From an uncultured Dehalococcoidia bacterium (GTDB taxonomy: Bacteria; Chloroflexota; Dehalococcoidia; Lucifugimonadales; UBA3495), in NCBI GenBank assembly GCA_958296385.1, contig OY282494.1:2686981-2750980 (forward strand): a stretch of DNA of 64,000 bases, read 5' to 3'. Position numbers and translations under genes: made by a program. Below are positions 1 to 64,000 of this stretch, one piece after another. Positions within the stretch are counted from its first letter, which is position 1. Each line of letters starts with the position of its first letter. The notes beneath the pieces were generated by a model. The model was not told the DNA's origin and made no database searches. It saw only the letters and a program-made list of their open reading frames with translations.

Positions 1-105
1 CATAGTCAGCCTCACGTCACATTTGATAGGGGCAGGTTTTACCCCGCCCCTGCCTTGCTGCGGAATAGCGCCGCCGCGCGCCCGTCGCCCGGAGCGACGG
101 TCAAG

Positions 106-462
106 CTACACGGCAAAAGACGTGCCGCACCCGCAGGCTTTCTTGGCGTTGGGATTCTCAAAAACAAACCCCTTGCCGTTCAGCCCATCGGAGAAATCCA
201 GCTGCGTCCCCACCAGGTAGATGTAAGACTTCTTGTCCACCATCACCTTAACGCCGAACTGCTCCACAATCCTGTCCGACTCCCGTTCCTGGTCCGTGAT
301 GGTCAGGTCGTAAGTCAAACCGGAGCACCCGCCGCCCTTGACGGCAACCCGCAGCCCCACGTTGTCGATGAGACCTTCCTTGTCCGCAAAATACCGGATT
401 TTCTCGGCAGCCTTCTCCGAGATCTCAACGGTAAGCTCAACGCCATTCTGAGTAATAGGCAT
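106..462 (-). CDS. Iron-sulfur cluster assembly protein, HesB/IscA/ErpA family
   Basis: A-type carrier that accepts Fe-S clusters and passes them to apo-enzymes in the cytosol. The 118 residues match the family length, and the three conserved cysteines are present: C46 in GGGCSG and C110/C112 in the C-terminal CGCG. The start is the ATG at 462, because a GGAGG Shine-Dalgarno lies just upstream. A longer frame to 501 would begin before that site. No other Fe-S assembly gene is adjacent, so erpA-like and iscA-like assignments cannot be separated. The plus-strand frames opposite it are shadows. Confidence 0.93.
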   Translation of the reverse strand: MPITQNGVELTVEISEKAAEKIRYFADKEGLIDNVGLRVAVKGGGCSGLTYDLTITDQERESDRIVEQFGVKVMVDKKSYIYLVGTQLDFSDGLNGKGFVFENPNAKKACGCGTSFAV

Positions 463-682
463 AAAAAATAACCTCCAGAGGGGAAGTCGATGATACCCCA
501 ATTCTACGCACCCAACCCCACCAACGTCAACCGCACAACCCCGCTGCTTTCAGCCTGACAACGGGTAGTGGTGGGGCTTGCGGTAGGGTTTCGTAATTTT
601 CTGCTGATAGCGTTCCGTTTTAGGTGGCTTGGTTGTAGAATGGTGCAGATACGTGGTTAGGAGTCAGCAGAAGGGGTGCTGT

Positions 683-1040
683 ATGGGACTGCTTTACGAT
701 TTGGAAACCCGGTTGGAGCAGCAGATGCCCGTCCGGTTGCAGCAATCGTTGCATCAGGCTTTGGATGACTACCAGCCGCTCTGCCCGGACTGCGGCCTGG
801 CGATGCACCGGCATCATCGCTATGCACGCACTATTACCACCCGCTACGGCGCAATCCGGTTGCGGATGCCGGTGTTCCGCTGCGGCGCGTGCCACCGGAT
901 GACCAGCGGCGCCGACCTGCTGGGCGCAGCGGAACGCTATCAAAGGTACTCAAAAAAACCCGCGATTTAGCCATCAAACTGGCGGCGCCGGGGTTGAGCT
1001 ACGCCCAGAGCGGACGATGGTTCAGGTTCGTCAAATTTAT
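683..1040 (+). pseudogene. Truncated transposase, N-terminal zinc-ribbon part (ISKra4/ISLre2-like)
   Basis: About 90 readable codons begin at ATG 683. They contain a zinc-ribbon pair (CPDC, then CGAC about 35 residues later) of the kind found at the N-terminus of ISKra4/UPF0236-type transposases. Near 950 the frame shifts at a run of seven A, and the next frame continues with transposase-like residues (DLAIKLAAPGLSYAQ). The reading is lost before the Nudix gene, and the catalytic domain is absent. A second remnant with the same N-terminus lies at 19420-19638 on the minus strand, and both share the upstream motif around TAGGTGG.TTGGTTGTAG. The IS family assignment is tentative. Confidence 0.6.
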
Positions 1041-1076
1041 TTTATGGCGCAAGGCGATTTCTGAGACCTATCGGTC

Positions 1077-1592
1077 ATGCCCCAATCCCTGTCCCCTGAT
1101 TACCGATTTTGCCCCCGTTGCGGTGGGCCGTTGGCTCCGGTTGACCGGGGTGGGTTGCCTCGGCCCGGTTGTGCGGCTTGCGGGTTTGTGCATTTTCGCA
1201 ACCCGGCGGTGGGGGTGGCGGTGGTTGTGCTTGACGATGCCGGGCGCATCCTGCTGGGGCGGCGCTCGGCCGGCGGGAACGTGGGGCAGTGGTGCATCCC
1301 CTGCGGCTACGTGGAATGGGGCGAGGACATCCGCGACGCCGCCCGGCGGGAGTTTGCCGAGGAAACCGGGCTGGCGGTGGAGATTGGCGCGGTGTGCGCC
1401 GTCCATTCCAACTTTCACAACCCGTCCGCGCTGACGGTGGGCGTGTGGTTCTACGGCACAATCGCCGGCGGCAGCCCCCAGGCATCCGACGACCTGGACC
1501 GGATTGACTGGTTCCCCCTCAACGCGCCGCCGGAACCGCTGGCCTTTCCTACCGATAGGATTGTGCTGGCCGACTTGGCCCGTGGGGCCTAG
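1077..1592 (+). CDS. Nudix hydrolase with N-terminal zinc ribbon
   Basis: Predicted to hydrolyse nucleoside-diphosphate-linked substrates, in the manner of NudC- or ADP-ribose-type Nudix enzymes. The first 40 residues form a zinc ribbon (C12, C15, C32, C35). The Nudix box spans about residues 77-99, with the REFAEETGL core carrying the metal-binding glutamates. The length (171 residues) is normal. It starts directly after the decayed transposase remnant and has no obvious Shine-Dalgarno. The exact substrate cannot be read from the sequence. The next gene converges on it. Confidence 0.9.
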   Translation: MPQSLSPDYRFCPRCGGPLAPVDRGGLPRPGCAACGFVHFRNPAVGVAVVVLDDAGRILLGRRSAGGNVGQWCIPCGYVEWGEDIRDAARREFAEETGLAVEIGAVCAVHSNFHNPSALTVGVWFYGTIAGGSPQASDDLDRIDWFPLNAPPEPLAFPTDRIVLADLARGA

Positions 1593-1605
1593 ATTGCCAA
1601 GCTGA

Positions 1606-2865
1606 TTACGCTACCGGGGCAGGCAATTCGTGCTGTTCCCACTCCGCGCCGTGGATATGCTCCCGCAGCCTTTGGTTTTCCTCATCGGTCAGCTTGGCCC
1701 CGCCGAGGTGGGCGATGAATTCGCAGGCGCGGTTGACGGTTCCCCGGCCTGACATCACCCGTCCGTTGGGGTTCATCAAGACACCGTGCCACATTGGGGT
1801 ATTGACGCCCCAATCGATGAGATTGAGGCGGTCGCACAGCTCATCCTCGGCTACGCCCTCGCACTTCTCACGCATCAGCATGAATCCGCGGACCAACGAG
1901 AGCTGGCCAATCGGTTTGCCGATCAAGGTTTCGTCCCTGATGTCAATGCGGGTCTGGTCGCCCGTGGCTGTACCATCGGATAAAGACCTGCGCCAGAGGT
2001 CAACACTGTCCAACAATCGTTCCCAAACTCGCCGAATTTGCTCCTTCGCCAACTCTCGCTGCGGTTCGGACATCCCCTGAGGTGTTCCTTGTGCGACGAT
2101 TTTCAGCCCGTTCACAATGGCCAGGTTGCAGTCATAGAACGTGGCCAAGGTGGTGAATTCACTGGACGATTTGTTCAAGTTGTTGGCGTCAATCCTGACC
2201 AAACTGGCCGGGATTACGCCATCCTCACCCAGCAGTTCTCTGGTAATGACGGCCATTGCGTCATCGTCGTCGGTTATAAGATTGTCCGCTTTGGTCGTGG
2301 GTTTCGCATAGCGGTTGATTTTGTTGAAAATGCGCCGCGAGCCCGCTGCATCAAATCGCACCAGAATGACCGCGACTTGGTCATTGGCCAATTCGATGTT
2401 ACTGGTGACTCCCTCAATCGGGCGATTGTTGTCGTCGGTGCCAGCGATGGCGTATTGGAATGCTTTGGTACGATGCTGTCCATCAAGCGGCACGAGAATC
2501 TCATTGCCGTTCAGCGTCAGAAAGCCCATGTCTCGAGCGGCACTTTGGTAGAGTTGCGGAACCGGATTCCTGCCGCCGCCGATATTTGGCAGCGGCTCAA
2601 AGGCCATCTTGTCGTGATTTATCACCGCTAATACGAGAGCGCCCGAAAACCGATGCTCGTCTGACGCAAAGTATGGGGCAATCTCCCTGCGAACACGAGC
2701 AAGGTTAAGCTCTTGTTGGTATCGGTCCTCGATAGACAGTTTCTCCCACCCCGGCAGTTCACGAGGCAAGCGGACTGTCTTGACGAACTCGCCAATACTC
2801 ATCGTGGAGAGGTAGTATTCGGTAGCGCCGAATTGTCCACGCAGGGCCGGGATGGTTGTAGGCAT
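1606..2865 (-). CDS. DndB-like DGQHR-domain protein
   Basis: A 419-residue protein with the diagnostic DGQHR motif at about residues 128-132, as in DndB of the DNA phosphorothioation system and related DGQHR proteins. DndB acts as a regulator in dnd systems. Here no dndA, dndC, dndD or dndE is present, so its role is open. The ATG at 2865 is preceded by an AAGGAAG Shine-Dalgarno and was chosen over a longer frame to 2970. Directly upstream on the same strand is a frameshifted GIY-YIG nuclease remnant, which suggests a former defence pair. Family membership is fairly sure and function is not. Confidence 0.75.
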   Translation of the reverse strand: MPTTIPALRGQFGATEYYLSTMSIGEFVKTVRLPRELPGWEKLSIEDRYQQELNLARVRREIAPYFASDEHRFSGALVLAVINHDKMAFEPLPNIGGGRNPVPQLYQSAARDMGFLTLNGNEILVPLDGQHRTKAFQYAIAGTDDNNRPIEGVTSNIELANDQVAVILVRFDAAGSRRIFNKINRYAKPTTKADNLITDDDDAMAVITRELLGEDGVIPASLVRIDANNLNKSSSEFTTLATFYDCNLAIVNGLKIVAQGTPQGMSEPQRELAKEQIRRVWERLLDSVDLWRRSLSDGTATGDQTRIDIRDETLIGKPIGQLSLVRGFMLMREKCEGVAEDELCDRLNLIDWGVNTPMWHGVLMNPNGRVMSGRGTVNRACEFIAHLGGAKLTDEENQRLREHIHGAEWEQHELPAPVA

Positions 2866-2929
2866 AATGCATCTTCCTTTTTCAGTGCTGTAGTGCCACA
2901 TTAGCGGGCGTCCGCAGTACCCCAACCGC

Positions 2930-3228
2930 TCACCGTGCCAGGTTTTGCAGTTGGGATTTGGTACAGTCATTCAGTCCAATGTGTGACACCTCAATAATTT
3001 CGGGGAACGCCTTGAAAAAACGTTCTAGTGTTGGATTATGCGTCTCATCCGATGTTCGTACATCCGGCGACGTATATCGCCAGCCATACCCACGTAAAGG
3101 CACACCCCATCGTCCAGCCAGAAAGCATAGAGGCCGCAGACGCCTATGGCGTCTGCCTGAGATTCGGAGGCGGTTCTTTCAGCTCAACCCATTCGGCATC
3201 AGTATAAATCGGCGAACTATTCTTGGCA
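2930..3228 (-). pseudogene. Decayed GIY-YIG nuclease
   Basis: Three minus-strand frames join into one small GIY-YIG domain. The N-terminal piece reads IYTDAEWVELKEPP. The middle piece carries the hallmark pair (GLYAFW followed by VCLYVGMAGDIRRRMYEHR). After a frameshift near 3045 the C-terminal piece runs from THNPTLERFFKAFPE to a TGA at 2930-2932. A second shift lies near 3150. The order and spacing fit a single-domain nuclease of about 95 residues, so this is a recently broken gene rather than chance coding. It lies just upstream of the DndB-like gene, in the same direction. Confidence 0.7.
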
Positions 3229-3540
3229 ATCGGCGCGTGTCATACCTAGCTCAATCAGCGGCCAATAATCCTCAATCCAAGACTGACGGCCAGGCTTCAT
3301 CCGGATGATTTCGTCGCAGCTGATGCCAATCCGCAGTTCAACGAACATCCCCGGCGGTGTTGCCTCCCGATAACCAAGCCCCCGCAATTTGCGCAGTTCG
3401 GTTTCAATCGGGGGTCAACTTGTACTCGCTGGTGCACTGAGGCTTGGCTATTCCTTTGGCAGCCATCAACGCCATCAACGAGCTCAGCACGCCATCGCCC
3501 AACGAGATTACGGTTATTTCCGGCTCTCAGTGCATATTGC
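3217..3540 (-). pseudogene. Decayed gene of unknown function
   Basis: Two overlapping minus-strand frames give protein-like text. One contains EPEITVISLGDGVLSSLMAL. The other continues through ETELRKLRGLGYREATPPGM to a TAG at 3217-3219. They look like one reading frame split by a shift near 3410. I do not recognise the family. It abuts the GIY-YIG remnant, and the stretch from 2866 to 3647 contains no intact gene. Confidence 0.35.
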
Positions 3541-3647
3541 ATCGTAATCGCAACCCCGTATCGGCCCTATCCTTTGCTCATGCGATTTAGAATGCGACAA
3601 TTGGCCTACACCCTAAAGACAGCCCATCCGCAAATCGGCAGGATATA

Positions 3648-4442
3648 ATGACCAAACACGCCGTAATCATCCAGCATCACCCCGTCGAAACCCTGGGCGG
3701 CAATTTTACCGCCGTCCTGCAAGACGCCGGCTTTGTCCTTACTACCGTGCCGGTTTTCGCCGGCACTCTCGGTTTTGACCCTCCTGACCTTGCTGAGGTT
3801 GACTTGGTGGTTGCTTTGGGCGGGCCGATGTCGGCTAATGATGATTGGGCGGTTTTGCGGCTGGAGGCGGCTTATTTGCGGGCGGCGGCTACGGGGGCGG
3901 TGGGCGGTGCGCCGGTTACGCCGGTGGTGGGGGTTTGCCTGGGCGCGCAGCTGCTGTCCCGCGCGCTGGGCGGCGCCGTGGCCCCTACGGGCGGCTATCA
4001 GTTTGGGCTGCGCAAGCTTGACGTTACCGCCGCCGGGGATACTGACGCCGTCTTTCGCGCAATCGGAATCCCGCTGGCGCCTACTCTGCACGGGGAGCAG
4101 TTCACGGTGCCGCCGGGCGCGACGCTGCTGGCGCAGGGGACGATGCTGCGGCGAGATGGCGGCTACGTCCGCATCCCGATGGCCTTTCGCTACGGGCTGT
4201 CCTACGCCTTTCAGTTTGAGCCGCAACTGACTCTGGCCGAATTACAGGTCTGGAATCGGGAGCTGGCCGGCGATTACGACTTAATGGGCGCGCGTTTTGA
4301 CCCTGCTGAGGAGGCCGCCCGCAATCTGCGCGAGTTCGCCCGATTCGCCCCATTTCACGAGGCGCAGATGGCCCGGCTGCTGCGGGCGCTGCTGGCGCAG
4401 GCCGGTTTGCCGTCCGGTATCCCGGATGGTACAAACGCCTGA
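3648..4442 (+). CDS. Class I glutamine amidotransferase-like protein
   Basis: A 264-residue GATase1-type protein. The nucleophile elbow is intact (GVCLGAQLLSRALGG, C97), and a HGEQF motif follows near residue 148. In glutamine amidotransferases the catalytic histidine sits in a QFHPE-type motif. Here the matching text is FQFEPQ (residues 188-193), so the histidine is replaced by E191. The protein may therefore not hydrolyse glutamine in the usual way. It stands alone and ends in a 20 bp tandem repeat that overlaps its stop. An AGGA Shine-Dalgarno precedes the ATG. Confidence 0.8.
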   Translation: MTKHAVIIQHHPVETLGGNFTAVLQDAGFVLTTVPVFAGTLGFDPPDLAEVDLVVALGGPMSANDDWAVLRLEAAYLRAAATGAVGGAPVTPVVGVCLGAQLLSRALGGAVAPTGGYQFGLRKLDVTAAGDTDAVFRAIGIPLAPTLHGEQFTVPPGATLLAQGTMLRRDGGYVRIPMAFRYGLSYAFQFEPQLTLAELQVWNRELAGDYDLMGARFDPAEEAARNLREFARFAPFHEAQMARLLRALLAQAGLPSGIPDGTNA

Positions 4443-4496
4443 TGGTCTGCTAATCTGCCTGATGGTCTGATAATTCGCCTGATGGTCTGATAATCC
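4437..4496 (+). repeat. Three 20 bp tandem repeats at a gene 3' end
   Basis: Three consecutive 20 bp units, each starting GCCTGATGGTCTG, span the stop codon of the amidotransferase-like gene and the leader of the methyltransferase gene. Units 2 and 3 differ by one base. There are no spacers, so this is not a CRISPR array. Confidence 0.9.
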
Positions 4497-4513
4497 AATA
4501 GAGGTACGGCGCA

Positions 4514-5602
4514 ATGCAGCACTTGTTCTATCCGGGCGACAATCTGGACGGGCTGCGCCGGCTAGCGGAGCTGGGCGTCGTGGCGGATTTGGTCTATATC
4601 GACCCGCCTTTTGCCACCAACAACGAGTTTCTGATTGACGACGGCCGGGCCAACGCCGTCAGCGCATCGGGCCGTCCGGCCTACTCGGATACGGTGCGCG
4701 GGGACGACTATCTGGACGGCCTGCGCTGGCGGCTGTGCGCCATTCGCGACGTGATGGCGCCGGCCGGGTCGGTGTACGTCCATATTGACGTCAAGATGGA
4801 GCATCATGTCCGGCTGCTGCTGGATGGGGTGTTCGGGGCGCAAAACTTTCGCAACGCCATCACGCGCATCAAGTGCAACCCCAAAAACTTTGACCGCTAC
4901 TCCTACGGCAACATCAAGGACAGCATCCTTTTTTACTCGATGTCGCCGCACCGGATTACGTGGCATCCGCAGAGAGAGCCGCTGCGCGACGACGACATCG
5001 CCCGACTGTACCCGCTCACCGACGACGCCGGCCGCCGCTACGCGACTACGCCGCTGCACGCGCCCGGCGTTACCACCGGCGGGGCCACCGGCCAGCCCTG
5101 GCGGGGGATGCCGCCGCCGCCGGGCCGCCACTGGCGCTACCCTCCGGCCCGGCTGGACGCGCTGGACGCCGCCGGCCTGATTGAGTGGAGCAGCGCCGGC
5201 AACCCGCGCAAAATCCGCTACGCCAGCGCTGCGACGGGCAAACTGCCGCAGGACGTCTGGCTGTACAAAGACCCGCAGCGTCCGGCCTACCCCACGCAGA
5301 AAAACGCCCGGCTGCTGGAACGCATCATCCGCACCTCGTCCAACCCCGGCGATACCGTGCTGGACTGCTACGCCGGCAGCGGCGGCACACTGCTAACGGC
5401 GGCGCGCCTGGGCCGGCGGTTCATCGGAATGGACAACTCGCCGGCGGCGCAGCGGGTTATCGAGGAACGACTGCGGGCCGGCGGTTTGACACCCGGCACG
5501 GCGGCGATTAACCTGCTACCCGTCAAACGACGCATCAATCGACCGACGCATCGACCGACGCATCAATCAACGCAACTACGCAGCTCAATTGGAGGTATCT
5601 GA
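4514..5602 (+). CDS. Site-specific DNA methyltransferase, beta class (N6-adenine or N4-cytosine)
   Basis: A 362-residue methyltransferase with the catalytic DPPF motif at residues 30-33 and the AdoMet-binding CYAGSGG motif near 285-291. This motif order is that of the beta class, as in type III Mod and related enzymes. No restriction subunit is adjacent, so it is an orphan methyltransferase, either regulatory or left from a lost system. The last ~20 residues are low-complexity (PTHRPTHQSTQ), encoded by a short tandem repeat, and look like a run-on tail. The target sequence cannot be inferred. A dienelactone hydrolase gene starts two bases after the stop. Confidence 0.88.
   Translation: MQHLFYPGDNLDGLRRLAELGVVADLVYIDPPFATNNEFLIDDGRANAVSASGRPAYSDTVRGDDYLDGLRWRLCAIRDVMAPAGSVYVHIDVKMEHHVRLLLDGVFGAQNFRNAITRIKCNPKNFDRYSYGNIKDSILFYSMSPHRITWHPQREPLRDDDIARLYPLTDDAGRRYATTPLHAPGVTTGGATGQPWRGMPPPPGRHWRYPPARLDALDAAGLIEWSSAGNPRKIRYASAATGKLPQDVWLYKDPQRPAYPTQKNARLLERIIRTSSNPGDTVLDCYAGSGGTLLTAARLGRRFIGMDNSPAAQRVIEERLRAGGLTPGTAAINLLPVKRRINRPTHRPTHQSTQLRSSIGGI
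5530..5575 (+). repeat. Short tandem repeat in the 3' end of the methyltransferase gene
   Basis: Units of 12-16 bp built on CGACGCATC(AAT)GAC are repeated about three times and encode the PTHRPTHQ tail of the methyltransferase. Comparable local duplications occur at other gene ends in this window. Confidence 0.75.
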
Positions 5603-5604
5603 AT

Positions 5605-6351
5605 ATGGCTTACGACGGAATGATTGCCGAACAGGTTTGGGTTGAGGGGCATAACGGCGACGGCATCAACGCTTACGTGGCCCGCCCGCTGGGGTCGGGG
5701 CCGTTTCCCGCGGTGATGCTGTTCCACCATATGCCCGGCTGGGACGCCGCTACCAAGGAGATGGCGCGCAAGTTCGCGCACAACGGCTACATCGCCATCT
5801 CGCCCAACCTGCACTACCGGGAGGGCAGCGACGACCCCGTTGCCAACAGCAACAGCATCCGCGAGAAGGGCGGGATGCCCGACGACCGCACGCTGGGCGA
5901 CGCCGCCGGCGCCATCGGCTACCTGCGCCACCTGGACGTCCACAACGGCAAGGTAGGCATCATCGGGTTCTGCTCCGGCGGGCGGCAGGTGTTCCTGGCG
6001 GCCTGCAAGCTGTCGGGCATCGACGCGGCGGTGGACTGCTGGGGCGGCGGAGTAACCCCCCGCGACAGCGAGCCGCCCACCGAGGCCATGCCCCACGCGC
6101 CCATCGAGTTCGTGAACGACCTCAGCTGTCCGCTAATGGGCCTGTTCGGAGAGGACGACGCCCGCCCGTCCATCGCCGAAGTAGAGGCCACCGACGCCGC
6201 CATCAAAGCAGCCGGCAAGTCGTGGGAATACCACACCTACCCCAACGCCGGCCACGGCTTCTTCGCCGTCGACCGCCCCAGCTACGCCGTAGAAGCCGCC
6301 AACCAGGGCTGGGAAAGAGTGTTCGAGTTCTACGGCCGGCACTTGTCATAA
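5605..6351 (+). CDS. Dienelactone hydrolase family protein
   Basis: A cytosolic alpha/beta hydrolase of the carboxymethylenebutenolidase type, 248 residues. The nucleophile is cysteine (GFCSGG, C123), with an acidic residue in GEDDARP (about 184-185) and the histidine in NAGHGF (H217). Together these form the Cys-Asp-His triad typical of the family. The Shine-Dalgarno GGAGG lies upstream of ATG 5605 and overlaps the end of the methyltransferase gene, so co-transcription with it is likely. The substrate is unknown. A GC-rich hairpin follows the gene. Confidence 0.9.
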   Translation: MAYDGMIAEQVWVEGHNGDGINAYVARPLGSGPFPAVMLFHHMPGWDAATKEMARKFAHNGYIAISPNLHYREGSDDPVANSNSIREKGGMPDDRTLGDAAGAIGYLRHLDVHNGKVGIIGFCSGGRQVFLAACKLSGIDAAVDCWGGGVTPRDSEPPTEAMPHAPIEFVNDLSCPLMGLFGEDDARPSIAEVEATDAAIKAAGKSWEYHTYPNAGHGFFAVDRPSYAVEAANQGWERVFEFYGRHLS

Positions 6352-6384
6352 CTGGCCGCTGGCGTACCTCTCTGGTACAATCAG

Positions 6385-6412
6385 TCGGGGCGGGCAATAA
6401 CGCTCGCCCCGA
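6385..6412 (+). terminator. Probable terminator hairpin after the dienelactone hydrolase gene
   Basis: An 11 bp GC-rich stem (TCGGGGCGGGC with GCTCGCCCCGA) and a short AATAAC loop. The following T-run is weak, so termination is inferred from the stem and its position. A separate 8 bp inverted repeat (CTATCCGG/CCGGATAG, 6431-6458) lies in the leader of the next gene. Confidence 0.5.
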
Positions 6413-6483
6413 TTGACACAACAGGCAAGTCTATCCGGCGCTCTTTCGTACCGGATAGGTTAGTTTGCCGGTAAGGAGGAGAG

Positions 6484-7359
6484 GTGAACCAAGAGACCAT
6501 CGTCAAAGAAATTCCAACGGTCAACTACCATCTCTGGAAATCGTGCAACATGAGCTGCGGCTTCTGTTTCGCAACCTTTGATGACCTCCCACCGCAATTT
6601 GTAACGTATCTGAAAAAGGATGACGCCATTCTGTTAGTTGACTCGCTGTGCCAACACGGTTTCAGCAAAATCAACTTTGCCGGTGGCGAGCCCACCCTGT
6701 GCCGGTGGCTCCCTGACCTGATACGCCGCACGAAATTGCGCGGAGTGACTACATCCATTGTCACCAACGGCTCCCGAATCACGGAGAAGTGGCTGGATGA
6801 CTTGGATGGAACCCTCGACATTCTTGCTTTGAGCATTGACAGTGCGAACCTGGAAACATCGCGCCTGATCGGCCGTAAGACCCAGGACGGCCCGATGTCA
6901 GCGGATGATTACCGCCGCATAGCCGATGCCGTAAAGCAACGAGGCATACGCTTGAAAGTCAACACCGTCGTTAGCCGCGCTAACTGCGCTGAGGACATTA
7001 CAGCGTTCATCAAAGCAATTCACCCGGAGCGCTGGAAAGTTTTCCAAGCATTGCCAGTGCGTGGTCAGAACGACCAGCGCATTGCGGATTTCATCGTCTC
7101 AGACGATGAGTTCTCCCGGTATCTGGAACGCAACAAGCCAACGGTTTTGCAGGCTGGCATCAAGGTAGTGCCGGAAAGCAACGAGTTGATGACGGGCAGC
7201 TACATCATGGTTGACCCAATGGGGCGTTTTTTCGACAACACAAAAGGCGAGCATACTTACAGCTCGCCAATACTTGATGTCGGAGTTGCCGGGGCTCTGC
7301 GGGAAGTCGAGAGCTACCCGGAACGCTTTGACCGGAGAGGCGGGTTGTACAGCATCTGA
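6484..7359 (+). CDS. Prokaryotic viperin (radical SAM antiviral nucleotide synthase)
   Basis: Viperins are radical SAM enzymes that convert a nucleoside triphosphate to its 3'-deoxy-3',4'-didehydro form, a chain terminator of viral RNA synthesis. The protein has 291 residues and starts at GTG 6484 behind a strong AAGGAGG. The cluster cysteines are C21, C25 and C28 in CNMSCGFC. The viperin-specific text is extensive: KINFAGGEP, SIVTNGSRITEKW, LDILALSIDS, ERWKVFQ, VVPESNELM, SPILDVGV and RGGLY near the C-terminus. All of these align with animal viperin. No nucleotide kinase is adjacent, although some prokaryotic viperin loci have one. The nucleotide used (CTP, GTP or UTP) cannot be read from sequence alone. 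Confidence 0.9.
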   Translation: MNQETIVKEIPTVNYHLWKSCNMSCGFCFATFDDLPPQFVTYLKKDDAILLVDSLCQHGFSKINFAGGEPTLCRWLPDLIRRTKLRGVTTSIVTNGSRITEKWLDDLDGTLDILALSIDSANLETSRLIGRKTQDGPMSADDYRRIADAVKQRGIRLKVNTVVSRANCAEDITAFIKAIHPERWKVFQALPVRGQNDQRIADFIVSDDEFSRYLERNKPTVLQAGIKVVPESNELMTGSYIMVDPMGRFFDNTKGEHTYSSPILDVGVAGALREVESYPERFDRRGGLYSI

Positions 7360-7382
7360 TTGCTACCGGCAATCAACAAAGT

Positions 7383-7412
7383 CGAGGCGGTATGAGCATA
7401 GCTCATCCGCCT
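7383..7412 (+). terminator. Hairpin after the viperin gene
   Basis: A near-perfect stem (GAGGCGG and ATGAGC paired with GCTCAT and CCGCCTC) lies 24 bases after the viperin stop. There is no T-run, so it may act as an mRNA 3' stabiliser or a weak terminator. It separates viperin from the convergent helicase operon. I see no gene in the remaining 7413-7684. Confidence 0.5.
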
Positions 7413-7684
7413 CCTACCGGCCGCTGACCAGGTGTCCGCTGATTGCATATAGACTTCATAGCCGTAGCGTGATGGGGGTTGCCCACTGATTATGCCGGGT
7501 TGATTTGATTGGCGGGCGTCAGCGAGATTCCAGCAACACTTCGCACCGCCCGGATACGGCGTACCGTCTATTGGAGGCTTTTGTGGGCCAGGTGTTTTTC
7601 CAACGGCGATACACGCATCTCTGCGTACTACTCCTCCACTAATTCGTCCCGGCGTGTATCAACCGCTGACATTTCTGCTGGATT

Positions 7685-10600
7685 TCAGGCTTGTCTTCCC
7701 AGCGATTGGTAGGCCCACCCTTGGCGACGTAACAGGTTGAAGGTGTCCAGCACCGGAGGGTTATCCTGCTCGCAGTTGGCGATGGCTTCTGCCAGTAGTC
7801 CTTGCGGGTTTCTGGCGTCCCAGAAAGGATGCACTACCAGAACTTGCTCCTTGCCTATCGTAAAGCCGGGCAGCCGACCTGAATCACGCGGTTGTGCCGC
7901 CGGGAACGAGATGCAGAACGTGTTCCTGAGTTTGACAGCCTGTTCAAACCACTGTGCCAGGTCGGGCGATGAGAAATCGTCGTCCAGACCGCAGGCGAAT
8001 GCTTCTGATTCCAGCGACCGCAGCAGCGAAATGCCCAACCGCCAATCCAGCAACCCGTGGTAGGGCATATTCCGGTAGTTCCGGAGACAGCTGTAGCACG
8101 ACGAATCGCAGGACGCTTGGTGTTCTTCATTCAAGATGGTCCCGGCAAAACTCCCGGGCGCAGGGTAGGCGGAGATAATGGACGCTAGCAGGTCTGCCCA
8201 GTTGTCGTTAACCCATTGGGTGAACCCAGCGCCATTCGCCAGGTGGTCCCCGATGATAATTTCACCGGCTCTGATTTCTCCATCCAGTTCGACTTGGCGT
8301 ACATTGCTGATGTCAAACTCGTCGGGGTCGATGTCAAGCTGTTGGGCAGCGACCGCTTTGATTATGAACGCCGCCGAGTAGTATGCCGCTTTGATGCCGG
8401 CCGCCCCCACCGGATCCAGCAGCAACCCATGATGGATAGCCGCCGGGCGGATGCGTAGGACGTCCGTCGTTTTAGGCGCTACTATTGCAATGGATTCTTC
8501 CGCACTTGTCCCCGATGTAAAGTTGACTCCTTTTTGGAATCGCGCATCAATCCACTGGTTCTCCAAGCGCGCGCCGTTCCTTGTGGCCGTCGCACCGGTC
8601 CGGCCGGTAAAAAGCCTCCCGGACCGGTCATTGACCCGGTACAATCGCCCAGACTTGGAAAAGGCCGTCGCGCTGTTGGTGTCCCCCACTGGCGAACAGG
8701 ATTGCTCATCCGACTCTGATAGAGTAGCGACTCCGGTTGGCAGGAATTCGGTGTCCTCTTGTGAGTCAGCGCCCCAACCAAGGTTAGTCCGGAATGCCAC
8801 AGGAACAGCTATTTGGAATTTGCGGAAAGCCGGATTGCCGTCGGGCCCCCGGCCGCACTGCGGGCAATGCGTGTTCGAGGATTCAACTTCACTTGCTGTA
8901 GTATAGTGGCACTGCCCACAACGTTGCATCCACCGTAGCGAAGGTAGCGGATTACCAGGACTTGCGGACAATCTATTCTGCCGGTACAGGAGCGGCGTTG
9001 TGAACCCGATGGCTTGATGGACACGCTTGTCTTTGGTTCGCCGGGAACCGGGGGCGAATTCTGTGACGGCCAAATCAAGGTCGCGGTCGATGGTAAGGGG
9101 CTCCCTGTTGCGCAGACCATGATACAGGAGCCGCACGCGGGACGGCATCCCGTACATAGGCAGCACGGCGTATTCGGCCAGTTGCTCGGCTAGACCATCG
9201 CCCGTGATTTCGGGGTTATCGCACGCTTCGTCGATTTTGTCGCACAACTCGTGCCGTGCGTAATCTACCAAGTCGTTTGGCACAATGCTTGTCGTCAGCC
9301 CGGCACACAGCGCATTTGCAATGTCCTCTACTTCCGGTGATTTTTCCAACCACTTGCGAACCTCATCTTGCCGGTCTTTTTGAGCAATCCAATCGGATGC
9401 CAAGCCTAGTTCACCGTGGCTGTCCGGTGGGAGGTCGACTTCCCACCAACGAACTCCGGCAGCATAGAAAGCCCGCCGCAAGCACTCTTTCGCCATCAGC
9501 CGTTGCGCGATTTCTAGGCGGCCCATGGACAGGAACGGCACCGGGGGCGGTTCGCCGGTGATGCGGTCCAGGTTTTGGTAGTAAAACTCGTCGTGGCTGC
9601 GCCCGCGGCAGATGGTCAGCACAGTCGCGAACGGTTGACCGCGCCGGCCAGCGCGTCCGGATCGTTGCTGGTAGTTGAAACGCTGCGGCGGCATATTGCC
9701 CTGGACTACCCCCTGCAAGCTGCCAATGTCAACGCCGACTTCCAATGTCGTGGTGACGCTGAGCATATCGATTTCGTCGACCTCTCGCACAAGGGGATGT
9801 CGAGGGTCATCCCGCAGGTCAACGGTGATGTTGCGGAACAGCCTTTGCCGTTCCGCCGGGTCGTCGGTCTGGGCGGTTAGTTCCTCGGCGTGCAGGCGCA
9901 TCGGTTGCCGCAACTCAGCCGCCTCTTTCGCGTAGTAGTTGCGCTTGTGCAGGTCGGTGCAGGTGGCGTCTGGCACGGCGCTCAGCTCCCGCTGGCAGAA
10001 CGCGCTGGTACAAACGCCGGGGTTGTGCAGGTGAGGGCGCCGGCAGCTAGGGCAGTGCCACACCGGGTCATCCGGTAGCGCAACGCGAACTTGCAAGTGC
10101 CTGGGGGCAATTTTGAAATGGTAATGCCGGCCGGTATTACATATCGCTTCCCGGACAGTTTCCAGCAACGTGTCCTTGTTGACCCCGTGGACGGTTGCGC
10201 ATTTCTCGACAAAATGTCGTAAAGCGGCAAGCGCTGCTCCCCAATCCGGCCAATCTGGCGTCAGGTATTCGTTTTGGTCTTCTTTAGGATAGCGGAAGTA
10301 GTCCCCCAGCATCCGTAGGGTACCGTTCAGGATACTGGTTAGATTTTCCGGTTGTATATTGCAGACGGCAGCAAAGCGTTCCATTTCGGCATTGGGAAGT
10401 TCCAGCATAGCGTAGCCTAGTCCGCTGGATTCGAATCCGAAGTAAGACCGGGCGAACAGTACCGAGCAAATTTCGCCGGTGACCTTCTCCACGAGTTTGG
10501 CCTTCCCACGTTCCCGCCCGTCCGGGGACAGGTCCGGTTTCCAGCCGCCTTCGGCGCTGTCAAAATTAAACAAGGTTGTCCACCGACGATATTCGCCATC

Positions 10601-13393
10601 ATACCTGATCTCTTGGTAGAATATGTCTTGGCCGGCTGGATTGACGCCGAGTGCTTTCAACCTCTGGATTAGGGAGCCAGTCCCATGAGTTACTTCGTCG
10701 CTTTCAAAGAGGAGACGCAATGGAACGATGCGGCTGGCACCACGGCTGGAAATCCCGGCCAGTTTTGCGCGGGCTTCTACTGCGAGTTGCTGCGATGCCT
10801 CGCGTATTCCATGAGGCAAGCTGGCGAAAACATTGTCGTCAGTGTTCGCCAGATTAATCATCTCCCGGTAAGATTCTTGCAGTTCAGGACGGGCGTTAGC
10901 CAAGCCAGCGGCGTCTGGTGATACCGGGTTCCCGGTAGCTTGCAAGTCTGCCAGCAGGGCGGGCTCACTGATTGCCGATTTCCGCAACTCGTCGTACATT
11001 GCCTCCCGCACCAGGTCGGTATAATGTGTCCTTTCAATCCCGTTGGCAAGCTCCGCCGCGCCCTGCCGGCTGTCGGAGAAAACTACGAGCTTTCTGGCGT
11101 CCACCGGGAGGAAATGGAACATTTCTTTGGCCAGAATCTGGGTGACGCGCGCAAAGCCGGTACGGAAGCCACGCACCGGAGATTTGCGGTAGAGTCGGTG
11201 CCGGTAGTCCACCGCGCACAGCGGGCATACAGCGGGCAGAGCGCCAGTCTCTTTTGCATCCGGCTGGGTAAGCACGAATGCGTAGCCGGAGACGGGCTCT
11301 GTATTGCCCAGCTTTACCAACCCGGTTGCCGGATTCATGCTGGCTGCCATCCACCGGGCAGGGACAGTACTGCCGTCAAGGGCTGGCTGTTGCCGTCGGC
11401 GGGTCGAGTCAGGATTCAGTTGTTTGCTGCCGGATGGCCAGAATACCGCGAATTCCGAATATCTCCGGCGTTCCACAAAGCGGGCCGGTTGGCGGTCTGG
11501 CAAGCCTTCAATATCAGCGTCCGTAATCAGCAATTCCCAGCCTTGGTTATCCGGTCGTGAGAACCTGCTGCCGCCGAACATCGTTGTGCCGCACTGTTCG
11601 CAGTACAGGAGGTCCAGTACCCGGTGCGGCTCGTCGGCGTTGTTGCAAAGGATGCGTGTGTTGGTGAAGAGTTGGCCTGCAGTGCGACCTCCACTCATTT
11701 CTGCTGGATCGACCCCACAGCCGGGCTGGGTGCAGGCCCAGAGGCCCTCGATGTTCTTGAAGAACCAGTGCATCCGGAACGAAGGCAAGCTGGCACTATC
11801 GCCGCACAGCTCCCGTACCGCCAGCAGTCCCTGCGTAGCAGCGGATACCGTGTCTGCATCACAATCGTTGCCAAACAACCGGCGTCCAAAATCCGAGAGG
11901 CTGGTAGCCCTGGTCGTTTCGCCGTACGTGCAGGCAGCCAGCATACGCGCTCCCGCTTGCCAACCAGCCGATTGCAATATGTCTTCCAAGTTGCCGGCGA
12001 GTCCGGTGGACTGTTGTAGCTCTGCGGTAGCCGATTCCCGGTCTATTTCCAACTTTCGCGCTATGGCTACGAACGGTTCCGCAGGAAGGAACTTCTTGTC
12101 GTCGTGGTGCGGGACATCTGCTTGTTTTCCGGGAATTACTTCGGAGCTACTCCAAGCAGAGCCGAAGAATTCAGACAGGAAGCTCAGGCTTTCGTTATCG
12201 TCCGGCTCCAGCGATGCACTGGAACCCATAACCCGTAGCTTTGGGCTGTCCGGCGCCAGGCCAAGCCGGAGCAAAAGCAATTTTATCAGGTAAGCGACTT
12301 CCGTTCCGGCAGTGCCACGGTGTAAATGCAATTCGTCAACGACCAGGTGGAAAACACTGCCGTCTTTTTCCAGCCATTTCCTGGTCTTTTCAAAAATCCC
12401 GGCGTCAGCATCGCGCATCAGCATGACGCTGAGCATACTGAAATTCGTGATGAGGATGTCGGGAGGGTGGTCCTGCATATCCCAGCGGGAGCGCATTTCG
12501 GCGCCATCCAGGCGCGGAAAGAAGTAGCGGGTTTCCGGGTTGCCGGTCTCTTGGGCGTGTTGTTCTGCGGCGCTCGCCGCTCCATCGGCTTCCTGCAATC
12601 GGCGAGCTAATCTGTCAATCCGATTCCGGTCAGGGTTTTGCTCGCCGCGCACTTGCGTGGGGGCATTTTGTTCGTGCCCGGGGATAGGCGTGTCTGCGTT
12701 ATAACGCCCAAAGTAAAACCGGTTGCCGGTAAGGGTGCGGTCAAACCAATCGCGCGCTTCCGGCGAGTCCAGCGCGGCGCGCAGGCGACCTAACTGGTCT
12801 TCCACCAGAGCGTTCATCGGATAGAGGATGAGGCCGCGGATAGCAGCGTCACGGTTTTCGTGGCCGCGCTGTGGCACTCGCTGGCTTTTGCGGGCGGAAA
12901 CGCATTCTTGCCTCCAACCGCTGTTGCTCCACCAGTCATCCTGGTGATCTTGCTCCAGCCCTGGACTGCTCCATCCAGCGGATTCCCGGACCAGGTACGC
13001 TAGTAGCGGCAGCAGGAATGCCTCAGTTTTGCCTGACCCGGTGCCGGCGGTTACAACTGCGTTGTTGCCAGACAGCACTGCCCGGAGCATCTCTGCCTGG
13101 TGGTCGTAGAGGTAGTAATCTCCAAATAGGCCGCACGATGCCAGTTCTTGGAATGCGTCGATTTCCGATGGGCTCAGCCCGGGTAATTCTGCATTCGTCA
13201 AGTCCCGGATTTTCTTTCTCGACGACCGGTACTGTGGCACCGGCTCGATCCATGGTTCCTGGCAAATCTTGCCGGGTTCTCTCAAAAGCCGTTCGCGCTC
13301 TATTTCCAGCCCGGGGTACTGAGTCCCGAAGGCGGTTTTCACATAATCGATGTAGCTGTTGCGAACTTTATTAAAAGCGCCGATGGGATCCAT
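7685..13393 (-). CDS. Giant DEAD/DEAH-box helicase with DUF1998-type C-terminus (DruE-like)
   Basis: A 1,902-residue ATP-dependent helicase, probably the nucleic-acid motor of a Druantia-type defence system. Walker A is TAGTGSGKTE (residues 115-124), motif II is DELH (353-356), and motif VI is QRSGRAGRRG in the second RecA domain. Cysteine pairs (CPSC, CGQC, CPQC) suggest zinc-binding insertions. The C-terminal CDSSCYSCLRNYRN block is the four-cysteine signature of DUF1998. In DISARM the helicase and DUF1998 are separate proteins; a single ~1,900-residue chain is characteristic of DruE. The start at ATG 13393 has an AAGGAA Shine-Dalgarno and overlaps the preceding gene by 23 bases, making it the last gene of the operon. 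Confidence 0.8.
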   Translation of the reverse strand: MDPIGAFNKVRNSYIDYVKTAFGTQYPGLEIERERLLREPGKICQEPWIEPVPQYRSSRKKIRDLTNAELPGLSPSEIDAFQELASCGLFGDYYLYDHQAEMLRAVLSGNNAVVTAGTGSGKTEAFLLPLLAYLVRESAGWSSPGLEQDHQDDWWSNSGWRQECVSARKSQRVPQRGHENRDAAIRGLILYPMNALVEDQLGRLRAALDSPEARDWFDRTLTGNRFYFGRYNADTPIPGHEQNAPTQVRGEQNPDRNRIDRLARRLQEADGAASAAEQHAQETGNPETRYFFPRLDGAEMRSRWDMQDHPPDILITNFSMLSVMLMRDADAGIFEKTRKWLEKDGSVFHLVVDELHLHRGTAGTEVAYLIKLLLLRLGLAPDSPKLRVMGSSASLEPDDNESLSFLSEFFGSAWSSSEVIPGKQADVPHHDDKKFLPAEPFVAIARKLEIDRESATAELQQSTGLAGNLEDILQSAGWQAGARMLAACTYGETTRATSLSDFGRRLFGNDCDADTVSAATQGLLAVRELCGDSASLPSFRMHWFFKNIEGLWACTQPGCGVDPAEMSGGRTAGQLFTNTRILCNNADEPHRVLDLLYCEQCGTTMFGGSRFSRPDNQGWELLITDADIEGLPDRQPARFVERRRYSEFAVFWPSGSKQLNPDSTRRRQQPALDGSTVPARWMAASMNPATGLVKLGNTEPVSGYAFVLTQPDAKETGALPAVCPLCAVDYRHRLYRKSPVRGFRTGFARVTQILAKEMFHFLPVDARKLVVFSDSRQGAAELANGIERTHYTDLVREAMYDELRKSAISEPALLADLQATGNPVSPDAAGLANARPELQESYREMINLANTDDNVFASLPHGIREASQQLAVEARAKLAGISSRGASRIVPLRLLFESDEVTHGTGSLIQRLKALGVNPAGQDIFYQEIRYDGEYRRWTTLFNFDSAEGGWKPDLSPDGRERGKAKLVEKVTGEICSVLFARSYFGFESSGLGYAMLELPNAEMERFAAVCNIQPENLTSILNGTLRMLGDYFRYPKEDQNEYLTPDWPDWGAALAALRHFVEKCATVHGVNKDTLLETVREAICNTGRHYHFKIAPRHLQVRVALPDDPVWHCPSCRRPHLHNPGVCTSAFCQRELSAVPDATCTDLHKRNYYAKEAAELRQPMRLHAEELTAQTDDPAERQRLFRNITVDLRDDPRHPLVREVDEIDMLSVTTTLEVGVDIGSLQGVVQGNMPPQRFNYQQRSGRAGRRGQPFATVLTICRGRSHDEFYYQNLDRITGEPPPVPFLSMGRLEIAQRLMAKECLRRAFYAAGVRWWEVDLPPDSHGELGLASDWIAQKDRQDEVRKWLEKSPEVEDIANALCAGLTTSIVPNDLVDYARHELCDKIDEACDNPEITGDGLAEQLAEYAVLPMYGMPSRVRLLYHGLRNREPLTIDRDLDLAVTEFAPGSRRTKDKRVHQAIGFTTPLLYRQNRLSASPGNPLPSLRWMQRCGQCHYTTASEVESSNTHCPQCGRGPDGNPAFRKFQIAVPVAFRTNLGWGADSQEDTEFLPTGVATLSESDEQSCSPVGDTNSATAFSKSGRLYRVNDRSGRLFTGRTGATATRNGARLENQWIDARFQKGVNFTSGTSAEESIAIVAPKTTDVLRIRPAAIHHGLLLDPVGAAGIKAAYYSAAFIIKAVAAQQLDIDPDEFDISNVRQVELDGEIRAGEIIIGDHLANGAGFTQWVNDNWADLLASIISAYPAPGSFAGTILNEEHQASCDSSCYSCLRNYRNMPYHGLLDWRLGISLLRSLESEAFACGLDDDFSSPDLAQWFEQAVKLRNTFCISFPAAQPRDSGRLPGFTIGKEQVLVVHPFWDARNPQGLLAEAIANCEQDNPPVLDTFNLLRRQGWAYQSLGRQA

Positions 13394-14373
13394 GGGATGC
13401 GTTCCTTTCTGCCTGTTGTCCGACCTTTCCGGCGATTTTGTTGAAAAGGCTGGGAGGGACGCCCTCGAAAGCATAATGCCTGTCGCCATCGCCAGATGGT
13501 AGCGTATCTGCCAGTCGCGGAGAATGTCCGGAGCATAGTCCCAATGCTCTGGATAGCAGTGCGGGTAGTGGTGCGCTGTATGGAATGAGGACTGTGCGGG
13601 ACTCCGGTTCGTACCGCAGAACGTTCCGTGACGACAGTGCCAGCATAGCGTACCGTCCCCAGTCCGGATCGCACTCCGCGGATGCTCCGCCTTGCCACAG
13701 CCGGTAATGCCAGCTAGTTGTGGTTGGGTTCTGATAACGGCTTAATCGCCGCGGCGCGCGGGTCGCGCCGGCGGGGTAGAATCGCAGCCGTTCGACATCG
13801 AAATCCTCGCGACGCCAGTTCAATTCCGGTTCGTCCGTCCATGCCAACCCTTGCCGGTATTCCCGCAGCGAAACGGACGCCTGCGCCAGTAGCCGGGCTG
13901 GTGGGGAGGCAAGGTAACGTAGGCCAGTCGTTTCCGTAACTGATTGAATGGCCGCGGCGTTGCCGGCGCGCAATTCAACACGAGCGGGTGCGTAGGGGCT
14001 GGCGTCTGCTTGCGCGCGCGCTGATTTCTATACTGGCGGCGTTTGCCGCCTGCGCCAGTTGTGTGACAGTGCCCGGGGCCCGGGCGCCGCACAGAATCGC
14101 CCTCACTTGCCCTCTTCCTGGGAGAGCAGCCAGGGCCGGAGGCGCGGTGACGACCTGTATTCCGCTTGGGCTGGCGTGAACGTCTAGGTGTCCCAAGCAG
14201 CTCAACACGCGCAGCGCTTACCAGCGGTGTCCGGTAGCATTCTCACTATTCTGATGCTGCCCTGCTGTGACGGCCCTGCGGTGAACTTCATCAAAGCACC
14301 GCTTGAATCCCGCCCAAGATACCTGCCGTTCGGCAGAAAGGGCAAACAGGAGGATGTCGCCGTTATCGTACAT
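13371..14373 (-). pseudogene. Broken ~334-codon operon gene (position of DruG)
   Basis: The gene begins at ATG 14373, inside the last codons of the upstream gene, and ends at 13371, inside the start of the helicase gene. That is the expected overlap of an intact operon member. The frame is interrupted twice. A TAA at 14218-14220 follows GHRW, with the same frame continuing in ALRVLSCLGHLDV. A frameshift lies in the GCGCGCGCGC run near 14011-14020, after which the text continues QADASPYAPARVELRAGN to the end. Its length of 1003 bases is one over a multiple of three, consistent with a single-base shift. I do not recognise a domain. Mutation, assembly error in the GC run, or recoding are possible. 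Confidence 0.6.
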
Positions 14374-16429
14374 TACCGGCCGCCTCCAGTAGCCGCTCCC
14401 ATTTCGCTCTCTCGCCCGGCGCGTCCGGTAGTATGATGCGCTTGCGCCGGTGCCAGATGGCTTGCTTCCAGTCTTGGACTTTCCGGCGGGTTGGTGTAAA
14501 GGTTGCATCCGGCAGTGACGTCCCCAGTTCTCCGCCGACAAATATTGCTGCCAATCGCTTGTGGTTGCGCTTCCGTATTACCCACGTGGGCGTCCACTCA
14601 CCGGGGAATGGCTCCGACGGCCATGTTGCGATTTGGCCAGGTTGCTGGCCTATGAGCAGGCCCTGCAAATTGCCCAACTCGTACTCCAAGTCCTCGAACA
14701 GTTCAGCTGCGGAAACAGTCATTTGTGGACGATCGCCATAGACGTGTGCGCCGGTGATAACGGTCTTGTTAGCGGTACTGTGGGAGCTGGCGCCCGCGCT
14801 GTCCAGAAACAACTCCGGCTGTGCCGTAGGCAGGCTGAAGTCGCCACTGAGGAACAGGGATTGACGGCCCAGCACCGATTGCCCGTCGCGGATTTCAAGG
14901 GTAATCCGGGGGCCGGTTGGCAGGTCATCAGGGAGGATAAAAGTCCCATCGCTATTCGCGGCGGGCAGAGGTGTCTCGCCGTGATAAACCCTGGTGCCAG
15001 CCGGGCCTCCGGTAACAACGATTGCGGGAGGGGCAAAGTTGAAAAAACTGTTCCTGCCGCCGTGGCGAATTCCGCCGGCCAAGCCGATGCGTGCCCGTGG
15101 CGGGAAGGCCAGGGACGGAAATTCGCCTTTCAATGCCGCGTCGTCATCGGCTGAAGCGACGCTTGCCAGTCGCCAGGACTCTGGCAACCCTTGGGCTATC
15201 TCAATTTCTTGGAACCCGCGGCACTGTCTGGTAACCCAATGTTCAAGTTTGGGCCAAGCGTCCTCAGGATAGCAAAGGTAGAAAGGTTGGCCTTGCGGCA
15301 AAGCCGGCGTGTCAACGAGCCCGCTGATGCCTTCCGGCATACCGTTGGTAAAAATTCTTACCGGACGCCCTTGCAGGTTCAACCGCCAACCGGTTGACCC
15401 GTCTCGCATGGTCATCCCGTTGCGCCAGTCAAGTTGAGCGGCGTCTAAGGTCTGCCCGGTATCATTATGCTCGAGCGGCAATGACCACTGGTTGACATCT
15501 TCTTCTGCCAGGAACTCTCCATCCAGTAGCAAGCCATCTTCTGGGAACTCATGGTTCATCTTGCACCGCAGGGATGCCTTGACGATGCCCGCTATCCGGT
15601 CTAGGTCAATGCACACGCGGAGCCCAGCGCTTCTTTGCCCCTGCTCCGTATGACCTGGGATGGTTGCGGTAGTTGTTCCGTCCCATGCCATTAGTTCGTC
15701 GGCAACAGCCTCGATTAGGGCGGTGCATAGTTCGAGTCCGTGCTCGCCTGCTGCCATCTGGACAGTTCTGGCGCGTAGCATCCTCAGGGCAGTGGGGTTG
15801 CGTAGAGCCATTGCGAGCTCGCCGGCTGAGTGTAGCGCTGCCGGGTCTAATCCGGCGCTGTCAAAAACCCGGGGCAGTGCCCGCCGGTCCTGCTCGGCCA
15901 GGATTGACTGGGAAAGCGGGTATCCGATGTGGATGTTGCCGCCGATGCTGCGGGATTGGAAAATGCCCAAATCACCGTGCTTGTCAGATACCGTCCAGTC
16001 CTCCAGGTCGTCCCATAATTGTCTCATACGGTGGAACGATGGGACTTGCCCGGTCTCGCTGCTGTGCGTGCCTCCCAGTAGTCCCCTAAGCCTGGGATGG
16101 TAGGCGTGGGGCGCGAAATCACCGTCGATGTCGCTGGCTAGTACGAAGAAGCACAGGTAGGCGATGTAAGGCGGGAAATCCACGCCGCTGGCGCGCCAGT
16201 TGTAGAATGACTGCCAGGCCCTTTGGCATACGCCGGCACGAATGGGTGCGGTCGGAGTTCCCGCGATTGCGTTCCGGAAAATAAGGGCTTGCGGCGTCGC
16301 CTGTATCATCTCCTGTCCCATCTCGTCAACGATGGCTTGGTTGACGTACAGGTAGACGTTCCGGCCGGCCATATCAGGATTGAAGAAGCGCGACGCTAAC
16401 GCGTCATTCCATTGCTGGTAAGCGTCCAT
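14363..16429 (-). CDS. Unknown 688-residue protein in Druantia-like operon (position of DruF)
   Basis: A large soluble protein without a domain I can name. The N-terminal half is mixed helical (FFNPDMAGRNVYLYVNQAIV). The C-terminal half is rich in beta-type text (ARIGLAGGIRHGGRNSFFNF, FAPPAIVVTGGPAGTRVY, GPRITLEIRDGQSVL), suggesting Ig-like or beta-sandwich domains between about residues 440 and 570. There is no signal peptide or membrane segment. ATG 16429 was chosen. An in-frame TTG at 16435 would overlap the glycosylase stop by a few bases. Its 3' end overlaps the next gene by 11 bases. Position and size suggest a Druantia accessory subunit; this is inference. Confidence 0.6.
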   Translation of the reverse strand: MDAYQQWNDALASRFFNPDMAGRNVYLYVNQAIVDEMGQEMIQATPQALIFRNAIAGTPTAPIRAGVCQRAWQSFYNWRASGVDFPPYIAYLCFFVLASDIDGDFAPHAYHPRLRGLLGGTHSSETGQVPSFHRMRQLWDDLEDWTVSDKHGDLGIFQSRSIGGNIHIGYPLSQSILAEQDRRALPRVFDSAGLDPAALHSAGELAMALRNPTALRMLRARTVQMAAGEHGLELCTALIEAVADELMAWDGTTTATIPGHTEQGQRSAGLRVCIDLDRIAGIVKASLRCKMNHEFPEDGLLLDGEFLAEEDVNQWSLPLEHNDTGQTLDAAQLDWRNGMTMRDGSTGWRLNLQGRPVRIFTNGMPEGISGLVDTPALPQGQPFYLCYPEDAWPKLEHWVTRQCRGFQEIEIAQGLPESWRLASVASADDDAALKGEFPSLAFPPRARIGLAGGIRHGGRNSFFNFAPPAIVVTGGPAGTRVYHGETPLPAANSDGTFILPDDLPTGPRITLEIRDGQSVLGRQSLFLSGDFSLPTAQPELFLDSAGASSHSTANKTVITGAHVYGDRPQMTVSAAELFEDLEYELGNLQGLLIGQQPGQIATWPSEPFPGEWTPTWVIRKRNHKRLAAIFVGGELGTSLPDATFTPTRRKVQDWKQAIWHRRKRIILPDAPGERAKWERLLEAAGNVR

Positions 16430-16431
16430 AA

Positions 16432-17148
16432 TCAACGTCCCTGCTGAGTCAGGTCCACGTTTTCGTCTCTACTCTGGGCGTAGGCGCAATTTACAGCAAT
16501 TTGGCACCGTCCGCAATGGGGCGCCTGCGGTTTGCAAACCGTAGCTGCGAAGTCAAGCAAGCCGTAATTGTGTTCCCGGAATCGCTCACGCGGCAGCAGT
16601 GCTTTTGCGATTTCCCAGACTGCACCAGCGCGACGTATGTCGCTAGCGGTAGGGCTTCCCGTAATTCGCGACAGGACTCGTACTATGCTGAGGTCGACAA
16701 TGGGCACACGCTGGCCGAAAGCAAAGCAGGCTACTGCGTGCGCTGTGTATAAACCGACGTAGGGCAGCCGCAACAGTTGTTCCGGTTGCGAGGGCAACGC
16801 GCTGTTCTGCACTAGCGCTGTTGCGAGTTCGATGAGCGCTACGGTCCGCTGGTTTCCGAAACCCAGCACTGAAATTATCCCACGCAGCTCTGCCGGGTCG
16901 GCTATGGACAGTTCGTATGCGTCTGGGTATCGATTTACCAGAGCCGGCCATATCTTAGCGACCTTCCCGGCGCGTGTTTGTTTGAGCAGGATTTCCGCGA
17001 GCAAGATGCCAAAGGGGGTTGTCCTCTTGTCTCGCCATGGGAAAGAGCGGCCTTGCTCAGCATATAGCCGGACGAAAAAGTCATCGGCTATTCCCAATCT
17101 GGGCATTTGGTGAGGCGTTGCCATCTCTGGCGGCGTTGCGCGAGTCAT
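16432..17148 (-). CDS. HhH-GPD DNA glycosylase, MutY/Mig-like
   Basis: A base-excision glycosylase of the endonuclease III superfamily, 238 residues from ATG 17148. The helix-hairpin-helix is at about 127-137 (LRLPYVGLYTAHAV). The catalytic aspartate is D152 in VDLSIVRVLSR. Where endonuclease III has its lysine, this protein has Y134, as in MutY and in the thymine-DNA glycosylase Mig.Mth. The C-terminal iron-sulfur motif is complete (C205, C212, C215, C221; spacing 6-2-5). It lacks the long C-terminal 8-oxoG recognition domain of MutY. Since it follows a C5-cytosine methyltransferase gene, repair of T:G mismatches from deaminated 5-methylcytosine is the likeliest role, as for Mig.Mth next to its methylase. 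Confidence 0.82.
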   Translation of the reverse strand: MTRATPPEMATPHQMPRLGIADDFFVRLYAEQGRSFPWRDKRTTPFGILLAEILLKQTRAGKVAKIWPALVNRYPDAYELSIADPAELRGIISVLGFGNQRTVALIELATALVQNSALPSQPEQLLRLPYVGLYTAHAVACFAFGQRVPIVDLSIVRVLSRITGSPTASDIRRAGAVWEIAKALLPRERFREHNYGLLDFAATVCKPQAPHCGRCQIAVNCAYAQSRDENVDLTQQGR

Positions 17149-17188
17149 AACGAACCCGCCTCGTTGGTATGGGCCAACGCCAGCGTGC

Positions 17189-18265
17189 TTACCCGTAGCC
17201 CAAGGTTTGGATGATTGACTTGGCAATGCCTTTCGCCATGGATGGCGGCACGGCATCCGATACCAGGCGTACTTGCTCCGTGAACGTACCGAGCAACTGG
17301 TACGAGTGGGGAAAGCCTTGTAACAGCATGGCTTCATAGATGGACAGCCTACGATGGCAGCCAGGATGTATGTGTACTTCGTTATGCCCGTAAGCGACGG
17401 TGTAACTCGGAGCGTCCCAAGCCAGCACTTTGAAGCTCAATCCCCCGCTGTTTCCAGGCGATAGGCTCCCGTTGGTGAATTTCGGCGACCGGGGAACCAT
17501 TGCTATGTGATTAGGGTGGCAGGGAATAACATCAGGCTCCAATCCCTGCGCGCAATAGACAGGCTCCGGCAGGCCGGCGATCGCGCTCTCGACACTGGGT
17601 GGAGTACTGTGTCCTTCCGGCAGCGTCAGTCTGGCTGCCGGATACCTTTTCGCGTTGATACCAACCATAATCAACCGCTTGCGATGCTGTGGAACTCCAA
17701 ACTTGCCGGCGTCCAGGACGCCGTCGTACACATTGAAACCCGCGGCGGCGGCAGTTTTTGCGACTTCTGCAAGCAGGGGCTTGTGCTTGCTGTGGTTTAG
17801 ACCGGGTACGTTTTCGAGCACGAAGAACTCGAGGCCGCGACGATCCGCGAAGATTTTGATGATACTTGCGTAGTTGCGGAGGAGTTTGCGTCTGGGGTCG
17901 CTGTCGCTCTGATGAACGTTGGACGAAGAAAATCCCTGGCAAGGCGGACCTCCGATTATCCCCGCCAACTGTGCGCCTCCGGTGGTATTGTCCCACAGGT
18001 CCAGGATGGCCTCCGGCGCCACTTTGCCCAGGTCCAGCGTTGCGGTTGTGGCGTCCGGGTGATTACGGCCGTAGGTCGCTATGGCGGCAGGGTTGATGTC
18101 GATAGCAAGGAGGGGGTTGAACCCGGCACTCTCGAAGCCGCAGTCCAGTCCGCCGGAACCTGAGAACAGGCTAAGTACCGGCCACTGGCCGGCGCATTTC
18201 AAGGAGCTGGAAATCCCTTCCGGTGCTTTGGCTTCGGCTTTGTGCAAAATTACCTCCTTAATCAT
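17189..18265 (-). CDS. DNA (cytosine-5-)-methyltransferase (DruM-like)
   Basis: All main C5-methyltransferase motifs are visible: motif I LSLFSGSGGLDCGF (31-44), the catalytic GGPPCQGFS (C109), motif VI ENVPG (151-155), motif VIII QHRKRL (193-198), a target-recognition segment, and motif X near DAVPPSMAKGIAKSI. It is the first gene of the Druantia-like operon. The start is ambiguous. ATG 18265 has no Shine-Dalgarno, whereas the in-frame TTG at 18247 sits five bases after AAGGAGG, so the real protein may be six residues shorter. The ~120 bases upstream are AT-rich, with small palindromes around ATCATATGAT, and may hold the operon promoter or operator. Confidence 0.9.
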   Translation of the reverse strand: MIKEVILHKAEAKAPEGISSSLKCAGQWPVLSLFSGSGGLDCGFESAGFNPLLAIDINPAAIATYGRNHPDATTATLDLGKVAPEAILDLWDNTTGGAQLAGIIGGPPCQGFSSSNVHQSDSDPRRKLLRNYASIIKIFADRRGLEFFVLENVPGLNHSKHKPLLAEVAKTAAAAGFNVYDGVLDAGKFGVPQHRKRLIMVGINAKRYPAARLTLPEGHSTPPSVESAIAGLPEPVYCAQGLEPDVIPCHPNHIAMVPRSPKFTNGSLSPGNSGGLSFKVLAWDAPSYTVAYGHNEVHIHPGCHRRLSIYEAMLLQGFPHSYQLLGTFTEQVRLVSDAVPPSMAKGIAKSIIQTLGYG

Positions 18266-18384
18266 ATGATAATCATACGATACGGCATTCCGTCGCAGTA
18301 GGTCTTGTTTTTTTACAAGCGCCGACGGGTGAAAATCCAAGTCTAAACACCTCTATTGGAGATAGCCAGCACCAGCGGAGGGGC

Positions 18385-18775
18385 ATGATGGACCTGGACA
18401 CCCAGATAATAGCAGTCATTTGCTGGATTGATGATGCTTTGCAGAGCCTCTTTCGGGGACAGGGGGGCCGCCAGCGCGGTCCGCAACCGGCATTGTACGA
18501 CGCTAAGGCGTTGACCATGGCAGCCGTGGGGATTACAGGGCTTCAGCCGGGGCAATAGGATCTGCTGGTACTTTCGCCGGCACTACTGCCACTGCTTTCC
18601 GGCCCGAGCGGGAGTCGGCCGCAACATTTTCTTGGGCCAGGCCGCCAACCTCCGGTGGCGCAAGGAGCGGCTCTGGAAAATGCTCCTGGACTCCACCCTG
18701 ATCCTCCGATGGTTGCCCAGATTTTTGCGCCGCGAGTGTGGCAGCCTCACCGTCATGCGCCGCATCCTGGCGTAG
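18385..18775 (+). mobile_element. IS982-family transposase remnant
   Basis: The first frame reads MDLDTQIIAVICWIDDALQS, then RQRGPQPALYDAKALTM, and stops at 18556-18558. A second frame continues with YFRRHYCHCFPARAG, FLGQAANLRWRKERLWK and stops at 18773-18775. This is the N-terminal ~130 residues of the transposase type annotated as IS982 in Chloroflexota. The DDE core and both ends are missing. It separates the defence operon from the IS1 remnants. Confidence 0.6.
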
Positions 18776-18830
18776 TCATCGGCTTTGATGCAGGCCGACA
18801 CGCGGCTAGGGTATTCTTATATGTGCGTGC

Positions 18831-19418
18831 ATTGAATTGGCAGCGCCCGCCCCGGACGTACCAGCAGGCCAGCGCAATGGAATACACCAGCATCACAATG
18901 CTTTTCGTATAGCCTTTCGTCCGTCGCACCGGATGGTTCAGCTTACCCCGCAGCCACGAATGCAACCTCTCGTTCCAGTTCGCCGGCCCGTACTTCCCCG
19001 CCTCGTGCCGGTTCGTCGGCAGCCAGCCGTACACCGGATACCCGTCGCTGCAACCCCGCATCCGGCAGCCTCTCGTACAGCCGCAGGAAGGGTTTTTCGT
19101 TGCGGCCGCCCACCTCAAAGTCCATCCGGTGCCGTCCAAATCCAGCAGTCCTCCCGCTGATCTCCACGCCGCACTCCCCCCGCTTTGACCGCCGGCCCCG
19201 ACCGGCGATAGTCCCCTTCCGGCAGATAGGAACGGCGGCAGTCGTCGCACTTAAACCGTTGCCGGCCTTTGCTATGACCAGCTTTGGCCATCCAGTTGGA
19301 GCCACAATCCGTGCAGCGGACATCGTGGCGATAAGCGCGCGGGCGAACCATCATCCTACCTCACGCAACCAGCAATCAACCCCACTATATCCAATGTCAG
19401 CATAGATTAGGAGTACCC
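18831..19418 (-). mobile_element. IS1-family element copy a, deleted
   Basis: The left part encodes the IS1-type zinc ribbon (CTDCGSNWMAKAGHSKGR) from ATG 19354 and then jumps to REDCWIWT, so the helix-turn-helix and the first catalytic aspartate are deleted. Downstream pieces retain the DGYPVYGWLP-type and KGYTKS text in other frames. One end is recognisable near 19418 (GGTACTCCTAATC). The other terminal repeat is gone. The promoter-proximal sequence (CATTGGATATAGTGGGG) groups it with copies d and e. It abuts the transposase remnant at 19420-19638. Confidence 0.75.
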
Positions 19419-19419
19419 C

Positions 19420-19638
19420 GGTTCGCGTTCTAGTCCATAACCCGTCCAGCTCCAAGTAGCGGAACACCGGCGTCCGCAACCGGATTGTGCCGTAGCTGGT
19501 GGTGATAGTGCGGGCGTACCAATGATGCCGGTGCATCGCCAGGCCGCAGCCCGGGCAGAGCGGCTGGCAATCGTCCAAGGCCTGCTGCAACCAGACGGGC
19601 ATCTGCCGCTCCAACCGGGTTTCCAAATCATAAAGCAC
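19420..19638 (-). pseudogene. Truncated transposase remnant, second copy
   Basis: From GTG 19638 the frame reads VLYDLETRLERQMPVWLQQ, then CPGCGLAMHRHHWYARTI, matching the remnant at 683-1040 residue for residue over most of its length. It then diverges into LELDGLWTRTRTG, a catalytic-domain-like phrase absent from the first copy, and is cut by IS1 copy a. An internal deletion has probably removed the second zinc pair. Confidence 0.55.
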
Positions 19639-19754
19639 TCCCGTAACAACGCCCCTCCCGCCGATTTCAGACCCAGGTAATTGCACCCACCCTACAACCA
19701 AACCACCTAAATACCTTTGCCCCCAAGCACCCGCTACTCCGTCAAAATCCCCCG

Positions 19755-20285
19755 CCAAATCCAAAAATCAGCGACCCCAACCTCTTGCAACCGTACATCG
19801 GTTCGTGTAAGATACATCCATCGGGCAAATCAACAACCAATCCCCGCCTCAGCCGTTCTCCACCGGAGAGCGCCCCTGAGGAACCGGGGCCATCACACTA
19901 TCACAACACCGCATCAAACGTCGCCGGAGATTCCAGTCACCACGGCCACCCCCGTCAGCATCCAAACCGCAATCGGCCAGGCCGACCCATCGACGCTTTC
20001 ACGGCGTGGGCGGTACTCCGCAGGGTATCGAGCTTCAGCCCGCGTGCTGCTCCCCCAAAGGGCAGGACACGTAAAATGAAGGTCCGTAATAGTTGCGTAA
20101 AAACCTTCCGGCCGTAAGGGCTGACACCGACTGGAATTTCCGGCGATAACCAACAACCGAACCACCCAAACCAAACCGAACCCACCGCCCGATAGCCAAT
20201 CGCCCGATACCACGCCCGCCCGATACCGGCCAACCACAAACCCACTCCCAAAGGATGACCGGTTATGACTTGACCAAACCACCTG
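19755..20285 (-). repeat. ~500 bp intergenic repeat, copy 1
   Basis: Read on the minus strand, this segment matches 42396-42890 through most of its length. Shared landmarks, in order, are TTTGGTCAAGTCAT, CTTTGGGAGTGGGTT, GGTATCGGGC, TACGCAACTATT, TTCATTTTACGTGTCCT, CGGGCTGAAGCTCGATACC, GCCCACGCCGTG, TGTGATGGCCCCGGTT, GTATCTTACACGAAC and GGGGGATTTTGACGG. No conserved ORF, terminal inverted repeat or target duplication was seen. It fills the 19.7-20.3 kb gap between IS remnants and the VOC gene. It could be a non-autonomous mobile element or the relic of a larger one. Confidence 0.7.
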
Positions 20286-20397
20286 CAACGCAACGCAACC
20301 CCCTTTGCCCCCCGTACTTGACAGCATTACCCCCGTGCCATACCGTTGCCCAAACCGTTGCCACTCGCCGAGGTGGTAGCAATAAGGAGGTTTCGTT

Positions 20398-20877
20398 ATG
20401 GCGCAGATTGCCGGCTTGGGCCACGTAGGCATTTATGCTACCGACCTGATAAAAATGCGCGATTTCTACACCCGCGTGCTGGGCTTGGAGATTGCCGACC
20501 AGGACCTGGAGGAACTTCGTATGGTGTTCCTCGGCTCCGACCCGGTGCGGGAGCATCACGATTTGCTCTTGATGGAGGGGCGCGTCACTGCCGACGACGC
20601 CAAAGTCATCCAGCAGATTTCCTTCCGCGTGCCCTCCATCCAGGACCTGCGCGATTTCAAGGCGCGCATTGACGCGGAGAACCTGGCCATCGACCGCATC
20701 GTCAGCCACGGCAACGCTTTCGGTATCTACTTCTTTGACCCGGAGGGCAACCGCGTCAAGCTGTACTACAAGACCGGGTTCCCGGTTGCTCAGCCCCACG
20801 TCGACCCGCTGGACTTGTCCCGCACCGATGCGGAATTGCTGGCGGACGCCCGCGCGCTCATGCACTCCAAGCGGTAA
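20398..20877 (+). CDS. VOC family (glyoxalase/dioxygenase-fold) protein
   Basis: A 159-residue vicinal-oxygen-chelate protein with an excellent AAGGAGG Shine-Dalgarno. HVGIY (H9) supplies the first metal ligand and REHHDLL (about 52-57) the second. The third position, normally the glutamate of DPxGNxxEL, is lysine here (DPEGNRVKLY, K121). Metal binding may therefore be altered, or the ligand supplied elsewhere. The family includes extradiol dioxygenases and glyoxalase-like enzymes; the substrate is unknown. An MFS gene follows on the same strand after about 120 bases. Confidence 0.85.
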   Translation: MAQIAGLGHVGIYATDLIKMRDFYTRVLGLEIADQDLEELRMVFLGSDPVREHHDLLLMEGRVTADDAKVIQQISFRVPSIQDLRDFKARIDAENLAIDRIVSHGNAFGIYFFDPEGNRVKLYYKTGFPVAQPHVDPLDLSRTDAELLADARALMHSKR

Positions 20878-20994
20878 TAGCGACCCGCACGGACACCGCC
20901 GCCGCCGGACCCCCCCGGCCGCGGCGGTGTTGCCATTTCTTTGCCCGCCAACTTGTCCCCCCGCCAAAGCCCGAACCCTAACCCCGCAAAATCA

Positions 20995-22302
20995 ATGCCC
21001 GAAAGCACCGAAAATCGCGCCGCCGCCGGCGCACCCCGGCCGGCCGGCCCGGTCGCCTACGACGAACTGCCCCCCCGCTACCATCGCTGGAAGTGGCAGG
21101 TGCTGGTCGCATTCTGCGTGTTCTACCTGTTCGTCTATACCGGCCGGTTCAATTTCTGGCCCACTTCGCCCCTCATCAAAGAGGACTTGGGGCTGACGAA
21201 CATTGAAATTGGCATCATCAACGCCATGCTGCTTTGGGGTTTTATGCTGGGGGATTTGGTGCACGGGCGGCTGGCCGAGGCTTACGGCCTGCGCCTGTGG
21301 GTGCTGGTCGGCGCCATCCTCACCACCGTGTTCAATTGGGCCGCCTCCTTCGGAACGTCAACCGTTGGCATCGCCATTCCGTGGGCCATCAACGGATTCG
21401 TCAACGCGGCGTGCTGGGCGCCGGCCATCAGCCTGATTAGCCAGTGGTGGCCCCGGCGGGAGCGCGGCATCGCCATGGGCGTCATCGGCACCACTACCGG
21501 CGGCGCAATGCTCGTAATGTGGTGGCTCAGCAGTTTCGTCGCCGCCCAATGGGGCTGGCAAGCCGCCTTCCGCTACCCCCCGCTCCTCATCCTGGCGCTG
21601 GGCATCGCCTTCTACTTCATCACCCGCGACCGCCCCAACGACGTAAATCTGCCCGAGTACATCGAGGATGACCAGGTATCCGCCGAACCGGAATCAGTCA
21701 GCGCCGCCGAGCTTAAAGGACTGGGCCCCTACAAGCTGCTGCTGTCCAACTCCCGGTTCCAGCTGGCCTGCCACGTTAAAGGACTTGAGAACGTTGCGCG
21801 CTACGGCCTCACCACGTGGGTGCCGCTCTACTACTTTGAGGCCGGCGGGCTGGACATCCGGCAAACCGTACTCGTTACGGTGCTGCTGCCCCTGGGCTAC
21901 CTGCTGGCGCCCCCCATATCCGGTTTCATCTCCGACCGCCTGCTCAACAGCCGCCGCCGGCCGCTGGTCATCGCCTCGTGCGTGCTGTCGGCGGCGGCGC
22001 TAGTCGTCATCGCCCTGGCCCCCCCGCAAAACGTCTGGCTCGGCGCCGCCCTGATGCTCTGGGGCGGCATCGGCATGGGCGTCTCCACCATCTCCGTCAT
22101 CGCCGTTGATATATCCGGACGCCGAATGTCCGGCACCGCCGCCGGCGTCCTCGACGCCCACGGCTACCTCTACGCCGGCGCCCAGGCCCTGCTGTTCAGC
22201 GTAGTCCTCGACATCGCCAGCAGCCCCTGGCCCCTCGTATTCCTCGCCATGGCCGCCACCCGAATAATATCGGCCGCGATGATTAGCCGGGTGCGGGTTT
22301 AG
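20995..22302 (+). CDS. MFS transporter, OPA (organophosphate antiporter)-like
   Basis: A membrane transporter of 435 residues with about 12 hydrophobic segments, beginning after a basic patch (YHRWKWQVLVAFCVFYLFVYTGRFNFW), split by a loop at about residue 225 (DQVSAEPESVSAAELKGLGPYK). The N-terminal text YTGRFNF and the overall pattern resemble the glycerol-3-phosphate/hexose-phosphate transporter branch. ATG 20995 was chosen because the residues before it are proline-rich and lack a ribosome site. Its cargo is unknown. It may be co-transcribed with the VOC gene. Confidence 0.85.
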   Translation: MPESTENRAAAGAPRPAGPVAYDELPPRYHRWKWQVLVAFCVFYLFVYTGRFNFWPTSPLIKEDLGLTNIEIGIINAMLLWGFMLGDLVHGRLAEAYGLRLWVLVGAILTTVFNWAASFGTSTVGIAIPWAINGFVNAACWAPAISLISQWWPRRERGIAMGVIGTTTGGAMLVMWWLSSFVAAQWGWQAAFRYPPLLILALGIAFYFITRDRPNDVNLPEYIEDDQVSAEPESVSAAELKGLGPYKLLLSNSRFQLACHVKGLENVARYGLTTWVPLYYFEAGGLDIRQTVLVTVLLPLGYLLAPPISGFISDRLLNSRRRPLVIASCVLSAAALVVIALAPPQNVWLGAALMLWGGIGMGVSTISVIAVDISGRRMSGTAAGVLDAHGYLYAGAQALLFSVVLDIASSPWPLVFLAMAATRIISAAMISRVRV

Positions 22303-22332
22303 GCCCGGAACCCCACTACCATTCTAAACCCC

Positions 22333-22438
22333 AATGTCATTCTGAGCGCAGCGAAGAATCTCGATAGCGTAGCGACGGCGTTGCCGGCAAGATGTGCGTT
22401 GCCTCGCCGAGATTCTTCGCTGCGCTCAGAATGACATT
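22333..22438. repeat. Inverted-repeat element (REP/MITE-like), copy 1
   Basis: Outer arms AATGTCATTCTGAGCGCAGCG and its reverse complement flank a partly conserved interior (GCGTAGC.ACGGCGTTG). The arms extend through GAAGAATCTCG on both sides, giving a stem of about 30 bp. Full copies occur at 43981 and 52912, with a half-site at 63430. It fills the MFS-hydrolase gap. Confidence 0.9.
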
Positions 22439-22475
22439 AGGGGAAATATCTCAGAATACATCAGGGCGTGAATCA

Positions 22476-23768
22476 ATGGATCGGAGAAGTTCCATGCTGC
22501 GGTGGCTGTACCGCCTCTATATCGCCGCCCTGATCGCCGGCGTGATTGCCACGGCGGTGCTGGCGTTAGTCCGCCCGGCCACCGTCGCCGTCCACACCGC
22601 CGGCTTTGCGATGCAGGTTTTGCCCGTGCCAATCAAACCCCAGCCCTGGCTGTCCCTCCCGCCAACCCATTTCGTGGACGTTCACCAGTCCGCCGACGGC
22701 ATCCCCACCCGCAGCGACGTGTACGTGATTGACGACGGCCAGCCCCGCGCCGGCTTGCTGGTAGTACTCGGCGCCAACGCCACCGGCGCCGACGACCCCG
22801 ACATCATCAACCTGGGAATGGCCCTGGCCCGAACCGGATTTGCCGCCACCTTTTACTGGTCGTCCCAGCTTGGCGACGACGCCAACATCGCCACGTCGGA
22901 AATCGAGTCGCTGATACTGGCCTTTGAGCGTATGTCCCGCCAGCCCTACGTGGACGCCAGCCGCATGGGAATGGCCGGCTTCTCCGTAGGCGCCTCGCTG
23001 TCGCTGGTGGCCGCCACCGACCCCCGCATCGCCAGCCGCGTCGCCTTCGTCAACGCCTTTGGCGGCTACTACGACGCCGGCGATTTGCTGATTCAGATTG
23101 CGTCCGGCAGCGCGATGAACGACCAGGACGCTGGCGACTGGCGCGTTGACCGGCTCACCGAGGAGATATTCAGCAAAGCCTTTGGCGGTTACTTTGACGC
23201 CGGCGACCTGCTGCTTGAGATTGCGTCCGGCAGCGCAGCCGATGACGATGCGGCCAGCGAATGGCCCGTTGACCGGCTCACCCGTCAAGTATTCGTCAAC
23301 GAGATAACCGACAGCATCCCCGACCCGGCCCGGCGTGCCGAGATACGCGCCGCCGCCCACGCCGGCGCCGAACTGCCCGCACCCGACGGCTCCCCGCTGG
23401 AGGCAACGGTAATGGCCCTGCTCGGCGGCGAACTCACCATCGCCGAGGCCCGCCAATGGTACGCCCACCTGCCGGAGACCTACCGCCGCCAAATCGCCGC
23501 CGTATCCCCATCGGCCCACCTCGCCAACATCCACCCCAACACCCACGTCCTGCTGATGCACGACCGGGGTGACCGGCTGATACCCGTCGGCGAATCCCGC
23601 CGTTTCGCCGAAGCCCTGCGCCAGCAGGAGAACGTGCGCTACAAATACACCGAAACCGACATCTTTGACCACGTGCGCCCCGATTCGGACCGGGATTTGC
23701 CGACAATCGCCGGCGGCGCAGTTCAGATATTCCGCCACGTGTACGGCATCATCAACGTGGCCGGATAG
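22476..23768 (+). CDS. Membrane-anchored alpha/beta hydrolase with internal duplication
   Basis: A 430-residue dienelactone-hydrolase-like protein. Residues ~6-28 form an N-terminal membrane anchor or signal (LYRLYIAALIAGVIATAVLAL), so the catalytic domain is probably outside the membrane. The nucleophile elbow is GMAGFSVGAS (serine). A late HDRGDRLIP segment and HVRPDSD supply candidate acid and histidine residues. Residues in the middle contain two adjacent 41-residue copies (FGGYYDAGDLL and FGGYFDAGDLL) inserted after the strand that follows the nucleophile. ATG 22476 was chosen because it begins the hydrophobic segment; the upstream codons fall in the repeat element. Confidence 0.8.
   Translation: MDRRSSMLRWLYRLYIAALIAGVIATAVLALVRPATVAVHTAGFAMQVLPVPIKPQPWLSLPPTHFVDVHQSADGIPTRSDVYVIDDGQPRAGLLVVLGANATGADDPDIINLGMALARTGFAATFYWSSQLGDDANIATSEIESLILAFERMSRQPYVDASRMGMAGFSVGASLSLVAATDPRIASRVAFVNAFGGYYDAGDLLIQIASGSAMNDQDAGDWRVDRLTEEIFSKAFGGYFDAGDLLLEIASGSAADDDAASEWPVDRLTRQVFVNEITDSIPDPARRAEIRAAAHAGAELPAPDGSPLEATVMALLGGELTIAEARQWYAHLPETYRRQIAAVSPSAHLANIHPNTHVLLMHDRGDRLIPVGESRRFAEALRQQENVRYKYTETDIFDHVRPDSDRDLPTIAGGAVQIFRHVYGIINVAG
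23058..23303 (+). repeat. 123 bp in-frame tandem duplication inside the hydrolase gene
   Basis: Two adjacent 123 bp units encode 41 residues each. Both contain the patterns FGGY.DAGDLL, IASGSA, and VDRLT..(I/V)F. The copies differ at many positions, so the duplication is old, and both halves stay in frame. Confidence 0.9.
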
Positions 23769-23805
23769 ACTGCGATGGATAGACTGCCGGCAAGTTCGGG
23801 AGCGC

Positions 23806-24156
23806 CTAGTTGCGGTTTTTCAGCCGCTCCAGCTGCTGCACCGTGCCCGGCAATTTCCAGTCCACGTAAAGCAGCACGTGTTCCTTGATGGCCTCCTCGT
23901 GAACCCGGCACGAAAAGCAGGCCCGGTCAATGCACAGCCCGTGCCGGGGACGCAGCGCCTCCCGCAGCTCCACCAACTGCCCGGGCAAATCGGCATCCTC
24001 AATCTGCCCCCCGCGCGCCAGCTCCAGCAGCTCGTCCAGCTGCGCCGACAGCCGCTCCAGCAACTCGTTATAACGCTGCAACCCCTGCTCAACAAAATTG
24101 CGCGGCTCCCCAGCCGTCAAGTAGGGAATCAACTGCATATCAGGAACATCGGCCAT
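23806..24156 (-). CDS. Hypothetical cysteine-containing helical protein
   Basis: A 116-residue soluble protein, mostly helical (long leucine/glutamate-rich segment, residues ~20-75), followed by LCIDRACFSCRVHEEAIKE, where three cysteines and a histidine could bind metal. I do not recognise the family. Its ATG is clean. It lies 70 bases beyond the end of the DUF1385 gene on the same strand, so it may be the last gene of that transcript. Confidence 0.6.
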   Translation of the reverse strand: MADVPDMQLIPYLTAGEPRNFVEQGLQRYNELLERLSAQLDELLELARGGQIEDADLPGQLVELREALRPRHGLCIDRACFSCRVHEEAIKEHVLLYVDWKLPGTVQQLERLKNRN

Positions 24157-24227
24157 AGCGCGCCTCAGTAATGCCGGTGGGCAAAGTCAAAACTGCGCCC
24201 ACTGTAACACACCGGACGGCCGCCGGT

Positions 24228-25247
24228 TTATCGATCGCCGGACGCCGGGCCGGGTTGACTGGTGCCGGCGTCGGCGGCGATGGCCGCTTGCATTGCGGTG
24301 ATGGCTACTTCAATCTGCTCAGCGTCCGGCTGGCGGGTGGTGATGCGTTGCAGCCAGAGGCCGGGCGCGGCCAGCATTACGCCAAACCACGCCGTCCGAT
24401 GCGCGCCGGCGAACCGGATGATTTCGTAACTCACCGCCGCCACTACCGGAATCAGCGCAATGCGCGACAGGATGCGCCATTCCAGGTCGGGGCGCCCCAG
24501 CAGGGCGAACACCAGCACCGACACCACCGCCACCGTGAGCAGAAACGCCGTGCCGCAGCGCGGGTGCGGCGTCGGATGCCGGCGCACAAAATCAACGGTC
24601 AGCGGCTCCCCGGCCTCGTAAGTATGCACCGCCATATGCTCCGCGCCGTGATAAGCGTACACCCGCCGGATGTCTTTCATCACCGAGATGCCGGCCACGT
24701 AGCCCACCAGAATAGCCAGCCGGATAACGCCCTCAATCAGATTGCTCACCACCGACGATGCGATAAAAGGGTCAATAGCCCGCACCGCCAGCAGGGGCAA
24801 AATCAAAAAGATGCCCACCCCGAACACCAGCGCAATCGCCATCGTAACGCCCATCGTCCAGCTGCTGATTGGCGTGCCGGCCGGGTCATTATTCCGTCCG
24901 CCGGCATCACCCCCGCCGGCATCCCCCCCAGCGTCCTTATCCCCGGCAGCAGCGTCGGATGCAGCCGATTCGTCGGCGGCGATGATGGCGGAACGCTGCA
25001 AGGATTTCATCCCCAGCCAGAGCGTTTCGGCCAGGATAAGCACGCCCCGCAGGAACGGAACCCGGCGCACCCGCCCGGAGAATCGCGCGCTGACCGGCTC
25101 GGTTGAGCAGATAATATCGCCATCCGGACGGCGCACGGCAAGGCTGTAATGCCGCACGCCGCGAATCATCACGCCCTCAATAACCGCCTGCCCGCCGTAA
25201 AGCGGACGCGGGCCGGACGCATCGGGATTAGGCCGTTCGTTAGCCAT
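24228..25247 (-). CDS. DUF1385 family membrane protein
   Basis: A 339-residue protein with the DUF1385 start YGGQAVIEGVMIRG and the conserved YHGAEHMAVHTYE block, near which RHPTPHPRCGTAFLL follows. There are about four membrane segments, and a glycine/alanine/aspartate-rich linker at about 95-125. The family (B. subtilis YqhQ) is often found near rpmE and prfA, and here rpmE is two genes upstream, which supports the call. The biochemical function is not established. Confidence 0.9.
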   Translation of the reverse strand: MANERPNPDASGPRPLYGGQAVIEGVMIRGVRHYSLAVRRPDGDIICSTEPVSARFSGRVRRVPFLRGVLILAETLWLGMKSLQRSAIIAADESAASDAAAGDKDAGGDAGGGDAGGRNNDPAGTPISSWTMGVTMAIALVFGVGIFLILPLLAVRAIDPFIASSVVSNLIEGVIRLAILVGYVAGISVMKDIRRVYAYHGAEHMAVHTYEAGEPLTVDFVRRHPTPHPRCGTAFLLTVAVVSVLVFALLGRPDLEWRILSRIALIPVVAAVSYEIIRFAGAHRTAWFGVMLAAPGLWLQRITTRQPDAEQIEVAITAMQAAIAADAGTSQPGPASGDR

Positions 25248-25279
25248 ACTTCAAGCGCGGGGCAATCATCTGGCGATGC

Positions 25280-25690
25280 TCACAGCGCGGCCAGCTTGTG
25301 CCACGCATCCCGGAAACCGTCAACGCAAAACGCCTCCGGCTGGAGCCACCACGCCCCCTCAAACTCCTCCTCCAAACGCCCCGCATCCTGCACCTCGCCC
25401 CGCAGCAGCAGGTAAGTAGCCGGCGCCCCGCCCAGCACAAAAGTGGTGATGACCAGACATTGCCAGTCCCAATCCAGCGTATCCGGGTCGTAAAACCGCA
25501 CCGCCTGCGTGCGCTCCTGCGAGTGAAACTTGATGCGAACTTCCCGCCCGTCGGCCGGAATCCCCGCAATCACCTCGTCCTCGTTAGGACTGCGGCGGGC
25601 AATAAAGCAATCCCATCCATTCTCCGACAGCCGGTCTGCCAGATGGATGCGCCCATACTCGCGCACGGTTTTAGGCACGTAACGGGCCAT
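25280..25690 (-). CDS. Hypothetical protein
   Basis: A 136-residue soluble protein beginning MARYVPKTVREYGRIHLADRL. It contains a patch, NGWDCFIARRSPNEDEVIAG, and a GREVRIKFHSQERTQAVRF strand pair, and is tryptophan-rich toward the C-terminus. The mix of basic, hydrophobic strands and an N-terminal helix could suit a small restriction-fold or PD-(D/E)XK-like protein, but no active site can be assigned. It lies between rpmE and the DUF1385 gene in the same direction. Confidence 0.55.
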   Translation of the reverse strand: MARYVPKTVREYGRIHLADRLSENGWDCFIARRSPNEDEVIAGIPADGREVRIKFHSQERTQAVRFYDPDTLDWDWQCLVITTFVLGGAPATYLLLRGEVQDAGRLEEEFEGAWWLQPEAFCVDGFRDAWHKLAAL

Positions 25691-25712
25691 ACGGATTTGC
25701 CTCGCGCTGGGG

Positions 25713-25750
25713 TTGCGTGCCCAGTGTCAGATTGCGTGCCCAGTGTCAGA
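25713..25750. repeat. 19 bp tandem duplication between rpmE and the next gene
   Basis: Two exact units of TTGCGTGCCCAGTGTCAGA lie side by side. A second, degenerate ~17 bp set built on ACT.TTCGTCC follows at 25825-25893 and runs into the 3' end of rpmE. Confidence 0.85.
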
Positions 25751-25760
25751 TTGATAGCAA

Positions 25761-25783
25761 AACGGGAGCCGGCGGCTCCCGTT
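25761..25783 (-). terminator. Terminator after rpmE
   Basis: A perfect 10 bp stem (AACGGGAGCC/GGCTCCCGTT) with a three-base loop, followed on the minus strand by TTTTGC. It should end the rplU-rpmA-rpmE transcript. Confidence 0.75.
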
Positions 25784-25882
25784 GCCAGATTACGACTGCG
25801 GCGGACGGGGTTGTTAGTCCGGCCGGGATTACTCGTCCCACCGGAACTGTTCGTCCAGTCGGAACTATTCGTCCCGCCGAAG

Positions 25883-26086
25883 TTACTCGTCCAGATTAAA
25901 CCGGCGGCGCATCCGCTCGATGCGGCCCTGCGTGTCAACGATGCGCTGCTCGCCGGTGTAGAAAGGATGGCAGCGCCCGCAGACTTCAACGCGCAGCGCG
26001 GGCTTGGTGGCGCCGGTCTGGAACACGTTGCCGCAGGAGCAGGTAACCGTTGCGCTGAAGTAGCGGGGATGTATCTCGGCTTTCAT
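25883..26086 (-). CDS. rpmE: Ribosomal protein bL31
   Basis: A 67-residue protein of the large subunit. [20 protein letters not shown] is the classic bL31 start, and C16, C18, C36 and C39 make it the zinc-binding (C+) form. ATG 26086 was selected over a longer frame. It is the third gene of the rplU-rpmA-rpmE cluster, 17 bases after rpmA. Confidence 0.97.
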
Positions 26087-26103
26087 CGTGTTGCGTCCTC
26101 TGC

Positions 26104-26388
26104 CTATGCTGCCACGGGCGCGGCGTCGGCGGCGGCCACCGGGTACACGCTGACCCGGCGCTTGCCCCTGGCCGCCCACTCAAAAGTCACCTGCCCGTCA
26201 ACCTTGGCGAACAGGGTATAATCCCGCCCCAGGCCAACGTTGGTGCCGGGCCGGATGCGGGTGCCGCGCTGACGGACGATGATAGAGCCGCAGGTAACCC
26301 GCTCGCCCCCGTACCGCTTCACGCCCAGGCGTTTTGCATTGCTGTCGCGGCCGTTGTTGGTACTGCCGCCGGCCTTCTTGTGGGCCAT
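26104..26388 (-). CDS. rpmA: Ribosomal protein bL27
   Basis: A 94-residue large-subunit protein whose N-terminus reaches the peptidyl transferase centre. It starts [20 protein letters not shown], as expected, without the cleavable extension seen in some Firmicutes. The core through [14 protein letters not shown] is intact; the alanine-rich C-terminus is longer than usual. It lies two bases after the rplU stop. Confidence 0.97.
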
Positions 26389-26390
26389 GT

Positions 26391-26711
26391 CTAGCCTCCG
26401 GTCTCAATGTCCTGAATCAGGACGCGGGTATAGTTCTGACGATGCCCCCGCTTGCGGCGGTATCGGGTTTTGGCCTTGTACTTATAGACGATGATTTTGC
26501 GGTCTTTGTAATGAGACTGCACCTGAGCGGTAACGTGCGCGCCGGGCACACAAGGCGCCCCAAACCGGACTTCCCCGTCCCGCGACACCGCCAGCACATC
26601 GTCAAACTGAGTAGTAGCCCCCTCGTCAACGGTCAGCAACTCAACGTCAAGCACATCGCCGGGCGAAACCCGGTACTGCTTGCCGCCAGTTTTCACAATC
26701 GCATAATCCAT
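26391..26711 (-). CDS. rplU: Ribosomal protein bL21
   Basis: A 106-residue protein beginning [19 protein letters not shown] with the conserved [17 protein letters not shown] segment near the C-terminus. ATG 26711 is preceded by a G-rich ribosome site. First gene of the rplU-rpmA-rpmE operon; the IS1 pair begins about 70 bases upstream of it. Confidence 0.97.
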
Positions 26712-26782
26712 AAAAACCACCCCCCAAACGGCCTACCATTCTAAAACCACCCCACCCCGAATGTCAACACGAACAACGATCA

Positions 26783-27616
26783 GGTATTCCTAACTTGCGC
26801 GGTGGTTATGTATAGTTAGGCTAAACTTGGTTTTGGGAGGTGAGGCTATGGCGCGCGCCCGTGTTTATCGCCACGACGTCCGTTGCCCGGACTGCGGCTC
26901 CAACCGGATGCGTCGGGACGGCTGTTCCCGGAACGGCCACCAGACTTACCAGTGCGGCGACTGCCCGCGTCGCCATACGCCCGAGGGCGCTTACCGTCGG
27001 CCCGGCAATCCGAGAACGTGCTTTGGAGATGTATGCCGAGTGCGGCAACCTGAGCGCGGTGGGGCGGCTGTTTCAGGTGAGCGGCCAGGCGGTGAGCGTG
27101 TGGGTCAAAAAAAGGGGAAGTACGTCCTGAACCAATTTCGGGAGGCCCAGCGCCGCCGCACTGAGGGAGCGCCCGGACGGCAGCCGGCGGCGGTGATTGC
27201 CTGGGATGAGATGTGGACTTACCGGGGCGTGCGGCGCAGGGGTAAGCGGGAGGACTGCTGGATCTGGACGGAGGTGGTGGCGGAAAAAAATGGCAGTCGG
27301 TGGCTGGACTTTGAGGTGGAGGAGCGCAGCGAGGCGCCGTTCCTGCGGCTGTACGAAAGGATGCCGGAGGCAGCGCGGTATTGCAGCGACGGCTATCCGG
27401 TGTACGGCTGGCTGCCGGCAAACCGGCACGAGGTGGGTAAGTATGGGCCGGTGAACTGGAGCGAGGGTCTGCACTCGTGGCTGCGGGGTAAGCTGAACCG
27501 GCTGGTGCGACGGACGAAAGGCTATACCAAAAGCGTGGCGATGCTGGTGTACTCGCTGGCGTTGGTTTGCTGGTATCGATGGGCCAAATTCAACTTCAGC
27601 GCAAGTTGAGAATACC
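26783..27616 (+). mobile_element. IS1-family element copy b
   Basis: An 834 bp element with terminal repeats GGTATTCCTAACTTGCGC and (inverted at the right end) GCGCAAGTTGAGAATACC. It encodes a zinc ribbon, helix-turn-helix and DDE domain of IS1 type. It lies tail to tail with copy c, separated only by nine bases (CTGGTCACA). Flanking nine-base sequences are not duplicated, so the insertion is old or rearranged. It shares a leader (GGTTATGTATAGTTAGGCTAAA) with copy c, which sets these two apart from copies a, d and e. Confidence 0.85.
26848..27609 (+). pseudogene. IS1-type transposase with a frame-scrambled middle
   Basis: One uninterrupted frame of 253 codons begins at ATG 26848 (GGGAGG upstream). 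The zinc ribbon (CPDCGSNRMRRDG) and the catalytic half (AWDEMWTYRG, SDGYPVYGWLP, RRTKGYTKS) are in this frame. The segment 27003-27112 is read wrongly: its real protein, AIRERALEMYAECGNLSAVG plus the rest of the helix-turn-helix, is in the +1-shifted frame. Compared with copy c, a five-base unit (CCCGG) is missing near 27003. A run of seven A at 27109-27115 would return the frame by -1, as in IS1 programmed frameshifting. The product is therefore probably inactive. Confidence 0.75.
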
Positions 27617-27625
27617 CTGGTCACA

Positions 27626-28458
27626 GGTATTCTCAGCTTGCGTTGAAATTAGATTCGCCCCAGCGATACCAGCAAACCAACGCCAGCGCATACACCAGCA
27701 TTGCCACATTTTTAGTGTAGCCTTTTGTCCGCAGCACCGGTTCACCTTCCCACGCAGCCACGAATGCAGCCCTCGTTCCAGTTCACCGGCCCATACTTGC
27801 CCACCTCGTGCCGGTTCGCCGGCAGCCAGCCGTACACCGCATACCTATCGCTACAATGCCGCTCCGCCTCCGGCAGCCTCTCGTACAGCCGCAGGAAAGG
27901 CGCCGCGCTGCGGTTCCCCACCTCAAAGTCCACCCACCGACGGCCATCCTTTTCCGCGACCACCGCCGTCCAAATCCAGCAGTCCTACCGCTTATCCCCG
28001 CGCCGCACCCCCCGATACGTCTACATCTCATCCCAGGCAATCACCGCCGCCGGCTGCCGTCCGGCGGCTCCATCAGTGCGGCGACGCTGGGCCGCCCGGA
28101 ACTGGTTCAGGACGTACTCCCCCTTTTTTGACCCGCACGCTCACCGCCTGGCCGCTCACCTGAAACAGCCGCCCCACCGCGCTCAGATTGCCGCACTCCG
28201 CGTACGTCTCCAAAGCCCGTTCTTTGATTGCCGGGCCGGGACGACGGTAAGCGCCCTCGGGCGTATGGCGACGCTTGCAGTCCCCGCACTTGTAAATCTG
28301 GTGGCCGTTCCGGGAACAGCCGTCCCGACGCATCCAGTTAGAGCCGCAATCCGGGCAGCGGACATCGTGACGATAAACACGGGCGCGCACCATAGCCTCA
28401 CCTCCCAAAACTGATTTTAGCCTAACTATACATAACCACCGCACAAGTTGAGAATACC
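27626..28458 (-). mobile_element. IS1-family element copy c
   Basis: An 833 bp inverted partner of copy b. The upstream frame (ATG near 28393) is correct through zinc ribbon and helix-turn-helix (GAYRRPGPAIKERALETYAE, then SGQAVSVRVKK). The frameshift region has A6G5 instead of A7G4, leaving the catalytic frame in a different register. The catalytic half (GRRWVDFEVGNRSAAPFLRL, then YAVYGWLPANRHEVGKY) carries further stops. Transposition-defective. Confidence 0.8.
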
Positions 28459-28524
28459 GCATTCTGCAAATGGTAGATGCGGGATGGTAGCTTGGCGTAT
28501 AATTGGCCGAAGGAGAAGCTGCCG

Positions 28525-29295
28525 ATGGTCACTATCAATACAACCGACGACCTGCTGCACGCGCTGGCCAAGAACCCGGAGTGGAAAGCGGCCGTGCGGC
28601 GTGAAATCCTCACTGAGGAACTAATCAACCTGCCCGCCCGGTTCGACCAATTCGTTGCGAAAACCGAGCAGTTCATGGCGAAGACTGACCAATTCATTGC
28701 GAAAACCGAACAGTTCATGACGGAAACTGGTCAGTTCGTTGTGAAAACCGAGCAGTTTATCGTCGAGCAACGCCAGTTCAACGAAGAGCAGCTTCAATTC
28801 AACGACAAGGTGGGCGGCTTTATGACCCGGACTGACCGGGCGATTGACCGGCTGCGGGGGGACATCTCCACTATGCGAGAGACCCATGCCCGCGACGCAA
28901 CGACCAGGGAGGCCAGCGGCGTTGCCTGGGTTATGGGCCTCCGGCCGGTTCGTACTCTTACCTACGATGACCTGCTGGAAATGCACATAACTGCGGATAC
29001 TTCCGGCATTGCAACCAATGAACTGCACAGCTTCCGCCGCGCAGATTTGGTAATCGAGGCCGCCGATGATGACGGGAATACTCACTACATCGCTGTGGAA
29101 GTGTCTTACACGGCGGACGAGCGCGATACCAGTCGCGCAATCCGCAACGCCGGCTACCTGACCCGGTTCACCGGGCATCCCGCGCACGCCGCCATCGCCA
29201 GCATCCGCAACGACCGCACTATTCAAGCGGACATCGACAGCGGGCAGGTGTACTGGTACGAACTGGATGACCGGGAGCCGCGGCTGGAAGACTAG
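28525..29295 (+). CDS. Coiled-coil protein with nuclease-like C-terminal domain
   Basis: A 256-residue protein. Residues 1-38 are a helical head (LLHALAKNPEWKAAVRREIL), and residues 40-95 are near-perfect seven-residue repeats built on AKTEQFM/QFIVEQR, a trimeric or dimeric coiled coil. The C-terminal domain (about 130-250) reads RRADLVIEA then HYIAVEVSYT. That is the D...ExV pattern of PD-(D/E)XK-like folds, although the usual lysine is serine. Related DUF3782-type proteins are common in Chloroflexota. AAGGAG precedes ATG 28525. Flanked by IS1 copies on both sides. The function is not known. Confidence 0.65.
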   Translation: MVTINTTDDLLHALAKNPEWKAAVRREILTEELINLPARFDQFVAKTEQFMAKTDQFIAKTEQFMTETGQFVVKTEQFIVEQRQFNEEQLQFNDKVGGFMTRTDRAIDRLRGDISTMRETHARDATTREASGVAWVMGLRPVRTLTYDDLLEMHITADTSGIATNELHSFRRADLVIEAADDDGNTHYIAVEVSYTADERDTSRAIRNAGYLTRFTGHPAHAAIASIRNDRTIQADIDSGQVYWYELDDREPRLED

Positions 29296-29361
29296 TCGCA
29301 GCAACTCTCGCGTCGTTGATTGATTGTGGTACTCAATCAATTCCATTATTTGGAAACTTTG

Positions 29362-29419
29362 TCCCATCTTCGCCCCACTGTACCCCGTAGGCGCGCATCA
29401 TGGCGGTGATGTTGGCGCG
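29362..29419 (-). pseudogene. 3' fragment of an MmcB-like nuclease gene, cut by IS1 copy d
   Basis: About 58 bases match the 3' end of the gene at 31189-31881 (shared text GCCCCACTGTACCCCGT and GCGCGCATCATGGCGGTG) and read ITAMMRAYGVQWGED on the minus strand. The match stops where the IS1 terminal repeat begins. Confidence 0.7.
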
Positions 29420-30217
29420 GGTATTCCTGACATACACTGGCATTGGATATAATGCAGTTCAAGGTCGGTTGCAGGAGGTAGGATGATGGCACGCGCCCGT
29501 GCTTATCGTCACGATGTCCGCTGCCCGGACTGCGGCTCCAACCGGATGGCCAAAGCCGGCCACAGCAAAGATCGGCAACGGTTTAAGTGCGGCGACTGCG
29601 GCCGTTCCTAATCTGCCGGAAGGGGCGTATCGCCGTCCGGGGTCGGTGGTCAAAGAGCCGGGGGTATGTACCTGGACGGTAGCAGTGTGAGCGGGGAGAG
29701 GCGCGCACCGGGTATAGCATTCCGGCGGTGCCGGGGTGGATCAAAGAGGGGGCCAAGCGCTGACCGGGTTGCGGGAATGGCAGCCGGCGGCGGTGATTGC
29801 CTGGGATGAGATGTGGACTTACCGGGGAGTGCGGCGTGTAGATAAGCGGGCGGACTGCCGGATTTGGACGGCGGTGGTGGAGGAAAAAGACGGCAGTCGG
29901 TGGGTGGACTTTGAGGTGGGCGACCGCAGCGAGGCGCCTTTCTTGCGGCTGTACGAAAGGCTGTCAAAGGCGGAGCGGCGTTGTAGTAACGGCTATGCGG
30001 TGTACCGGATGGCTGCCGACGAACCGGCACGAGGTGGGCAAGTGCGGGCCGGTGAACTGGAACGAGGGTCTGAATTCGTCGCTGCGTGGCAATCTGAACC
30101 GGCTGGTGCGACGGACGAAAGGCTACACCAAAAGCGTGGTGATGCTGGTGTATTCGCCGGCGTTGGTCTGCTGGAATCGCCGGGGAAAGGTCGACTTCAG
30201 CGCAAGTTGAGAACACC
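29420..30217 (+). mobile_element. IS1-family element copy d, degenerate
   Basis: Left end GGTATTCCTGACAT, right end GCGCAAGTTGAGAACACC. The zinc ribbon (CPDCGSNRMAKAGHSK) begins at ATG 29484 but is frameshifted. The catalytic part is split between two frames (AWDEMWTYRGVRRVDKRADC, then WLPTNRHEVGKCGPVNWNEG, RRTKGYTKSVV). The first frame runs on out of register after CSNGYAVYR. Same subgroup as copies a and e (leader CATTGGATATAATG). Confidence 0.75.
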
Positions 30218-30232
30218 TGCTATCCGAACGGG

Positions 30233-30262
30233 TTGACATACAATGTAGCAGTGCGGTATTTT
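30233..30262 (+). promoter_or_regulatory. Likely sigma70-type promoter of the GIY-YIG gene
   Basis: A consensus TTGACA at 30233-30238 and TATTTT at 30257-30262, 18 bp apart, lie about 40 bases ahead of the gene and directly after the IS1 copy d terminal repeat. Confidence 0.5.
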
Positions 30263-30302
30263 CTAAGCCATCTATCAATAGAATCGCTAATGGGAGGACA
30301 TG

Positions 30303-31187
30303 ATGACGAGCGCTAACGGATTCGCTATCACAATCACATTTCCATCCGGAGAATCGGATGGGTTGCGAGTGATTGAAAAATTGGGATGGTCCGGGGCGGG
30401 TGTGGGTTTTCCCAGGACTGTTCCTTCGGAAATTCGAGACAACGATGTCCTGCAAAAGCCCGGCGTCTATATCTTGTGGGAATATGGCGTGGAGTTCCCG
30501 CGGGTCTATATTGGACAGTCAGAAAACCCATCTGTGAGGATTTACCACCATTCCCGGGGCGATGATAAGGAGTTTTGGACAAGGGCTGTTGTGTTCAGTG
30601 GTGGCTTGGACGTAGCACATACCAGGTACATTGAGGCGAGATTAGTAGAGATTGCCGAGGCGGTAAAGCGTTGCAACAGAGGCGCAGACGTTACTCCCCA
30701 GGAGCCCACTTTGGGAGCTGCAGACAAAATGCACGCCGAGAATTTCCTGGAAAATATGTTGCTATGCCTGCCGATTGTTGGGGCCACTTTTTTTGAACGA
30801 CCCAATGTCCCGCCTCAGGTACGCGGCTCGCGAACTCCGGCAGTAAGCGAAACTCCTTCGTCAAGTGATCAAGAGGGGTTGGTATTGACGGGCAGATTTG
30901 GTGTAGATGCCAGAGGTTACAACGGCGCAGAATTTGTCGTGCTTGCCGGATCCAAAGCATCCAAGACTGAACATAATTCTATCTCAGCTGTACCGCGCGT
31001 TGCTGAGCAGCGCCGAGAGCTGCTGCGATTGGGTGTTCTGGAAGATGATGGCGAAACGCTTGTGTTCACGCAAGACTATGCGTTCAATTCTCCTTCAAGA
31101 GCTTCCTCGGTGTGTTTGGGGCGAAACAGCAACGGGTGGGCGGAGTGGAAAAACGAGAAGGGGATTCCACTTAAGGAAATAAAATAA
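30303..31187 (+). CDS. GIY-YIG nuclease with DUF4357 C-terminal domain
   Basis: A 294-residue protein. The GIY-YIG domain begins near residue 53 (PGVYILWEYG, then VYIGQSENPSVRIYHH), with an acidic residue in the RYIEARLVEI helix. The C-terminal ~90 residues (GYNGAEFVVLAGSKA, then RRELLRLGVL and FNSPSRASSVCLGRNSNGW) match DUF4357, which is often joined to GIY-YIG or restriction proteins. GGGAGG lies only two bases from ATG 30300 but five from ATG 30303, so the second was preferred. A DNA nuclease in defence or repair is likely. It converges with the MmcB-like gene one base away. Confidence 0.82.
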   Translation: MTSANGFAITITFPSGESDGLRVIEKLGWSGAGVGFPRTVPSEIRDNDVLQKPGVYILWEYGVEFPRVYIGQSENPSVRIYHHSRGDDKEFWTRAVVFSGGLDVAHTRYIEARLVEIAEAVKRCNRGADVTPQEPTLGAADKMHAENFLENMLLCLPIVGATFFERPNVPPQVRGSRTPAVSETPSSSDQEGLVLTGRFGVDARGYNGAEFVVLAGSKASKTEHNSISAVPRVAEQRRELLRLGVLEDDGETLVFTQDYAFNSPSRASSVCLGRNSNGWAEWKNEKGIPLKEIK

Positions 31188-31188
31188 C

Positions 31189-31881
31189 TTACGGGGTGGA
31201 GTTTTCGCCATCTGCGTAGGGCGGAAACTCCGCCCCATCCTCGCCCCACTGTACCCCGTGGGCGCGCATCATGGCGGTGGTGTTGGCGCGGGTTATTGCG
31301 CGCAGGGTGTTGGTTATTGTGCCGGTGGTTTTGCGGGTGGGCTTGGGTGGGGCTGGGGTTAGTTCGGTTGGGGTTGGGGTTAGGAGACCCCAGGCGGGGG
31401 GCAGCGTTTCGGGGCGCACTATGTTTGGCGGCGCCATTATGTAGTGGTAATCGGCGATGCTTAGAAAGCGTGGGTCGTGGAACTTTGTTGATACTGTTGC
31501 CAGTCGTTGACGGAGACGTTTCTGCTCTAGTTCCAGGCGGGACTGGTCGTTGTTGGCGGGTTGGTAGGTTGGGGTGTTGGCCAGGGCGATGCGGCGGGAC
31601 AGGGCGTTGGCGCGTTTTTGCAGTCGGGCGATGTCGGCGTTGGTGTGGTTGTCGCGGGCGAAATCGGAACGGGAGGCTTTGACCTCGACGGCGTAAATCG
31701 CGTTGCCGGGGCCAACGCCTACCACGTCAACTACGGAACCCCAGGGGCCTTGCAGTCTGACTTCGAATCCGATGCACCGGCAGCCGGCCTGGCGGTAGAG
31801 CCATTCCCAGGCGGCCCATTTTAGCCGGTAGGTGAGCTCCGACTCGCTGCCCAGCTTGAAACGCGGCGCGGCGTCCAGCAT
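31189..31881 (-). CDS. MmcB-like PD-(D/E)XK nuclease-fold protein
   Basis: A 230-residue protein whose N-terminal half carries a nuclease pattern: SVVDVVGV (D52) followed by AIYAVEVKASRSDF (E66, K68). This is the D...ExK core of MmcB-type DNA-repair proteins. The middle is a helical hairpin (ADIARLQKRANALSRR), and residues ~150-200 are proline/threonine-rich linker. The C-terminal GVQWGEDGAEFPPY is repeated as a fragment next to IS1 copy d, so a second copy once existed. The LLM gene lies upstream on the same strand, its stop 10 bases before this ATG. Confidence 0.65.
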   Translation of the reverse strand: MLDAAPRFKLGSESELTYRLKWAAWEWLYRQAGCRCIGFEVRLQGPWGSVVDVVGVGPGNAIYAVEVKASRSDFARDNHTNADIARLQKRANALSRRIALANTPTYQPANNDQSRLELEQKRLRQRLATVSTKFHDPRFLSIADYHYIMAPPNIVRPETLPPAWGLLTPTPTELTPAPPKPTRKTTGTITNTLRAITRANTTAMMRAHGVQWGEDGAEFPPYADGENSTP

Positions 31882-31891
31882 CGCCCCGCCG

Positions 31892-32914
31892 TTATTGCTC
31901 CCGCAGCTCGCTTACGATGCGGCGCAGTTGGGCTTGTTCGGCATCGCCGGTGGTCTGAATGGAGAAGTGCATCTCGTCAACCAGCCCGCCGTAGCGTTCC
32001 TGGAACTTGCCGGGGATTTCGTCGTACTCGCCGATGATGGCAAAGGCGTCCAGCATCTCATCCGATACCAGATTGCCCATCTCATCCCATCTGCCTTCCA
32101 GCGACATCCGGTGCAGCTGGCGGCCGATGTCCTCAAAGCCATGACATTCCAGGACGGGAAAGTAGGTTCGGGTGGACGAGTAGAACGCGATGCGGCGGCG
32201 GGTTTCGGCGTCCATCTCTTGTATCGCCGCGCGGTTGGGGCCGGTGACGATAAAGCCGCCGCCGACTACGGAGATGTCATCCGGATTGCGTCCGGCGCGG
32301 CGGGCGCCCTCGGCGATGTTCGGGCGCACCACCTGCCGGATGTACTCCGGGGAGGTGAGGCTGTGCAGCATCAGGCCATCGCTGGATTCGCCGGCCACCA
32401 GGCAGTTGTAGCCGTTCACCGCCGCCGTGAACACCTCCGGATGGGGGTACTCGCTGGGGCCGGGGCTGAAAAAGGGCGTCATCAGGGAGAACTGGTAGAA
32501 ATCGCCGGCGTACTCCAGGTTGCTGCCGGTGTCCCAGCAGTTCCAGATGGCGTGCAGCGATTGGACGTACTCGCGCAGCCGGGGCCCGGGCGAGCCGGCC
32601 CAGCGGGTGGAGAACCGGCGCTCAATATGCCCCTTGACCTGCGTACCCAGGCCGAGGCGGAACCGCCCGCCGCTGGCGTCCTGCAAGTCGCGCGCGGTGT
32701 AGGCGACGACCATTGGGGAACGGGGAAAGGCGATGGCGACGTGGGTTTCCAGCGTGATGCGGCTGGTGCTGGTGGCAGCCACCGCCAACGGCAAAAACGG
32801 GTCGTGAGACGTTTCGTTAGTAGAAACGCCATCGTAGCCCATAGATTCGGCCCAAGCCGCCTCAGCAGCCACCGCGTTTAAGTCGCGGGATTTTAGAGAA
32901 TAGGCAACTCGCAT
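31892..32914 (-). CDS. LLM-class flavin- or F420-dependent oxidoreductase
   Basis: A 340-residue TIM-barrel protein of the luciferase-like monooxygenase family. Characteristic text includes AEAAWAESMGYDGVSTNETSHDPF at the N-terminus, ALYTARDLQ-type VAYTARDLQDASGGRF, and GLGTQVKGHIERRF with SPGPRLREYV, which is found in F420-dependent members. Cofactor choice (FMN or F420) is inferred; a deazaflavin oxidoreductase elsewhere in the window suggests that F420 is available. It lies 10 bases from the MmcB-like gene. The substrate is unknown. Confidence 0.88.
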   Translation of the reverse strand: MRVAYSLKSRDLNAVAAEAAWAESMGYDGVSTNETSHDPFLPLAVAATSTSRITLETHVAIAFPRSPMVVAYTARDLQDASGGRFRLGLGTQVKGHIERRFSTRWAGSPGPRLREYVQSLHAIWNCWDTGSNLEYAGDFYQFSLMTPFFSPGPSEYPHPEVFTAAVNGYNCLVAGESSDGLMLHSLTSPEYIRQVVRPNIAEGARRAGRNPDDISVVGGGFIVTGPNRAAIQEMDAETRRRIAFYSSTRTYFPVLECHGFEDIGRQLHRMSLEGRWDEMGNLVSDEMLDAFAIIGEYDEIPGKFQERYGGLVDEMHFSIQTTGDAEQAQLRRIVSELREQ

Positions 32915-33080
32915 TTGGGGAAGTCTCCTTGTTGTGAGATATTAATGCGCTTTAAAACAACGCCAACGAGCATCTCAAAGTTCTGGTTAGCCATCTCCAA
33001 AAGTTTCGCAGACATCCGATGACGGAACCCGTGGCAATAGGATAAAGGTAGCCGTCCGGCGCGCGGGAGTCAAAGGGCGA

Positions 33081-33548
33081 TTATGCGGTTAGCTGCTCCG
33101 CAGTACCGCTTTCTATTCCCGGCGTGCTGGTTGGTTCCAGAAACCACAGGTTGGAGACGTGGAGCATGGCTTGGCCCAGACGGAATACCGCACCGGCCAA
33201 CTGTTCGGGCTGAGTGCAGCGCAGGGTTAGTTCGCCTTTATGATGTTCTACGCCCAGCGCGGAGCGGCAGATCTGGTCTAGCAGATACTTTTGCCTGGGT
33301 GAAAGTTCGCCGCTAACCGATTGCTGCCAGAGCCAGCCCAGCGTTTCGCAACCGTCGGTTAATATGTACTGCCCGTTGCGTTCCGTCAGAAATATCACCG
33401 GCATCGTGCCATCCCGGAACATAAACGGGGTGAACAGACGTATGCTTCCGTCCGGCATTGGATTGCCGTCAAACTCAAACAACGCCGGCAACCCGTCGCA
33501 TAGTAACCTCTGCAAGTTGGCGTTTGGCATAGTCAACATACCTCTCAT
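33081..33548 (-). CDS. DUF1828-like protein, second gene of a two-gene unit
   Basis: A 155-residue protein with the DUF1828 pattern (FLTERNGQYILTDGCETLGWLW, then a helical segment SPRQKYLLDQICRSALGVE). The start at ATG 33548 overlaps the stop of the upstream gene as ATGA, so the two are translationally coupled. Pairs of this kind occur in accessory regions and sometimes behave like toxin-antitoxin or phage-related modules; no activity can be inferred here. Nothing was seen in 32915-33080. Confidence 0.65.
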   Translation of the reverse strand: MRGMLTMPNANLQRLLCDGLPALFEFDGNPMPDGSIRLFTPFMFRDGTMPVIFLTERNGQYILTDGCETLGWLWQQSVSGELSPRQKYLLDQICRSALGVEHHKGELTLRCTQPEQLAGAVFRLGQAMLHVSNLWFLEPTSTPGIESGTAEQLTA

Positions 33549-33982
33549 ACCTCCGGCAGAATCATGATACCACGATGTTCAATTCGAAATTCCAAGCAGA
33601 ATTGCCGCCATACTGCGACAGGGCTATACCACGGCTCTGTTATGTCATCAGGAATATAAGACGCAGCATCACCGTGTGCTTCCGTCCAGTAATGCTTATG
33701 TTTCATTCCCATTGACTCGTTAGTCAGCGGGTTAGTATGCGGGTGTCCAAAGTTGATGGCGTAAATTCGACCGACTTCGCGGTGAACGACAGTGTAAGTC
33801 AGGCTGCTGCTTTGTGGCCGATACCAACCCGCCACAAAGAGAGGATGGCCGGCAGCGGAGAGAACGGCGGCTCTAAACCGCATAGCCCCGTAGTGCCCGG
33901 TGTCGGCCGTCCATACAATATCGCCGTCAATCCGTTTGCCGGCATCGGATAATATGTCGTCAAACGCTTGTTGGGACAGCAT
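33545..33982 (-). CDS. DUF6978-like protein, first gene of a two-gene unit
   Basis: A 145-residue protein from ATG 33982 (MLSQQAFDDILSDAGKRIDG). A beta-rich middle (GHPLFVAGWYRPQSSSLTY, VGRIYAINFGHPHTN) is followed by a histidine-rich HKHYWTEAHGD and the tail AVWRQFCLEFRIEHRG. I recall this pattern as the DUF6978 family; function unknown. It overlaps the DUF1828-like gene by four bases. Longer upstream frames lack a ribosome site. Confidence 0.55.
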   Translation of the reverse strand: MLSQQAFDDILSDAGKRIDGDIVWTADTGHYGAMRFRAAVLSAAGHPLFVAGWYRPQSSSLTYTVVHREVGRIYAINFGHPHTNPLTNESMGMKHKHYWTEAHGDAASYIPDDITEPWYSPVAVWRQFCLEFRIEHRGIMILPEV

Positions 33983-34008
33983 TAGCGTGTGCCTGGCAGC
34001 CCCGCCGC

Positions 34009-34368
34009 TTACCCCTCTGCCGGTGCGTGTTGCTGGTAGAGTTGGTCGGTTTTGGCGGCCATTATGAAGTCGTTGCGGTGGAGGTTGCGGATTTTGTGGG
34101 TCCACCAGGTTACGGTTACCCGGCCCCACTCGGTGGTTAGTCTGGGGTGGTGGCCTTCGGATTCGGCCAGTTCGCCCAGGGCGGTGGTGAAGTTCAGGGC
34201 GTTGACGAAGTTGTTGAACTTGAACTGCCGGTCCAGCTTGGGGATGCCGGTTTCGTCAATCATCGTCCAGTCGGCGATGGACGGTTGCAGTTCGGCTACT
34301 TCGGCGTCGGTGACGTGGGGGGAATCCCGGCGGCAGGCGGTGCATCGTTCGCTGTACAGTTCGGACAT
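34009..34368 (-). CDS. 4a-hydroxytetrahydrobiopterin dehydratase
   Basis: A pterin-4a-carbinolamine dehydratase, 119 residues from ATG 34368. The active-site EGHHPRLTTEW block and WWTHKIRNLHRNDF near the C-terminus are conserved. It recycles hydroxylated pterin or acts in related pterin chemistry. No aromatic amino acid hydroxylase is nearby, which is common for stand-alone bacterial copies. The N-terminus has extra cysteines (ERCTACRRD) not typical of the catalytic core. Confidence 0.92.
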   Translation of the reverse strand: MSELYSERCTACRRDSPHVTDAEVAELQPSIADWTMIDETGIPKLDRQFKFNNFVNALNFTTALGELAESEGHHPRLTTEWGRVTVTWWTHKIRNLHRNDFIMAAKTDQLYQQHAPAEG

Positions 34369-34572
34369 GGTACGACTCCATCGGTCTGGCAATGCGGTCA
34401 GTCAATGCTGATTCTGATTGCAGTATCGCATTGCATCGCATCGCATCGGTTTGGTGCGCTCATTCTAGCATACCGGGTTGCCGGCGGCGGCGGGGTGGTT
34501 GAGGGTTGTTTGCTGCTGGGGTATAGTTTCGGGGTGGCAATCGCTGCAATTTGGCGGCCGGCGGAGGTTTCG

Positions 34573-35388
34573 ATGATTAATGGAGCTATCAGCAACTCCT
34601 GGCGCAATCAGCTGGGCGATGTCGGGCTGGGTGATTTGATTGAGCGGGCGCGCGGCTGCGGCGCCGGGCATATTGAGCTGCGTCAGACTTGTCTGGCCGA
34701 GGCTGAGTCCGGCGCGGGGGATGACTGGCGGCCTGAGCTTAACGCGCTGTCCGATATTGTGGCGCGGTTTCCCGATTTGACTTTTGACCTGGCGGTGGCC
34801 TTGCCCTGTCTGACCACCGACGTTGACCCGCAGGGCGGGCTGTATCAGTCGCAGCTGGAGGCGGCCCGGCTGGTGGGCGGCGGTCAGCCGCACTTGCGAA
34901 CCGTTGACCCGGCGGCCGACGACACGCCGTGGGAAACGCCGGCCGACGTTGCGCCGCAGGTCAATCGGATTGTGCCGCTGGCCCGGGAGGCGGCCCGGCA
35001 GGGCGTCATTTTCTCGATGGAGAACTCCGGCCAGCCCTTGCGCGCGATGCAGCTATTGGTGCAGGAGGCCCGGTCGCAGATGGCCGCTGACGAGGGGCAA
35101 TATCTGGGATTGTGTCCTGACCCGGCGAATCAGCTGCGGCGTCATCCGGAGAGCCGCCCGCTGGATGAGTTGGCCGCTTTGCCCGCCGATTACATCAAGA
35201 TTGTCCACTTCAAGCAGGCCCGCGACGGCGTGGCGCTGGAAAGCGTGGCGGACGGCGATTTGGACTGCCGGGCCATGGCCCGCATCTTGCAAGGCAAAGC
35301 CTACGCCGGGCCGGCGGTGATGGAGATTCCGTCATCGGATGGCGTGTTTGATAACCTGGCGGCCAGCTTTGCCTATCTGGACGGCTAA
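34573..35388 (+). CDS. Sugar phosphate isomerase/epimerase-like TIM barrel
   Basis: A 271-residue protein of the xylose isomerase-like/AP endonuclease 2 superfamily. GCGAGHIELRQ near residue 30, an FSMENSG strand around 155 and YIKIVHFKQARDG around 220 carry the usual metal-binding Glu, Asp and His positions. The start at ATG 34573 lies after GGAGG; upstream codons of the same frame are antisense to the dehydratase gene. It precedes argH with a 24 bp gap. The substrate is unknown. Confidence 0.8.
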   Translation: MINGAISNSWRNQLGDVGLGDLIERARGCGAGHIELRQTCLAEAESGAGDDWRPELNALSDIVARFPDLTFDLAVALPCLTTDVDPQGGLYQSQLEAARLVGGGQPHLRTVDPAADDTPWETPADVAPQVNRIVPLAREAARQGVIFSMENSGQPLRAMQLLVQEARSQMAADEGQYLGLCPDPANQLRRHPESRPLDELAALPADYIKIVHFKQARDGVALESVADGDLDCRAMARILQGKAYAGPAVMEIPSSDGVFDNLAASFAYLDG

Positions 35389-35412
35389 ATCCGGCGACCG
35401 CCGGCCCGCGCT

Positions 35413-36756
35413 ATGAACGACCACAGCGATTACACCGTATCCATCCACTATGACCGGCGGCTGTTCCGGCAGGACATCGCCGGCTCGCAGGCCCACGCGG
35501 CGATGCTGGCCGGGCAGGGGATAATCTCGCAGCAGGATGCCGACGACATCATCGCCGGCCTTGATGCGGTGCAGGACGAAATCGCCGGGGGGACGTTTCC
35601 CTGGGACGCGGGGCTGGAAGACCTGCACATGAACATTGAGCGGCGGCTTACCGACCTCATCGGGCCGGCGGCCGGGCGGCTGCACACGGGGCGCTCGCGC
35701 AACGACCAGATTGCGCTGGATATGCGGCTGTACACCCGCGAGGTCATCGCCGATACCATCGCCGGTTTGCGGGGCGTGCAGGCCGCGCTGGTGGGGCGGG
35801 CGGAGCGTTATCCGGCCACGGTTATGCCCGGCTACACGCATCTGCAACGGGCGCAGCCGGTGCTTTTTGCCCATCATATGCTGGCCTATTTTGAGATGTT
35901 GCAGCGCGACATCGGGCGCTTTGCCGATTGTGCGGAGCGGCTGGACGTGATGCCGCTGGGCAGTGGCGCGCTGGCCGGGGTTCCTTATCCTACCGACCGG
36001 CGCGCCGTTGCCGATGCGCTGGGGTTCGCCGACATCAGCGCCAACAGTATGGACGCCGTATCCGATCGGGATTTTCTGGTCGAGTATCATTCCGCCGCCG
36101 CAATCGCGATGATGCACGTATCCCGTCTGGCCGAGGAAATCGTCATCTGGTCCAGCCGGGAGTTTGAGTTCGTGCGGCTGGCCAATGAGTTCACCACCGG
36201 CAGCAGCATCATGCCGCAGAAGCGCAATCCCGACTTTGCGGAAATTGCACGGGGCAAGACGGGCCGGGTTTATGGGCATTTGATGGGCATTTTGACGGTG
36301 CTGAAAGGGCTGCCGCTGACCTACAACCGGGATTTGCAAGAGGATAAGGAGGGGTTTTTTGACACGGCGGACACGGTGCTGGCGACGCTGCGGGTGTTTG
36401 CGGATATGCTGGGCGGGATGGAGCTGAACGCCGGGCGGGTGGAGGCGCTGGCCGGGGAGAGCTATATGCTGGCTACCGATTTGGCCGACTACCTGGTGGG
36501 CAAGGGCGTGCCGTTCCGGGAGGCCCACGGCATTATGCGCCGCCTGTGCCTGTATTGCGAAACGTCGGGGCGAGGTCTGAGCGACTTGCCCATTGACGCC
36601 TACCGCAATTTTGCGCCGCAGTTTGATGCGGACGTGTACGACATCACGGCGGCGGCATCGGTTGTCGCGCGGGATAACCCCGGCGGGACGGCGCCGGGGC
36701 GGGTTGCGGACGGCCTGGCCCGGGCCCGGGGCATACTGGCGGAGGCGGGCTACTGA
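35413..36756 (+). CDS. argH: Argininosuccinate lyase
   Basis: Last step of arginine synthesis: argininosuccinate to arginine plus fumarate. The 447 residues match the family length. HTGRSRNDQ, the TxxSxxM-type signature GSSIMPQKRNPD and the MPGYTHLQRAQP segment are present. It is followed by rpe with a TGATG overlap, so the two are co-translated. No other arginine gene is in the window. Confidence 0.97.
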   Translation: MNDHSDYTVSIHYDRRLFRQDIAGSQAHAAMLAGQGIISQQDADDIIAGLDAVQDEIAGGTFPWDAGLEDLHMNIERRLTDLIGPAAGRLHTGRSRNDQIALDMRLYTREVIADTIAGLRGVQAALVGRAERYPATVMPGYTHLQRAQPVLFAHHMLAYFEMLQRDIGRFADCAERLDVMPLGSGALAGVPYPTDRRAVADALGFADISANSMDAVSDRDFLVEYHSAAAIAMMHVSRLAEEIVIWSSREFEFVRLANEFTTGSSIMPQKRNPDFAEIARGKTGRVYGHLMGILTVLKGLPLTYNRDLQEDKEGFFDTADTVLATLRVFADMLGGMELNAGRVEALAGESYMLATDLADYLVGKGVPFREAHGIMRRLCLYCETSGRGLSDLPIDAYRNFAPQFDADVYDITAAASVVARDNPGGTAPGRVADGLARARGILAEAGY

Positions 36757-37454
36757 TGTCCAGCAACGCAGCGCACGTTCAGATTGCGCCCTCGGTGCTG
36801 GCTGCCGATTTTGGGCGGCTGGCGCAGCAGGCGCGGGAAGCCGAGGCCGCCGGCGCCGATTTGCTGCACGTTGACATTATGGACGGCCGCTTTGTCCCCA
36901 ACATATCTTTCGGCGAGGTGGTGGTGGACGCCATTCGCAGCGCTACCGACTTGCCGTTGAACCTGCATCTGATGGTTCACGAGCCGGATCGTCTGCTGCC
37001 GGGGCTGGTCAAGGAAACGACGGATCAAGTGCTGGTGCACGCTGAGGCTTGCGCGCATCTGCATCGCACGGTGGGCTTGATTAAGGAACGGGGCAATCAG
37101 GTTGGGGTTGCCATCAACCCGGCCACGCCTATTGCGGCGGTGGAGGAGGTGCTGGCCGATTTGGACATCGTGCTGGTGATGACCGTCAATCCGGGTTTCG
37201 GCGGGCAGTCGTTTATTCCCGCCGCATTGAGCAAGCTGCGCCGGCTGTACGGCATCATCCGGGAGCGCGGCTACGCGACGCAGCTGGAGGTTGACGGCGG
37301 CATCAAGGCTGACGCCACGGCGCGGGATTCGGTGGCGGCCGGGGCGCAGATTCTGGTGGCCGGCACGGCGATATTCAACCGGGAGCAATCGGTAGAGGCC
37401 GCCATCGACGCCCTGCGGGGCAACCTGGCGGGAGTGACGCCGGGCGAGGCGTAA
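36756..37454 (+). CDS. rpe: Ribulose-phosphate 3-epimerase
   Basis: A pentose-phosphate-pathway TIM barrel, 232 residues. IAPSVLAADFGRL, HVDIMDGRFVPNISFG, NLHLMVHEPDRL and the VDGGIK phosphate-site motif are all in place. It overlaps argH (TGATG). After its stop lies a run of five GGGCC units (37476-37500), then rpmB in the opposite direction. Confidence 0.97.
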   Translation: MSSNAAHVQIAPSVLAADFGRLAQQAREAEAAGADLLHVDIMDGRFVPNISFGEVVVDAIRSATDLPLNLHLMVHEPDRLLPGLVKETTDQVLVHAEACAHLHRTVGLIKERGNQVGVAINPATPIAAVEEVLADLDIVLVMTVNPGFGGQSFIPAALSKLRRLYGIIRERGYATQLEVDGGIKADATARDSVAAGAQILVAGTAIFNREQSVEAAIDALRGNLAGVTPGEA

Positions 37455-37475
37455 CCGTTAGGTCAAGCAACCGCC

Positions 37476-37500
37476 GGGCCGGGCCGGGCCGGGCCGGGTC
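37476..37500. repeat. GGGCC microsatellite
   Basis: Four exact GGGCC units and a fifth ending GGGTC lie between rpe and rpmB, about 20 bases from each gene end. Confidence 0.9.
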
Positions 37501-37519
37501 AAGCCGGCGGCGGCCCGGA

Positions 37520-37732
37520 TTACTCGGCGGCGCGGGCGCGGGCTTTCTTGGGGCGGGGGGGCTTGTACATCGTGCGCAGGCAGCGGGAGCAGATTTTCAC
37601 CCGCGTGGGCTTGCCGTCGATGGCCAGGGTCTGCTTATGCACGTTGGCCTTCCACCGGGTTTTGGTTTTCCGGTTGGAGTGGCTGACGTTGTTGCCGGTC
37701 ATACCGGCCTTTCCACAAATTTGGCACTGCAT
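37520..37732 (-). CDS. rpmB: Ribosomal protein bL28
   Basis: A 70-residue large-subunit protein. MQCQICGKAGMTGNNVSHSNRKTK is typical, and the cysteine pairs (CQIC and CSRC) indicate the zinc-binding form. KPPRPKKARARAAE is a basic tail. Single gene, convergent with rpe. Confidence 0.97.
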   Translation of the reverse strand: MQCQICGKAGMTGNNVSHSNRKTKTRWKANVHKQTLAIDGKPTRVKICSRCLRTMYKPPRPKKARARAAE

Positions 37733-37910
37733 AATGTCAGTCTCGCGCGTTGGTTTGCGGGATTATAGCACACTGAACGGCCGGCGAACGGCTTGTTTTG
37801 TCATGCCGTTGTCATATTGTTGCGCCCCGGTTTGCCCTGCGGCATAATGCCGGGGTAACGCACTGGCGGCCGGCGGACGCATCGCCGGTACGACGCAGGG
37901 AGGATGGACG

Positions 37911-38864
37911 ATGCCGCAAGCAGGAATACCGTCGGAGCAGGAAGTGCTGGGGTGGTTTGACAGCCTTTCCAACTGGGGGCGCTGGGGCGCTGACGACGAG
38001 TTGGGCACGCCCAATCTGATTACGCCGGATAAGACGCGGGCGGCCCTGGCCACCGTTGAGGAGGGCTACTGCGTGTCGCTGTCCCGGGATATATCGTGGG
38101 ACCCGGCGCCCGACGTGCCGGCCCCGCCGGTGCACTACATGATTGAAAGCGGCGAGGGCTGGGCCACCGGCGACAAGGTATCGTCCCGCGCCTCGGCGGT
38201 GGCGATGGACTACATCGGGATGATTTTTCACGGGGTGGCGGTGACGCACGTTGACAGCCTGGCCCATTTCTTTTGGAACGGGCAGACTTACAACGGCAAG
38301 CCCGCGCATCTGGTATCCACCAGCCTGGGCGCTACCGTGTGTTCGGTGGAGCAGGCGCACCGGGGGTTTATGACGCGGGGCGTGCTGGTGGACGTGCCTT
38401 TTGTCCGGGGCATCGACTGGGTGGAGCGCGGCACGGGCGTGATGCCGGATGACATTCTGGCGGCTGAGGAACGCTGCGGGTTCCGCATTGAGGCGGGCGA
38501 CGTGCTGCTGGTGCGGACGGGGCAGCTGCACCGCCGCAACGTGGAGGGGCCGGTGCCGCGGGAGGCCGGTTCTACGGCGTGCCAGGCGGCCTGCCTGCCC
38601 CTGTTCAAAGAGCGGGACATCGCCGTGCTGGGCTCCGACACCGGCAACGACGTAGGCCCGCCGCAGTACGGCGGCCAGCTCACCAATCCGGTGCATCAGG
38701 TATCCATCTGCGCCATGGGGCTGTGGATACTGGACAACGCCAACCTGGAGGACGTGGCGCAGGAATGTCGGCAGCGCAACCGCTGGACGTTCGCCGTCAG
38801 CATCAATCCGCTGCGGATGCGGAACACCACCGGCTCGCCCGTGAACCCGGTAGCGATATTCTGA
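37911..38864 (+). CDS. Cyclase family protein (kynurenine formamidase-like)
   Basis: A 317-residue metal-dependent hydrolase of the PF04199 fold. The signature HxDxxxH motif is THVDSLAHFF (H113, D115, H119). GRWGADDELGTPNLITP at the N-terminus is typical of the longer subfamily found in Chloroflexota and Actinobacteria. A late VLGSDTGNDV segment supplies an acidic site residue. The reaction is not defined by sequence. A ~100 bp tandem repeat follows the stop. Confidence 0.9.
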   Translation: MPQAGIPSEQEVLGWFDSLSNWGRWGADDELGTPNLITPDKTRAALATVEEGYCVSLSRDISWDPAPDVPAPPVHYMIESGEGWATGDKVSSRASAVAMDYIGMIFHGVAVTHVDSLAHFFWNGQTYNGKPAHLVSTSLGATVCSVEQAHRGFMTRGVLVDVPFVRGIDWVERGTGVMPDDILAAEERCGFRIEAGDVLLVRTGQLHRRNVEGPVPREAGSTACQAACLPLFKERDIAVLGSDTGNDVGPPQYGGQLTNPVHQVSICAMGLWILDNANLEDVAQECRQRNRWTFAVSINPLRMRNTTGSPVNPVAIF

Positions 38865-38865
38865 C

Positions 38866-38975
38866 GGGGCCAATTCATCGGATAGGGGCAATTCATCTGA
38901 CCGGGGCAATTCATCTGACCGGGGCAGTCCGTCGGATAGGCCAATGCGTCGGATAGGCCAATCCGGTCAACGAGG
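38866..38975. repeat. ~18 bp tandem repeat after the cyclase gene
   Basis: Six degenerate units of 17-19 bp: two are exact (GGGGCAATTCATCTGACC), and the outer ones end CGGATA or begin GGCCAAT. They start within two bases of the stop. Confidence 0.85.
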
Positions 38976-39098
38976 CCGGTCGGAACGAAATCGCTCAAAT
39001 TGTGACGCCCCGGTCGTTGACACAGCCGGCTTGGGCAATGTATTACTGATTAGCCCTGCGGGGGCAGCCCTGCTGGGAATGAACACGGAGGGGAAGTG

Positions 39099-39260
39099 AT
39101 GACGACTCAGATACAGATTTACTGCGTGAAGTGCAAGGCCAAGACCGACTCGAGCGACGTGCAAAGCGTGACGATGAAGAACGGACGCCCGGCGGCGCAG
39201 GGCATCTGCGTGGTCTGCGGAACCAAGAAGTTCCGCATCGGAGCCATGACCACGGCATAA
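39099..39260 (+). CDS. Small zinc-ribbon protein, DUF5679-like
   Basis: A 53-residue protein with a GGAGGGG Shine-Dalgarno. YCVKCKAK and VVCGTKKFRIG hold the two cysteine pairs, joined by VTMKNGRPAAQG. This is the compact DUF5679-type zinc ribbon widespread in Chloroflexota. Its role is unknown; DNA or RNA binding is possible. Confidence 0.85.
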   Translation: MTTQIQIYCVKCKAKTDSSDVQSVTMKNGRPAAQGICVVCGTKKFRIGAMTTA

Positions 39261-39307
39261 CCGGCCGGGGGCGTGCTTTATCCCGGAATGGCGGGCGGCA
39301 ATCAGGG

Positions 39308-40726
39308 CTAGCGGCTCAGCCAGCGCAGCAGGCGTCCGCTGAGGCCGCTGTTCAGGCGGGTAAGGTATGCCTCCCAAGCCAGCTGCTGGCTGCCGACGCT
39401 TAGCGACGGGTAGGCGTGCATCGTACTTGCGATGTCTCCCAGCGTGATGCCGTGCTGGATTGCGTAGGCCCAGCCTTGCATCAGCTCGGCGGCCCGCGGG
39501 CCAACGACGGTTGCGCCCAGCACCTTACCGTTGGGGCGGTGCATTACCTTGATGAACCCGGCGGTAGTTCCCTCGATTACCGCCCGGTCAACTTGGGCCA
39601 GGGGCCAGCGGGCAACCCGCACCTTGTCCCCGCAGCGGTTGCGCGCCGTCGTTTCCGTATGGCCCACCTGGGCAACTTCCGGGTCGGTGAACGTGGCCCA
39701 GGGCACGTTGGCCGGCCGGGCGCGGGAACGGCCCGGCAGCAGGGCGTTGCGGACGGCCATTGCGCCCTGGTAGCCGGCGTAGTGGGTGAACTGATAGCCG
39801 CCGATGCAATCCCCGGCGGCGTAGATGTGCTTGACGCTGGTGCGGAGATGGTTGTTGACCGTGATGCCGGCGGCGGTGCCGGCGATGCCGGCGGCGTCCA
39901 GGGCCAGCCCGGATACGTTGGGGCGCCGGCCTGCGGCAACCAGCAGCGCAGCGCCGGATATGGCCGTATCCCCGGCGGTTACCGTTATGGCGCCGCTGGC
40001 GGCATCGTGGGACACCGATTGAACCGGAGCGGCGAGTTGCAAGTCAACGCCGTCGTTGGCCAGCGATGCGGCGACCAGGGCGGCGGCCTCCGGGTCGTCG
40101 TTGGGCAGGATGCTCGGCATCGCCTCGACCAGCGTTACTTGCGACCCCAGCCGCTGGCACGCTTGGGCCAGTTCGCAGCCGATGGGGCCGCCGCCGATTA
40201 CGATTATACGGGGCGGCAGCGCCGTCAGATTCCAGAACGTTTCGTAGGTGAGATACGGCACGGCGTCAAGGCCCGGAATCGGCGGGATGAACGGGGATGC
40301 TCCGGTGCAGATGACGAACTGGCGGGCGGTGATGGCAGCGCGGCCGGCGGCGATTGTCCGGCTATCGATGAACTCTGCGCGCGCTTCAATTACGTCGATG
40401 CCCTCGGCACGCAGGGCGGCCGGGGTTTCGCCGGCGTAAATCTGAGCAATGACGGCGCGGATGCGGGACGTTACGGCGGGGAAATCTGCGGCGGGTTCCG
40501 GGGCGCGGGGGGTTAGGCCGAGGCTGGGGGCGTTGCGGATGGCGTGGGCCGTGTTTGCGGCGTGGAGCAGGGTTTTGCTGGGGACGCAGCCGGTCCAGGT
40601 GCAGTCGCCGCCTAGTCGGTTGGCCTCAATGAGGGCAGCGCTTTTGCCGAGGCGGTTGGCAAAGCGGGCCGCCGTGAGGCCGGCCGAGCCGCCGCCGATA
40701 ATCGCCAGGTCGTAGCGGGTGGTCAA
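39308..40726 (-). CDS. Pyridine nucleotide-disulfide oxidoreductase, MerA/Lpd-like
   Basis: A 472-residue FAD flavoprotein. The FAD site is IIGGGSAGLTAA, the redox disulfide is GGDCTWTGCVPSK (C42, C47), the NAD(P) site is VIGGGPIGCELA, and the C-terminal dimer domain contributes MHAYPSL (His). The start is TTG 40726, 15 bases past the TRAP permease stop; no ribosome site was seen. It has no mercury-binding N-terminal domain or C-terminal vicinal cysteines, so a mercuric reductase role is unlikely. The usual substrates of this mixed family are unknown. Confidence 0.85.
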   Translation of the reverse strand: MTTRYDLAIIGGGSAGLTAARFANRLGKSAALIEANRLGGDCTWTGCVPSKTLLHAANTAHAIRNAPSLGLTPRAPEPAADFPAVTSRIRAVIAQIYAGETPAALRAEGIDVIEARAEFIDSRTIAAGRAAITARQFVICTGASPFIPPIPGLDAVPYLTYETFWNLTALPPRIIVIGGGPIGCELAQACQRLGSQVTLVEAMPSILPNDDPEAAALVAASLANDGVDLQLAAPVQSVSHDAASGAITVTAGDTAISGAALLVAAGRRPNVSGLALDAAGIAGTAAGITVNNHLRTSVKHIYAAGDCIGGYQFTHYAGYQGAMAVRNALLPGRSRARPANVPWATFTDPEVAQVGHTETTARNRCGDKVRVARWPLAQVDRAVIEGTTAGFIKVMHRPNGKVLGATVVGPRAAELMQGWAYAIQHGITLGDIASTMHAYPSLSVGSQQLAWEAYLTRLNSGLSGRLLRWLSR

Positions 40727-40741
40727 GGCGGACGGCGGCGG

Positions 40742-42244
40742 TTAGCGCGCTCCCTTGAGCTGGTCGGGCAGCCAGGTTGCCAGCTCCGGGAATGCGATAA
40801 TCAGGCCGATGACTACGGCCATGCAGGCCATGAACGGCAGTACGCCGATGTACACGTCGTTGATGGTGCCGACGGCGGGCGGCGGGCCGGGGCCGTCCCT
40901 GGCCTGCCGGGCCACGTCCACCCGCGCGCCTTGCAGCACGTACAGGCTCAACCCCTGGGGCGGGCTGATTTGCGCCGCCTCCAGCAGGATAATCATGATG
41001 ATGCCGAACCACAGCAGGTCAATCTCGGCGGCCCGCAGCACCGGCGAAAGGATGGGCAGCGTGGTCAGCATCATTGAGTAGGCTTCCATAAAGGTGCCGA
41101 GCAGCAGGTAAAAGGCGACGAGAAACAGCACCAGATGGACGGGGCTGAGCTGGAAACCGGCCACCCATTCGGCCATGTCAATGGAGATGCGGAGGTAGGC
41201 GAAGGCGAATTGCAGGGTGAACGCCGCCATCAGGATGAACATAATCATGGCCGACGAACGGGCCGCGGAGATGCCGGCGTCCTTGGCCATTATTACGATA
41301 AAGCGGCAGTAATCGCGGAAACTCTGGCCGTTGAACCGTGGGGCGTCATTCCACTCTTGCAGCACGGCCCGCACTTCGGGGGACATCCGGGCGGCGATGC
41401 CGGCGCGCAGCAGGAATGATGCCAGATTGCCGTCGAACAGGCGGGCGAAGTTGTAGATTATCGCCAGCGCCAACGCGCCGCTCACGCCAAAGCCGGCGGC
41501 CTCGGACGGCGTAGCCCAGCCGAAGTAGATGCTGCCCAGCACGATGAACACCAGGGCCAGCACCGGAATCATCAGCAGGGTGAACAGCAGCCGCTCAATC
41601 CAGCCCTCCCACGTCCAGAACCGGATGCGGGACTGGCGGGGGGCGATGGCCGGCCAGATGACGGAGAGTATGCCAATCATCAGCATAAAGACCAGGGCCA
41701 GCAGGATGCCGGGGATAAAGCCGGCGAGGAACAGGCGGCCGATGGATTCGCCGACGGTGAGGCCGTAAAGGACGAGCAGGATGCTGGGGGGTATGAGGAT
41801 GCCCAACGTGCCGCCGGCGGCCAGCGAACCGACGACCAGCCGCTCCTGGTAGCCCTGGGCGCGGAAGGACGGCAGGGCGACGCGGCTGACGGTGGCGGCG
41901 GTGGCGATGCTGGAACCGGCGCAGGCGGCGAAAACGGCGCACGAGGCAATGTTGGTGTGCATCAGGCCGCCGGGTATAAAGTCCACCCAGCGGGACAGGG
42001 AGCGGTACATGAGGTCGGCAAAGCCGCTGCGCAGCACGATTTCGCCCATCAGGATGAACAGGGGGATGGCAACCAGGTTGACGTTGGTATTGGTCTCCCA
42101 GGCCCGGTTGCCCATGATGTTCCAGACCGGATTGTTCGAGAACAGCTCCAGCAGGATGAGGGCCAGCGAGCCCAGCGCGCCCGCCACGTACATACCCGCG
42201 AAAAACATCACGGCCATGAGAATGAAAGAGACGGCAATCAGCAT
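40742..42244 (-). CDS. TRAP transporter large permease subunit (DctM-like)
   Basis: A 500-residue protein with about 14 membrane segments. The N-terminal FILMAVMFFAGMYVAGALG, the GEIVLRSG helix and GILIPPSILLVLYG are DctM features, and residues 330-370 (VLQEWNDAPRFNG) form a cytoplasmic loop longer than usual. It transports organic anions with a DctP-type periplasmic receptor and DctQ small subunit. Neither partner is in the window, so they are encoded elsewhere or this is a lone copy. ATG 42244 was chosen. Confidence 0.88.
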   Translation of the reverse strand: MLIAVSFILMAVMFFAGMYVAGALGSLALILLELFSNNPVWNIMGNRAWETNTNVNLVAIPLFILMGEIVLRSGFADLMYRSLSRWVDFIPGGLMHTNIASCAVFAACAGSSIATAATVSRVALPSFRAQGYQERLVVGSLAAGGTLGILIPPSILLVLYGLTVGESIGRLFLAGFIPGILLALVFMLMIGILSVIWPAIAPRQSRIRFWTWEGWIERLLFTLLMIPVLALVFIVLGSIYFGWATPSEAAGFGVSGALALAIIYNFARLFDGNLASFLLRAGIAARMSPEVRAVLQEWNDAPRFNGQSFRDYCRFIVIMAKDAGISAARSSAMIMFILMAAFTLQFAFAYLRISIDMAEWVAGFQLSPVHLVLFLVAFYLLLGTFMEAYSMMLTTLPILSPVLRAAEIDLLWFGIIMIILLEAAQISPPQGLSLYVLQGARVDVARQARDGPGPPPAVGTINDVYIGVLPFMACMAVVIGLIIAFPELATWLPDQLKGAR

Positions 42245-42395
42245 TGCAGCAGCGCTCGGGGCGGGCGTGTTCGTGTTGAGGGCATAGTAATACCCCGTCG
42301 TCACTGCACAACGGACGGGGCCAAAGTTGATACCGGGGTGGGTTAAGACGCCCGGTATCATAGCCTACCCGCCGGCTGGTGTCCATAAGGCGATT

Positions 42396-42890
42396 GGCCA
42401 GGTGATTTGGTCAAGTCATGATGGGTTCTCCTTTGGGAGTGGGTTGCGGTTGGCTGGTATCGGGCGTTTATCGGGCGGTGGTTCGGTTGGTTTGGTTGGT
42501 TGTCGGAGATTCAAGTCGTTGTCAGCCCTACGGCCGGAGGTGGGTACGCAACTATTTTGGACCTTCATTTTACGTGTCCTACCTTTTTAGGGGCTGCACG
42601 CGGGCTGAAGCTCGATACCCAGCGGAGGCAGCCCACGCCGTGGAAGCGGGGATGGGACTACCCTTGCCGATTGCGGTTTTTGCTGACTGGCCGTTTTTGA
42701 CTTGAATCTCCGACGATTGTGCTAGCGGTGTGATGGCCCCGGTTTCCAGCGGGCGCTCTCCGGAGAGCGGGCTGAATTGGGGGTTGCTTGATTTGCCCGA
42801 TGAATGTATCTTACACGAACGGGTGTACCGTTTGGCAATAGGGGGAGTGTCATTGATTTTTTGGATTTGGCGGGGGATTTTGACGGGGGG
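42396..42890 (+). repeat. ~500 bp intergenic repeat, copy 2
   Basis: The same element as at 19755-20285, in the opposite orientation. It fills most of the 42.3-43.0 kb gap between the divergent TRAP and SMP-30 genes. Conserved landmarks run through TTTGGTCAAGTCAT, TACGCAACTATT, TTTACGTGTCCT, CGGGCTGAAGCTCGATACC, TGTGATGGCCCCGGTT and GATTTTGACGG. Spacing differs by small indels and no frame is shared. Confidence 0.7.
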
Positions 42891-42895
42891 TGACG

Positions 42896-42919
42896 CTGGG
42901 GGAAATGATTTCCCCCAGA
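42896..42919. terminator. Palindromic hairpin
   Basis: Perfect inverted repeat (CTGGGGGAAAT/ATTTCCCCCAG) around two bases, directly after the ~500 bp repeat. TATAAT at 42968-42973 is a candidate -10 element for the next gene, without a recognisable -35. Confidence 0.45.
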
Positions 42920-43005
42920 CCCCCTCGTTGTGTTTTGGGGGGCAAAGGGGCGGGCGGCGGGCGGTGCTATAATCGGGCAAATTGGAATGGATTACCGGAG
43001 GGTTG

Positions 43006-43911
43006 ATGATGGCGGCAGATTTGTCGGGGCTGTTGGACGAAGGGGAACTTACGCTGCTGGAGGGCGGGCTGGAACGCACGGAGGGGCCGCTGTGGCACCC
43101 CGGCGGCTATCTGACTTTTGTTGACCTGGGCCGGGAGCAGCTGCTGAAGTGGGACCCGCAAACCGGGACGACTACCGTGCTGCGGGAGAATACCGGCGAG
43201 GGCAACGGCTGCACTTTTGACCGCCAGGGCAATTTGCTGATGTGCGAGGGCGCCGACCACCGCCGCGTTACCAGCATGGACGCCAGCGGCGCCGTGTCGG
43301 TCATCGCGGAACGTTGGGACGGCAAACGCTTTAACAAGCCCAACGACGTCATCTGCCGCACCGATGGGACGGTATTCTTTACCGACCCGCACTTGCGGTT
43401 TCCCGAGGAACTGCGGGAGATTCCTTTCGCCGGCATCTATCGGATTGACACTGCGGGCAACGTACATCTGGCCACCGACGAGTGCGAATACGCCAACGGG
43501 CTGGCGCTTTCGCCGGATGAGTCGCTGCTCTACGTGGCCATCAGCCGGGCGGAGATGGCGGACTTTGACCGGGAGGAACGGGGCGAGTTCTGCCCGAACC
43601 GGCGCATCCGGGTGTTTGACGTGGCCGCAGACGGCACGCTCAGCGGCAACCGCATCCTGATTGAGATGGGCTCCGCAGAGGCCGGCGTGCCGGACGGTAT
43701 GAAAGTGGATGCGTCCGGCCGGGTCTGGTGCACCGGCTCCGGCGGCGTGTGGGCTGTTGAACCTAACGGCGAACTGGCCGGCGTGCTGCCTACTCCGGAG
43801 GTAACCCGCAACATCGCCTTTGGCGGCGACGATATGCGAACCCTGTTCCTGACATCCGGCCACTCGCTGTACAGCATACGGGTAAAGACGCCGGGGATAC
43901 GGGCGTTTTAA
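43006..43911 (+). CDS. SMP-30/gluconolactonase-family beta-propeller
   Basis: A 301-residue six-bladed propeller likely to hydrolyse a sugar lactone or similar ester, metal-dependently. ERTEGPLWHPGGYLTFVDLG carries the conserved glutamate, KPNDVICRTDGTVFFTDP the asparagine, and ANGLALSPDESLLYV and VPDGMKVDASGRVWCTG the other metal-site segments. The CCGGAGGG Shine-Dalgarno is closest to ATG 43006, with a second ATG at 43009. No sugar operon is nearby. Confidence 0.9.
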   Translation: MMAADLSGLLDEGELTLLEGGLERTEGPLWHPGGYLTFVDLGREQLLKWDPQTGTTTVLRENTGEGNGCTFDRQGNLLMCEGADHRRVTSMDASGAVSVIAERWDGKRFNKPNDVICRTDGTVFFTDPHLRFPEELREIPFAGIYRIDTAGNVHLATDECEYANGLALSPDESLLYVAISRAEMADFDREERGEFCPNRRIRVFDVAADGTLSGNRILIEMGSAEAGVPDGMKVDASGRVWCTGSGGVWAVEPNGELAGVLPTPEVTRNIAFGGDDMRTLFLTSGHSLYSIRVKTPGIRAF

Positions 43912-43980
43912 AGTGGGCCTGGTCATATCGGCCATTGTCATTCTGCGCGCCCCTACCCCTGTCATATGAGCATCCCCCCC

Positions 43981-44118
43981 AATGTCATTCTGAGCGCAAG
44001 CGAAGAATCTCGACGGCGTAGCAACGGCGTTGTCCCTCAAAGTCTGCGCTACCCCATCGAGATTCTTCGCTGCGCTCAGAATGACATTAGGGGTGGGGGT
44101 GCGCTCAGAATGACATTA
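43981..44118. repeat. Inverted-repeat element (REP/MITE-like), copy 2
   Basis: Arms AATGTCATTCTGAGCGCAAGC and TGCGCTCAGAATGACATT enclose an interior shared with copies 1 and 3. An extra half-arm (GCGCTCAGAATGACATTAGG) follows at 44101-44118, so the right arm is duplicated. Confidence 0.9.
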
Positions 44119-44200
44119 GGTGGGTTGCAAGGGGCTGCGTGGGGCCGGATATGGTATTCTGGGGCTGATGTTTTTGCTGGGGCTGTAAAAGGAGGATTTG

Positions 44201-45121
44201 ATGACTACTGCTGCTAATGTCGTGGGCAACGGCGCGCACACTTACGAGTTTGACCGGAATTGGGCGCAGGCGCCCGATGGCATCCCGATGCCGGCCGCCG
44301 CCGTGTTTGGCGACGACGAGGACAACGTTTATTGCTTCAACCGCAATCCCGAACACCCCATCATGGTCTTTGACCGGGAGGGCAAGTTCGTCAAGTCGTG
44401 GGGCGCCGGGATGTTTGAGTTTCCCCACGCCATCATCATCGACCAGTGGGGGTACGTTTGGCTGGTTGACCGCAACATGGGGCAGATTTTCAAGCTCACC
44501 AAGGACGGCGAGCTGGTGATGACCATTGGCGATTACGGCTATCGCTCCGAAACCGGCGCCAACAACGAGTCGTTTGACTCCAACTCGTGGCCGCAGGTGG
44601 TGCGGGGCGCCGAACCGTTCAATATGCCGGCGGGCATCGCGCTGAACGACGCCGGCGAAATCTACATCGCCGACGGGTACGCCAACGCGCGGGTGCACAA
44701 GTTCACCCCGACGGGGGAGCTGGTGTTCTCGTGGGGCGAGCCCGGCGCCGGCCCCGGCCAGTTCAACCTGCCGCACGGGGCGTGGATTAACCGCCAGGGC
44801 AACCTGCTCATCGCCGACCGGGAGAACGACCGGGTGCAGGTGTTCCAGCAGGATGGGACGCACGTAACCGACTGGCCGAGCAAGCTCATCGGCCCGGCGG
44901 TCATCTGCGTTGACGATGACGACGTGGCTTACGTAGCCGAACACAACGGCGGTATGCTGAGCATTCTGGACGCCGACGGGCAGCGGCTGGCGCAGTGGGG
45001 CGATCTGACGCACCGCAGCTGCCACGGCGTGTGGGTTGACAGCCGGAAAGACCTTTACGTGGTGGAGCCTTACGAGGGCAGCACCGGGCGCACCGTAGTC
45101 AAGTACACCCGCAAAGGCTAA
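44201..45121 (+). CDS. NHL-repeat beta-propeller protein
   Basis: A 306-residue NHL protein. Five blade motifs are readable: FPHAIIIDQWGYVWLVDR, MPAGIALNDAGEIYIADGYANARVHKF, LPHGAWINRQGNLLIADRENDRVQVF, GPAVICVDDDDVAYVAEH and SCHGVWVDSRKDLYVVE. It resembles the peptidylamidoglycolate lyase-like group, but no catalytic residue can be asserted. AGGAGG precedes ATG 44201. No signal peptide was seen. The next gene follows after 60 bases on the same strand. Confidence 0.85.
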   Translation: MTTAANVVGNGAHTYEFDRNWAQAPDGIPMPAAAVFGDDEDNVYCFNRNPEHPIMVFDREGKFVKSWGAGMFEFPHAIIIDQWGYVWLVDRNMGQIFKLTKDGELVMTIGDYGYRSETGANNESFDSNSWPQVVRGAEPFNMPAGIALNDAGEIYIADGYANARVHKFTPTGELVFSWGEPGAGPGQFNLPHGAWINRQGNLLIADRENDRVQVFQQDGTHVTDWPSKLIGPAVICVDDDDVAYVAEHNGGMLSILDADGQRLAQWGDLTHRSCHGVWVDSRKDLYVVEPYEGSTGRTVVKYTRKG

Positions 45122-45181
45122 TCGCCCGGAGGCGAACGACGCCAAGCGGGAACGGGCCGGAACCGGCCGAGGAGAACAACG

Positions 45182-45616
45182 ATGGCAGAGTACATACCGT
45201 CAACCGCCGATTGGGTGCGGGAGCAGGTGGAGCTTTACGAGGGCAGCGGCGGCAGCGCGGGAACGACGCTGCGGGACACCGGCTTGCCCGTGATTATCGT
45301 TACGAACCGGGGCAACAAGACCGGCGCCATCCGCAAGACGCCGCTGATGCGCGTTAAGGACGGCGCTAATTACGTGCTGGTGGGTTCCCGGGGCGGCGCG
45401 CCGACTAACCCGGTGTGGGTGTATAACCTGCGGGCCGACGGCAGCGTGGAGATTCGGGACGAGGCCGAGGTGTTCTCAATGCAGGTTCGGGAGGTTAGCG
45501 ACCCGGCCGAGCGGGCCCGGGTCTGGGATTTGGCGGTTGCGGCGTTTCCGTCCTACGAGGACTACAAGAACCGCACATCCCGCACCATCCCGGTGTTTAT
45601 CGCGGAACCGGCCTGA
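45182..45616 (+). CDS. Deazaflavin (F420)-dependent nitroreductase-family protein
   Basis: A 144-residue split-barrel protein of the Ddn type. Diagnostic text: LPVIIVTNRGNKTGAIRKTPLMRV, then YVLVGSRGGAPTNPVWVYNLRAD. The KTG.xRxTPL block binds F420 in characterised members. It implies that the host makes or imports F420. Converges with the PIG-L gene four bases away. Confidence 0.92.
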   Translation: MAEYIPSTADWVREQVELYEGSGGSAGTTLRDTGLPVIIVTNRGNKTGAIRKTPLMRVKDGANYVLVGSRGGAPTNPVWVYNLRADGSVEIRDEAEVFSMQVREVSDPAERARVWDLAVAAFPSYEDYKNRTSRTIPVFIAEPA

Positions 45617-45620
45617 CGGC

Positions 45621-46442
45621 TTACAGCGCGGCCAGCAAGTCCACCGCGCCGGGCGGCGCAGCCAGCTGGTAGAACTCGGTTCCCATCAGCATATTCACCA
45701 CGTCCGGCGGCAGTTGTCCGAACGGGCCGGAATCGTGCAGCTGGGTGCGGTGGCAGGCCAGCGATTCCAGCTTGACGTCAACCCAGGGCAGGACGTCAAC
45801 GGTGGTGGTTACGTCGTCGTCGGGCGTGCCCAGCTCGTCGATGGCTTCGGCGGCGAAAGGCGGTGTGATGTCGCGGTCGGCCATTTCCTGCCACCAGCGG
45901 CGGAACACGTTGCGGGGAAAGCAGACGTAGTACAGCAGCGGCGTTGCGCCGTCGGGGTCGGCGGCGCGCGCGACGGCGGCGGTAGCGTGGGCCGACATGG
46001 TGATGTGGTCGGGATGCCCGTAGCCGCCGGTAGGGTCGTGAGTCAGGACGACGTGGGGGTTGGTCTCCCGGATGATGCCGGCCAGATGGTTGACGACGGC
46101 AGCGGCGGCGGCGTTGCAGTAGGCGTTGGGGTGGCGGTTGTCGTCAGTGCCGTCCATACCGCTGTCCCGGTAATCAAGGAACCGGATGTCGGAGATGCCG
46201 GTAACGGCCATGGCGTTTTGGAGTTCCTGCTGGCGAACCTGCCAGAGGTTCTCCGGAGTGGCCAGGGCCGGGTCGCTGATTTCGCCCACGTCGCCGTTGG
46301 TAGCGCAAACGAGGGTAACCCGCGCGCCGCCGGCCGCCAGTTTCGCCAGCAACCCGCCGGAGGCAAACCCCTCATCGTCCGGATGCGCAAAGCACGCCAG
46401 CACCGAAAGGCGGGAGATGTCGGGGGTGGATGGGGAGCTCAT
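45621..46442 (-). CDS. PIG-L family deacetylase
   Basis: A 273-residue zinc-dependent N-acetylglucosaminyl-type deacetylase. AHPDDE (19-24) and GGYGHPDH provide the zinc ligands and catalytic aspartate. Members act on mycothiol, bacillithiol or lincomycin-pathway precursors and others; no thiol pathway gene is adjacent, so the substrate is open. It starts 13 bases from the stop of the hydantoinase gene. Confidence 0.92.
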   Translation of the reverse strand: MSSPSTPDISRLSVLACFAHPDDEGFASGGLLAKLAAGGARVTLVCATNGDVGEISDPALATPENLWQVRQQELQNAMAVTGISDIRFLDYRDSGMDGTDDNRHPNAYCNAAAAAVVNHLAGIIRETNPHVVLTHDPTGGYGHPDHITMSAHATAAVARAADPDGATPLLYYVCFPRNVFRRWWQEMADRDITPPFAAEAIDELGTPDDDVTTTVDVLPWVDVKLESLACHRTQLHDSGPFGQLPPDVVNMLMGTEFYQLAAPPGAVDLLAAL

Positions 46443-46455
46443 TTGAGTACGTTCC

Positions 46456-48474
46456 TTAACCGGCGTCCGGGTTCGGTTCCAGCAGCAGGTTGCCGTAGGG
46501 GTCCACGGCGCCGGCCCAGCCGGGGGGTATTACTATGGTGGTGTCCAGCTGGAGCAGCAGGGCCGGGCCGGCGATTTGATTGCCGGGTTGCAGGATGCTG
46601 CGGTCGTAGAGGGTGGTTTCGGTGGCGCCGGCGGCGAATACTACTTGCGTTGTGCCGATGACGGCGGGGGAGGCGTCGCTGCCGGCGGATTCGGCCGGCT
46701 CTTGTTGCGGTTTGGCTACGGGCAGCTCCAGCTTCAGGCGCAGGTTCACTACCTCGATGGGCAGATTACGGTCGGCGTAGCCGAAACGCTGCAAGTGGGC
46801 GGCGTAAAACTCGCTGGCGATGCTGCGGGTTAAGTCGCTGCGGCCGGTTAGCGACGGGCAATCTACGGTCAGCTCAAAGGATTGTCCGACGTAGCGGACG
46901 TCCAGAAAGCGGCGGGCGTCCATCGCGGCGGCGGGCAGTCCCTCATCCAGCAGCTCCGTGCGGGCCAGCCGCTCCATCCCGTGAAACTCCTCATCCAGCC
47001 GGGTCTTGTCCAAGTCAGCGCCTTTCAGCATCACCGTGCGGGAATAGTCCTTAACCACGTCGGCGATGGCAACGCCCAGGGCGGAGAGGATGCCGGGGTG
47101 GGACGGCACCAGCACACGGGGGATGCTCAGCTCGGCAGCCAGCTCGCAGGCGTGCATGGGGCCGGCGCCGCCGAAAGGCACCAGGGTGAACTCGCGGGGG
47201 TCGTAGCCGCGCTCCAGCGAGATGGCGCGGATGGCGCGCTCCATGTTGGAGTTGACCACGCGGATGATGCCCAGGGCGGTATCGGTAACCGAGGCGCCCA
47301 CGCCGGCGGCGACGTCGTGCAACAGCGTTTCCGCCCGCTCCCGGTCCAGGGCCATGCGCCCGCCCAGGAACCCGTCGGGGCGCAGCCGCCCTAGGGTGAG
47401 GTTGGCGTCGGTAACGGTGATACTCTCGCCCCGTCCGTAGCACGCCGGGCCCGGCTCGGCGCCGGCCGACTGCGGGCCAACCACCAGAGCGCCGCCGGAG
47501 TCCACGCGGGCGATGGAACCACCGCCGGCGCCCACCGTGTGAATCTCAATCATCGGCACGCTCACCGGATAGCCGCCCAGGTTGGCGGAGGTGGTTTCTT
47601 TAATGCGGCCCGGACAGAGGGAAACGTCGGTTGAGGTGCCGCCCATGTCCAGGGTGATGATGTCGGGATAGCCGGCCTGCACGCCGGTATAGAACGCGCC
47701 CACCACGCCGCCGGCCGGGCCGCTCAGGATGGTGCGGACGGGCTGCTCGGCGGCCAGACGCGCGGTGATGCTGCCGCCCGACGACTGCATGATGCGCAGG
47801 TCGCGCCCCAACAGCGCTTCCAGCTGCGTCAAGTACCGGGACATTACCGGGCCGACGTAGGAATTGACGACTACGGTGCTGGTGCGTTCGTATTCCCGGA
47901 ATTCGGGCAGGATTTTGGAGGATATGGAGATGAACGGGGCGCCGGGCAGTTCGGCCAGCCGGGCCGCCAGAGCCTCCTCGTGGGCGGGGTTCAGGAACGA
48001 GAACAGAAACGACACCGCAATGCCGTCCACTTCGGCGTCGGCCAGCAGCGCGGCCACCGCCTGCACCGATTCCGGGGTTAAGTCCTCCAGTATGTCGCCA
48101 GTGTAGTCCACCCGTTCCGGCAGCCCGAACCGCAGCTCCCAGGGCGCCAGCGGCGGGGGGCGTTCCATCGCCAGGTCATACAGGTCGGCGCGGTTTTGCC
48201 GTCCGATTTCGAGGACGTCCTCAAACCCCAGCGTGGTAACCAGGGCAGTGCGCCCGCCCTTGCCCTCCAGCAGGGCGTTGGTGGCAACGGTGCTGCCGTG
48301 GACGAAATCGGCCGCCGGGATGTCCACCCCGATTTCCGCAACGCCGCGGGTGATGCCCTGCGACGGGTCGGCCGGCGTGGACGGGAGCTTGTGCACCGTG
48401 AGGCGTCCGGACTGCAACACGGCAATGTCGGTAAAGGTGCCGCCGACATCAATGCCGACTATTGTGCTGGACAT
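46456..48474 (-). CDS. Hydantoinase/oxoprolinase subunit A
   Basis: A 672-residue ATP-dependent HyuA-type protein for 5-oxoproline, hydantoin or acetone/aryl ketone carboxylation-type substrates. IVGIDVGGTFTDIAVL and DIITLDMGGTSTDVSLCPG form the ATP-binding core, HTVGAGGGSIARVD follows, and VPFGGAGPMHA is typical of the C-terminal part. The B subunit normally encoded next to it is absent from the window. It starts inside the 3' end of the coiled-coil gene (16 bp overlap). Confidence 0.9.
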   Translation of the reverse strand: MSSTIVGIDVGGTFTDIAVLQSGRLTVHKLPSTPADPSQGITRGVAEIGVDIPAADFVHGSTVATNALLEGKGGRTALVTTLGFEDVLEIGRQNRADLYDLAMERPPPLAPWELRFGLPERVDYTGDILEDLTPESVQAVAALLADAEVDGIAVSFLFSFLNPAHEEALAARLAELPGAPFISISSKILPEFREYERTSTVVVNSYVGPVMSRYLTQLEALLGRDLRIMQSSGGSITARLAAEQPVRTILSGPAGGVVGAFYTGVQAGYPDIITLDMGGTSTDVSLCPGRIKETTSANLGGYPVSVPMIEIHTVGAGGGSIARVDSGGALVVGPQSAGAEPGPACYGRGESITVTDANLTLGRLRPDGFLGGRMALDRERAETLLHDVAAGVGASVTDTALGIIRVVNSNMERAIRAISLERGYDPREFTLVPFGGAGPMHACELAAELSIPRVLVPSHPGILSALGVAIADVVKDYSRTVMLKGADLDKTRLDEEFHGMERLARTELLDEGLPAAAMDARRFLDVRYVGQSFELTVDCPSLTGRSDLTRSIASEFYAAHLQRFGYADRNLPIEVVNLRLKLELPVAKPQQEPAESAGSDASPAVIGTTQVVFAAGATETTLYDRSILQPGNQIAGPALLLQLDTTIVIPPGWAGAVDPYGNLLLEPNPDAG

Positions 48475-49019
48475 GGGGGATTATCGCTCCGTTGATTCTG
48501 ATTGGCCGCTGCCGGCGGGGTAATGCCGGTGACGGCTTCGAGGCGGCGCAGGCGCCGGTCAATACGGTCGTATTCGGCGTGGACGCGTTGCAGCTCGGCC
48601 TCGGCACGCTCGGCACGCTCCTGATCGAGCCGCTGGCGTTCCTGCTTAATCCATTCCAATTCCTGCTCGGCGCGCGTGCGTTCCTGCTCAACCTGCGTGT
48701 GCGCCTGCGCGCGTTCCTGCTCAGCGAGTTGCTGAGCCTCCTCACGTTGCTGCCGGTATTTCTGATTTTCCTCTTGCAGCTTTTTGAGTTGTGCTTCGGC
48801 TTTGTCGGCCCGTTCCCGCTGTTTTGCGGTCCGGTCGTCCCTCAAAATTCTTAGTACCAAGGCGAAACCTTCCCAGAAATTGCCGGATAGTGTTGTGGCG
48901 ATTGGCGTCAGTATAGACGATTCAGCGTAGCGGATTGCCACCGCTTGCAATGCGCCATTGCAATTGCCGTGATGGTGTAGATGACAAAGGCCAGCACGTA
49001 GCAGATGGGCGGGCGGCAC
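48459..49019 (-). pseudogene. Coiled-coil membrane protein, frameshifted tandem paralogue
   Basis: The body (AIRYAESSILTPIATTLSGNF, ILRDDRTAKQRERADKAEAQ, a long Glu/Gln/Arg coiled coil, then RRLRRLEAVTG) aligns with the neighbouring gene at 49049-49558. Its membrane segment (YVLAFVIYTITAIAMA) is in another frame and joins after a shift near 48960. The continuous frame instead gives a histidine-rich, non-hydrophobic start (GLCHLHHHGNCNG). So the gene has either lost its anchor or uses a new start. It ends within the start of the hydantoinase gene. Confidence 0.6.
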
Positions 49020-49048
49020 AACGCGCAGATGGAGCGGCGGCGTTGCGG

Positions 49049-49558
49049 TTACGCCCCGGCTTCGTCCAAGTCGGCGTCGGCTGCTGGCGACGGGTTAAGG
49101 CCGATGGCAGCCTCAAGACGCCGGAGACGCTGGGCGATTTCACCGTCGTATTCGGCGCGGACGCGTTGCAATTCGGCCTCGGCACGCTCACGTTCCTGGG
49201 CGCGCACCTGCTCGACCCGTGCGTGCCCCTGCTCGCGTTCCTGCTCGACCCGTGCGCGCCCCTGCTCGCGTTCCTGCTCGTATTGCTGCCGGTATTTCTC
49301 TTTTTCCTCTTGCAGCTTTTTGATTTGTCCTTCGGCTTTGTCGGCCCGTTCCCGCTGTTTTGCGGTCCGGTCGTCTCTCAAAATTCCTAGTACCAAGGCG
49401 AAACCTCCCAAGAAATTTCCGGATAGCGTCGTGGCGATTGGCGCCAGTATAGACGATTCATCGTAGCGGATGGCCGCCGCTTGCATTGCCGCCGTCACAA
49501 TTGCCGTGATGGTGTAGATGAGAAAGGCCAGCAGGTACAGTTTGTAGGCTTCCCACAT
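49049..49558 (-). CDS. Membrane-anchored coiled-coil protein
   Basis: A 169-residue protein. Residues ~7-28 (LYLLAFLIYTITAIVTAAM) form one membrane segment; a second hydrophobic stretch follows (ILAPIATTLSGNFLGGFALVLGI). Then come ILRDDRTAKQRERADKAEGQ and a ~70-residue coiled coil of EQERE/RVEQ repeats. The C-terminal RRLRRLEAAIGL is shared with its paralogue. A DNA-level EREQGxARVEQ repeat is visible inside the coil. Function unknown; a scaffold or sensor is possible. ATG 49558. Confidence 0.7.
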   Translation of the reverse strand: MWEAYKLYLLAFLIYTITAIVTAAMQAAAIRYDESSILAPIATTLSGNFLGGFALVLGILRDDRTAKQRERADKAEGQIKKLQEEKEKYRQQYEQEREQGRARVEQEREQGHARVEQVRAQERERAEAELQRVRAEYDGEIAQRLRRLEAAIGLNPSPAADADLDEAGA

Positions 49559-49608
49559 TGTTTGACAAGTCCTTTTGCGATGCAGACGGATGGCGCGCGG
49601 TGCTCAGG

Positions 49609-50337
49609 TTACGCTCCGGCTTCGTCCAAAGCAATCCGCAGGCGCTTGTTGATGCGGCCTTTGCTTTCGTGTCCGACGACTTTGATGCGCCCGACTTCCC
49701 TGGTGTTGTGGACGTGGGTGCCGCCGTCGGCTTGCAAGTCCAGCCCGGAGATGTCGATGGTGCGTACCTCTTTGATGGCCGGGGGCAGCAGGTTAATCTT
49801 GGTGCGGATGAGGTCGGGGTGGGCGTCGGCGTCGGCGCGGGACAGGGCATCTACTATAATAGCGCGTTCCGAGGCCACTTCGCGGTTGATTAGTTCCTCG
49901 ACTTCGCTGGCGAATTCGGCGGACATATTCTCCAGCTCAAAGTCCATGCGGGCGGCGCCGGGGCGCATATCGCCGCCGGTTACCAGGGCGCCGTAGTCGC
50001 GCCAGACCACGCCGCACAGGATGTGCAAAGCGGTGTGCGTGCGCATCAGTTGGTAGCGTCGTTCCCAATCGATGGCGCCGCGCACCGCCGCGCCGACGGA
50101 TGGCGTCCGGTCGCCGTCCAGCGTGTGCGCCACCGCGCCGCCGGAGCGGGCTACTTTGGTTACCCGATAAGTCGTGCCATCCGCGTCGGACAGCGTCCCC
50201 ACGTCGCAGGGCTGGCCGCCGCCGCCGGCATAGAAAGCCGTTTTATCCAGCACGACCACGCCATCCTGCGGCGTGTCGGTGACCACGGCGTCAAACTCGC
50301 GGATATAAGCATCGGTAAGAAACAGCAGTTCGGTCAT
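49609..50337 (-). CDS. Alanyl-tRNA editing protein, AlaX type
   Basis: A 242-residue free-standing editing domain that hydrolyses mischarged tRNA-Ala (usually Ser- or Gly-tRNA-Ala). The HTALHIL motif (H101, H105) and GGTHVHNT near residue 211 supply zinc ligands. The position that is cysteine in many AlaX proteins is aspartate here (LQADGGTHV). The N-terminal AFYAGGGGQPCDVG glycine-rich motif is intact. ATG 50337 was chosen over a much longer frame that is antisense to the next gene. Confidence 0.9.
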   Translation of the reverse strand: MTELLFLTDAYIREFDAVVTDTPQDGVVVLDKTAFYAGGGGQPCDVGTLSDADGTTYRVTKVARSGGAVAHTLDGDRTPSVGAAVRGAIDWERRYQLMRTHTALHILCGVVWRDYGALVTGGDMRPGAARMDFELENMSAEFASEVEELINREVASERAIIVDALSRADADAHPDLIRTKINLLPPAIKEVRTIDISGLDLQADGGTHVHNTREVGRIKVVGHESKGRINKRLRIALDEAGA

Positions 50338-50467
50338 GTTGGCTCCGTTAGCGTGGGCTGCGTTATCAGTAGCGTTGCGGCGGGTGGCAATCGGAAAGCC
50401 GCCGCCGCTATTATAGCAACGCCGCGCCCCGGCGGGCCGGTTGGAATACGCCATTGGGAGGCAAGCC

Positions 50468-50671
50468 ATGTGCCGCAGCATCAAAACGTTGCGTGGGTTG
50501 GAAACGCCGGCGGCCGCCGACGAGATGCGGGCGGCGGCGTTGCAGTACGTTCGCAAAGTCAGCGGCTATCGCACGCCGTCGCGGGCCAACGCGCCGGCAT
50601 TTGACCGGGCAGTGGATGCAATCGCCCAGGCCACGGCGGAGCTGCTGGAATCGCTGGCCGTAAGGCGGTAG
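50468..50671 (+). CDS. DUF2277 family protein
   Basis: A 67-residue protein beginning MCRSIKTLRGLETPAAADEM with AALQYVRKVSGYRTPS, the DUF2277 signature. GGGAGG is upstream. Function unknown; the family is common in Chloroflexota and Actinobacteria. Confidence 0.9.
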   Translation: MCRSIKTLRGLETPAAADEMRAAALQYVRKVSGYRTPSRANAPAFDRAVDAIAQATAELLESLAVRR

Positions 50672-50689
50672 CGGGATGGCGATGTTGCC

Positions 50690-51506
50690 GGTATTCTCAA
50701 CTTACGCTGAAATTGAATTTGGCACAGCGCTGCCAACAAGCCAACGCCAGCGAATGCACCAGCATCGCCACGTTTTTGGTGTAGTATTTCGTCCGTCGCA
50801 CCAGCCGGTTCAGCTTGCTACACAGCCACGAGTGCAGCCCTCATTCCAGTTCACCGGCCCGTACTTGCCCACCTCGTGCCGGTCTGCCGGCAGCCAGCCG
50901 TACACCGGATAGCCGTCGCTGCAATACCGCTCTGCCTCCGGCATCCTTTCGTACAGCCGCAGGAACGGCGCCTCGCTGCGCTCCTCCACCTCAAAGTCCA
51001 GCAACCGACTGCCATCTTTTTCCGCCACCACCTCCGTCCAGATCCAGCAGTCCTCCCGCTTATCCCCGCGCCGCACGCCCCGGTAAGTCCACATCTCATC
51101 CCAGGCAATCACCGCCGCCGGCTGCCACTCCCCGCGCCCGACAGCCGCTGCCGTCCCTGTTCCCGCAACCCGGTCAATGCCTGGTCCGCCCTTTTTGAGC
51201 TACCCCAACACCGCCGGAACGCTGTACCCGGTGTGCCGACTCACCGCGCTCACGCTGCTGCCGTCCTGGTACATCCGCACCACCGCCTCTTTGAGCGCCG
51301 GCCCCGGACGATGATACGCCCCTTCCGGCAGATAGGTACGGCCGCAGTCGCCGCACTTTGCTGTGGCCGGCTTTGGCCATCCAGTTGGAGCCGCAGTCCG
51401 GACAGCGGACATCGTGGCGATAAGCGCGCAGGCGAACCATCATCCTACCTCCGGCAACCGAGTACAATCCCCATTATATCCAATCCCAGCATACATTAGG
51501 AATACC
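50690..51506 (-). mobile_element. IS1-family element copy e, degenerate
   Basis: An 817 bp copy with ends GGTATTCTCAACTTACG and (right) TTAGGAATACC. The zinc ribbon (CPDCGSNWMAKAGHSK) starts at ATG 51443. The helix-turn-helix is frameshifted, and the catalytic half (AWDEMWTYRGVRRGDKREDC, SDGYPVYGWLPADRHEVGKYG) is intact to WNEG and then shifts. It is eight bases from copy f. Inactive. Confidence 0.8.
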
Positions 51507-51514
51507 CGATCGTT

Positions 51515-51763
51515 GGTATTCTCAACTTGCGCTGAGGTTGAGTTTGGCCCATTGCTGCCAGCACACCACCGCCAGCGACTACCCCGCCATCGCCACGCTT
51601 TTCGTGCAGCCTTTCGTCCGTCGCACCAGCCGGTTCAGATTCCCACACCACACCGAGTGCAGACTCTTATTCCAGTTCACCGGCCCGTACTTGCCCATCT
51701 CGTGCCGGTTCGTCGGCAGCCAGTCGTACACCGCATAGCCGTCGCTGCAATGCCGTTCCGCAA
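51515..51763 (-). mobile_element. IS1-family element copy f, 3' fragment
   Basis: Begins GGTATTCTCAACTTGCGC and contains ERHCSDGYAVYDWLP, RHEMGKYGPVNWNK and RRTKGCTKSVAMA on the minus strand, then ends abruptly near 51763. Only the last third of the transposase remains. Confidence 0.75.
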
Positions 51764-51886
51764 ACCGATTAACTGAGGGTGCCGCAGTTTTTGCGCCTTT
51801 ACATAGCATGGCGTACAATGCCGGCCAGAATCGGGGGATACGCCGCATAGCCACGCTCTCGCAGCAGCTTGGTTCTTTTGGATATT

Positions 51887-52837
51887 ATGCTTGACTTGAT
51901 TGATGAATTGCATTTTGGCGTTAGTATGGCTTTGCCGGCTGACCGTACTGTGGAGCAGGCGCGGTTGGTGGAGGAGCTGGGGTTTGAGTTTTTGGGCGCC
52001 GGGGAGCATTTTATGCGGGGGCGGCCGCCGGGGGCTACTCATGCCGCTTTGCCTTTGCTGGCGGTGGCGGCTGGCGCTACGGAGCGGATACGCTTGCTTA
52101 CCTCGGTTGCGCTGGCGCCTTTTTACCATCCCTTGATGCTGGCCCGGATGACGGCTACGCTGGATATTGCGTCCGGCGGGCGGCTTACTTTGGGTGTGGG
52201 CGTGGGCGGCGAGTTTCCGATGGAGTATGAGAATGCCGGCATCGAGATTGGACGGCGGGGGCAGCGCACTAACGAGTGCCTGGAGGGGCTGCGCCGGCTG
52301 TGGACTGAGGATTCGGTGACGATGTCGGGCCGGCATTACACGCTGGACCGGGCGGCCATCAATCCCAAGCCGGCGCAGGACCCGCATCCGCCGGTGTGGG
52401 TTGCCGGGCGGCGCGCGGCGGCGATGCGCCGGGCGGTGCGGTACGGCGATGGCTGGCTGCCTTATTTTTACAGCCCGGACCGCTACCGGGAAAGCGTGGC
52501 GCAAATCACCGCCATCGCCGACGCGGAACAGCGGGATATGTCCAACTTCCAATGGGCGTTCTTTCCGTACATCTCGCTGGGGCAGTCGGAGGAACAGGCG
52601 GCCCGCACCGCCGCCGAGTCGCTGGGCAATCAGTACCTGTACGGCGGCGAGTTCATCAACATCGTGCGGCGCTACTGCCTGCTGGGTACGCCCCGCACCT
52701 GCATCGAGCGGCTGCAAGAGTACATTGACGCCGGCGCCCGCTACATCGTATTCAGCATCGCCGCGCCCCGGGCCGACCGGCGGCGCCACCTTGAAGTAAT
52801 CGCCAAAGACATCGTGCCGTATTTCCGGGGGCACTGA
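51887..52837 (+). CDS. LLM-class F420- or FMN-dependent oxidoreductase
   Basis: A 316-residue luciferase-like TIM-barrel protein. LDELHFGVSM-type start, LGFEFLGAGEHF (the histidine of the active site), DIASGGRLTLGVGVG and KPAQDPHPPVWVAG are family hallmarks. Distinct subfamily from the protein at 31892. ATG 51887 has no clear ribosome site and lies about 120 bases after IS1 copy f, so its old promoter may be disrupted. Substrate unknown. Confidence 0.87.
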   Translation: MLDLIDELHFGVSMALPADRTVEQARLVEELGFEFLGAGEHFMRGRPPGATHAALPLLAVAAGATERIRLLTSVALAPFYHPLMLARMTATLDIASGGRLTLGVGVGGEFPMEYENAGIEIGRRGQRTNECLEGLRRLWTEDSVTMSGRHYTLDRAAINPKPAQDPHPPVWVAGRRAAAMRRAVRYGDGWLPYFYSPDRYRESVAQITAIADAEQRDMSNFQWAFFPYISLGQSEEQAARTAAESLGNQYLYGGEFINIVRRYCLLGTPRTCIERLQEYIDAGARYIVFSIAAPRADRRRHLEVIAKDIVPYFRGH

Positions 52838-52911
52838 ATTGGCGTCACCCGGTTATTACGGGCGCGCCCTAACCGTCGTTCAGCTTCCCAACCGTCATTC
52901 CCATCCCCCCT

Positions 52912-53016
52912 AATGTCATTCTGAGCGCAGCGAAGAATCTCGATGACGTAGCAACGGCGTTGCCCCCAAAGTGTGCGTTACCCCGTCGAGATTCTTCGCT
53001 GCGCTCAGAATGACAT
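52912..53016. repeat. Inverted-repeat element (REP/MITE-like), copy 3
   Basis: Arms AATGTCATTCTGAGCGCAGCG and TGCGCTCAGAATGACATT with the shared interior GACGTAGCAACGGCGTTG. It lies in the ~400 bp gap before the B12-type radical SAM gene, in which no gene was seen. A TATAAT box at 53166-53171 is a candidate -10 element for that gene. Confidence 0.9.
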
Positions 53017-53243
53017 TGGGGGGAGTGAATGGCATTGGGGGGAGCGAATGACGGTTGGGAGTGAAACAGTTGAGGGAGAATTGGAATGGCCGGGGCGCCG
53101 GCGGGGTTTTGCGATTTTCCGATTTTTTTGCCGTTTGCGCTGTGCCGCAGTTCCGGGCAATGATGTATAATAGCTGGGATGATTAGCGCGCAGGCTCGAC
53201 CCAGGTTAGCTCCTGTCGTTTGGCAGCGGAGGAAATGAGACTA

Positions 53244-55091
53244 ATGAGCACCATCCAACTGCTCGACAACAAGTTTGACGGCACGCCGGCTACGGTTTCG
53301 CCGGTTTCAATACAGCCCCGCGGCAACCGGACGCGGCGGGTGATGATGGTTCAGCCGGCCTCGGCGGGCGGCAACTTTGAGTACATCGCCATCCCGCGCC
53401 AGGGTATGCTGTTCCTTTCGGGCGCGCTGGCCCAGTGGGATGGGCCTTACGTGTACGAACGGGACATCTGGTTTGAGGACCGCCTGGGCCGTATGGACCC
53501 GGACAAAGACCTGGACGGCGTTGACATCCTGATGATTACGGCGCTGATTAACGAGGCGCCCCGGGGCTATCAGCTGGCCCGGGAAGCCCGCAGTTTCCAT
53601 CCCAATCTGGTCATTATGGGCGGCGGCCCGCAGATGAGCCCGCTGCCGGAAGAGGCCATCGCGCGGGGCGGCTTTGACGTCATCGTGAACCGGGAGGGCG
53701 AGGACATCATCGGCCAGCTGTGCGACATCCTGCTGACCTGGCGGGATGACCGCAAGTACGCCTACCTGGAGCGGGTGGCCGGCATCTCGTATATGCAGGA
53801 CGGCCACCTGGTGCAAACCCGCCGCAAAGGGCTGGTGAATCCCGACTTTGTGGAGCTGCCCGACTTCCGCTCCATCCGGGGCCTGTCGCCGTCCAATCCC
53901 ATGGCCGGCGGCGTGCTGGAAACGGTGCGGGGCTGCACCGAGAATTGCTCGTACTGCCAGGTGATCCAGCAGTTTCTCGGCTACCGGCTCATCAGCCGGG
54001 AAACCGAGTACAAGCGGCTGGCGCAGCTGGAGGAGCTGGCCTCGGACGGGCTAATCCACACCGGGCGCAACGGCAAGTTCAACGTGTTCATCTCCGACGA
54101 CCTGCACACGCCGCCCCTGCGCGCCGTCAAGTTCCGCAACGAGCGGCTGGAACGGTTGCAGGGCTGGCGGGGCCGCACCGATTCAATGAACATGATTTGC
54201 CAGGCCCGCGCCGAAATCGGCCAGGACGACGAGTTGGCCGATGCCCTGCTGGACGCCAACATCAAGATGCTGTACCTGGGCGTGGAATCCAACAACGCCG
54301 AAAGCCTGGCGGCGGTGCGCAAGCGGCAGGAACCGGGCCAGATGGAACGCGACCTGGTGCATCTGAACGACAAGGGATTCTCCGTAGTGGCCATGACCAT
54401 CATCGGCCTGCCCTACGACACCGAGGAATCCATCATGACGCTGGCCGACTGGGTTACGCAGCACAGCCGTTACCAGACGGCCAACCTGCTGACCCCGCTG
54501 CCGGCAACCTCCAACTGGGAGCTCAAGCCGCTGAACGGCGACGGCGAACTGTTGCAGGAAGGGGAAATGCGCCCCTACGAGCTTTACACCGGACGCCAGT
54601 TCGTCCACGAGGACGAGCGGTGGACGATGGCGCAAAGCCGCGAACTGTTTGACCGCTACAACGAACGGCTGACGTCCATTGACGCGCTGTACGGCCGCAT
54701 ATTCCGCATCCTGGGCAACTACCGGCTGCGGCAGGCGCGCAGTATGGAGGACTTGACGGAAACCGCCGAAACAATGCGTATCTGGTCCCACGAAGTACAG
54801 CAGGCCGGCAAGGAATTCGGCGAGAACCTGCACCAGCGGGTAACCGAGCTGGCCGACACTTTCCGGGCCGTGAGCCAACCCCTGTCCAACGCGCGGGCCG
54901 AGCTGGTGGACAACCTGCGCGCCCGCATCAGCGAGATGTCGGAATCCCTGCGCGCTTACGCCGAAATAGCGGACAGCGGCAGCAAGGACATGGCCGCCAG
55001 CATCTCGGTGCGGGTCAACGAGGTTACCGAACTGCTGAACACCGCGCTGGACTCGGCCGGCCAGCGACGCAATAACAACCAAGTGAGCTGA
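53244..55091 (+). CDS. B12-binding-domain radical SAM protein with C-terminal coiled coil
   Basis: A 615-residue protein. Residues ~30-170 form a cobalamin-type Rossmann domain (VDILMITALINEAPRGYQLA, LVIMGGGPQMSPLPEEA). The radical SAM cluster is GCTENCSYC (C231, C235, C238), with a TIM barrel to about residue 490. The last ~110 residues are an amphipathic helix series (TELADTFRAVSQPLSNARAE, RISEMSESLRAYAEIADSG), unusual for the family. ATG 53244 lies 11 bases from GGAGG; ATG 53235 is closer (2 bases) and less likely. The fabF gene follows one base after the stop, suggesting a lipid or cofactor modification role, unproven. Confidence 0.87.
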   Translation: MSTIQLLDNKFDGTPATVSPVSIQPRGNRTRRVMMVQPASAGGNFEYIAIPRQGMLFLSGALAQWDGPYVYERDIWFEDRLGRMDPDKDLDGVDILMITALINEAPRGYQLAREARSFHPNLVIMGGGPQMSPLPEEAIARGGFDVIVNREGEDIIGQLCDILLTWRDDRKYAYLERVAGISYMQDGHLVQTRRKGLVNPDFVELPDFRSIRGLSPSNPMAGGVLETVRGCTENCSYCQVIQQFLGYRLISRETEYKRLAQLEELASDGLIHTGRNGKFNVFISDDLHTPPLRAVKFRNERLERLQGWRGRTDSMNMICQARAEIGQDDELADALLDANIKMLYLGVESNNAESLAAVRKRQEPGQMERDLVHLNDKGFSVVAMTIIGLPYDTEESIMTLADWVTQHSRYQTANLLTPLPATSNWELKPLNGDGELLQEGEMRPYELYTGRQFVHEDERWTMAQSRELFDRYNERLTSIDALYGRIFRILGNYRLRQARSMEDLTETAETMRIWSHEVQQAGKEFGENLHQRVTELADTFRAVSQPLSNARAELVDNLRARISEMSESLRAYAEIADSGSKDMAASISVRVNEVTELLNTALDSAGQRRNNNQVS

Positions 55092-55092
55092 T

Positions 55093-56370
55093 ATGTCCGG
55101 TAACGCTGCGCCCGGCAGCCGCGTGGCGGTTACGGGCCTGGGGATGATAAGCCCGCTGGGGCTGAATACAGCAGACACTTGGGACGGCATCGCCAACGGA
55201 AAGTCGGGTATCGACTACATCACCGGCTTTGACGCCGCGGCTTTCGATACCCGGTTCGCCGCCGAAGTAAAAGGGTTCGAGCCGGAGCGCTACCTGGACC
55301 GCAAAGACGCGCGGCGGATGGACCGTTTCGCCCAATTCGCCGCCGTCGCCGCGCAGGAAGCCTGCCGGCAAGCCGACCTGGAACCCCGCACGATGGACCG
55401 TTACAGCGTCCACGTGGTGGTAGGCAGCGGCATCGGCGGCATCGGCACGCTCACCGAGCAGCACAAGGTTTTGCTGGAACGCGGGCCCCGGCGGGTTACG
55501 CCCTTTCTGATTCCGATGATGCTGGCCGACATGGGTTCGGCCCAAGTGTCAATGGTCACCGGCGCAATGGGCGCAAACTACTGCATCACGTCGTCGTGCA
55601 GCAGCGGCGCCGACGCCATCGGCATCGGCTGGGATATGATTCGCCACGGACGGGCCGAAGTCGTGCTGGCCGGCGGGGCCGAGGCGCCCATTGCTCCGCT
55701 CAGCGTGGCCGGGTTCAACGCCCTGCGCGCGCTGTCCCGCCGCAACGACGACCCCCAGGGCGCCAGCCAGCCTTTCAACAAACGCCGGGATGGGTTCGTG
55801 CTGGCCGAGGGCGCCGCGATGCTGGTGCTGGAAAGCTGGGAACACGCGGCGGCCCGGGGCGCCGAACCCCTCGCCGAACTGCGGGGCTACGCCGCCACCA
55901 GCGACTCGCACCATCTCACCGAACCCAATCCCACCGGCCAAAGCGCGGCCCAGGCGGTTACCGACGCGCTGGCCGCCGCCGGCCTGTCCCCCGGCGACGT
56001 CAACTATCTGAACGCCCACGGCACGTCAACCCCGCTGAACGACTGGCACGAAACCAAGGCGCTGAAACTGGCCCTGGGCGACGACGCCTATCGCATCCCC
56101 GTCAGCAGCACCAAGAGCATGACCGGCCATCTGCTGGGCGCCGGCGGCGCGCTGGAGGCGGCACTGTGCGCCGTTGCCCTGAAACGGGGCCTGATGCCCC
56201 CCACCATCAACCTGGACGACCCCGATGACGAGTGCGACCTGGACTACGTTCCCCTCACGGCGCGGGCGGCCGAGTTAAAGGTAGTGATGAGCAATTCCTT
56301 TGGCTTTGGCGGGCATAACTCGGTGATTATCCTGACCAACCCCGACTTAGACTTGGGCAACCCGGTTTGA
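55093..56370 (+). CDS. fabF: 3-oxoacyl-ACP synthase II
   Basis: A condensing enzyme of fatty-acid elongation, 425 residues. The nucleophile is C169 in TSSCSSGADAIG, and the two histidines are in NAHGTSTPLND and KSMTGHLLGAGGA. The active-site surround TSSCSS differs from the usual TACAT, which might point to a secondary KS. It sits between the radical SAM gene and recJ with almost no spacing; no fabG or acpP is adjacent. Confidence 0.93.
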   Translation: MSGNAAPGSRVAVTGLGMISPLGLNTADTWDGIANGKSGIDYITGFDAAAFDTRFAAEVKGFEPERYLDRKDARRMDRFAQFAAVAAQEACRQADLEPRTMDRYSVHVVVGSGIGGIGTLTEQHKVLLERGPRRVTPFLIPMMLADMGSAQVSMVTGAMGANYCITSSCSSGADAIGIGWDMIRHGRAEVVLAGGAEAPIAPLSVAGFNALRALSRRNDDPQGASQPFNKRRDGFVLAEGAAMLVLESWEHAAARGAEPLAELRGYAATSDSHHLTEPNPTGQSAAQAVTDALAAAGLSPGDVNYLNAHGTSTPLNDWHETKALKLALGDDAYRIPVSSTKSMTGHLLGAGGALEAALCAVALKRGLMPPTINLDDPDDECDLDYVPLTARAAELKVVMSNSFGFGGHNSVIILTNPDLDLGNPV

Positions 56371-58055
56371 CGCCGCCGCCGCGCCGCTGGATACTGCCGC
56401 CCCGCACCGAGGGCCACCGCCTGCCCGCTGATTTGCCCCTGCCGGTAGTCCAACTGCTGCTGGCGCGCGGCATTGCCGATACAGCGGCGCTGGATAAGTT
56501 CCTGAATCCGCCGGGCGTACCCCACGACCCGCTGCTGCTGGCCGGCGTCCCGGAGGCGCTGCCCCGTCTGGCCGCCGCCGCGCAAAAGGGCGAAACGGTA
56601 GCGGTGTTCGGAGATTTTGACGTTGACGGCATCACCGGCACCGCCATTCTGACTGAAACATTGGGCAAGCTGGGCGCGCGGGTCATTCCCTATCTGCCCC
56701 ATCCGGTTGCCGAGGGACACGGAATGACCGCCGGCGCGGTGGAGCGTCTAATCGCCCAGGGCGCATCCCTGATTGTTACCGTGGACTGCGGCATCAGCAA
56801 CGCCGATGAAGTGGCGCTGGCCGCCGACGCCGGGGCTGAGGTCATCATCACTGACCACCACGTGCCGCCGGAACGCCGGCCGCCGGCGGTGGCTACCGTC
56901 AATCCGCGCGTGGCGGGCAATCGGTATCCGTTCGTGGAATTGTGCGGCGCCGGCATCGCCTACAAACTGGCCGCCGGCCTGCTGGACTACGCCGGAGCCG
57001 CTCCGGATGACTCGCTGCTGGAACTGGCGGCCCTGGGGACGGTAGCCGACCTGGTGCCGCTGCGGGGCGAGAACCGCCACATCGTGCAGCGCGGGCTGGC
57101 CGCTTTATCCGAAACGCGGCGGCCCGGACTGCAAGCCCTGCTGAACCGGTGCCGGCTCCGGCGCCGGGCCATCCGAGCAGAGGACGTTGCCTTTCAGATT
57201 GCGCCCCGTCTCAACGCCGCCGGCAGGATGGCCCACCCGGAAACCGCGCTGCAACTGCTGCTGACCAACGACCCGGACGAAGCGGAATCCCTGGCCGGCC
57301 AGCTGGAGGATTACAACAACCGGCGCAAAGACTTGTCCACGCGGGCCTGCGCCGTGGCCATGGAACAGGTGGCCGCCGCCGGGCCGCTGCCGTCCATCAT
57401 CATATCCTTTGACGGCATCTACACCCCCGGCATCAACGGGCTGGTGGCCGGGCGGCTGGCGGAGCGGTTCAACCGGCCGGCGGTGGCCCTGGCCCGCGCC
57501 GACGACGGGCATCTGGTGGCCAGCGCGCGCAGCCGCACCGGGTTCAGCCTGATTGCCGCCATCACCGAGTGCGACGACCTGCTGGTGCGCTACGGCGGGC
57601 ACGACGCGGCGGCCGGTTTCACCGTGCGCAACGCGGATTTCAACGCCGTATCCGAACGCCTCCACGCCATCGCCGACGCCGAAACCGGCCTGTTCGGCCC
57701 GGAACCCACGCTGGAAGTACACGCCGAAGGCCGCCCGGAAACCCTGCTCGACCCACTAACGGCCCAATGGATACAGCGGCTGGAACCCTACGGCAAAGAC
57801 AACCCCACCCCCCGCTTTCTATCCCGCCGCGCCCGCGTGCTGAATTGGGAATACGTCGGACGAGAGCAGCAACACCTCAAATTGCAGATAAGCGCCGGCA
57901 ACGGCAGCGGCGCCGTAGATGCCCTCTACTGGAACCACCCCGGCGAATGGGGCGGGTACAGCGCCGTGGACCTGGTATTCCAACTAGTCAACGACCGCTA
58001 CCGGGGCGAAAACCGAACCTACCTGCGGATCGACGACTGGCGGCCGGCGGGGTAG
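56367..58055 (+). CDS. recJ: Single-stranded-DNA-specific exonuclease RecJ
   Basis: A 5'-3' single-strand DNA exonuclease of recombination and repair, 562 residues. DHH-family motifs are intact: VFGDFDVDGITG (81-90), VTVDCG, ITDHH (162-165), ALGTVADLVPL and GGHDAAAGF in DHHA1. The start is a TTG overlapping the fabF stop (TTGA), which implies translational coupling. The N-terminus is a little shorter than in E. coli. Confidence 0.95.
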   Translation: MTPPPRRWILPPRTEGHRLPADLPLPVVQLLLARGIADTAALDKFLNPPGVPHDPLLLAGVPEALPRLAAAAQKGETVAVFGDFDVDGITGTAILTETLGKLGARVIPYLPHPVAEGHGMTAGAVERLIAQGASLIVTVDCGISNADEVALAADAGAEVIITDHHVPPERRPPAVATVNPRVAGNRYPFVELCGAGIAYKLAAGLLDYAGAAPDDSLLELAALGTVADLVPLRGENRHIVQRGLAALSETRRPGLQALLNRCRLRRRAIRAEDVAFQIAPRLNAAGRMAHPETALQLLLTNDPDEAESLAGQLEDYNNRRKDLSTRACAVAMEQVAAAGPLPSIIISFDGIYTPGINGLVAGRLAERFNRPAVALARADDGHLVASARSRTGFSLIAAITECDDLLVRYGGHDAAAGFTVRNADFNAVSERLHAIADAETGLFGPEPTLEVHAEGRPETLLDPLTAQWIQRLEPYGKDNPTPRFLSRRARVLNWEYVGREQQHLKLQISAGNGSGAVDALYWNHPGEWGGYSAVDLVFQLVNDRYRGENRTYLRIDDWRPAG

Positions 58056-58103
58056 TGAGTTTCGCTACTGCTGAATCAGGCCGGCGCACCGCATCCGGTA
58101 TCG

Positions 58104-58420
58104 TTACCGCCTCTGGCCGCCCCTCATCCGCCGGCGCCTGCCCCTATCCTGCCGGCGGGATTCCGCTCTTTTCTCCGCTAGTAAGGTTTCCAGATCCTCT
58201 ACCGTCAGCCGCTTCGCTGCCACGTTGCGGAATCTGTCGAACCGCATCTTTTCCGCTACTCCTTGGCTAAAACTTTTCTTTGGCCAATTTGCAATCAACA
58301 TCGCAATCCCCCTATCATTCCTGCCCAAACGATAAGCACCGCCTCAACGGTCAGCCACGCCATTACGATGCTAAACCCCAGGCCGAACGGATTCTCGCCT
58401 TATTAAATATACGACCAGCG
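58104..58420 (-). pseudogene. Frameshifted paralogue of the following membrane protein
   Basis: The C-terminal part (MLIANWPKKSFSQGVAEKM, AAKRLTVEDLETLLAEKRAE, basic tail) matches the gene at 58584-59051 almost word for word. Its membrane helix (FSIVMAWLTVEAVLIVWAGM) is in another frame, broken near 58315, and the N-terminal third is missing. Remaining bases to 58583 hold no gene. Confidence 0.65.
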
Positions 58421-58583
58421 GCCGGGCCTCTGAAAATCCAACGCCAAGCGCAGCGGACGCTATGCCGGGCGTTGCCGTAGAGCTCGCGCTGCTATTCGCC
58501 GGTTCCCGGGCCGCTCCGTAACGGCCCTGCTACGCTCAATAGGACGGATGGTTAGTAGGGCCGGCGCATCGTATTCGGTATCG

Positions 58584-59051
58584 TTACCGCCTCCGGCCGC
58601 CCCTCAGCCGCCGGCGCCTGCCCCTATCCTGCTGGCGGGATTCCGCTTTTTTCTCCGCTAGTAAGGTTTCCAGATCCTCCACCGTCAGCCGCCTCGCTGC
58701 CATATTGCGGAACTCATCGTCCCGCAACCTTTCCGCTACTTCTTGGCTCAAGCTTTTCGTTGGCCATTTCGCAATCAACATTGCAATCCCTCCTTTCATT
58801 CCCCCCAAAACGATAGGCACCACCTCAACGGTCAGCCACGCCATTACGATGCTGAACCCCTGGTCGAACGGGTTCTCGCCGATTAATTGTATGACCAGCG
58901 GCCGGGCCTCTGAAAATCCGACGGCAAGCGCATCGGTTAGCAGTACCCGCGCCAGCCAGAATGCGGCCCAGATTACGCAGGTGGCAATCCGCGCCATTCG
59001 GGTGAGCGGAACGCCGGCCAGGGACGATAGTATTGAATCATCGTCCCTCAT
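58584..59051 (-). CDS. Small membrane protein with basic C-terminal tail
   Basis: A 155-residue protein with two predicted membrane segments: IATCVIWAAFWLARVLLTDA (about 21-40) and FSIVMAWLTVEVVPIVLGGM (about 65-85). A cytoplasmic part follows, with RLRDDEFRNMAARRLTVEDL and a run of arginines. ATG 59051. A frameshifted copy follows it at 58104, so this is a recent tandem duplication. No family known to me. Confidence 0.65.
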   Translation of the reverse strand: MRDDDSILSSLAGVPLTRMARIATCVIWAAFWLARVLLTDALAVGFSEARPLVIQLIGENPFDQGFSIVMAWLTVEVVPIVLGGMKGGIAMLIAKWPTKSLSQEVAERLRDDEFRNMAARRLTVEDLETLLAEKKAESRQQDRGRRRRLRGGRRR

Positions 59052-59113
59052 TCATTGCCTCAATATACCACAATCGGCCGCCGCCGCTTTGCTGGCGTTG
59101 CGCTAGTCCTCAA

Positions 59114-60034
59114 TCACCGCCTGTTGCCGGTTGGCGTGTTTGGGCGGTTGCGGGGGCGGCGGACGAGGCGGGCGCGGTAGATTAGCAGCGGCACGGTTAC
59201 CAGCATTATGGCCAGCGATACCAGCTGCGCTTCGTTGAAACCCAGCACGTAGGTGTTGCTTTCCACGCGCAGGAATGAGATGAAGAACCGCCCCACCGCG
59301 TAGCCGGCGAAGAACAGGGCAAACAGCATCCCGCGCGGCTGTATCCGGTCGCGCAGCAGCCACAGGACGCCGGCCAGGGCCAGGCAGAACAGCAGCTCGT
59401 AGGCTACTGCCGGGTGGGTTGACGCCGTGCCGCCGTGGGCGCAGAAACGGTACAGGCTGTCGGGGTCGGTGTAGGTTACCGCCCAGGGCAGCCCCGAAAA
59501 CGTGGCGCAGTGCTCGCCGTTGATGACGTCGCCGATGCGTCCGATGGCCAGGGCGATGAGCAGCGCCGGCGCCGCGATGTCGGCCAGATGGGGGACGGAG
59601 GGCAGCTCGGCAAAGGGCCGGTGCATCCCCGTCCAGCGCAACCCGGCGTTGTCGCAAAGGCCGTTGAACCAGGGGGCGTTGCGAATCAGGATGTACGATG
59701 CGCCGCCGGCGAACCCGCCCAGATACGCGCCCAGAATGGCGATGCCGCCGCTCCAGAAAAAGACGATGCGCTCCGGATTGTACTGGTAGAAATCATCCCA
59801 AAAGTCAATCACGTGCAGCGCGCGCGCGCCAACCAGGCCGCCGATGATGCACCAGGTGGCCACGGACAGGATGCCATCGCCGTTCAGTCCGTCGCGCCGC
59901 CCCCATCGCCAGGTCAGATAGACGGCGACGGCGACGGCGACAAAGGTCAAAAAGCCGTGCCAGGACAGGGTAAAGCCGGGCCTGCGTATGATGTCAGGGT
60001 CAAAAGGTATGCCGATGACGGCGAGAATATCCAT
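59114..60034 (-). CDS. lgt: Prolipoprotein diacylglyceryl transferase
   Basis: Integral membrane enzyme that attaches diacylglycerol to the lipobox cysteine. 306 residues from ATG 60034, seven membrane helices. The Lgt signature reads IGRIGDVINGEHCA (consensus GRxGNFxNxE, here D for the first N), and TWRWGRRDG and the GGxAxxG-like IAILGAYLGGFAGG are also present. It precedes ispE and rsmA in reading direction reversed: all three are on the minus strand. A lipoprotein substrate is encoded at 62249. Confidence 0.92.
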   Translation of the reverse strand: MDILAVIGIPFDPDIIRRPGFTLSWHGFLTFVAVAVAVYLTWRWGRRDGLNGDGILSVATWCIIGGLVGARALHVIDFWDDFYQYNPERIVFFWSGGIAILGAYLGGFAGGASYILIRNAPWFNGLCDNAGLRWTGMHRPFAELPSVPHLADIAAPALLIALAIGRIGDVINGEHCATFSGLPWAVTYTDPDSLYRFCAHGGTASTHPAVAYELLFCLALAGVLWLLRDRIQPRGMLFALFFAGYAVGRFFISFLRVESNTYVLGFNEAQLVSLAIMLVTVPLLIYRARLVRRPRNRPNTPTGNRR

Positions 60035-60069
60035 CGTTGCGTAGTATCTCCCTAATCGGTGAGCCGGCC

Positions 60070-61008
60070 TCAGCCGGATGATGACGGCGCTGATGTTGAC
60101 GGCATTGATGTTGACGGGGCAATCGTCCGCACAAGGTACGCTGTTGCGCCCCGGTTCCGCAAGGCAACCGCAACCGTTCTCCGCTCGCTTTCCGAGGATG
60201 GCCGGCAAAACAGCGCCGGCCCGGCCCCCGACAGGCGGGGCGGGTGCTGCGCCAACGATGCCACCGTTTCCCATACGCCGGCCAGGCCGGGAAAGATTCC
60301 CAGCGCCGCCCGCTCAAACGCGTTGCGGCAGTCGGCGGAGGTCAACGGCCCGCCGGCGGCGCTGACGCCGGCAATCCGCTGCGTATGGCGTCCGTCCGAA
60401 AAATCAGCCGGCGTCAACGCGCGATACAGCGTCGGCGTCTTGGCGGCGATGGTATCGGCCGGCGCCACCAGCAGGATTTCAATAGCCGGCAAGTCCGGCA
60501 GTGCGGCGAGCTCATCGCCCCGTCCGGTGCCTAGCGCCGTGCCGCCGGTGAGCAGAAAAGGCACGTCGGAACCCAGCCCGGCCGCTACTGCCGCCAACTC
60601 GTCCGGCGGCAAGTCCAGCCCCCAGAGCCGGTTCAGACCCCGCAGGGCCGCCGCCGCATCCGCCGACCCACCGCCCAGACCGGCGGCGCTCGGGATGCGT
60701 TTGGCGATGCGGATGCGGGCCTCAGGCGCAACGCCGGCGTGCCGGGCCAGGGCAACGGCGGCTTGCCACACGATGTTGTTCTCGCCGGACAGGTCGGGGT
60801 CATCGCACTCTACGGTTAGCGCCCCGGCCGCCTCCAGCGTCAGCGTATCGGACAAGTCAACCGTTTGCAGGATGGTAGCGACGTCGTGATAGCCGTCGTC
60901 GCGCCGGCCGATGACTTCCAGCGTCAGGTTAATCTTGGCGTAGGCCGGGATTTGCAGCGGGCCGGATTGCATCAGAGCATCATCCGATACGACTGCGGGG
61001 GGCGTCAT
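60070..61008 (-). CDS. ispE: 4-diphosphocytidyl-2-C-methyl-D-erythritol kinase
   Basis: GHMP kinase of the MEP isoprenoid pathway, 312 residues. AYAKINLTLEVIGRRDDGYH and PSAAGLGGGSADAAAALRGL are diagnostic, with GLGSDVPF following. The start is uncertain: ATG 61008 overlaps rsmA by 29 bases, and an internal ATG at 60972 would avoid it. Neither has a clear ribosome site. The C-terminal TSMPSTSAPSSSG is low-complexity, encoded by GATGTTGACGGCATT-type repeats. Confidence 0.93.
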   Translation of the reverse strand: MTPPAVVSDDALMQSGPLQIPAYAKINLTLEVIGRRDDGYHDVATILQTVDLSDTLTLEAAGALTVECDDPDLSGENNIVWQAAVALARHAGVAPEARIRIAKRIPSAAGLGGGSADAAAALRGLNRLWGLDLPPDELAAVAAGLGSDVPFLLTGGTALGTGRGDELAALPDLPAIEILLVAPADTIAAKTPTLYRALTPADFSDGRHTQRIAGVSAAGGPLTSADCRNAFERAALGIFPGLAGVWETVASLAQHPPRLSGAGPALFCRPSSESERRTVAVALRNRGATAYLVRTIAPSTSMPSTSAPSSSG

Positions 61009-61858
61009 CGGGCCAGACTGCGTTCAGCATGGCCCATTCGTCAATGGTGAGCGTGGCCGGCCGCCTTTGCGCGTCAATGCCGGCGTCAGCGAGGATGGCG
61101 GCAACTAGCCCGGCGTCGGCGCCGGTGCCCTGCATCAGCGAGTTGCGCAGCTGCTTGCGCGGGGCGGCGAAACCGGCGCGGGCCAGGGCAAAAAACGCCG
61201 CAGCGTCGGCAACCGCAGCCGCCGGCGCCGGCCGCACCGCCAGCTTGACCACCGTAGATGACACTTTGGGCGGCGGCCTAAACGATTTGGGGCGAACTTG
61301 CGCTACCACCGAGGGGACGGCGTAGAACTGCGTCGCTACCGACAGCAGCGTCATTGCGCCGGGGGCGGCGGCCATCGCAGCGGCAACCTCCCGCTGCACC
61401 ATCACCACCAGCAGGGACGGCGGCGTTGGCGATTCCAGGAACCGGCGGATGATGGGCGCCGCCGCGTAGTAGGGCAGGTTGGCCACCACCTTGTAGCAAG
61501 TATCAGGCCCAACCAGCCCGGCGATGTCAACGCGGCGCGCGTCGCCGTGTACGACGTTCAGGTTGGCGGGGTTGCCTAATCGCTGGCCCAACTGTCCGGC
61601 CAGCGCCGGGTCAAGCTCGACGGCAATCACCCGGCCGGCGCGTTCCACCAGCCGCCGGGTGAGAATACCGGCGCCGGGGCCAACTTCCAGAACGACGTCG
61701 GATGGGACAGCAGCGGCGGCGGCTACGATGCGGTTGGCTACCCGGCCATCGGTGAGGAAGTGCTGCCCCAGGGACTTGCGCGGCCGGCGGCCGGCGGGCG
61801 GCGCAGTCGGGGTATCGGGCAAGGCGTCGGGCACAGTATCAGGCAAGGCATCAGGCAT
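60980..61858 (-). CDS. rsmA: 16S rRNA (adenine(1518)/(1519)-N6)-dimethyltransferase
   Basis: KsgA: dimethylates two adjacent adenines in helix 45 of 16S rRNA. 292 residues. KSLGQHFLTDGRVANRIV, the AdoMet site VLEVGPGAGILTRRL, and the catalytic NLPYYAAAPII are intact. ATG 61858 was chosen because the upstream sequence is the SRP RNA gene. The first ~20 residues (DALPDTVPDALPDT) are a tandem repeat, so a later start is possible. Overlaps ispE. Confidence 0.94.
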   Translation of the reverse strand: MPDALPDTVPDALPDTPTAPPAGRRPRKSLGQHFLTDGRVANRIVAAAAAVPSDVVLEVGPGAGILTRRLVERAGRVIAVELDPALAGQLGQRLGNPANLNVVHGDARRVDIAGLVGPDTCYKVVANLPYYAAAPIIRRFLESPTPPSLLVVMVQREVAAAMAAAPGAMTLLSVATQFYAVPSVVAQVRPKSFRPPPKVSSTVVKLAVRPAPAAAVADAAAFFALARAGFAAPRKQLRNSLMQGTGADAGLVAAILADAGIDAQRRPATLTIDEWAMLNAVWPDDAPRSRIG

Positions 61859-61876
61859 AGACAGGCAGCCGCCGGA

Positions 61877-62149
61877 AAAGTGGTCGAGCACCTCCCGTTG
61901 ACAGCGGCCTGGGGGCGTATCGTCGGCAGTGGCTCGGGCCAGGCACTCCCACGGCGCCCGCGGGACATCGCTTACCGTTGCTTCCTTCCGGACCTGGCGG
62001 GGTTTGCGAGCCTGCGCCGCGTGGGACCCGGCCGTCAGCGCCATTCCCTGGGACATTGGCCCTTGCGCCTTGCCGAGGGGAGGGATTCCACCCCGCTATG
62101 GCGGGTTGCGGGTATAGGGCACCGCCAGCTCCCCGTGTAGCACGACCAC
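61877..62149 (-). ncRNA. ffs: Signal recognition particle RNA, long (Alu + S domain) form
   Basis: The S-domain core is read on the minus strand as CCAGGTCCGGAAGGAAGCA at about 62001-61979, inside the arm GGCCGGG...CCTGGCC (62033-61937). Upstream, CTACACGGGGAGCTGGCGGTGC and CCCGCAACCCGCCATAGCGGG are the Alu-domain landmarks of Bacillus-type SRP RNA. The ends pair as GTGGTCG/CGACCAC, followed by TTTT, giving about 273 nt. It lies just upstream of rsmA. Confidence 0.93.
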
Positions 62150-62155
62150 CCCTCA

Positions 62156-62184
62156 ATGTTAGACCCCAGCCGGGATGGTGTCAA
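62156..62184 (-). promoter_or_regulatory. Sigma70-type promoter of the SRP RNA gene
   Basis: On the minus strand TTGACA (62184-62179) is 17 bp from TAACAT (62161-62156). Transcription would begin about seven bases later, at the predicted 5' end of the RNA. Confidence 0.8.
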
Positions 62185-62190
62185 TAAACA

Positions 62191-62221
62191 ATCGGGCCCC
62201 GTTACGGAAACGGGGCCCGAT
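62191..62221. terminator. Strong terminator stem
   Basis: A perfect 13 bp stem (ATCGGGCCCCGTT/AACGGGGCCCGAT) with a five-base loop. It probably ends the metallo-beta-lactamase-fold transcript; on that strand it is followed by TGTTTATT. Confidence 0.8.
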
Positions 62222-62248
62222 TTGCTTGCCATTCTTGGAGGCCGCGAT

Positions 62249-63319
62249 TTAGTCTCCGTGATAAATGGACAGCAGCATCCGCTCCACGTGGGACGGGAAG
62301 GATGTGTCGTAGTTCACCCAGTCCTGGTACTGCTCCAGCTCCAGCGTTTGCGGCAGGGTGTCGTACAGTGGATACGCGCCATAGGCCCCGCCGGCCTGCG
62401 TGATGGCCTCGGCCACGGCGGCGCTGACGGCATCGTACAGGTCGTTGTAGTAATCCACGTTCTCGTACAGGTCAATGGGGTCGGTTCCCTGAGAATGGGC
62501 GTTGATGGCGTGCTTGAGGTCCCACTCGCTGATGGTGTTGAGGATGTAGCGGGTGCCGACAAAGTTTTTGTCGTGAACCCAGTTTTTATGCGTGAGCGCC
62601 CGCGGCTCGTACATATCGGAAGTGACGACAATCTGCTCCTCCGGCATATAGACGACCGTGGTAGCTTCGCCGTCGCCGGGGCCCATGTAGTGCAGCTCGA
62701 CGACCTTATCGCCAACCATAATCGCTTGGTACGTGTCAAAGGTTTCGTCCACTTCGGGAACGTCGCCCACCTCAGCCACCATAAAGAGGTCAAAAGCCTG
62801 CTGGCAGTTCTGCTGGCAAACGATGGTGGCATCCGGGAAAACGCCGGTGCCGCCAACGTGGTCGTAATGCTCGTGAGTCAACGCGATGATGCTGACCGGA
62901 GTATCCGTGATTTTGGCAATCTCCGCCTTGAGGGACTGCGCCCGGGGGAAGTTGTACACGTCGGTAGTCAGCACGGCGTCATCGGAAATAACCACCAGGC
63001 TGCTGCCGAAAAACCCGAAGTAGTGATACACGCCGTCGGCAAGTTCAGTCATCGTCGCCGGCGGCATCTGGGCAGCCGGCTGCTCCTCGGCCGTCGGTTC
63101 GGGCATCGGCGTGTCGGTAGCCGCCGGCGGAACGGGCGTAGCCGTCGGCGGGGGTTCCGTCGGCAAGGCCGTAGCCTGCGGAGCCACCGCCACCGCCACC
63201 GCAGCCGCCGCCGGGGCCGCCGCCGGTTCCGGCTGTGGCTGCGACGTGCAGCCCGCCACCGCCAGCGCAATCAAGACGGCGCAACACCCGGCCGCCGCCA
63301 ACTTAAACTTTCCGTTCAT
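62249..63319 (-). CDS. Lipoprotein with metallo-beta-lactamase fold
   Basis: A 356-residue exported hydrolase. The signal peptide ends in the lipobox LAVAGC (C24), so Lgt would lipidate it. Residues ~30-88 are a Pro/Ala/Thr/Glu-rich tether. The metal motif THEHYDH (148-154) is intact. The usual second-site histidine after GPx is missing: the text is MGPGDGEATTVVYM. SDMYEPR supplies the aspartate and INAHSQG a late histidine. Activity may be altered or mono-metal. Resembles quinoprotein-/alkylsulfatase-type MBL proteins; substrate unknown. Confidence 0.85.
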   Translation of the reverse strand: MNGKFKLAAAGCCAVLIALAVAGCTSQPQPEPAAAPAAAAVAVAVAPQATALPTEPPPTATPVPPAATDTPMPEPTAEEQPAAQMPPATMTELADGVYHYFGFFGSSLVVISDDAVLTTDVYNFPRAQSLKAEIAKITDTPVSIIALTHEHYDHVGGTGVFPDATIVCQQNCQQAFDLFMVAEVGDVPEVDETFDTYQAIMVGDKVVELHYMGPGDGEATTVVYMPEEQIVVTSDMYEPRALTHKNWVHDKNFVGTRYILNTISEWDLKHAINAHSQGTDPIDLYENVDYYNDLYDAVSAAVAEAITQAGGAYGAYPLYDTLPQTLELEQYQDWVNYDTSFPSHVERMLLSIYHGD

Positions 63320-63429
63320 CCTATCCTCTCCTCAAAGCAACCTAACCACGCAGCAGCAAAGCACCGCCAACAGCAAAACATCATAACACACCACAGCAGC
63401 GCGATGGCGGGCCGTTCTGTCACTCCCTT

Positions 63430-63444
63430 TGTCATTCTGAGCGC
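63430..63444 (+). repeat. Half-site of the inverted-repeat element
   Basis: TGTCATTCTGAGCGC, the outer arm only, lies in the leader between the MBL-fold gene and speD. No partner arm follows. Confidence 0.6.
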
Positions 63445-63567
63445 CTCCCGGCTTGAATAGCCGGGGGGGATTCGGTAGAATTGGCAGTTACGATGCTGGT
63501 TGGCGCGGTTCGTTTTGCAGCGGTGCGGCGCTTACCGGGTTGCTTATCCTATCTGGAGGAAAGGTGA

Positions 63568-63957
63568 TTGGATGTACTAGGCACTCATTTGCTGCTGGAG
63601 CTGCGGGATTGCGACCCGCAGCTGCTTGACGATTTGGCGTATATCCGGCGGGAGCTGCTGCGCGCCGCCGACACGGTTGACGCTCAGGTGGTGGGCGAAT
63701 CCTTCCACCAGTTCACCCCCCAGGGGGTTACCGGCATCCTGTCCATCGCCGAGTCGCACATCTCCATCCACACGTGGCCGGAGCACGCGTATGCGGCGGC
63801 GGACATCTTTACCTGCGGCAACCAGACCATGCCGGAGCGCGCCGCCGCTTACATCGTGGCCGCGCTGCGCTGTCAGAACCCGGAAATCACGCAGATTCAG
63901 CGCGGCTTGAACGGCGCTTTCGTCGCCGACCCGCAAGCGGCGCAGCTCGTCCGCTAG
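63568..63957 (+). CDS. speD: S-adenosylmethionine decarboxylase proenzyme
   Basis: Makes decarboxylated AdoMet for spermidine synthesis, 129 residues. The self-cleavage site is E62-S63 in SIAESHISIHTWPE, which gives the pyruvoyl group; H68 and C83 (IFTCG) complete the active site. The start is TTG 63568, seven bases after GGAGG; no in-frame ATG exists nearby. No speE is seen before the window ends. Confidence 0.95.
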   Translation: MDVLGTHLLLELRDCDPQLLDDLAYIRRELLRAADTVDAQVVGESFHQFTPQGVTGILSIAESHISIHTWPEHAYAAADIFTCGNQTMPERAAAYIVAALRCQNPEITQIQRGLNGAFVADPQAAQLVR

Positions 63958-64000
63958 ACGGCTTTCCCGGAGTCGGGAATACCCGAATCTTATCGGTTTG

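Follow-up and report, generated by a model that had tools for sequence, protein, structure and literature searches.

Enzymes of the viperin family, which are radical SAM ddh-nucleotide synthases, produce ddh-NTPs that end phage RNA chains (PMC10732462, PMC12926258), and a PADLOC survey from 2026 saw viperins together with a TPR partner in Archaea only (PMC12988326). The viperin described here is coded within a window of 64,000 nucleotides (the whole stretch of DNA that was analysed) from the genome of an uncultured Dehalococcoidia bacterium of the phylum Chloroflexota. Its product matches the prokaryotic viperins (pVips) in length and fold, in its radical SAM core and cluster motif and in the residues of the nucleotide pocket, but differs in having no kinase, either adjacent or fused. 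The sequence-only reading had already pointed to the missing nucleotide kinase, and the adjoining genes are indeed those of a dienelactone hydrolase and of the Druantia helicase DruE. A kinase-coupled viperin was ruled out for this reason; the top-scoring PADLOC model on the protein is the radical-SAM half of a viperin-kinase fusion. The protein also has the fold and the residues around SAM and CTP of animal viperin (RSAD2; mouse structures 6q2p and 5vsl), although it is 36-39% identical to RSAD2 and has no N-terminal membrane helix.

The assignment of the gene to the viperin family is carried by profile scores, tree and fold. The protein scores 299 bits (E 2.7e-89) with the NCBIfam profile NF038283 (viperin_w_prok), whose curated cut-off is 180 bits, and 262-301 bits with the PADLOC pVip models (PDLC02903-02905), and the solved structures closest to it by sequence are viperins (7n7h, 1e-48; mouse 5vsl, 1.6e-46). 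The motifs quoted in the sequence-only reading (CNMSCGFC, KINFAGGEP, NGSRITEKW, ERWKVFQ, VVPESN, SPILDVGV and RGGLY) are all present in the ORF. An AlphaFold2 model, for which the input was the sequence itself plus six relatives (pLDDT 82.5), superimposes on mouse viperin with CTP (6q2p) with a TM score of 0.87, Z 34.6 and an rmsd of 2.0 A over 274 residues, against Z 17.7 for MoaA and Z 16.1 for NifB. In the alignment C21/C25/C28, K62, K158, N160, R183, K185, E231, N233, S239 and Y240 correspond to mouse C84/C88/C91, K120, K220, N222, R245, K247, E293, N295, S301 and Y302, all of them invariant or nearly so, and we take these mouse residues to line the SAM and nucleotide pocket.

There is next to no chance that the gene codes for a different radical SAM enzyme (MoaA, SPASM or NifB-like) with just the cluster motif in common. 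Distant profile matches to such families do occur (66 bits for MoaA, and others), but they fall far under their cut-offs, and the structural comparison favours viperin by Z 34.6 to 17.7. The phylogeny that had been suggested as a check was run with 27 viperins and four MoaA sequences as outgroup; NifB, absent from the tree, was compared by fold instead. Every viperin, the window's included, falls on one side of a branch with 100/100 support, and the genome's own MoaA (379 bits) falls outside it. Other radical SAM families were ruled out by score, tree placement and fold. By sequence and model, the window gene is thus a genuine bacterial viperin, as first proposed, and the enzyme is ordinary in its identity, adding one more to the prokaryotic viperins already known.

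Features of the viperin locus and of the second viperin locus of the same genome (window positions unless a locus is named)
Feature	Position	Strand	Basis or remark
Dienelactone hydrolase, last gene before breakpoint	5605..6351	+	genus core gene
Accessory block with viperin at left edge, ~14 kb	6369..20385	.	missing at orthologous place in same-genus genome G006
Candidate -10 box TACAAT	6376..6381	+	by eye
Hairpin H1, 12 bp, presumed mRNA 5' end	6384..6413	+	fold prediction
Helix P1 (6424-6429 with 6464-6469)	6424..6469	+	fold prediction
Hairpin P3 (6430-6438 with 6451-6459), holds 8-bp inverted repeat	6430..6459	+	fold prediction
P3 loop CUCUUUC, 7-nt complementarity (two G-U) to ribosome site	6441..6447	+	
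Ribosome-binding site GGAGGAG, pairs with 6441-6447	6475..6481	+	
Viperin (family of radical SAM ddh-nucleotide synthases), GTG start codon, 291 aa	6484..7359	+	profiles, tree, fold
[4Fe-4S] cluster motif CNMSCGFC, residues 21-28	6544..6567	+	
Druantia helicase DruE, 1934 aa	7685..13489	-	PADLOC types 2/4
DruL4-like C-terminal part, possibly truncated	13371..13973	-	profile 132-319 of 330
DruF4-like	14363..16435	-	
HhH-GPD protein	16432..17337	-	MutY-like / type II nicking endonuclease profile
C5 cytosine methyltransferase	17189..18340	-	MTase_II / DruM2-like
Second viperin and HTH-TPR gene	L028:7737-10434 (G000:C1:3016136-3018833)		

Based on the sequence and the structural model, the window enzyme is very probably a solo viperin whose ddh-nucleotide product would act against phages by terminating their RNA chains. 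If it works as the rest of the family does, its [4Fe-4S] cluster and SAM would generate a 5'-deoxyadenosyl radical, which would abstract the 4'-hydrogen of a ribonucleoside triphosphate to give a 3'-deoxy-3',4'-didehydro-NTP, and incorporation of this product by a phage RNA polymerase would end the RNA chain. Direct action on the triphosphate would make an adjacent kinase unnecessary. The pair of loops by which CTP-type and UTP-type structures can be told apart did not point clearly to one NTP, and the enzyme could also act on some substrate outside the range of NTPs established for viperins.

The gene lies, as the sequence-only reading had placed it, between the dienelactone hydrolase and the Druantia genes. 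Window positions 1076-6368 are collinear with the same-genus genome G006 at about 90% identity, the synteny ending 17 nt past the hydrolase gene, and similarity restarts at window position 20386, for which the corresponding G006 position is 127 kb further on; the stretch between the two breaks is therefore accessory in the window genome. The hydrolase itself is 82-95% identical in eight same-genus genomes. GC content is 53.7% in the viperin gene and 57-60% in the Druantia genes, versus 65-68% in adjacent core genes. A mobile element as the source of the block was set aside, though it may still apply, because the window has no tRNA and notable border repeats are missing from 6300-21000. A dispersed repeat of about 254 bp is found at window positions 619-881 and 19458-19711, at L028:15521-15731 and in more than 20 copies in G006, and the two window copies, which are inverted, flank the viperin-Druantia region on its left side and at its right end.

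On the left of the viperin are genes for NUDIX, DndB-like, glutamine amidotransferase, N6/N4 methyltransferase and dienelactone hydrolase proteins. On the right, DruE and DruF are strong matches, and the DruL-like piece covers the C-terminal part of its profile and may be truncated. The N-terminal 130 residues of the DruL-like gene (13371-14362, minus strand) are apparently missing and neighbouring frames contain stops, so the Druantia system may be impaired or differently composed. The HhH-GPD gene overlaps that of the C5 cytosine methyltransferase (16432-18340, minus strand), an arrangement that resembles a nicking-repair or restriction pair beside Druantia. The idea of a defence island, put forward before this analysis, thus fits the window genome, with its Druantia and methyltransferase genes, but does not extend to the clade, since the relatives of the window viperin in four genomes (G025, G045, G057 and G040) adjoin housekeeping genes such as those for an epimerase and an aminopeptidase. 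The link with Druantia is therefore local, and location in a defence island is not a trait of the clade.

These housekeeping neighbours could also mean that a true viperin fold has been retained for a role other than defence, for example in housekeeping nucleotide chemistry. We consider this improbable, because presence of the gene is patchy, decay has been repeated among relatives, and in the window the gene combines low GC with Druantia and methyltransferase neighbours. Low GC, patchy presence and decayed copies in relatives point instead to the usual turnover of defence genes, in line with an antiphage viperin. Viperins above the cut-off were found in 9 of the 250 genomes of the order and in 3 of 400 sampled from the phylum, a tally that takes in the window's own genome. 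Decayed or cut copies, as expected for genes often gained and lost, occur in G005, G010, G011, G497 and G605, those of G605 stopping at contig ends. The phage records held no close relative of the window viperin, and its plasmid relatives are at most 45% identical. Three IMG/VR viral contigs do carry viperins (L128:5938-6810, L129:5920-6810 and L130:6001-6822) at 292-301 bits, above the curated cut-off, which form a clade of their own (100/100); L128 also carries a terminase large subunit, so a phage may have a viperin of its own.

In the window genome there is also a second viperin, which is 53% identical to the first. Downstream of it by 70 nt and on the same strand is a gene whose 558-aa product combines an XRE-like HTH domain with C-terminal TPR repeats. 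The locus resembles the archaeal TPR-linked viperins (PMC12988326) in having a TPR-containing gene directly downstream, but it is bacterial, its partner adds an HTH domain and it lies outside the PADLOC partner models, none of which matches the bacterial HTH-TPR proteins. The viperin/HTH-TPR pair was found at nine loci in the phylum, the window genome's included; further pairs, on one strand and closely spaced, are those of G040, G216, G310, G640, G472 and G497 (two), and the pair of G011 consists of remnants. In three genomes the HTH-TPR gene occurs as a solo copy. The first viperin has no such partner, its downstream gene being DruE on the opposite strand. In the tree these viperins form two sister clades. 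Support is 98/91 for the seven rows of the clade linked to HTH-TPR genes, in which G015 lacks the partner, and 100/98 for the six rows of the partnerless clade, to which the window viperin belongs.

Upstream of seven viperins of the HTH-TPR clade (L079, L080, L030, L081, L078, L077 and L063) there is a promoter-like element, TTTGTCC-n-ACTGGGGCTGAC-n-TACGAT, a candidate operator that is conserved while the remaining leader varies. Beside the second viperin, L028:4028-7688 codes in one operon for a 716-aa protein weakly like the PADLOC candidate PDC-M33A and for two uncharacterised proteins, and this operon is possibly an undescribed defence system. The window genome is a single contig of 3.30 Mb, and its 16S rRNA fits the bacterial model from end to end (1542 bits). 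In a genome of the same class, a TAT-type reductive dehalogenase was seen near the HTH-TPR gene.

Viperins of the partnerless clade appear, from comparison of their leaders, to share a previously undescribed folded leader RNA, seen in five intact relatives and one relic. The leaders of G025, G045, G057, the first copy of G040 and G705 have in common a hairpin, GUCUY-loop-RAGAC, about 30-50 nt upstream of the start codon. The pattern was restricted to these five leaders when 3.3 Mb of sequence was searched on both strands; in the whole genomes it occurs 1-3 times each, and a loop of UCACY or CUCUC is found in the viperin copies only. The hairpin is nested in a helix P1, whose sequence varies between leaders, and in an outer helix P0 that abuts the ribosome site and exists in the versions GACCC/GGGUC, GACCU/AGGUC and GACUU/AAGUC. 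Helices were misplaced in whole-leader MAFFT alignments owing to a variable extra hairpin, and segments were therefore trimmed by hand. In the trimmed alignments all pairs form and 11 of the 19 pairs changed on both sides, a result equalled by 0 of 500 shuffles, with the pair counts biased towards the structure because trimming followed it. A stricter shuffle test, on P1 plus P0, was passed by four of the five leaders; G705 failed because of a bulge in its P1. Loop and ribosome site are complementary, as UCACC/GGUGA in most leaders and as CUCUC/GAGAG in G705, so that covariation between loop and ribosome site comes from one lineage.

No Rfam family matches these leaders, even at permissive thresholds. 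A covariance model, R1, built on the five leaders and run over the 250 genomes of the order, recovered two training loci and two new matches (G472 and G618). Training leaders score 21-34.5 bits and the G472 match, which was outside the training set, 27.9 bits. The latter (L221/L223, G472:C1:1716865-1716930) is followed by a ribosome site, an ATG and a viperin relic reading SCGFCFATY, so that about 10 recognisable viperin residues remain behind an intact leader RNA, beside an epimerase gene like that next to the viperins of G045 and G057. Elsewhere in its genome G472 also retains a viperin of the HTH-TPR type. The G618 match (24.4 bits) was taken as chance, as there is no viperin downstream.

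The window's own leader scores 4.0 bits with R1, which is no match, and it was therefore not counted as a member of the motif. It is nevertheless predicted to fold strongly (-64.1 kcal/mol), with a z of -6.1 and none of 200 shuffles as good, and its topology resembles that of the relatives, with a hairpin inside a helix directly before the ribosome site. It may be the relatives' device in a form that has diverged or evolved anew, although we advance this with some reserve. A promoter scan of the leader gave no full sigma-70 match. The strong ribosome site of the sequence-only reading was found (AAGGAGG), whereas its single 8-bp inverted repeat proved to be two perfect repeats. One such repeat means little by itself, being present in 41 of 500 shuffled leaders. 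The P3 loop can form 7 contiguous pairs with the ribosome site (CUCUUUC/GGAGGAG), which a random loop manages in 5% of trials; any such loop precedes 4 of the 233 genes of these genomes, and only that of the window viperin faces an AAGGAG-like site. The predicted open state (P1 and P3) has -49.2 kcal/mol and the sequestered state -47.8 kcal/mol, a gap of 1.4 kcal/mol.

From these folding predictions, and in line with the controlled expression suggested in the sequence-only reading, we tentatively propose that the output of the window viperin is gated at translation by its leader. The 5' leader would alternate between a form with P1 and P3, which leaves the ribosome site free, and a form in which the P3 loop pairs with the ribosome site; with the site sequestered, little of the SAM- and NTP-consuming enzyme would be produced before some signal tips the balance. 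SAM-II and preQ1-II are translational riboswitches with a pseudoknot between a loop and the ribosome site. In the viperin leaders, too, a hairpin loop is predicted to pair with the ribosome site, but they differ from these riboswitches in having no Rfam match. A literature search, with most subscription papers outside its reach, linked viperin to no riboswitch or leader RNA.

The repeats in the leader might instead act as DNA-level operator sites or as a terminator of the hydrolase gene, a reading that we regard as quite possible without thinking it probable. It is consistent with the occurrence of 8-bp inverted repeats in 8% of shuffled leaders, with the relatives' core GTCTY-N-RAGAC, which is itself palindromic, and with the conserved promoter-like element of the sister viperin clade. 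However, no T run follows H1 and no terminator was called there. An operator would also not need the nested outer helices of the relatives, which vary in sequence, to stay paired, nor would it need the joint change of loop and ribosome site in G705. Returning to translational control, the clade as a whole may be described as one in which a conserved pseudoknotted leader, possibly a riboswitch or infection sensor, controls translation of partnerless Chloroflexota viperins, with a diverged version in the window, while the sister clade uses an HTH-TPR partner and one genome holds both. This wider picture is plausible to us and is offered as a working model somewhat short of likely.

The window enzyme is a bacterial viperin from the Dehalococcoidia, a lineage of the Chloroflexota where viperin is rare. 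What deserves further study is the leader RNA, which is the new lead, together with the sister viperin's HTH-TPR partner, and the occurrence in one genome of two sister viperin lineages that differ in their apparent control, by an RNA leader and by an HTH-TPR partner, would allow the question of control to be tested side by side. Should the leader act in the proposed way, it would answer directly how bacteria keep a toxic chain-terminator enzyme silent until infection.
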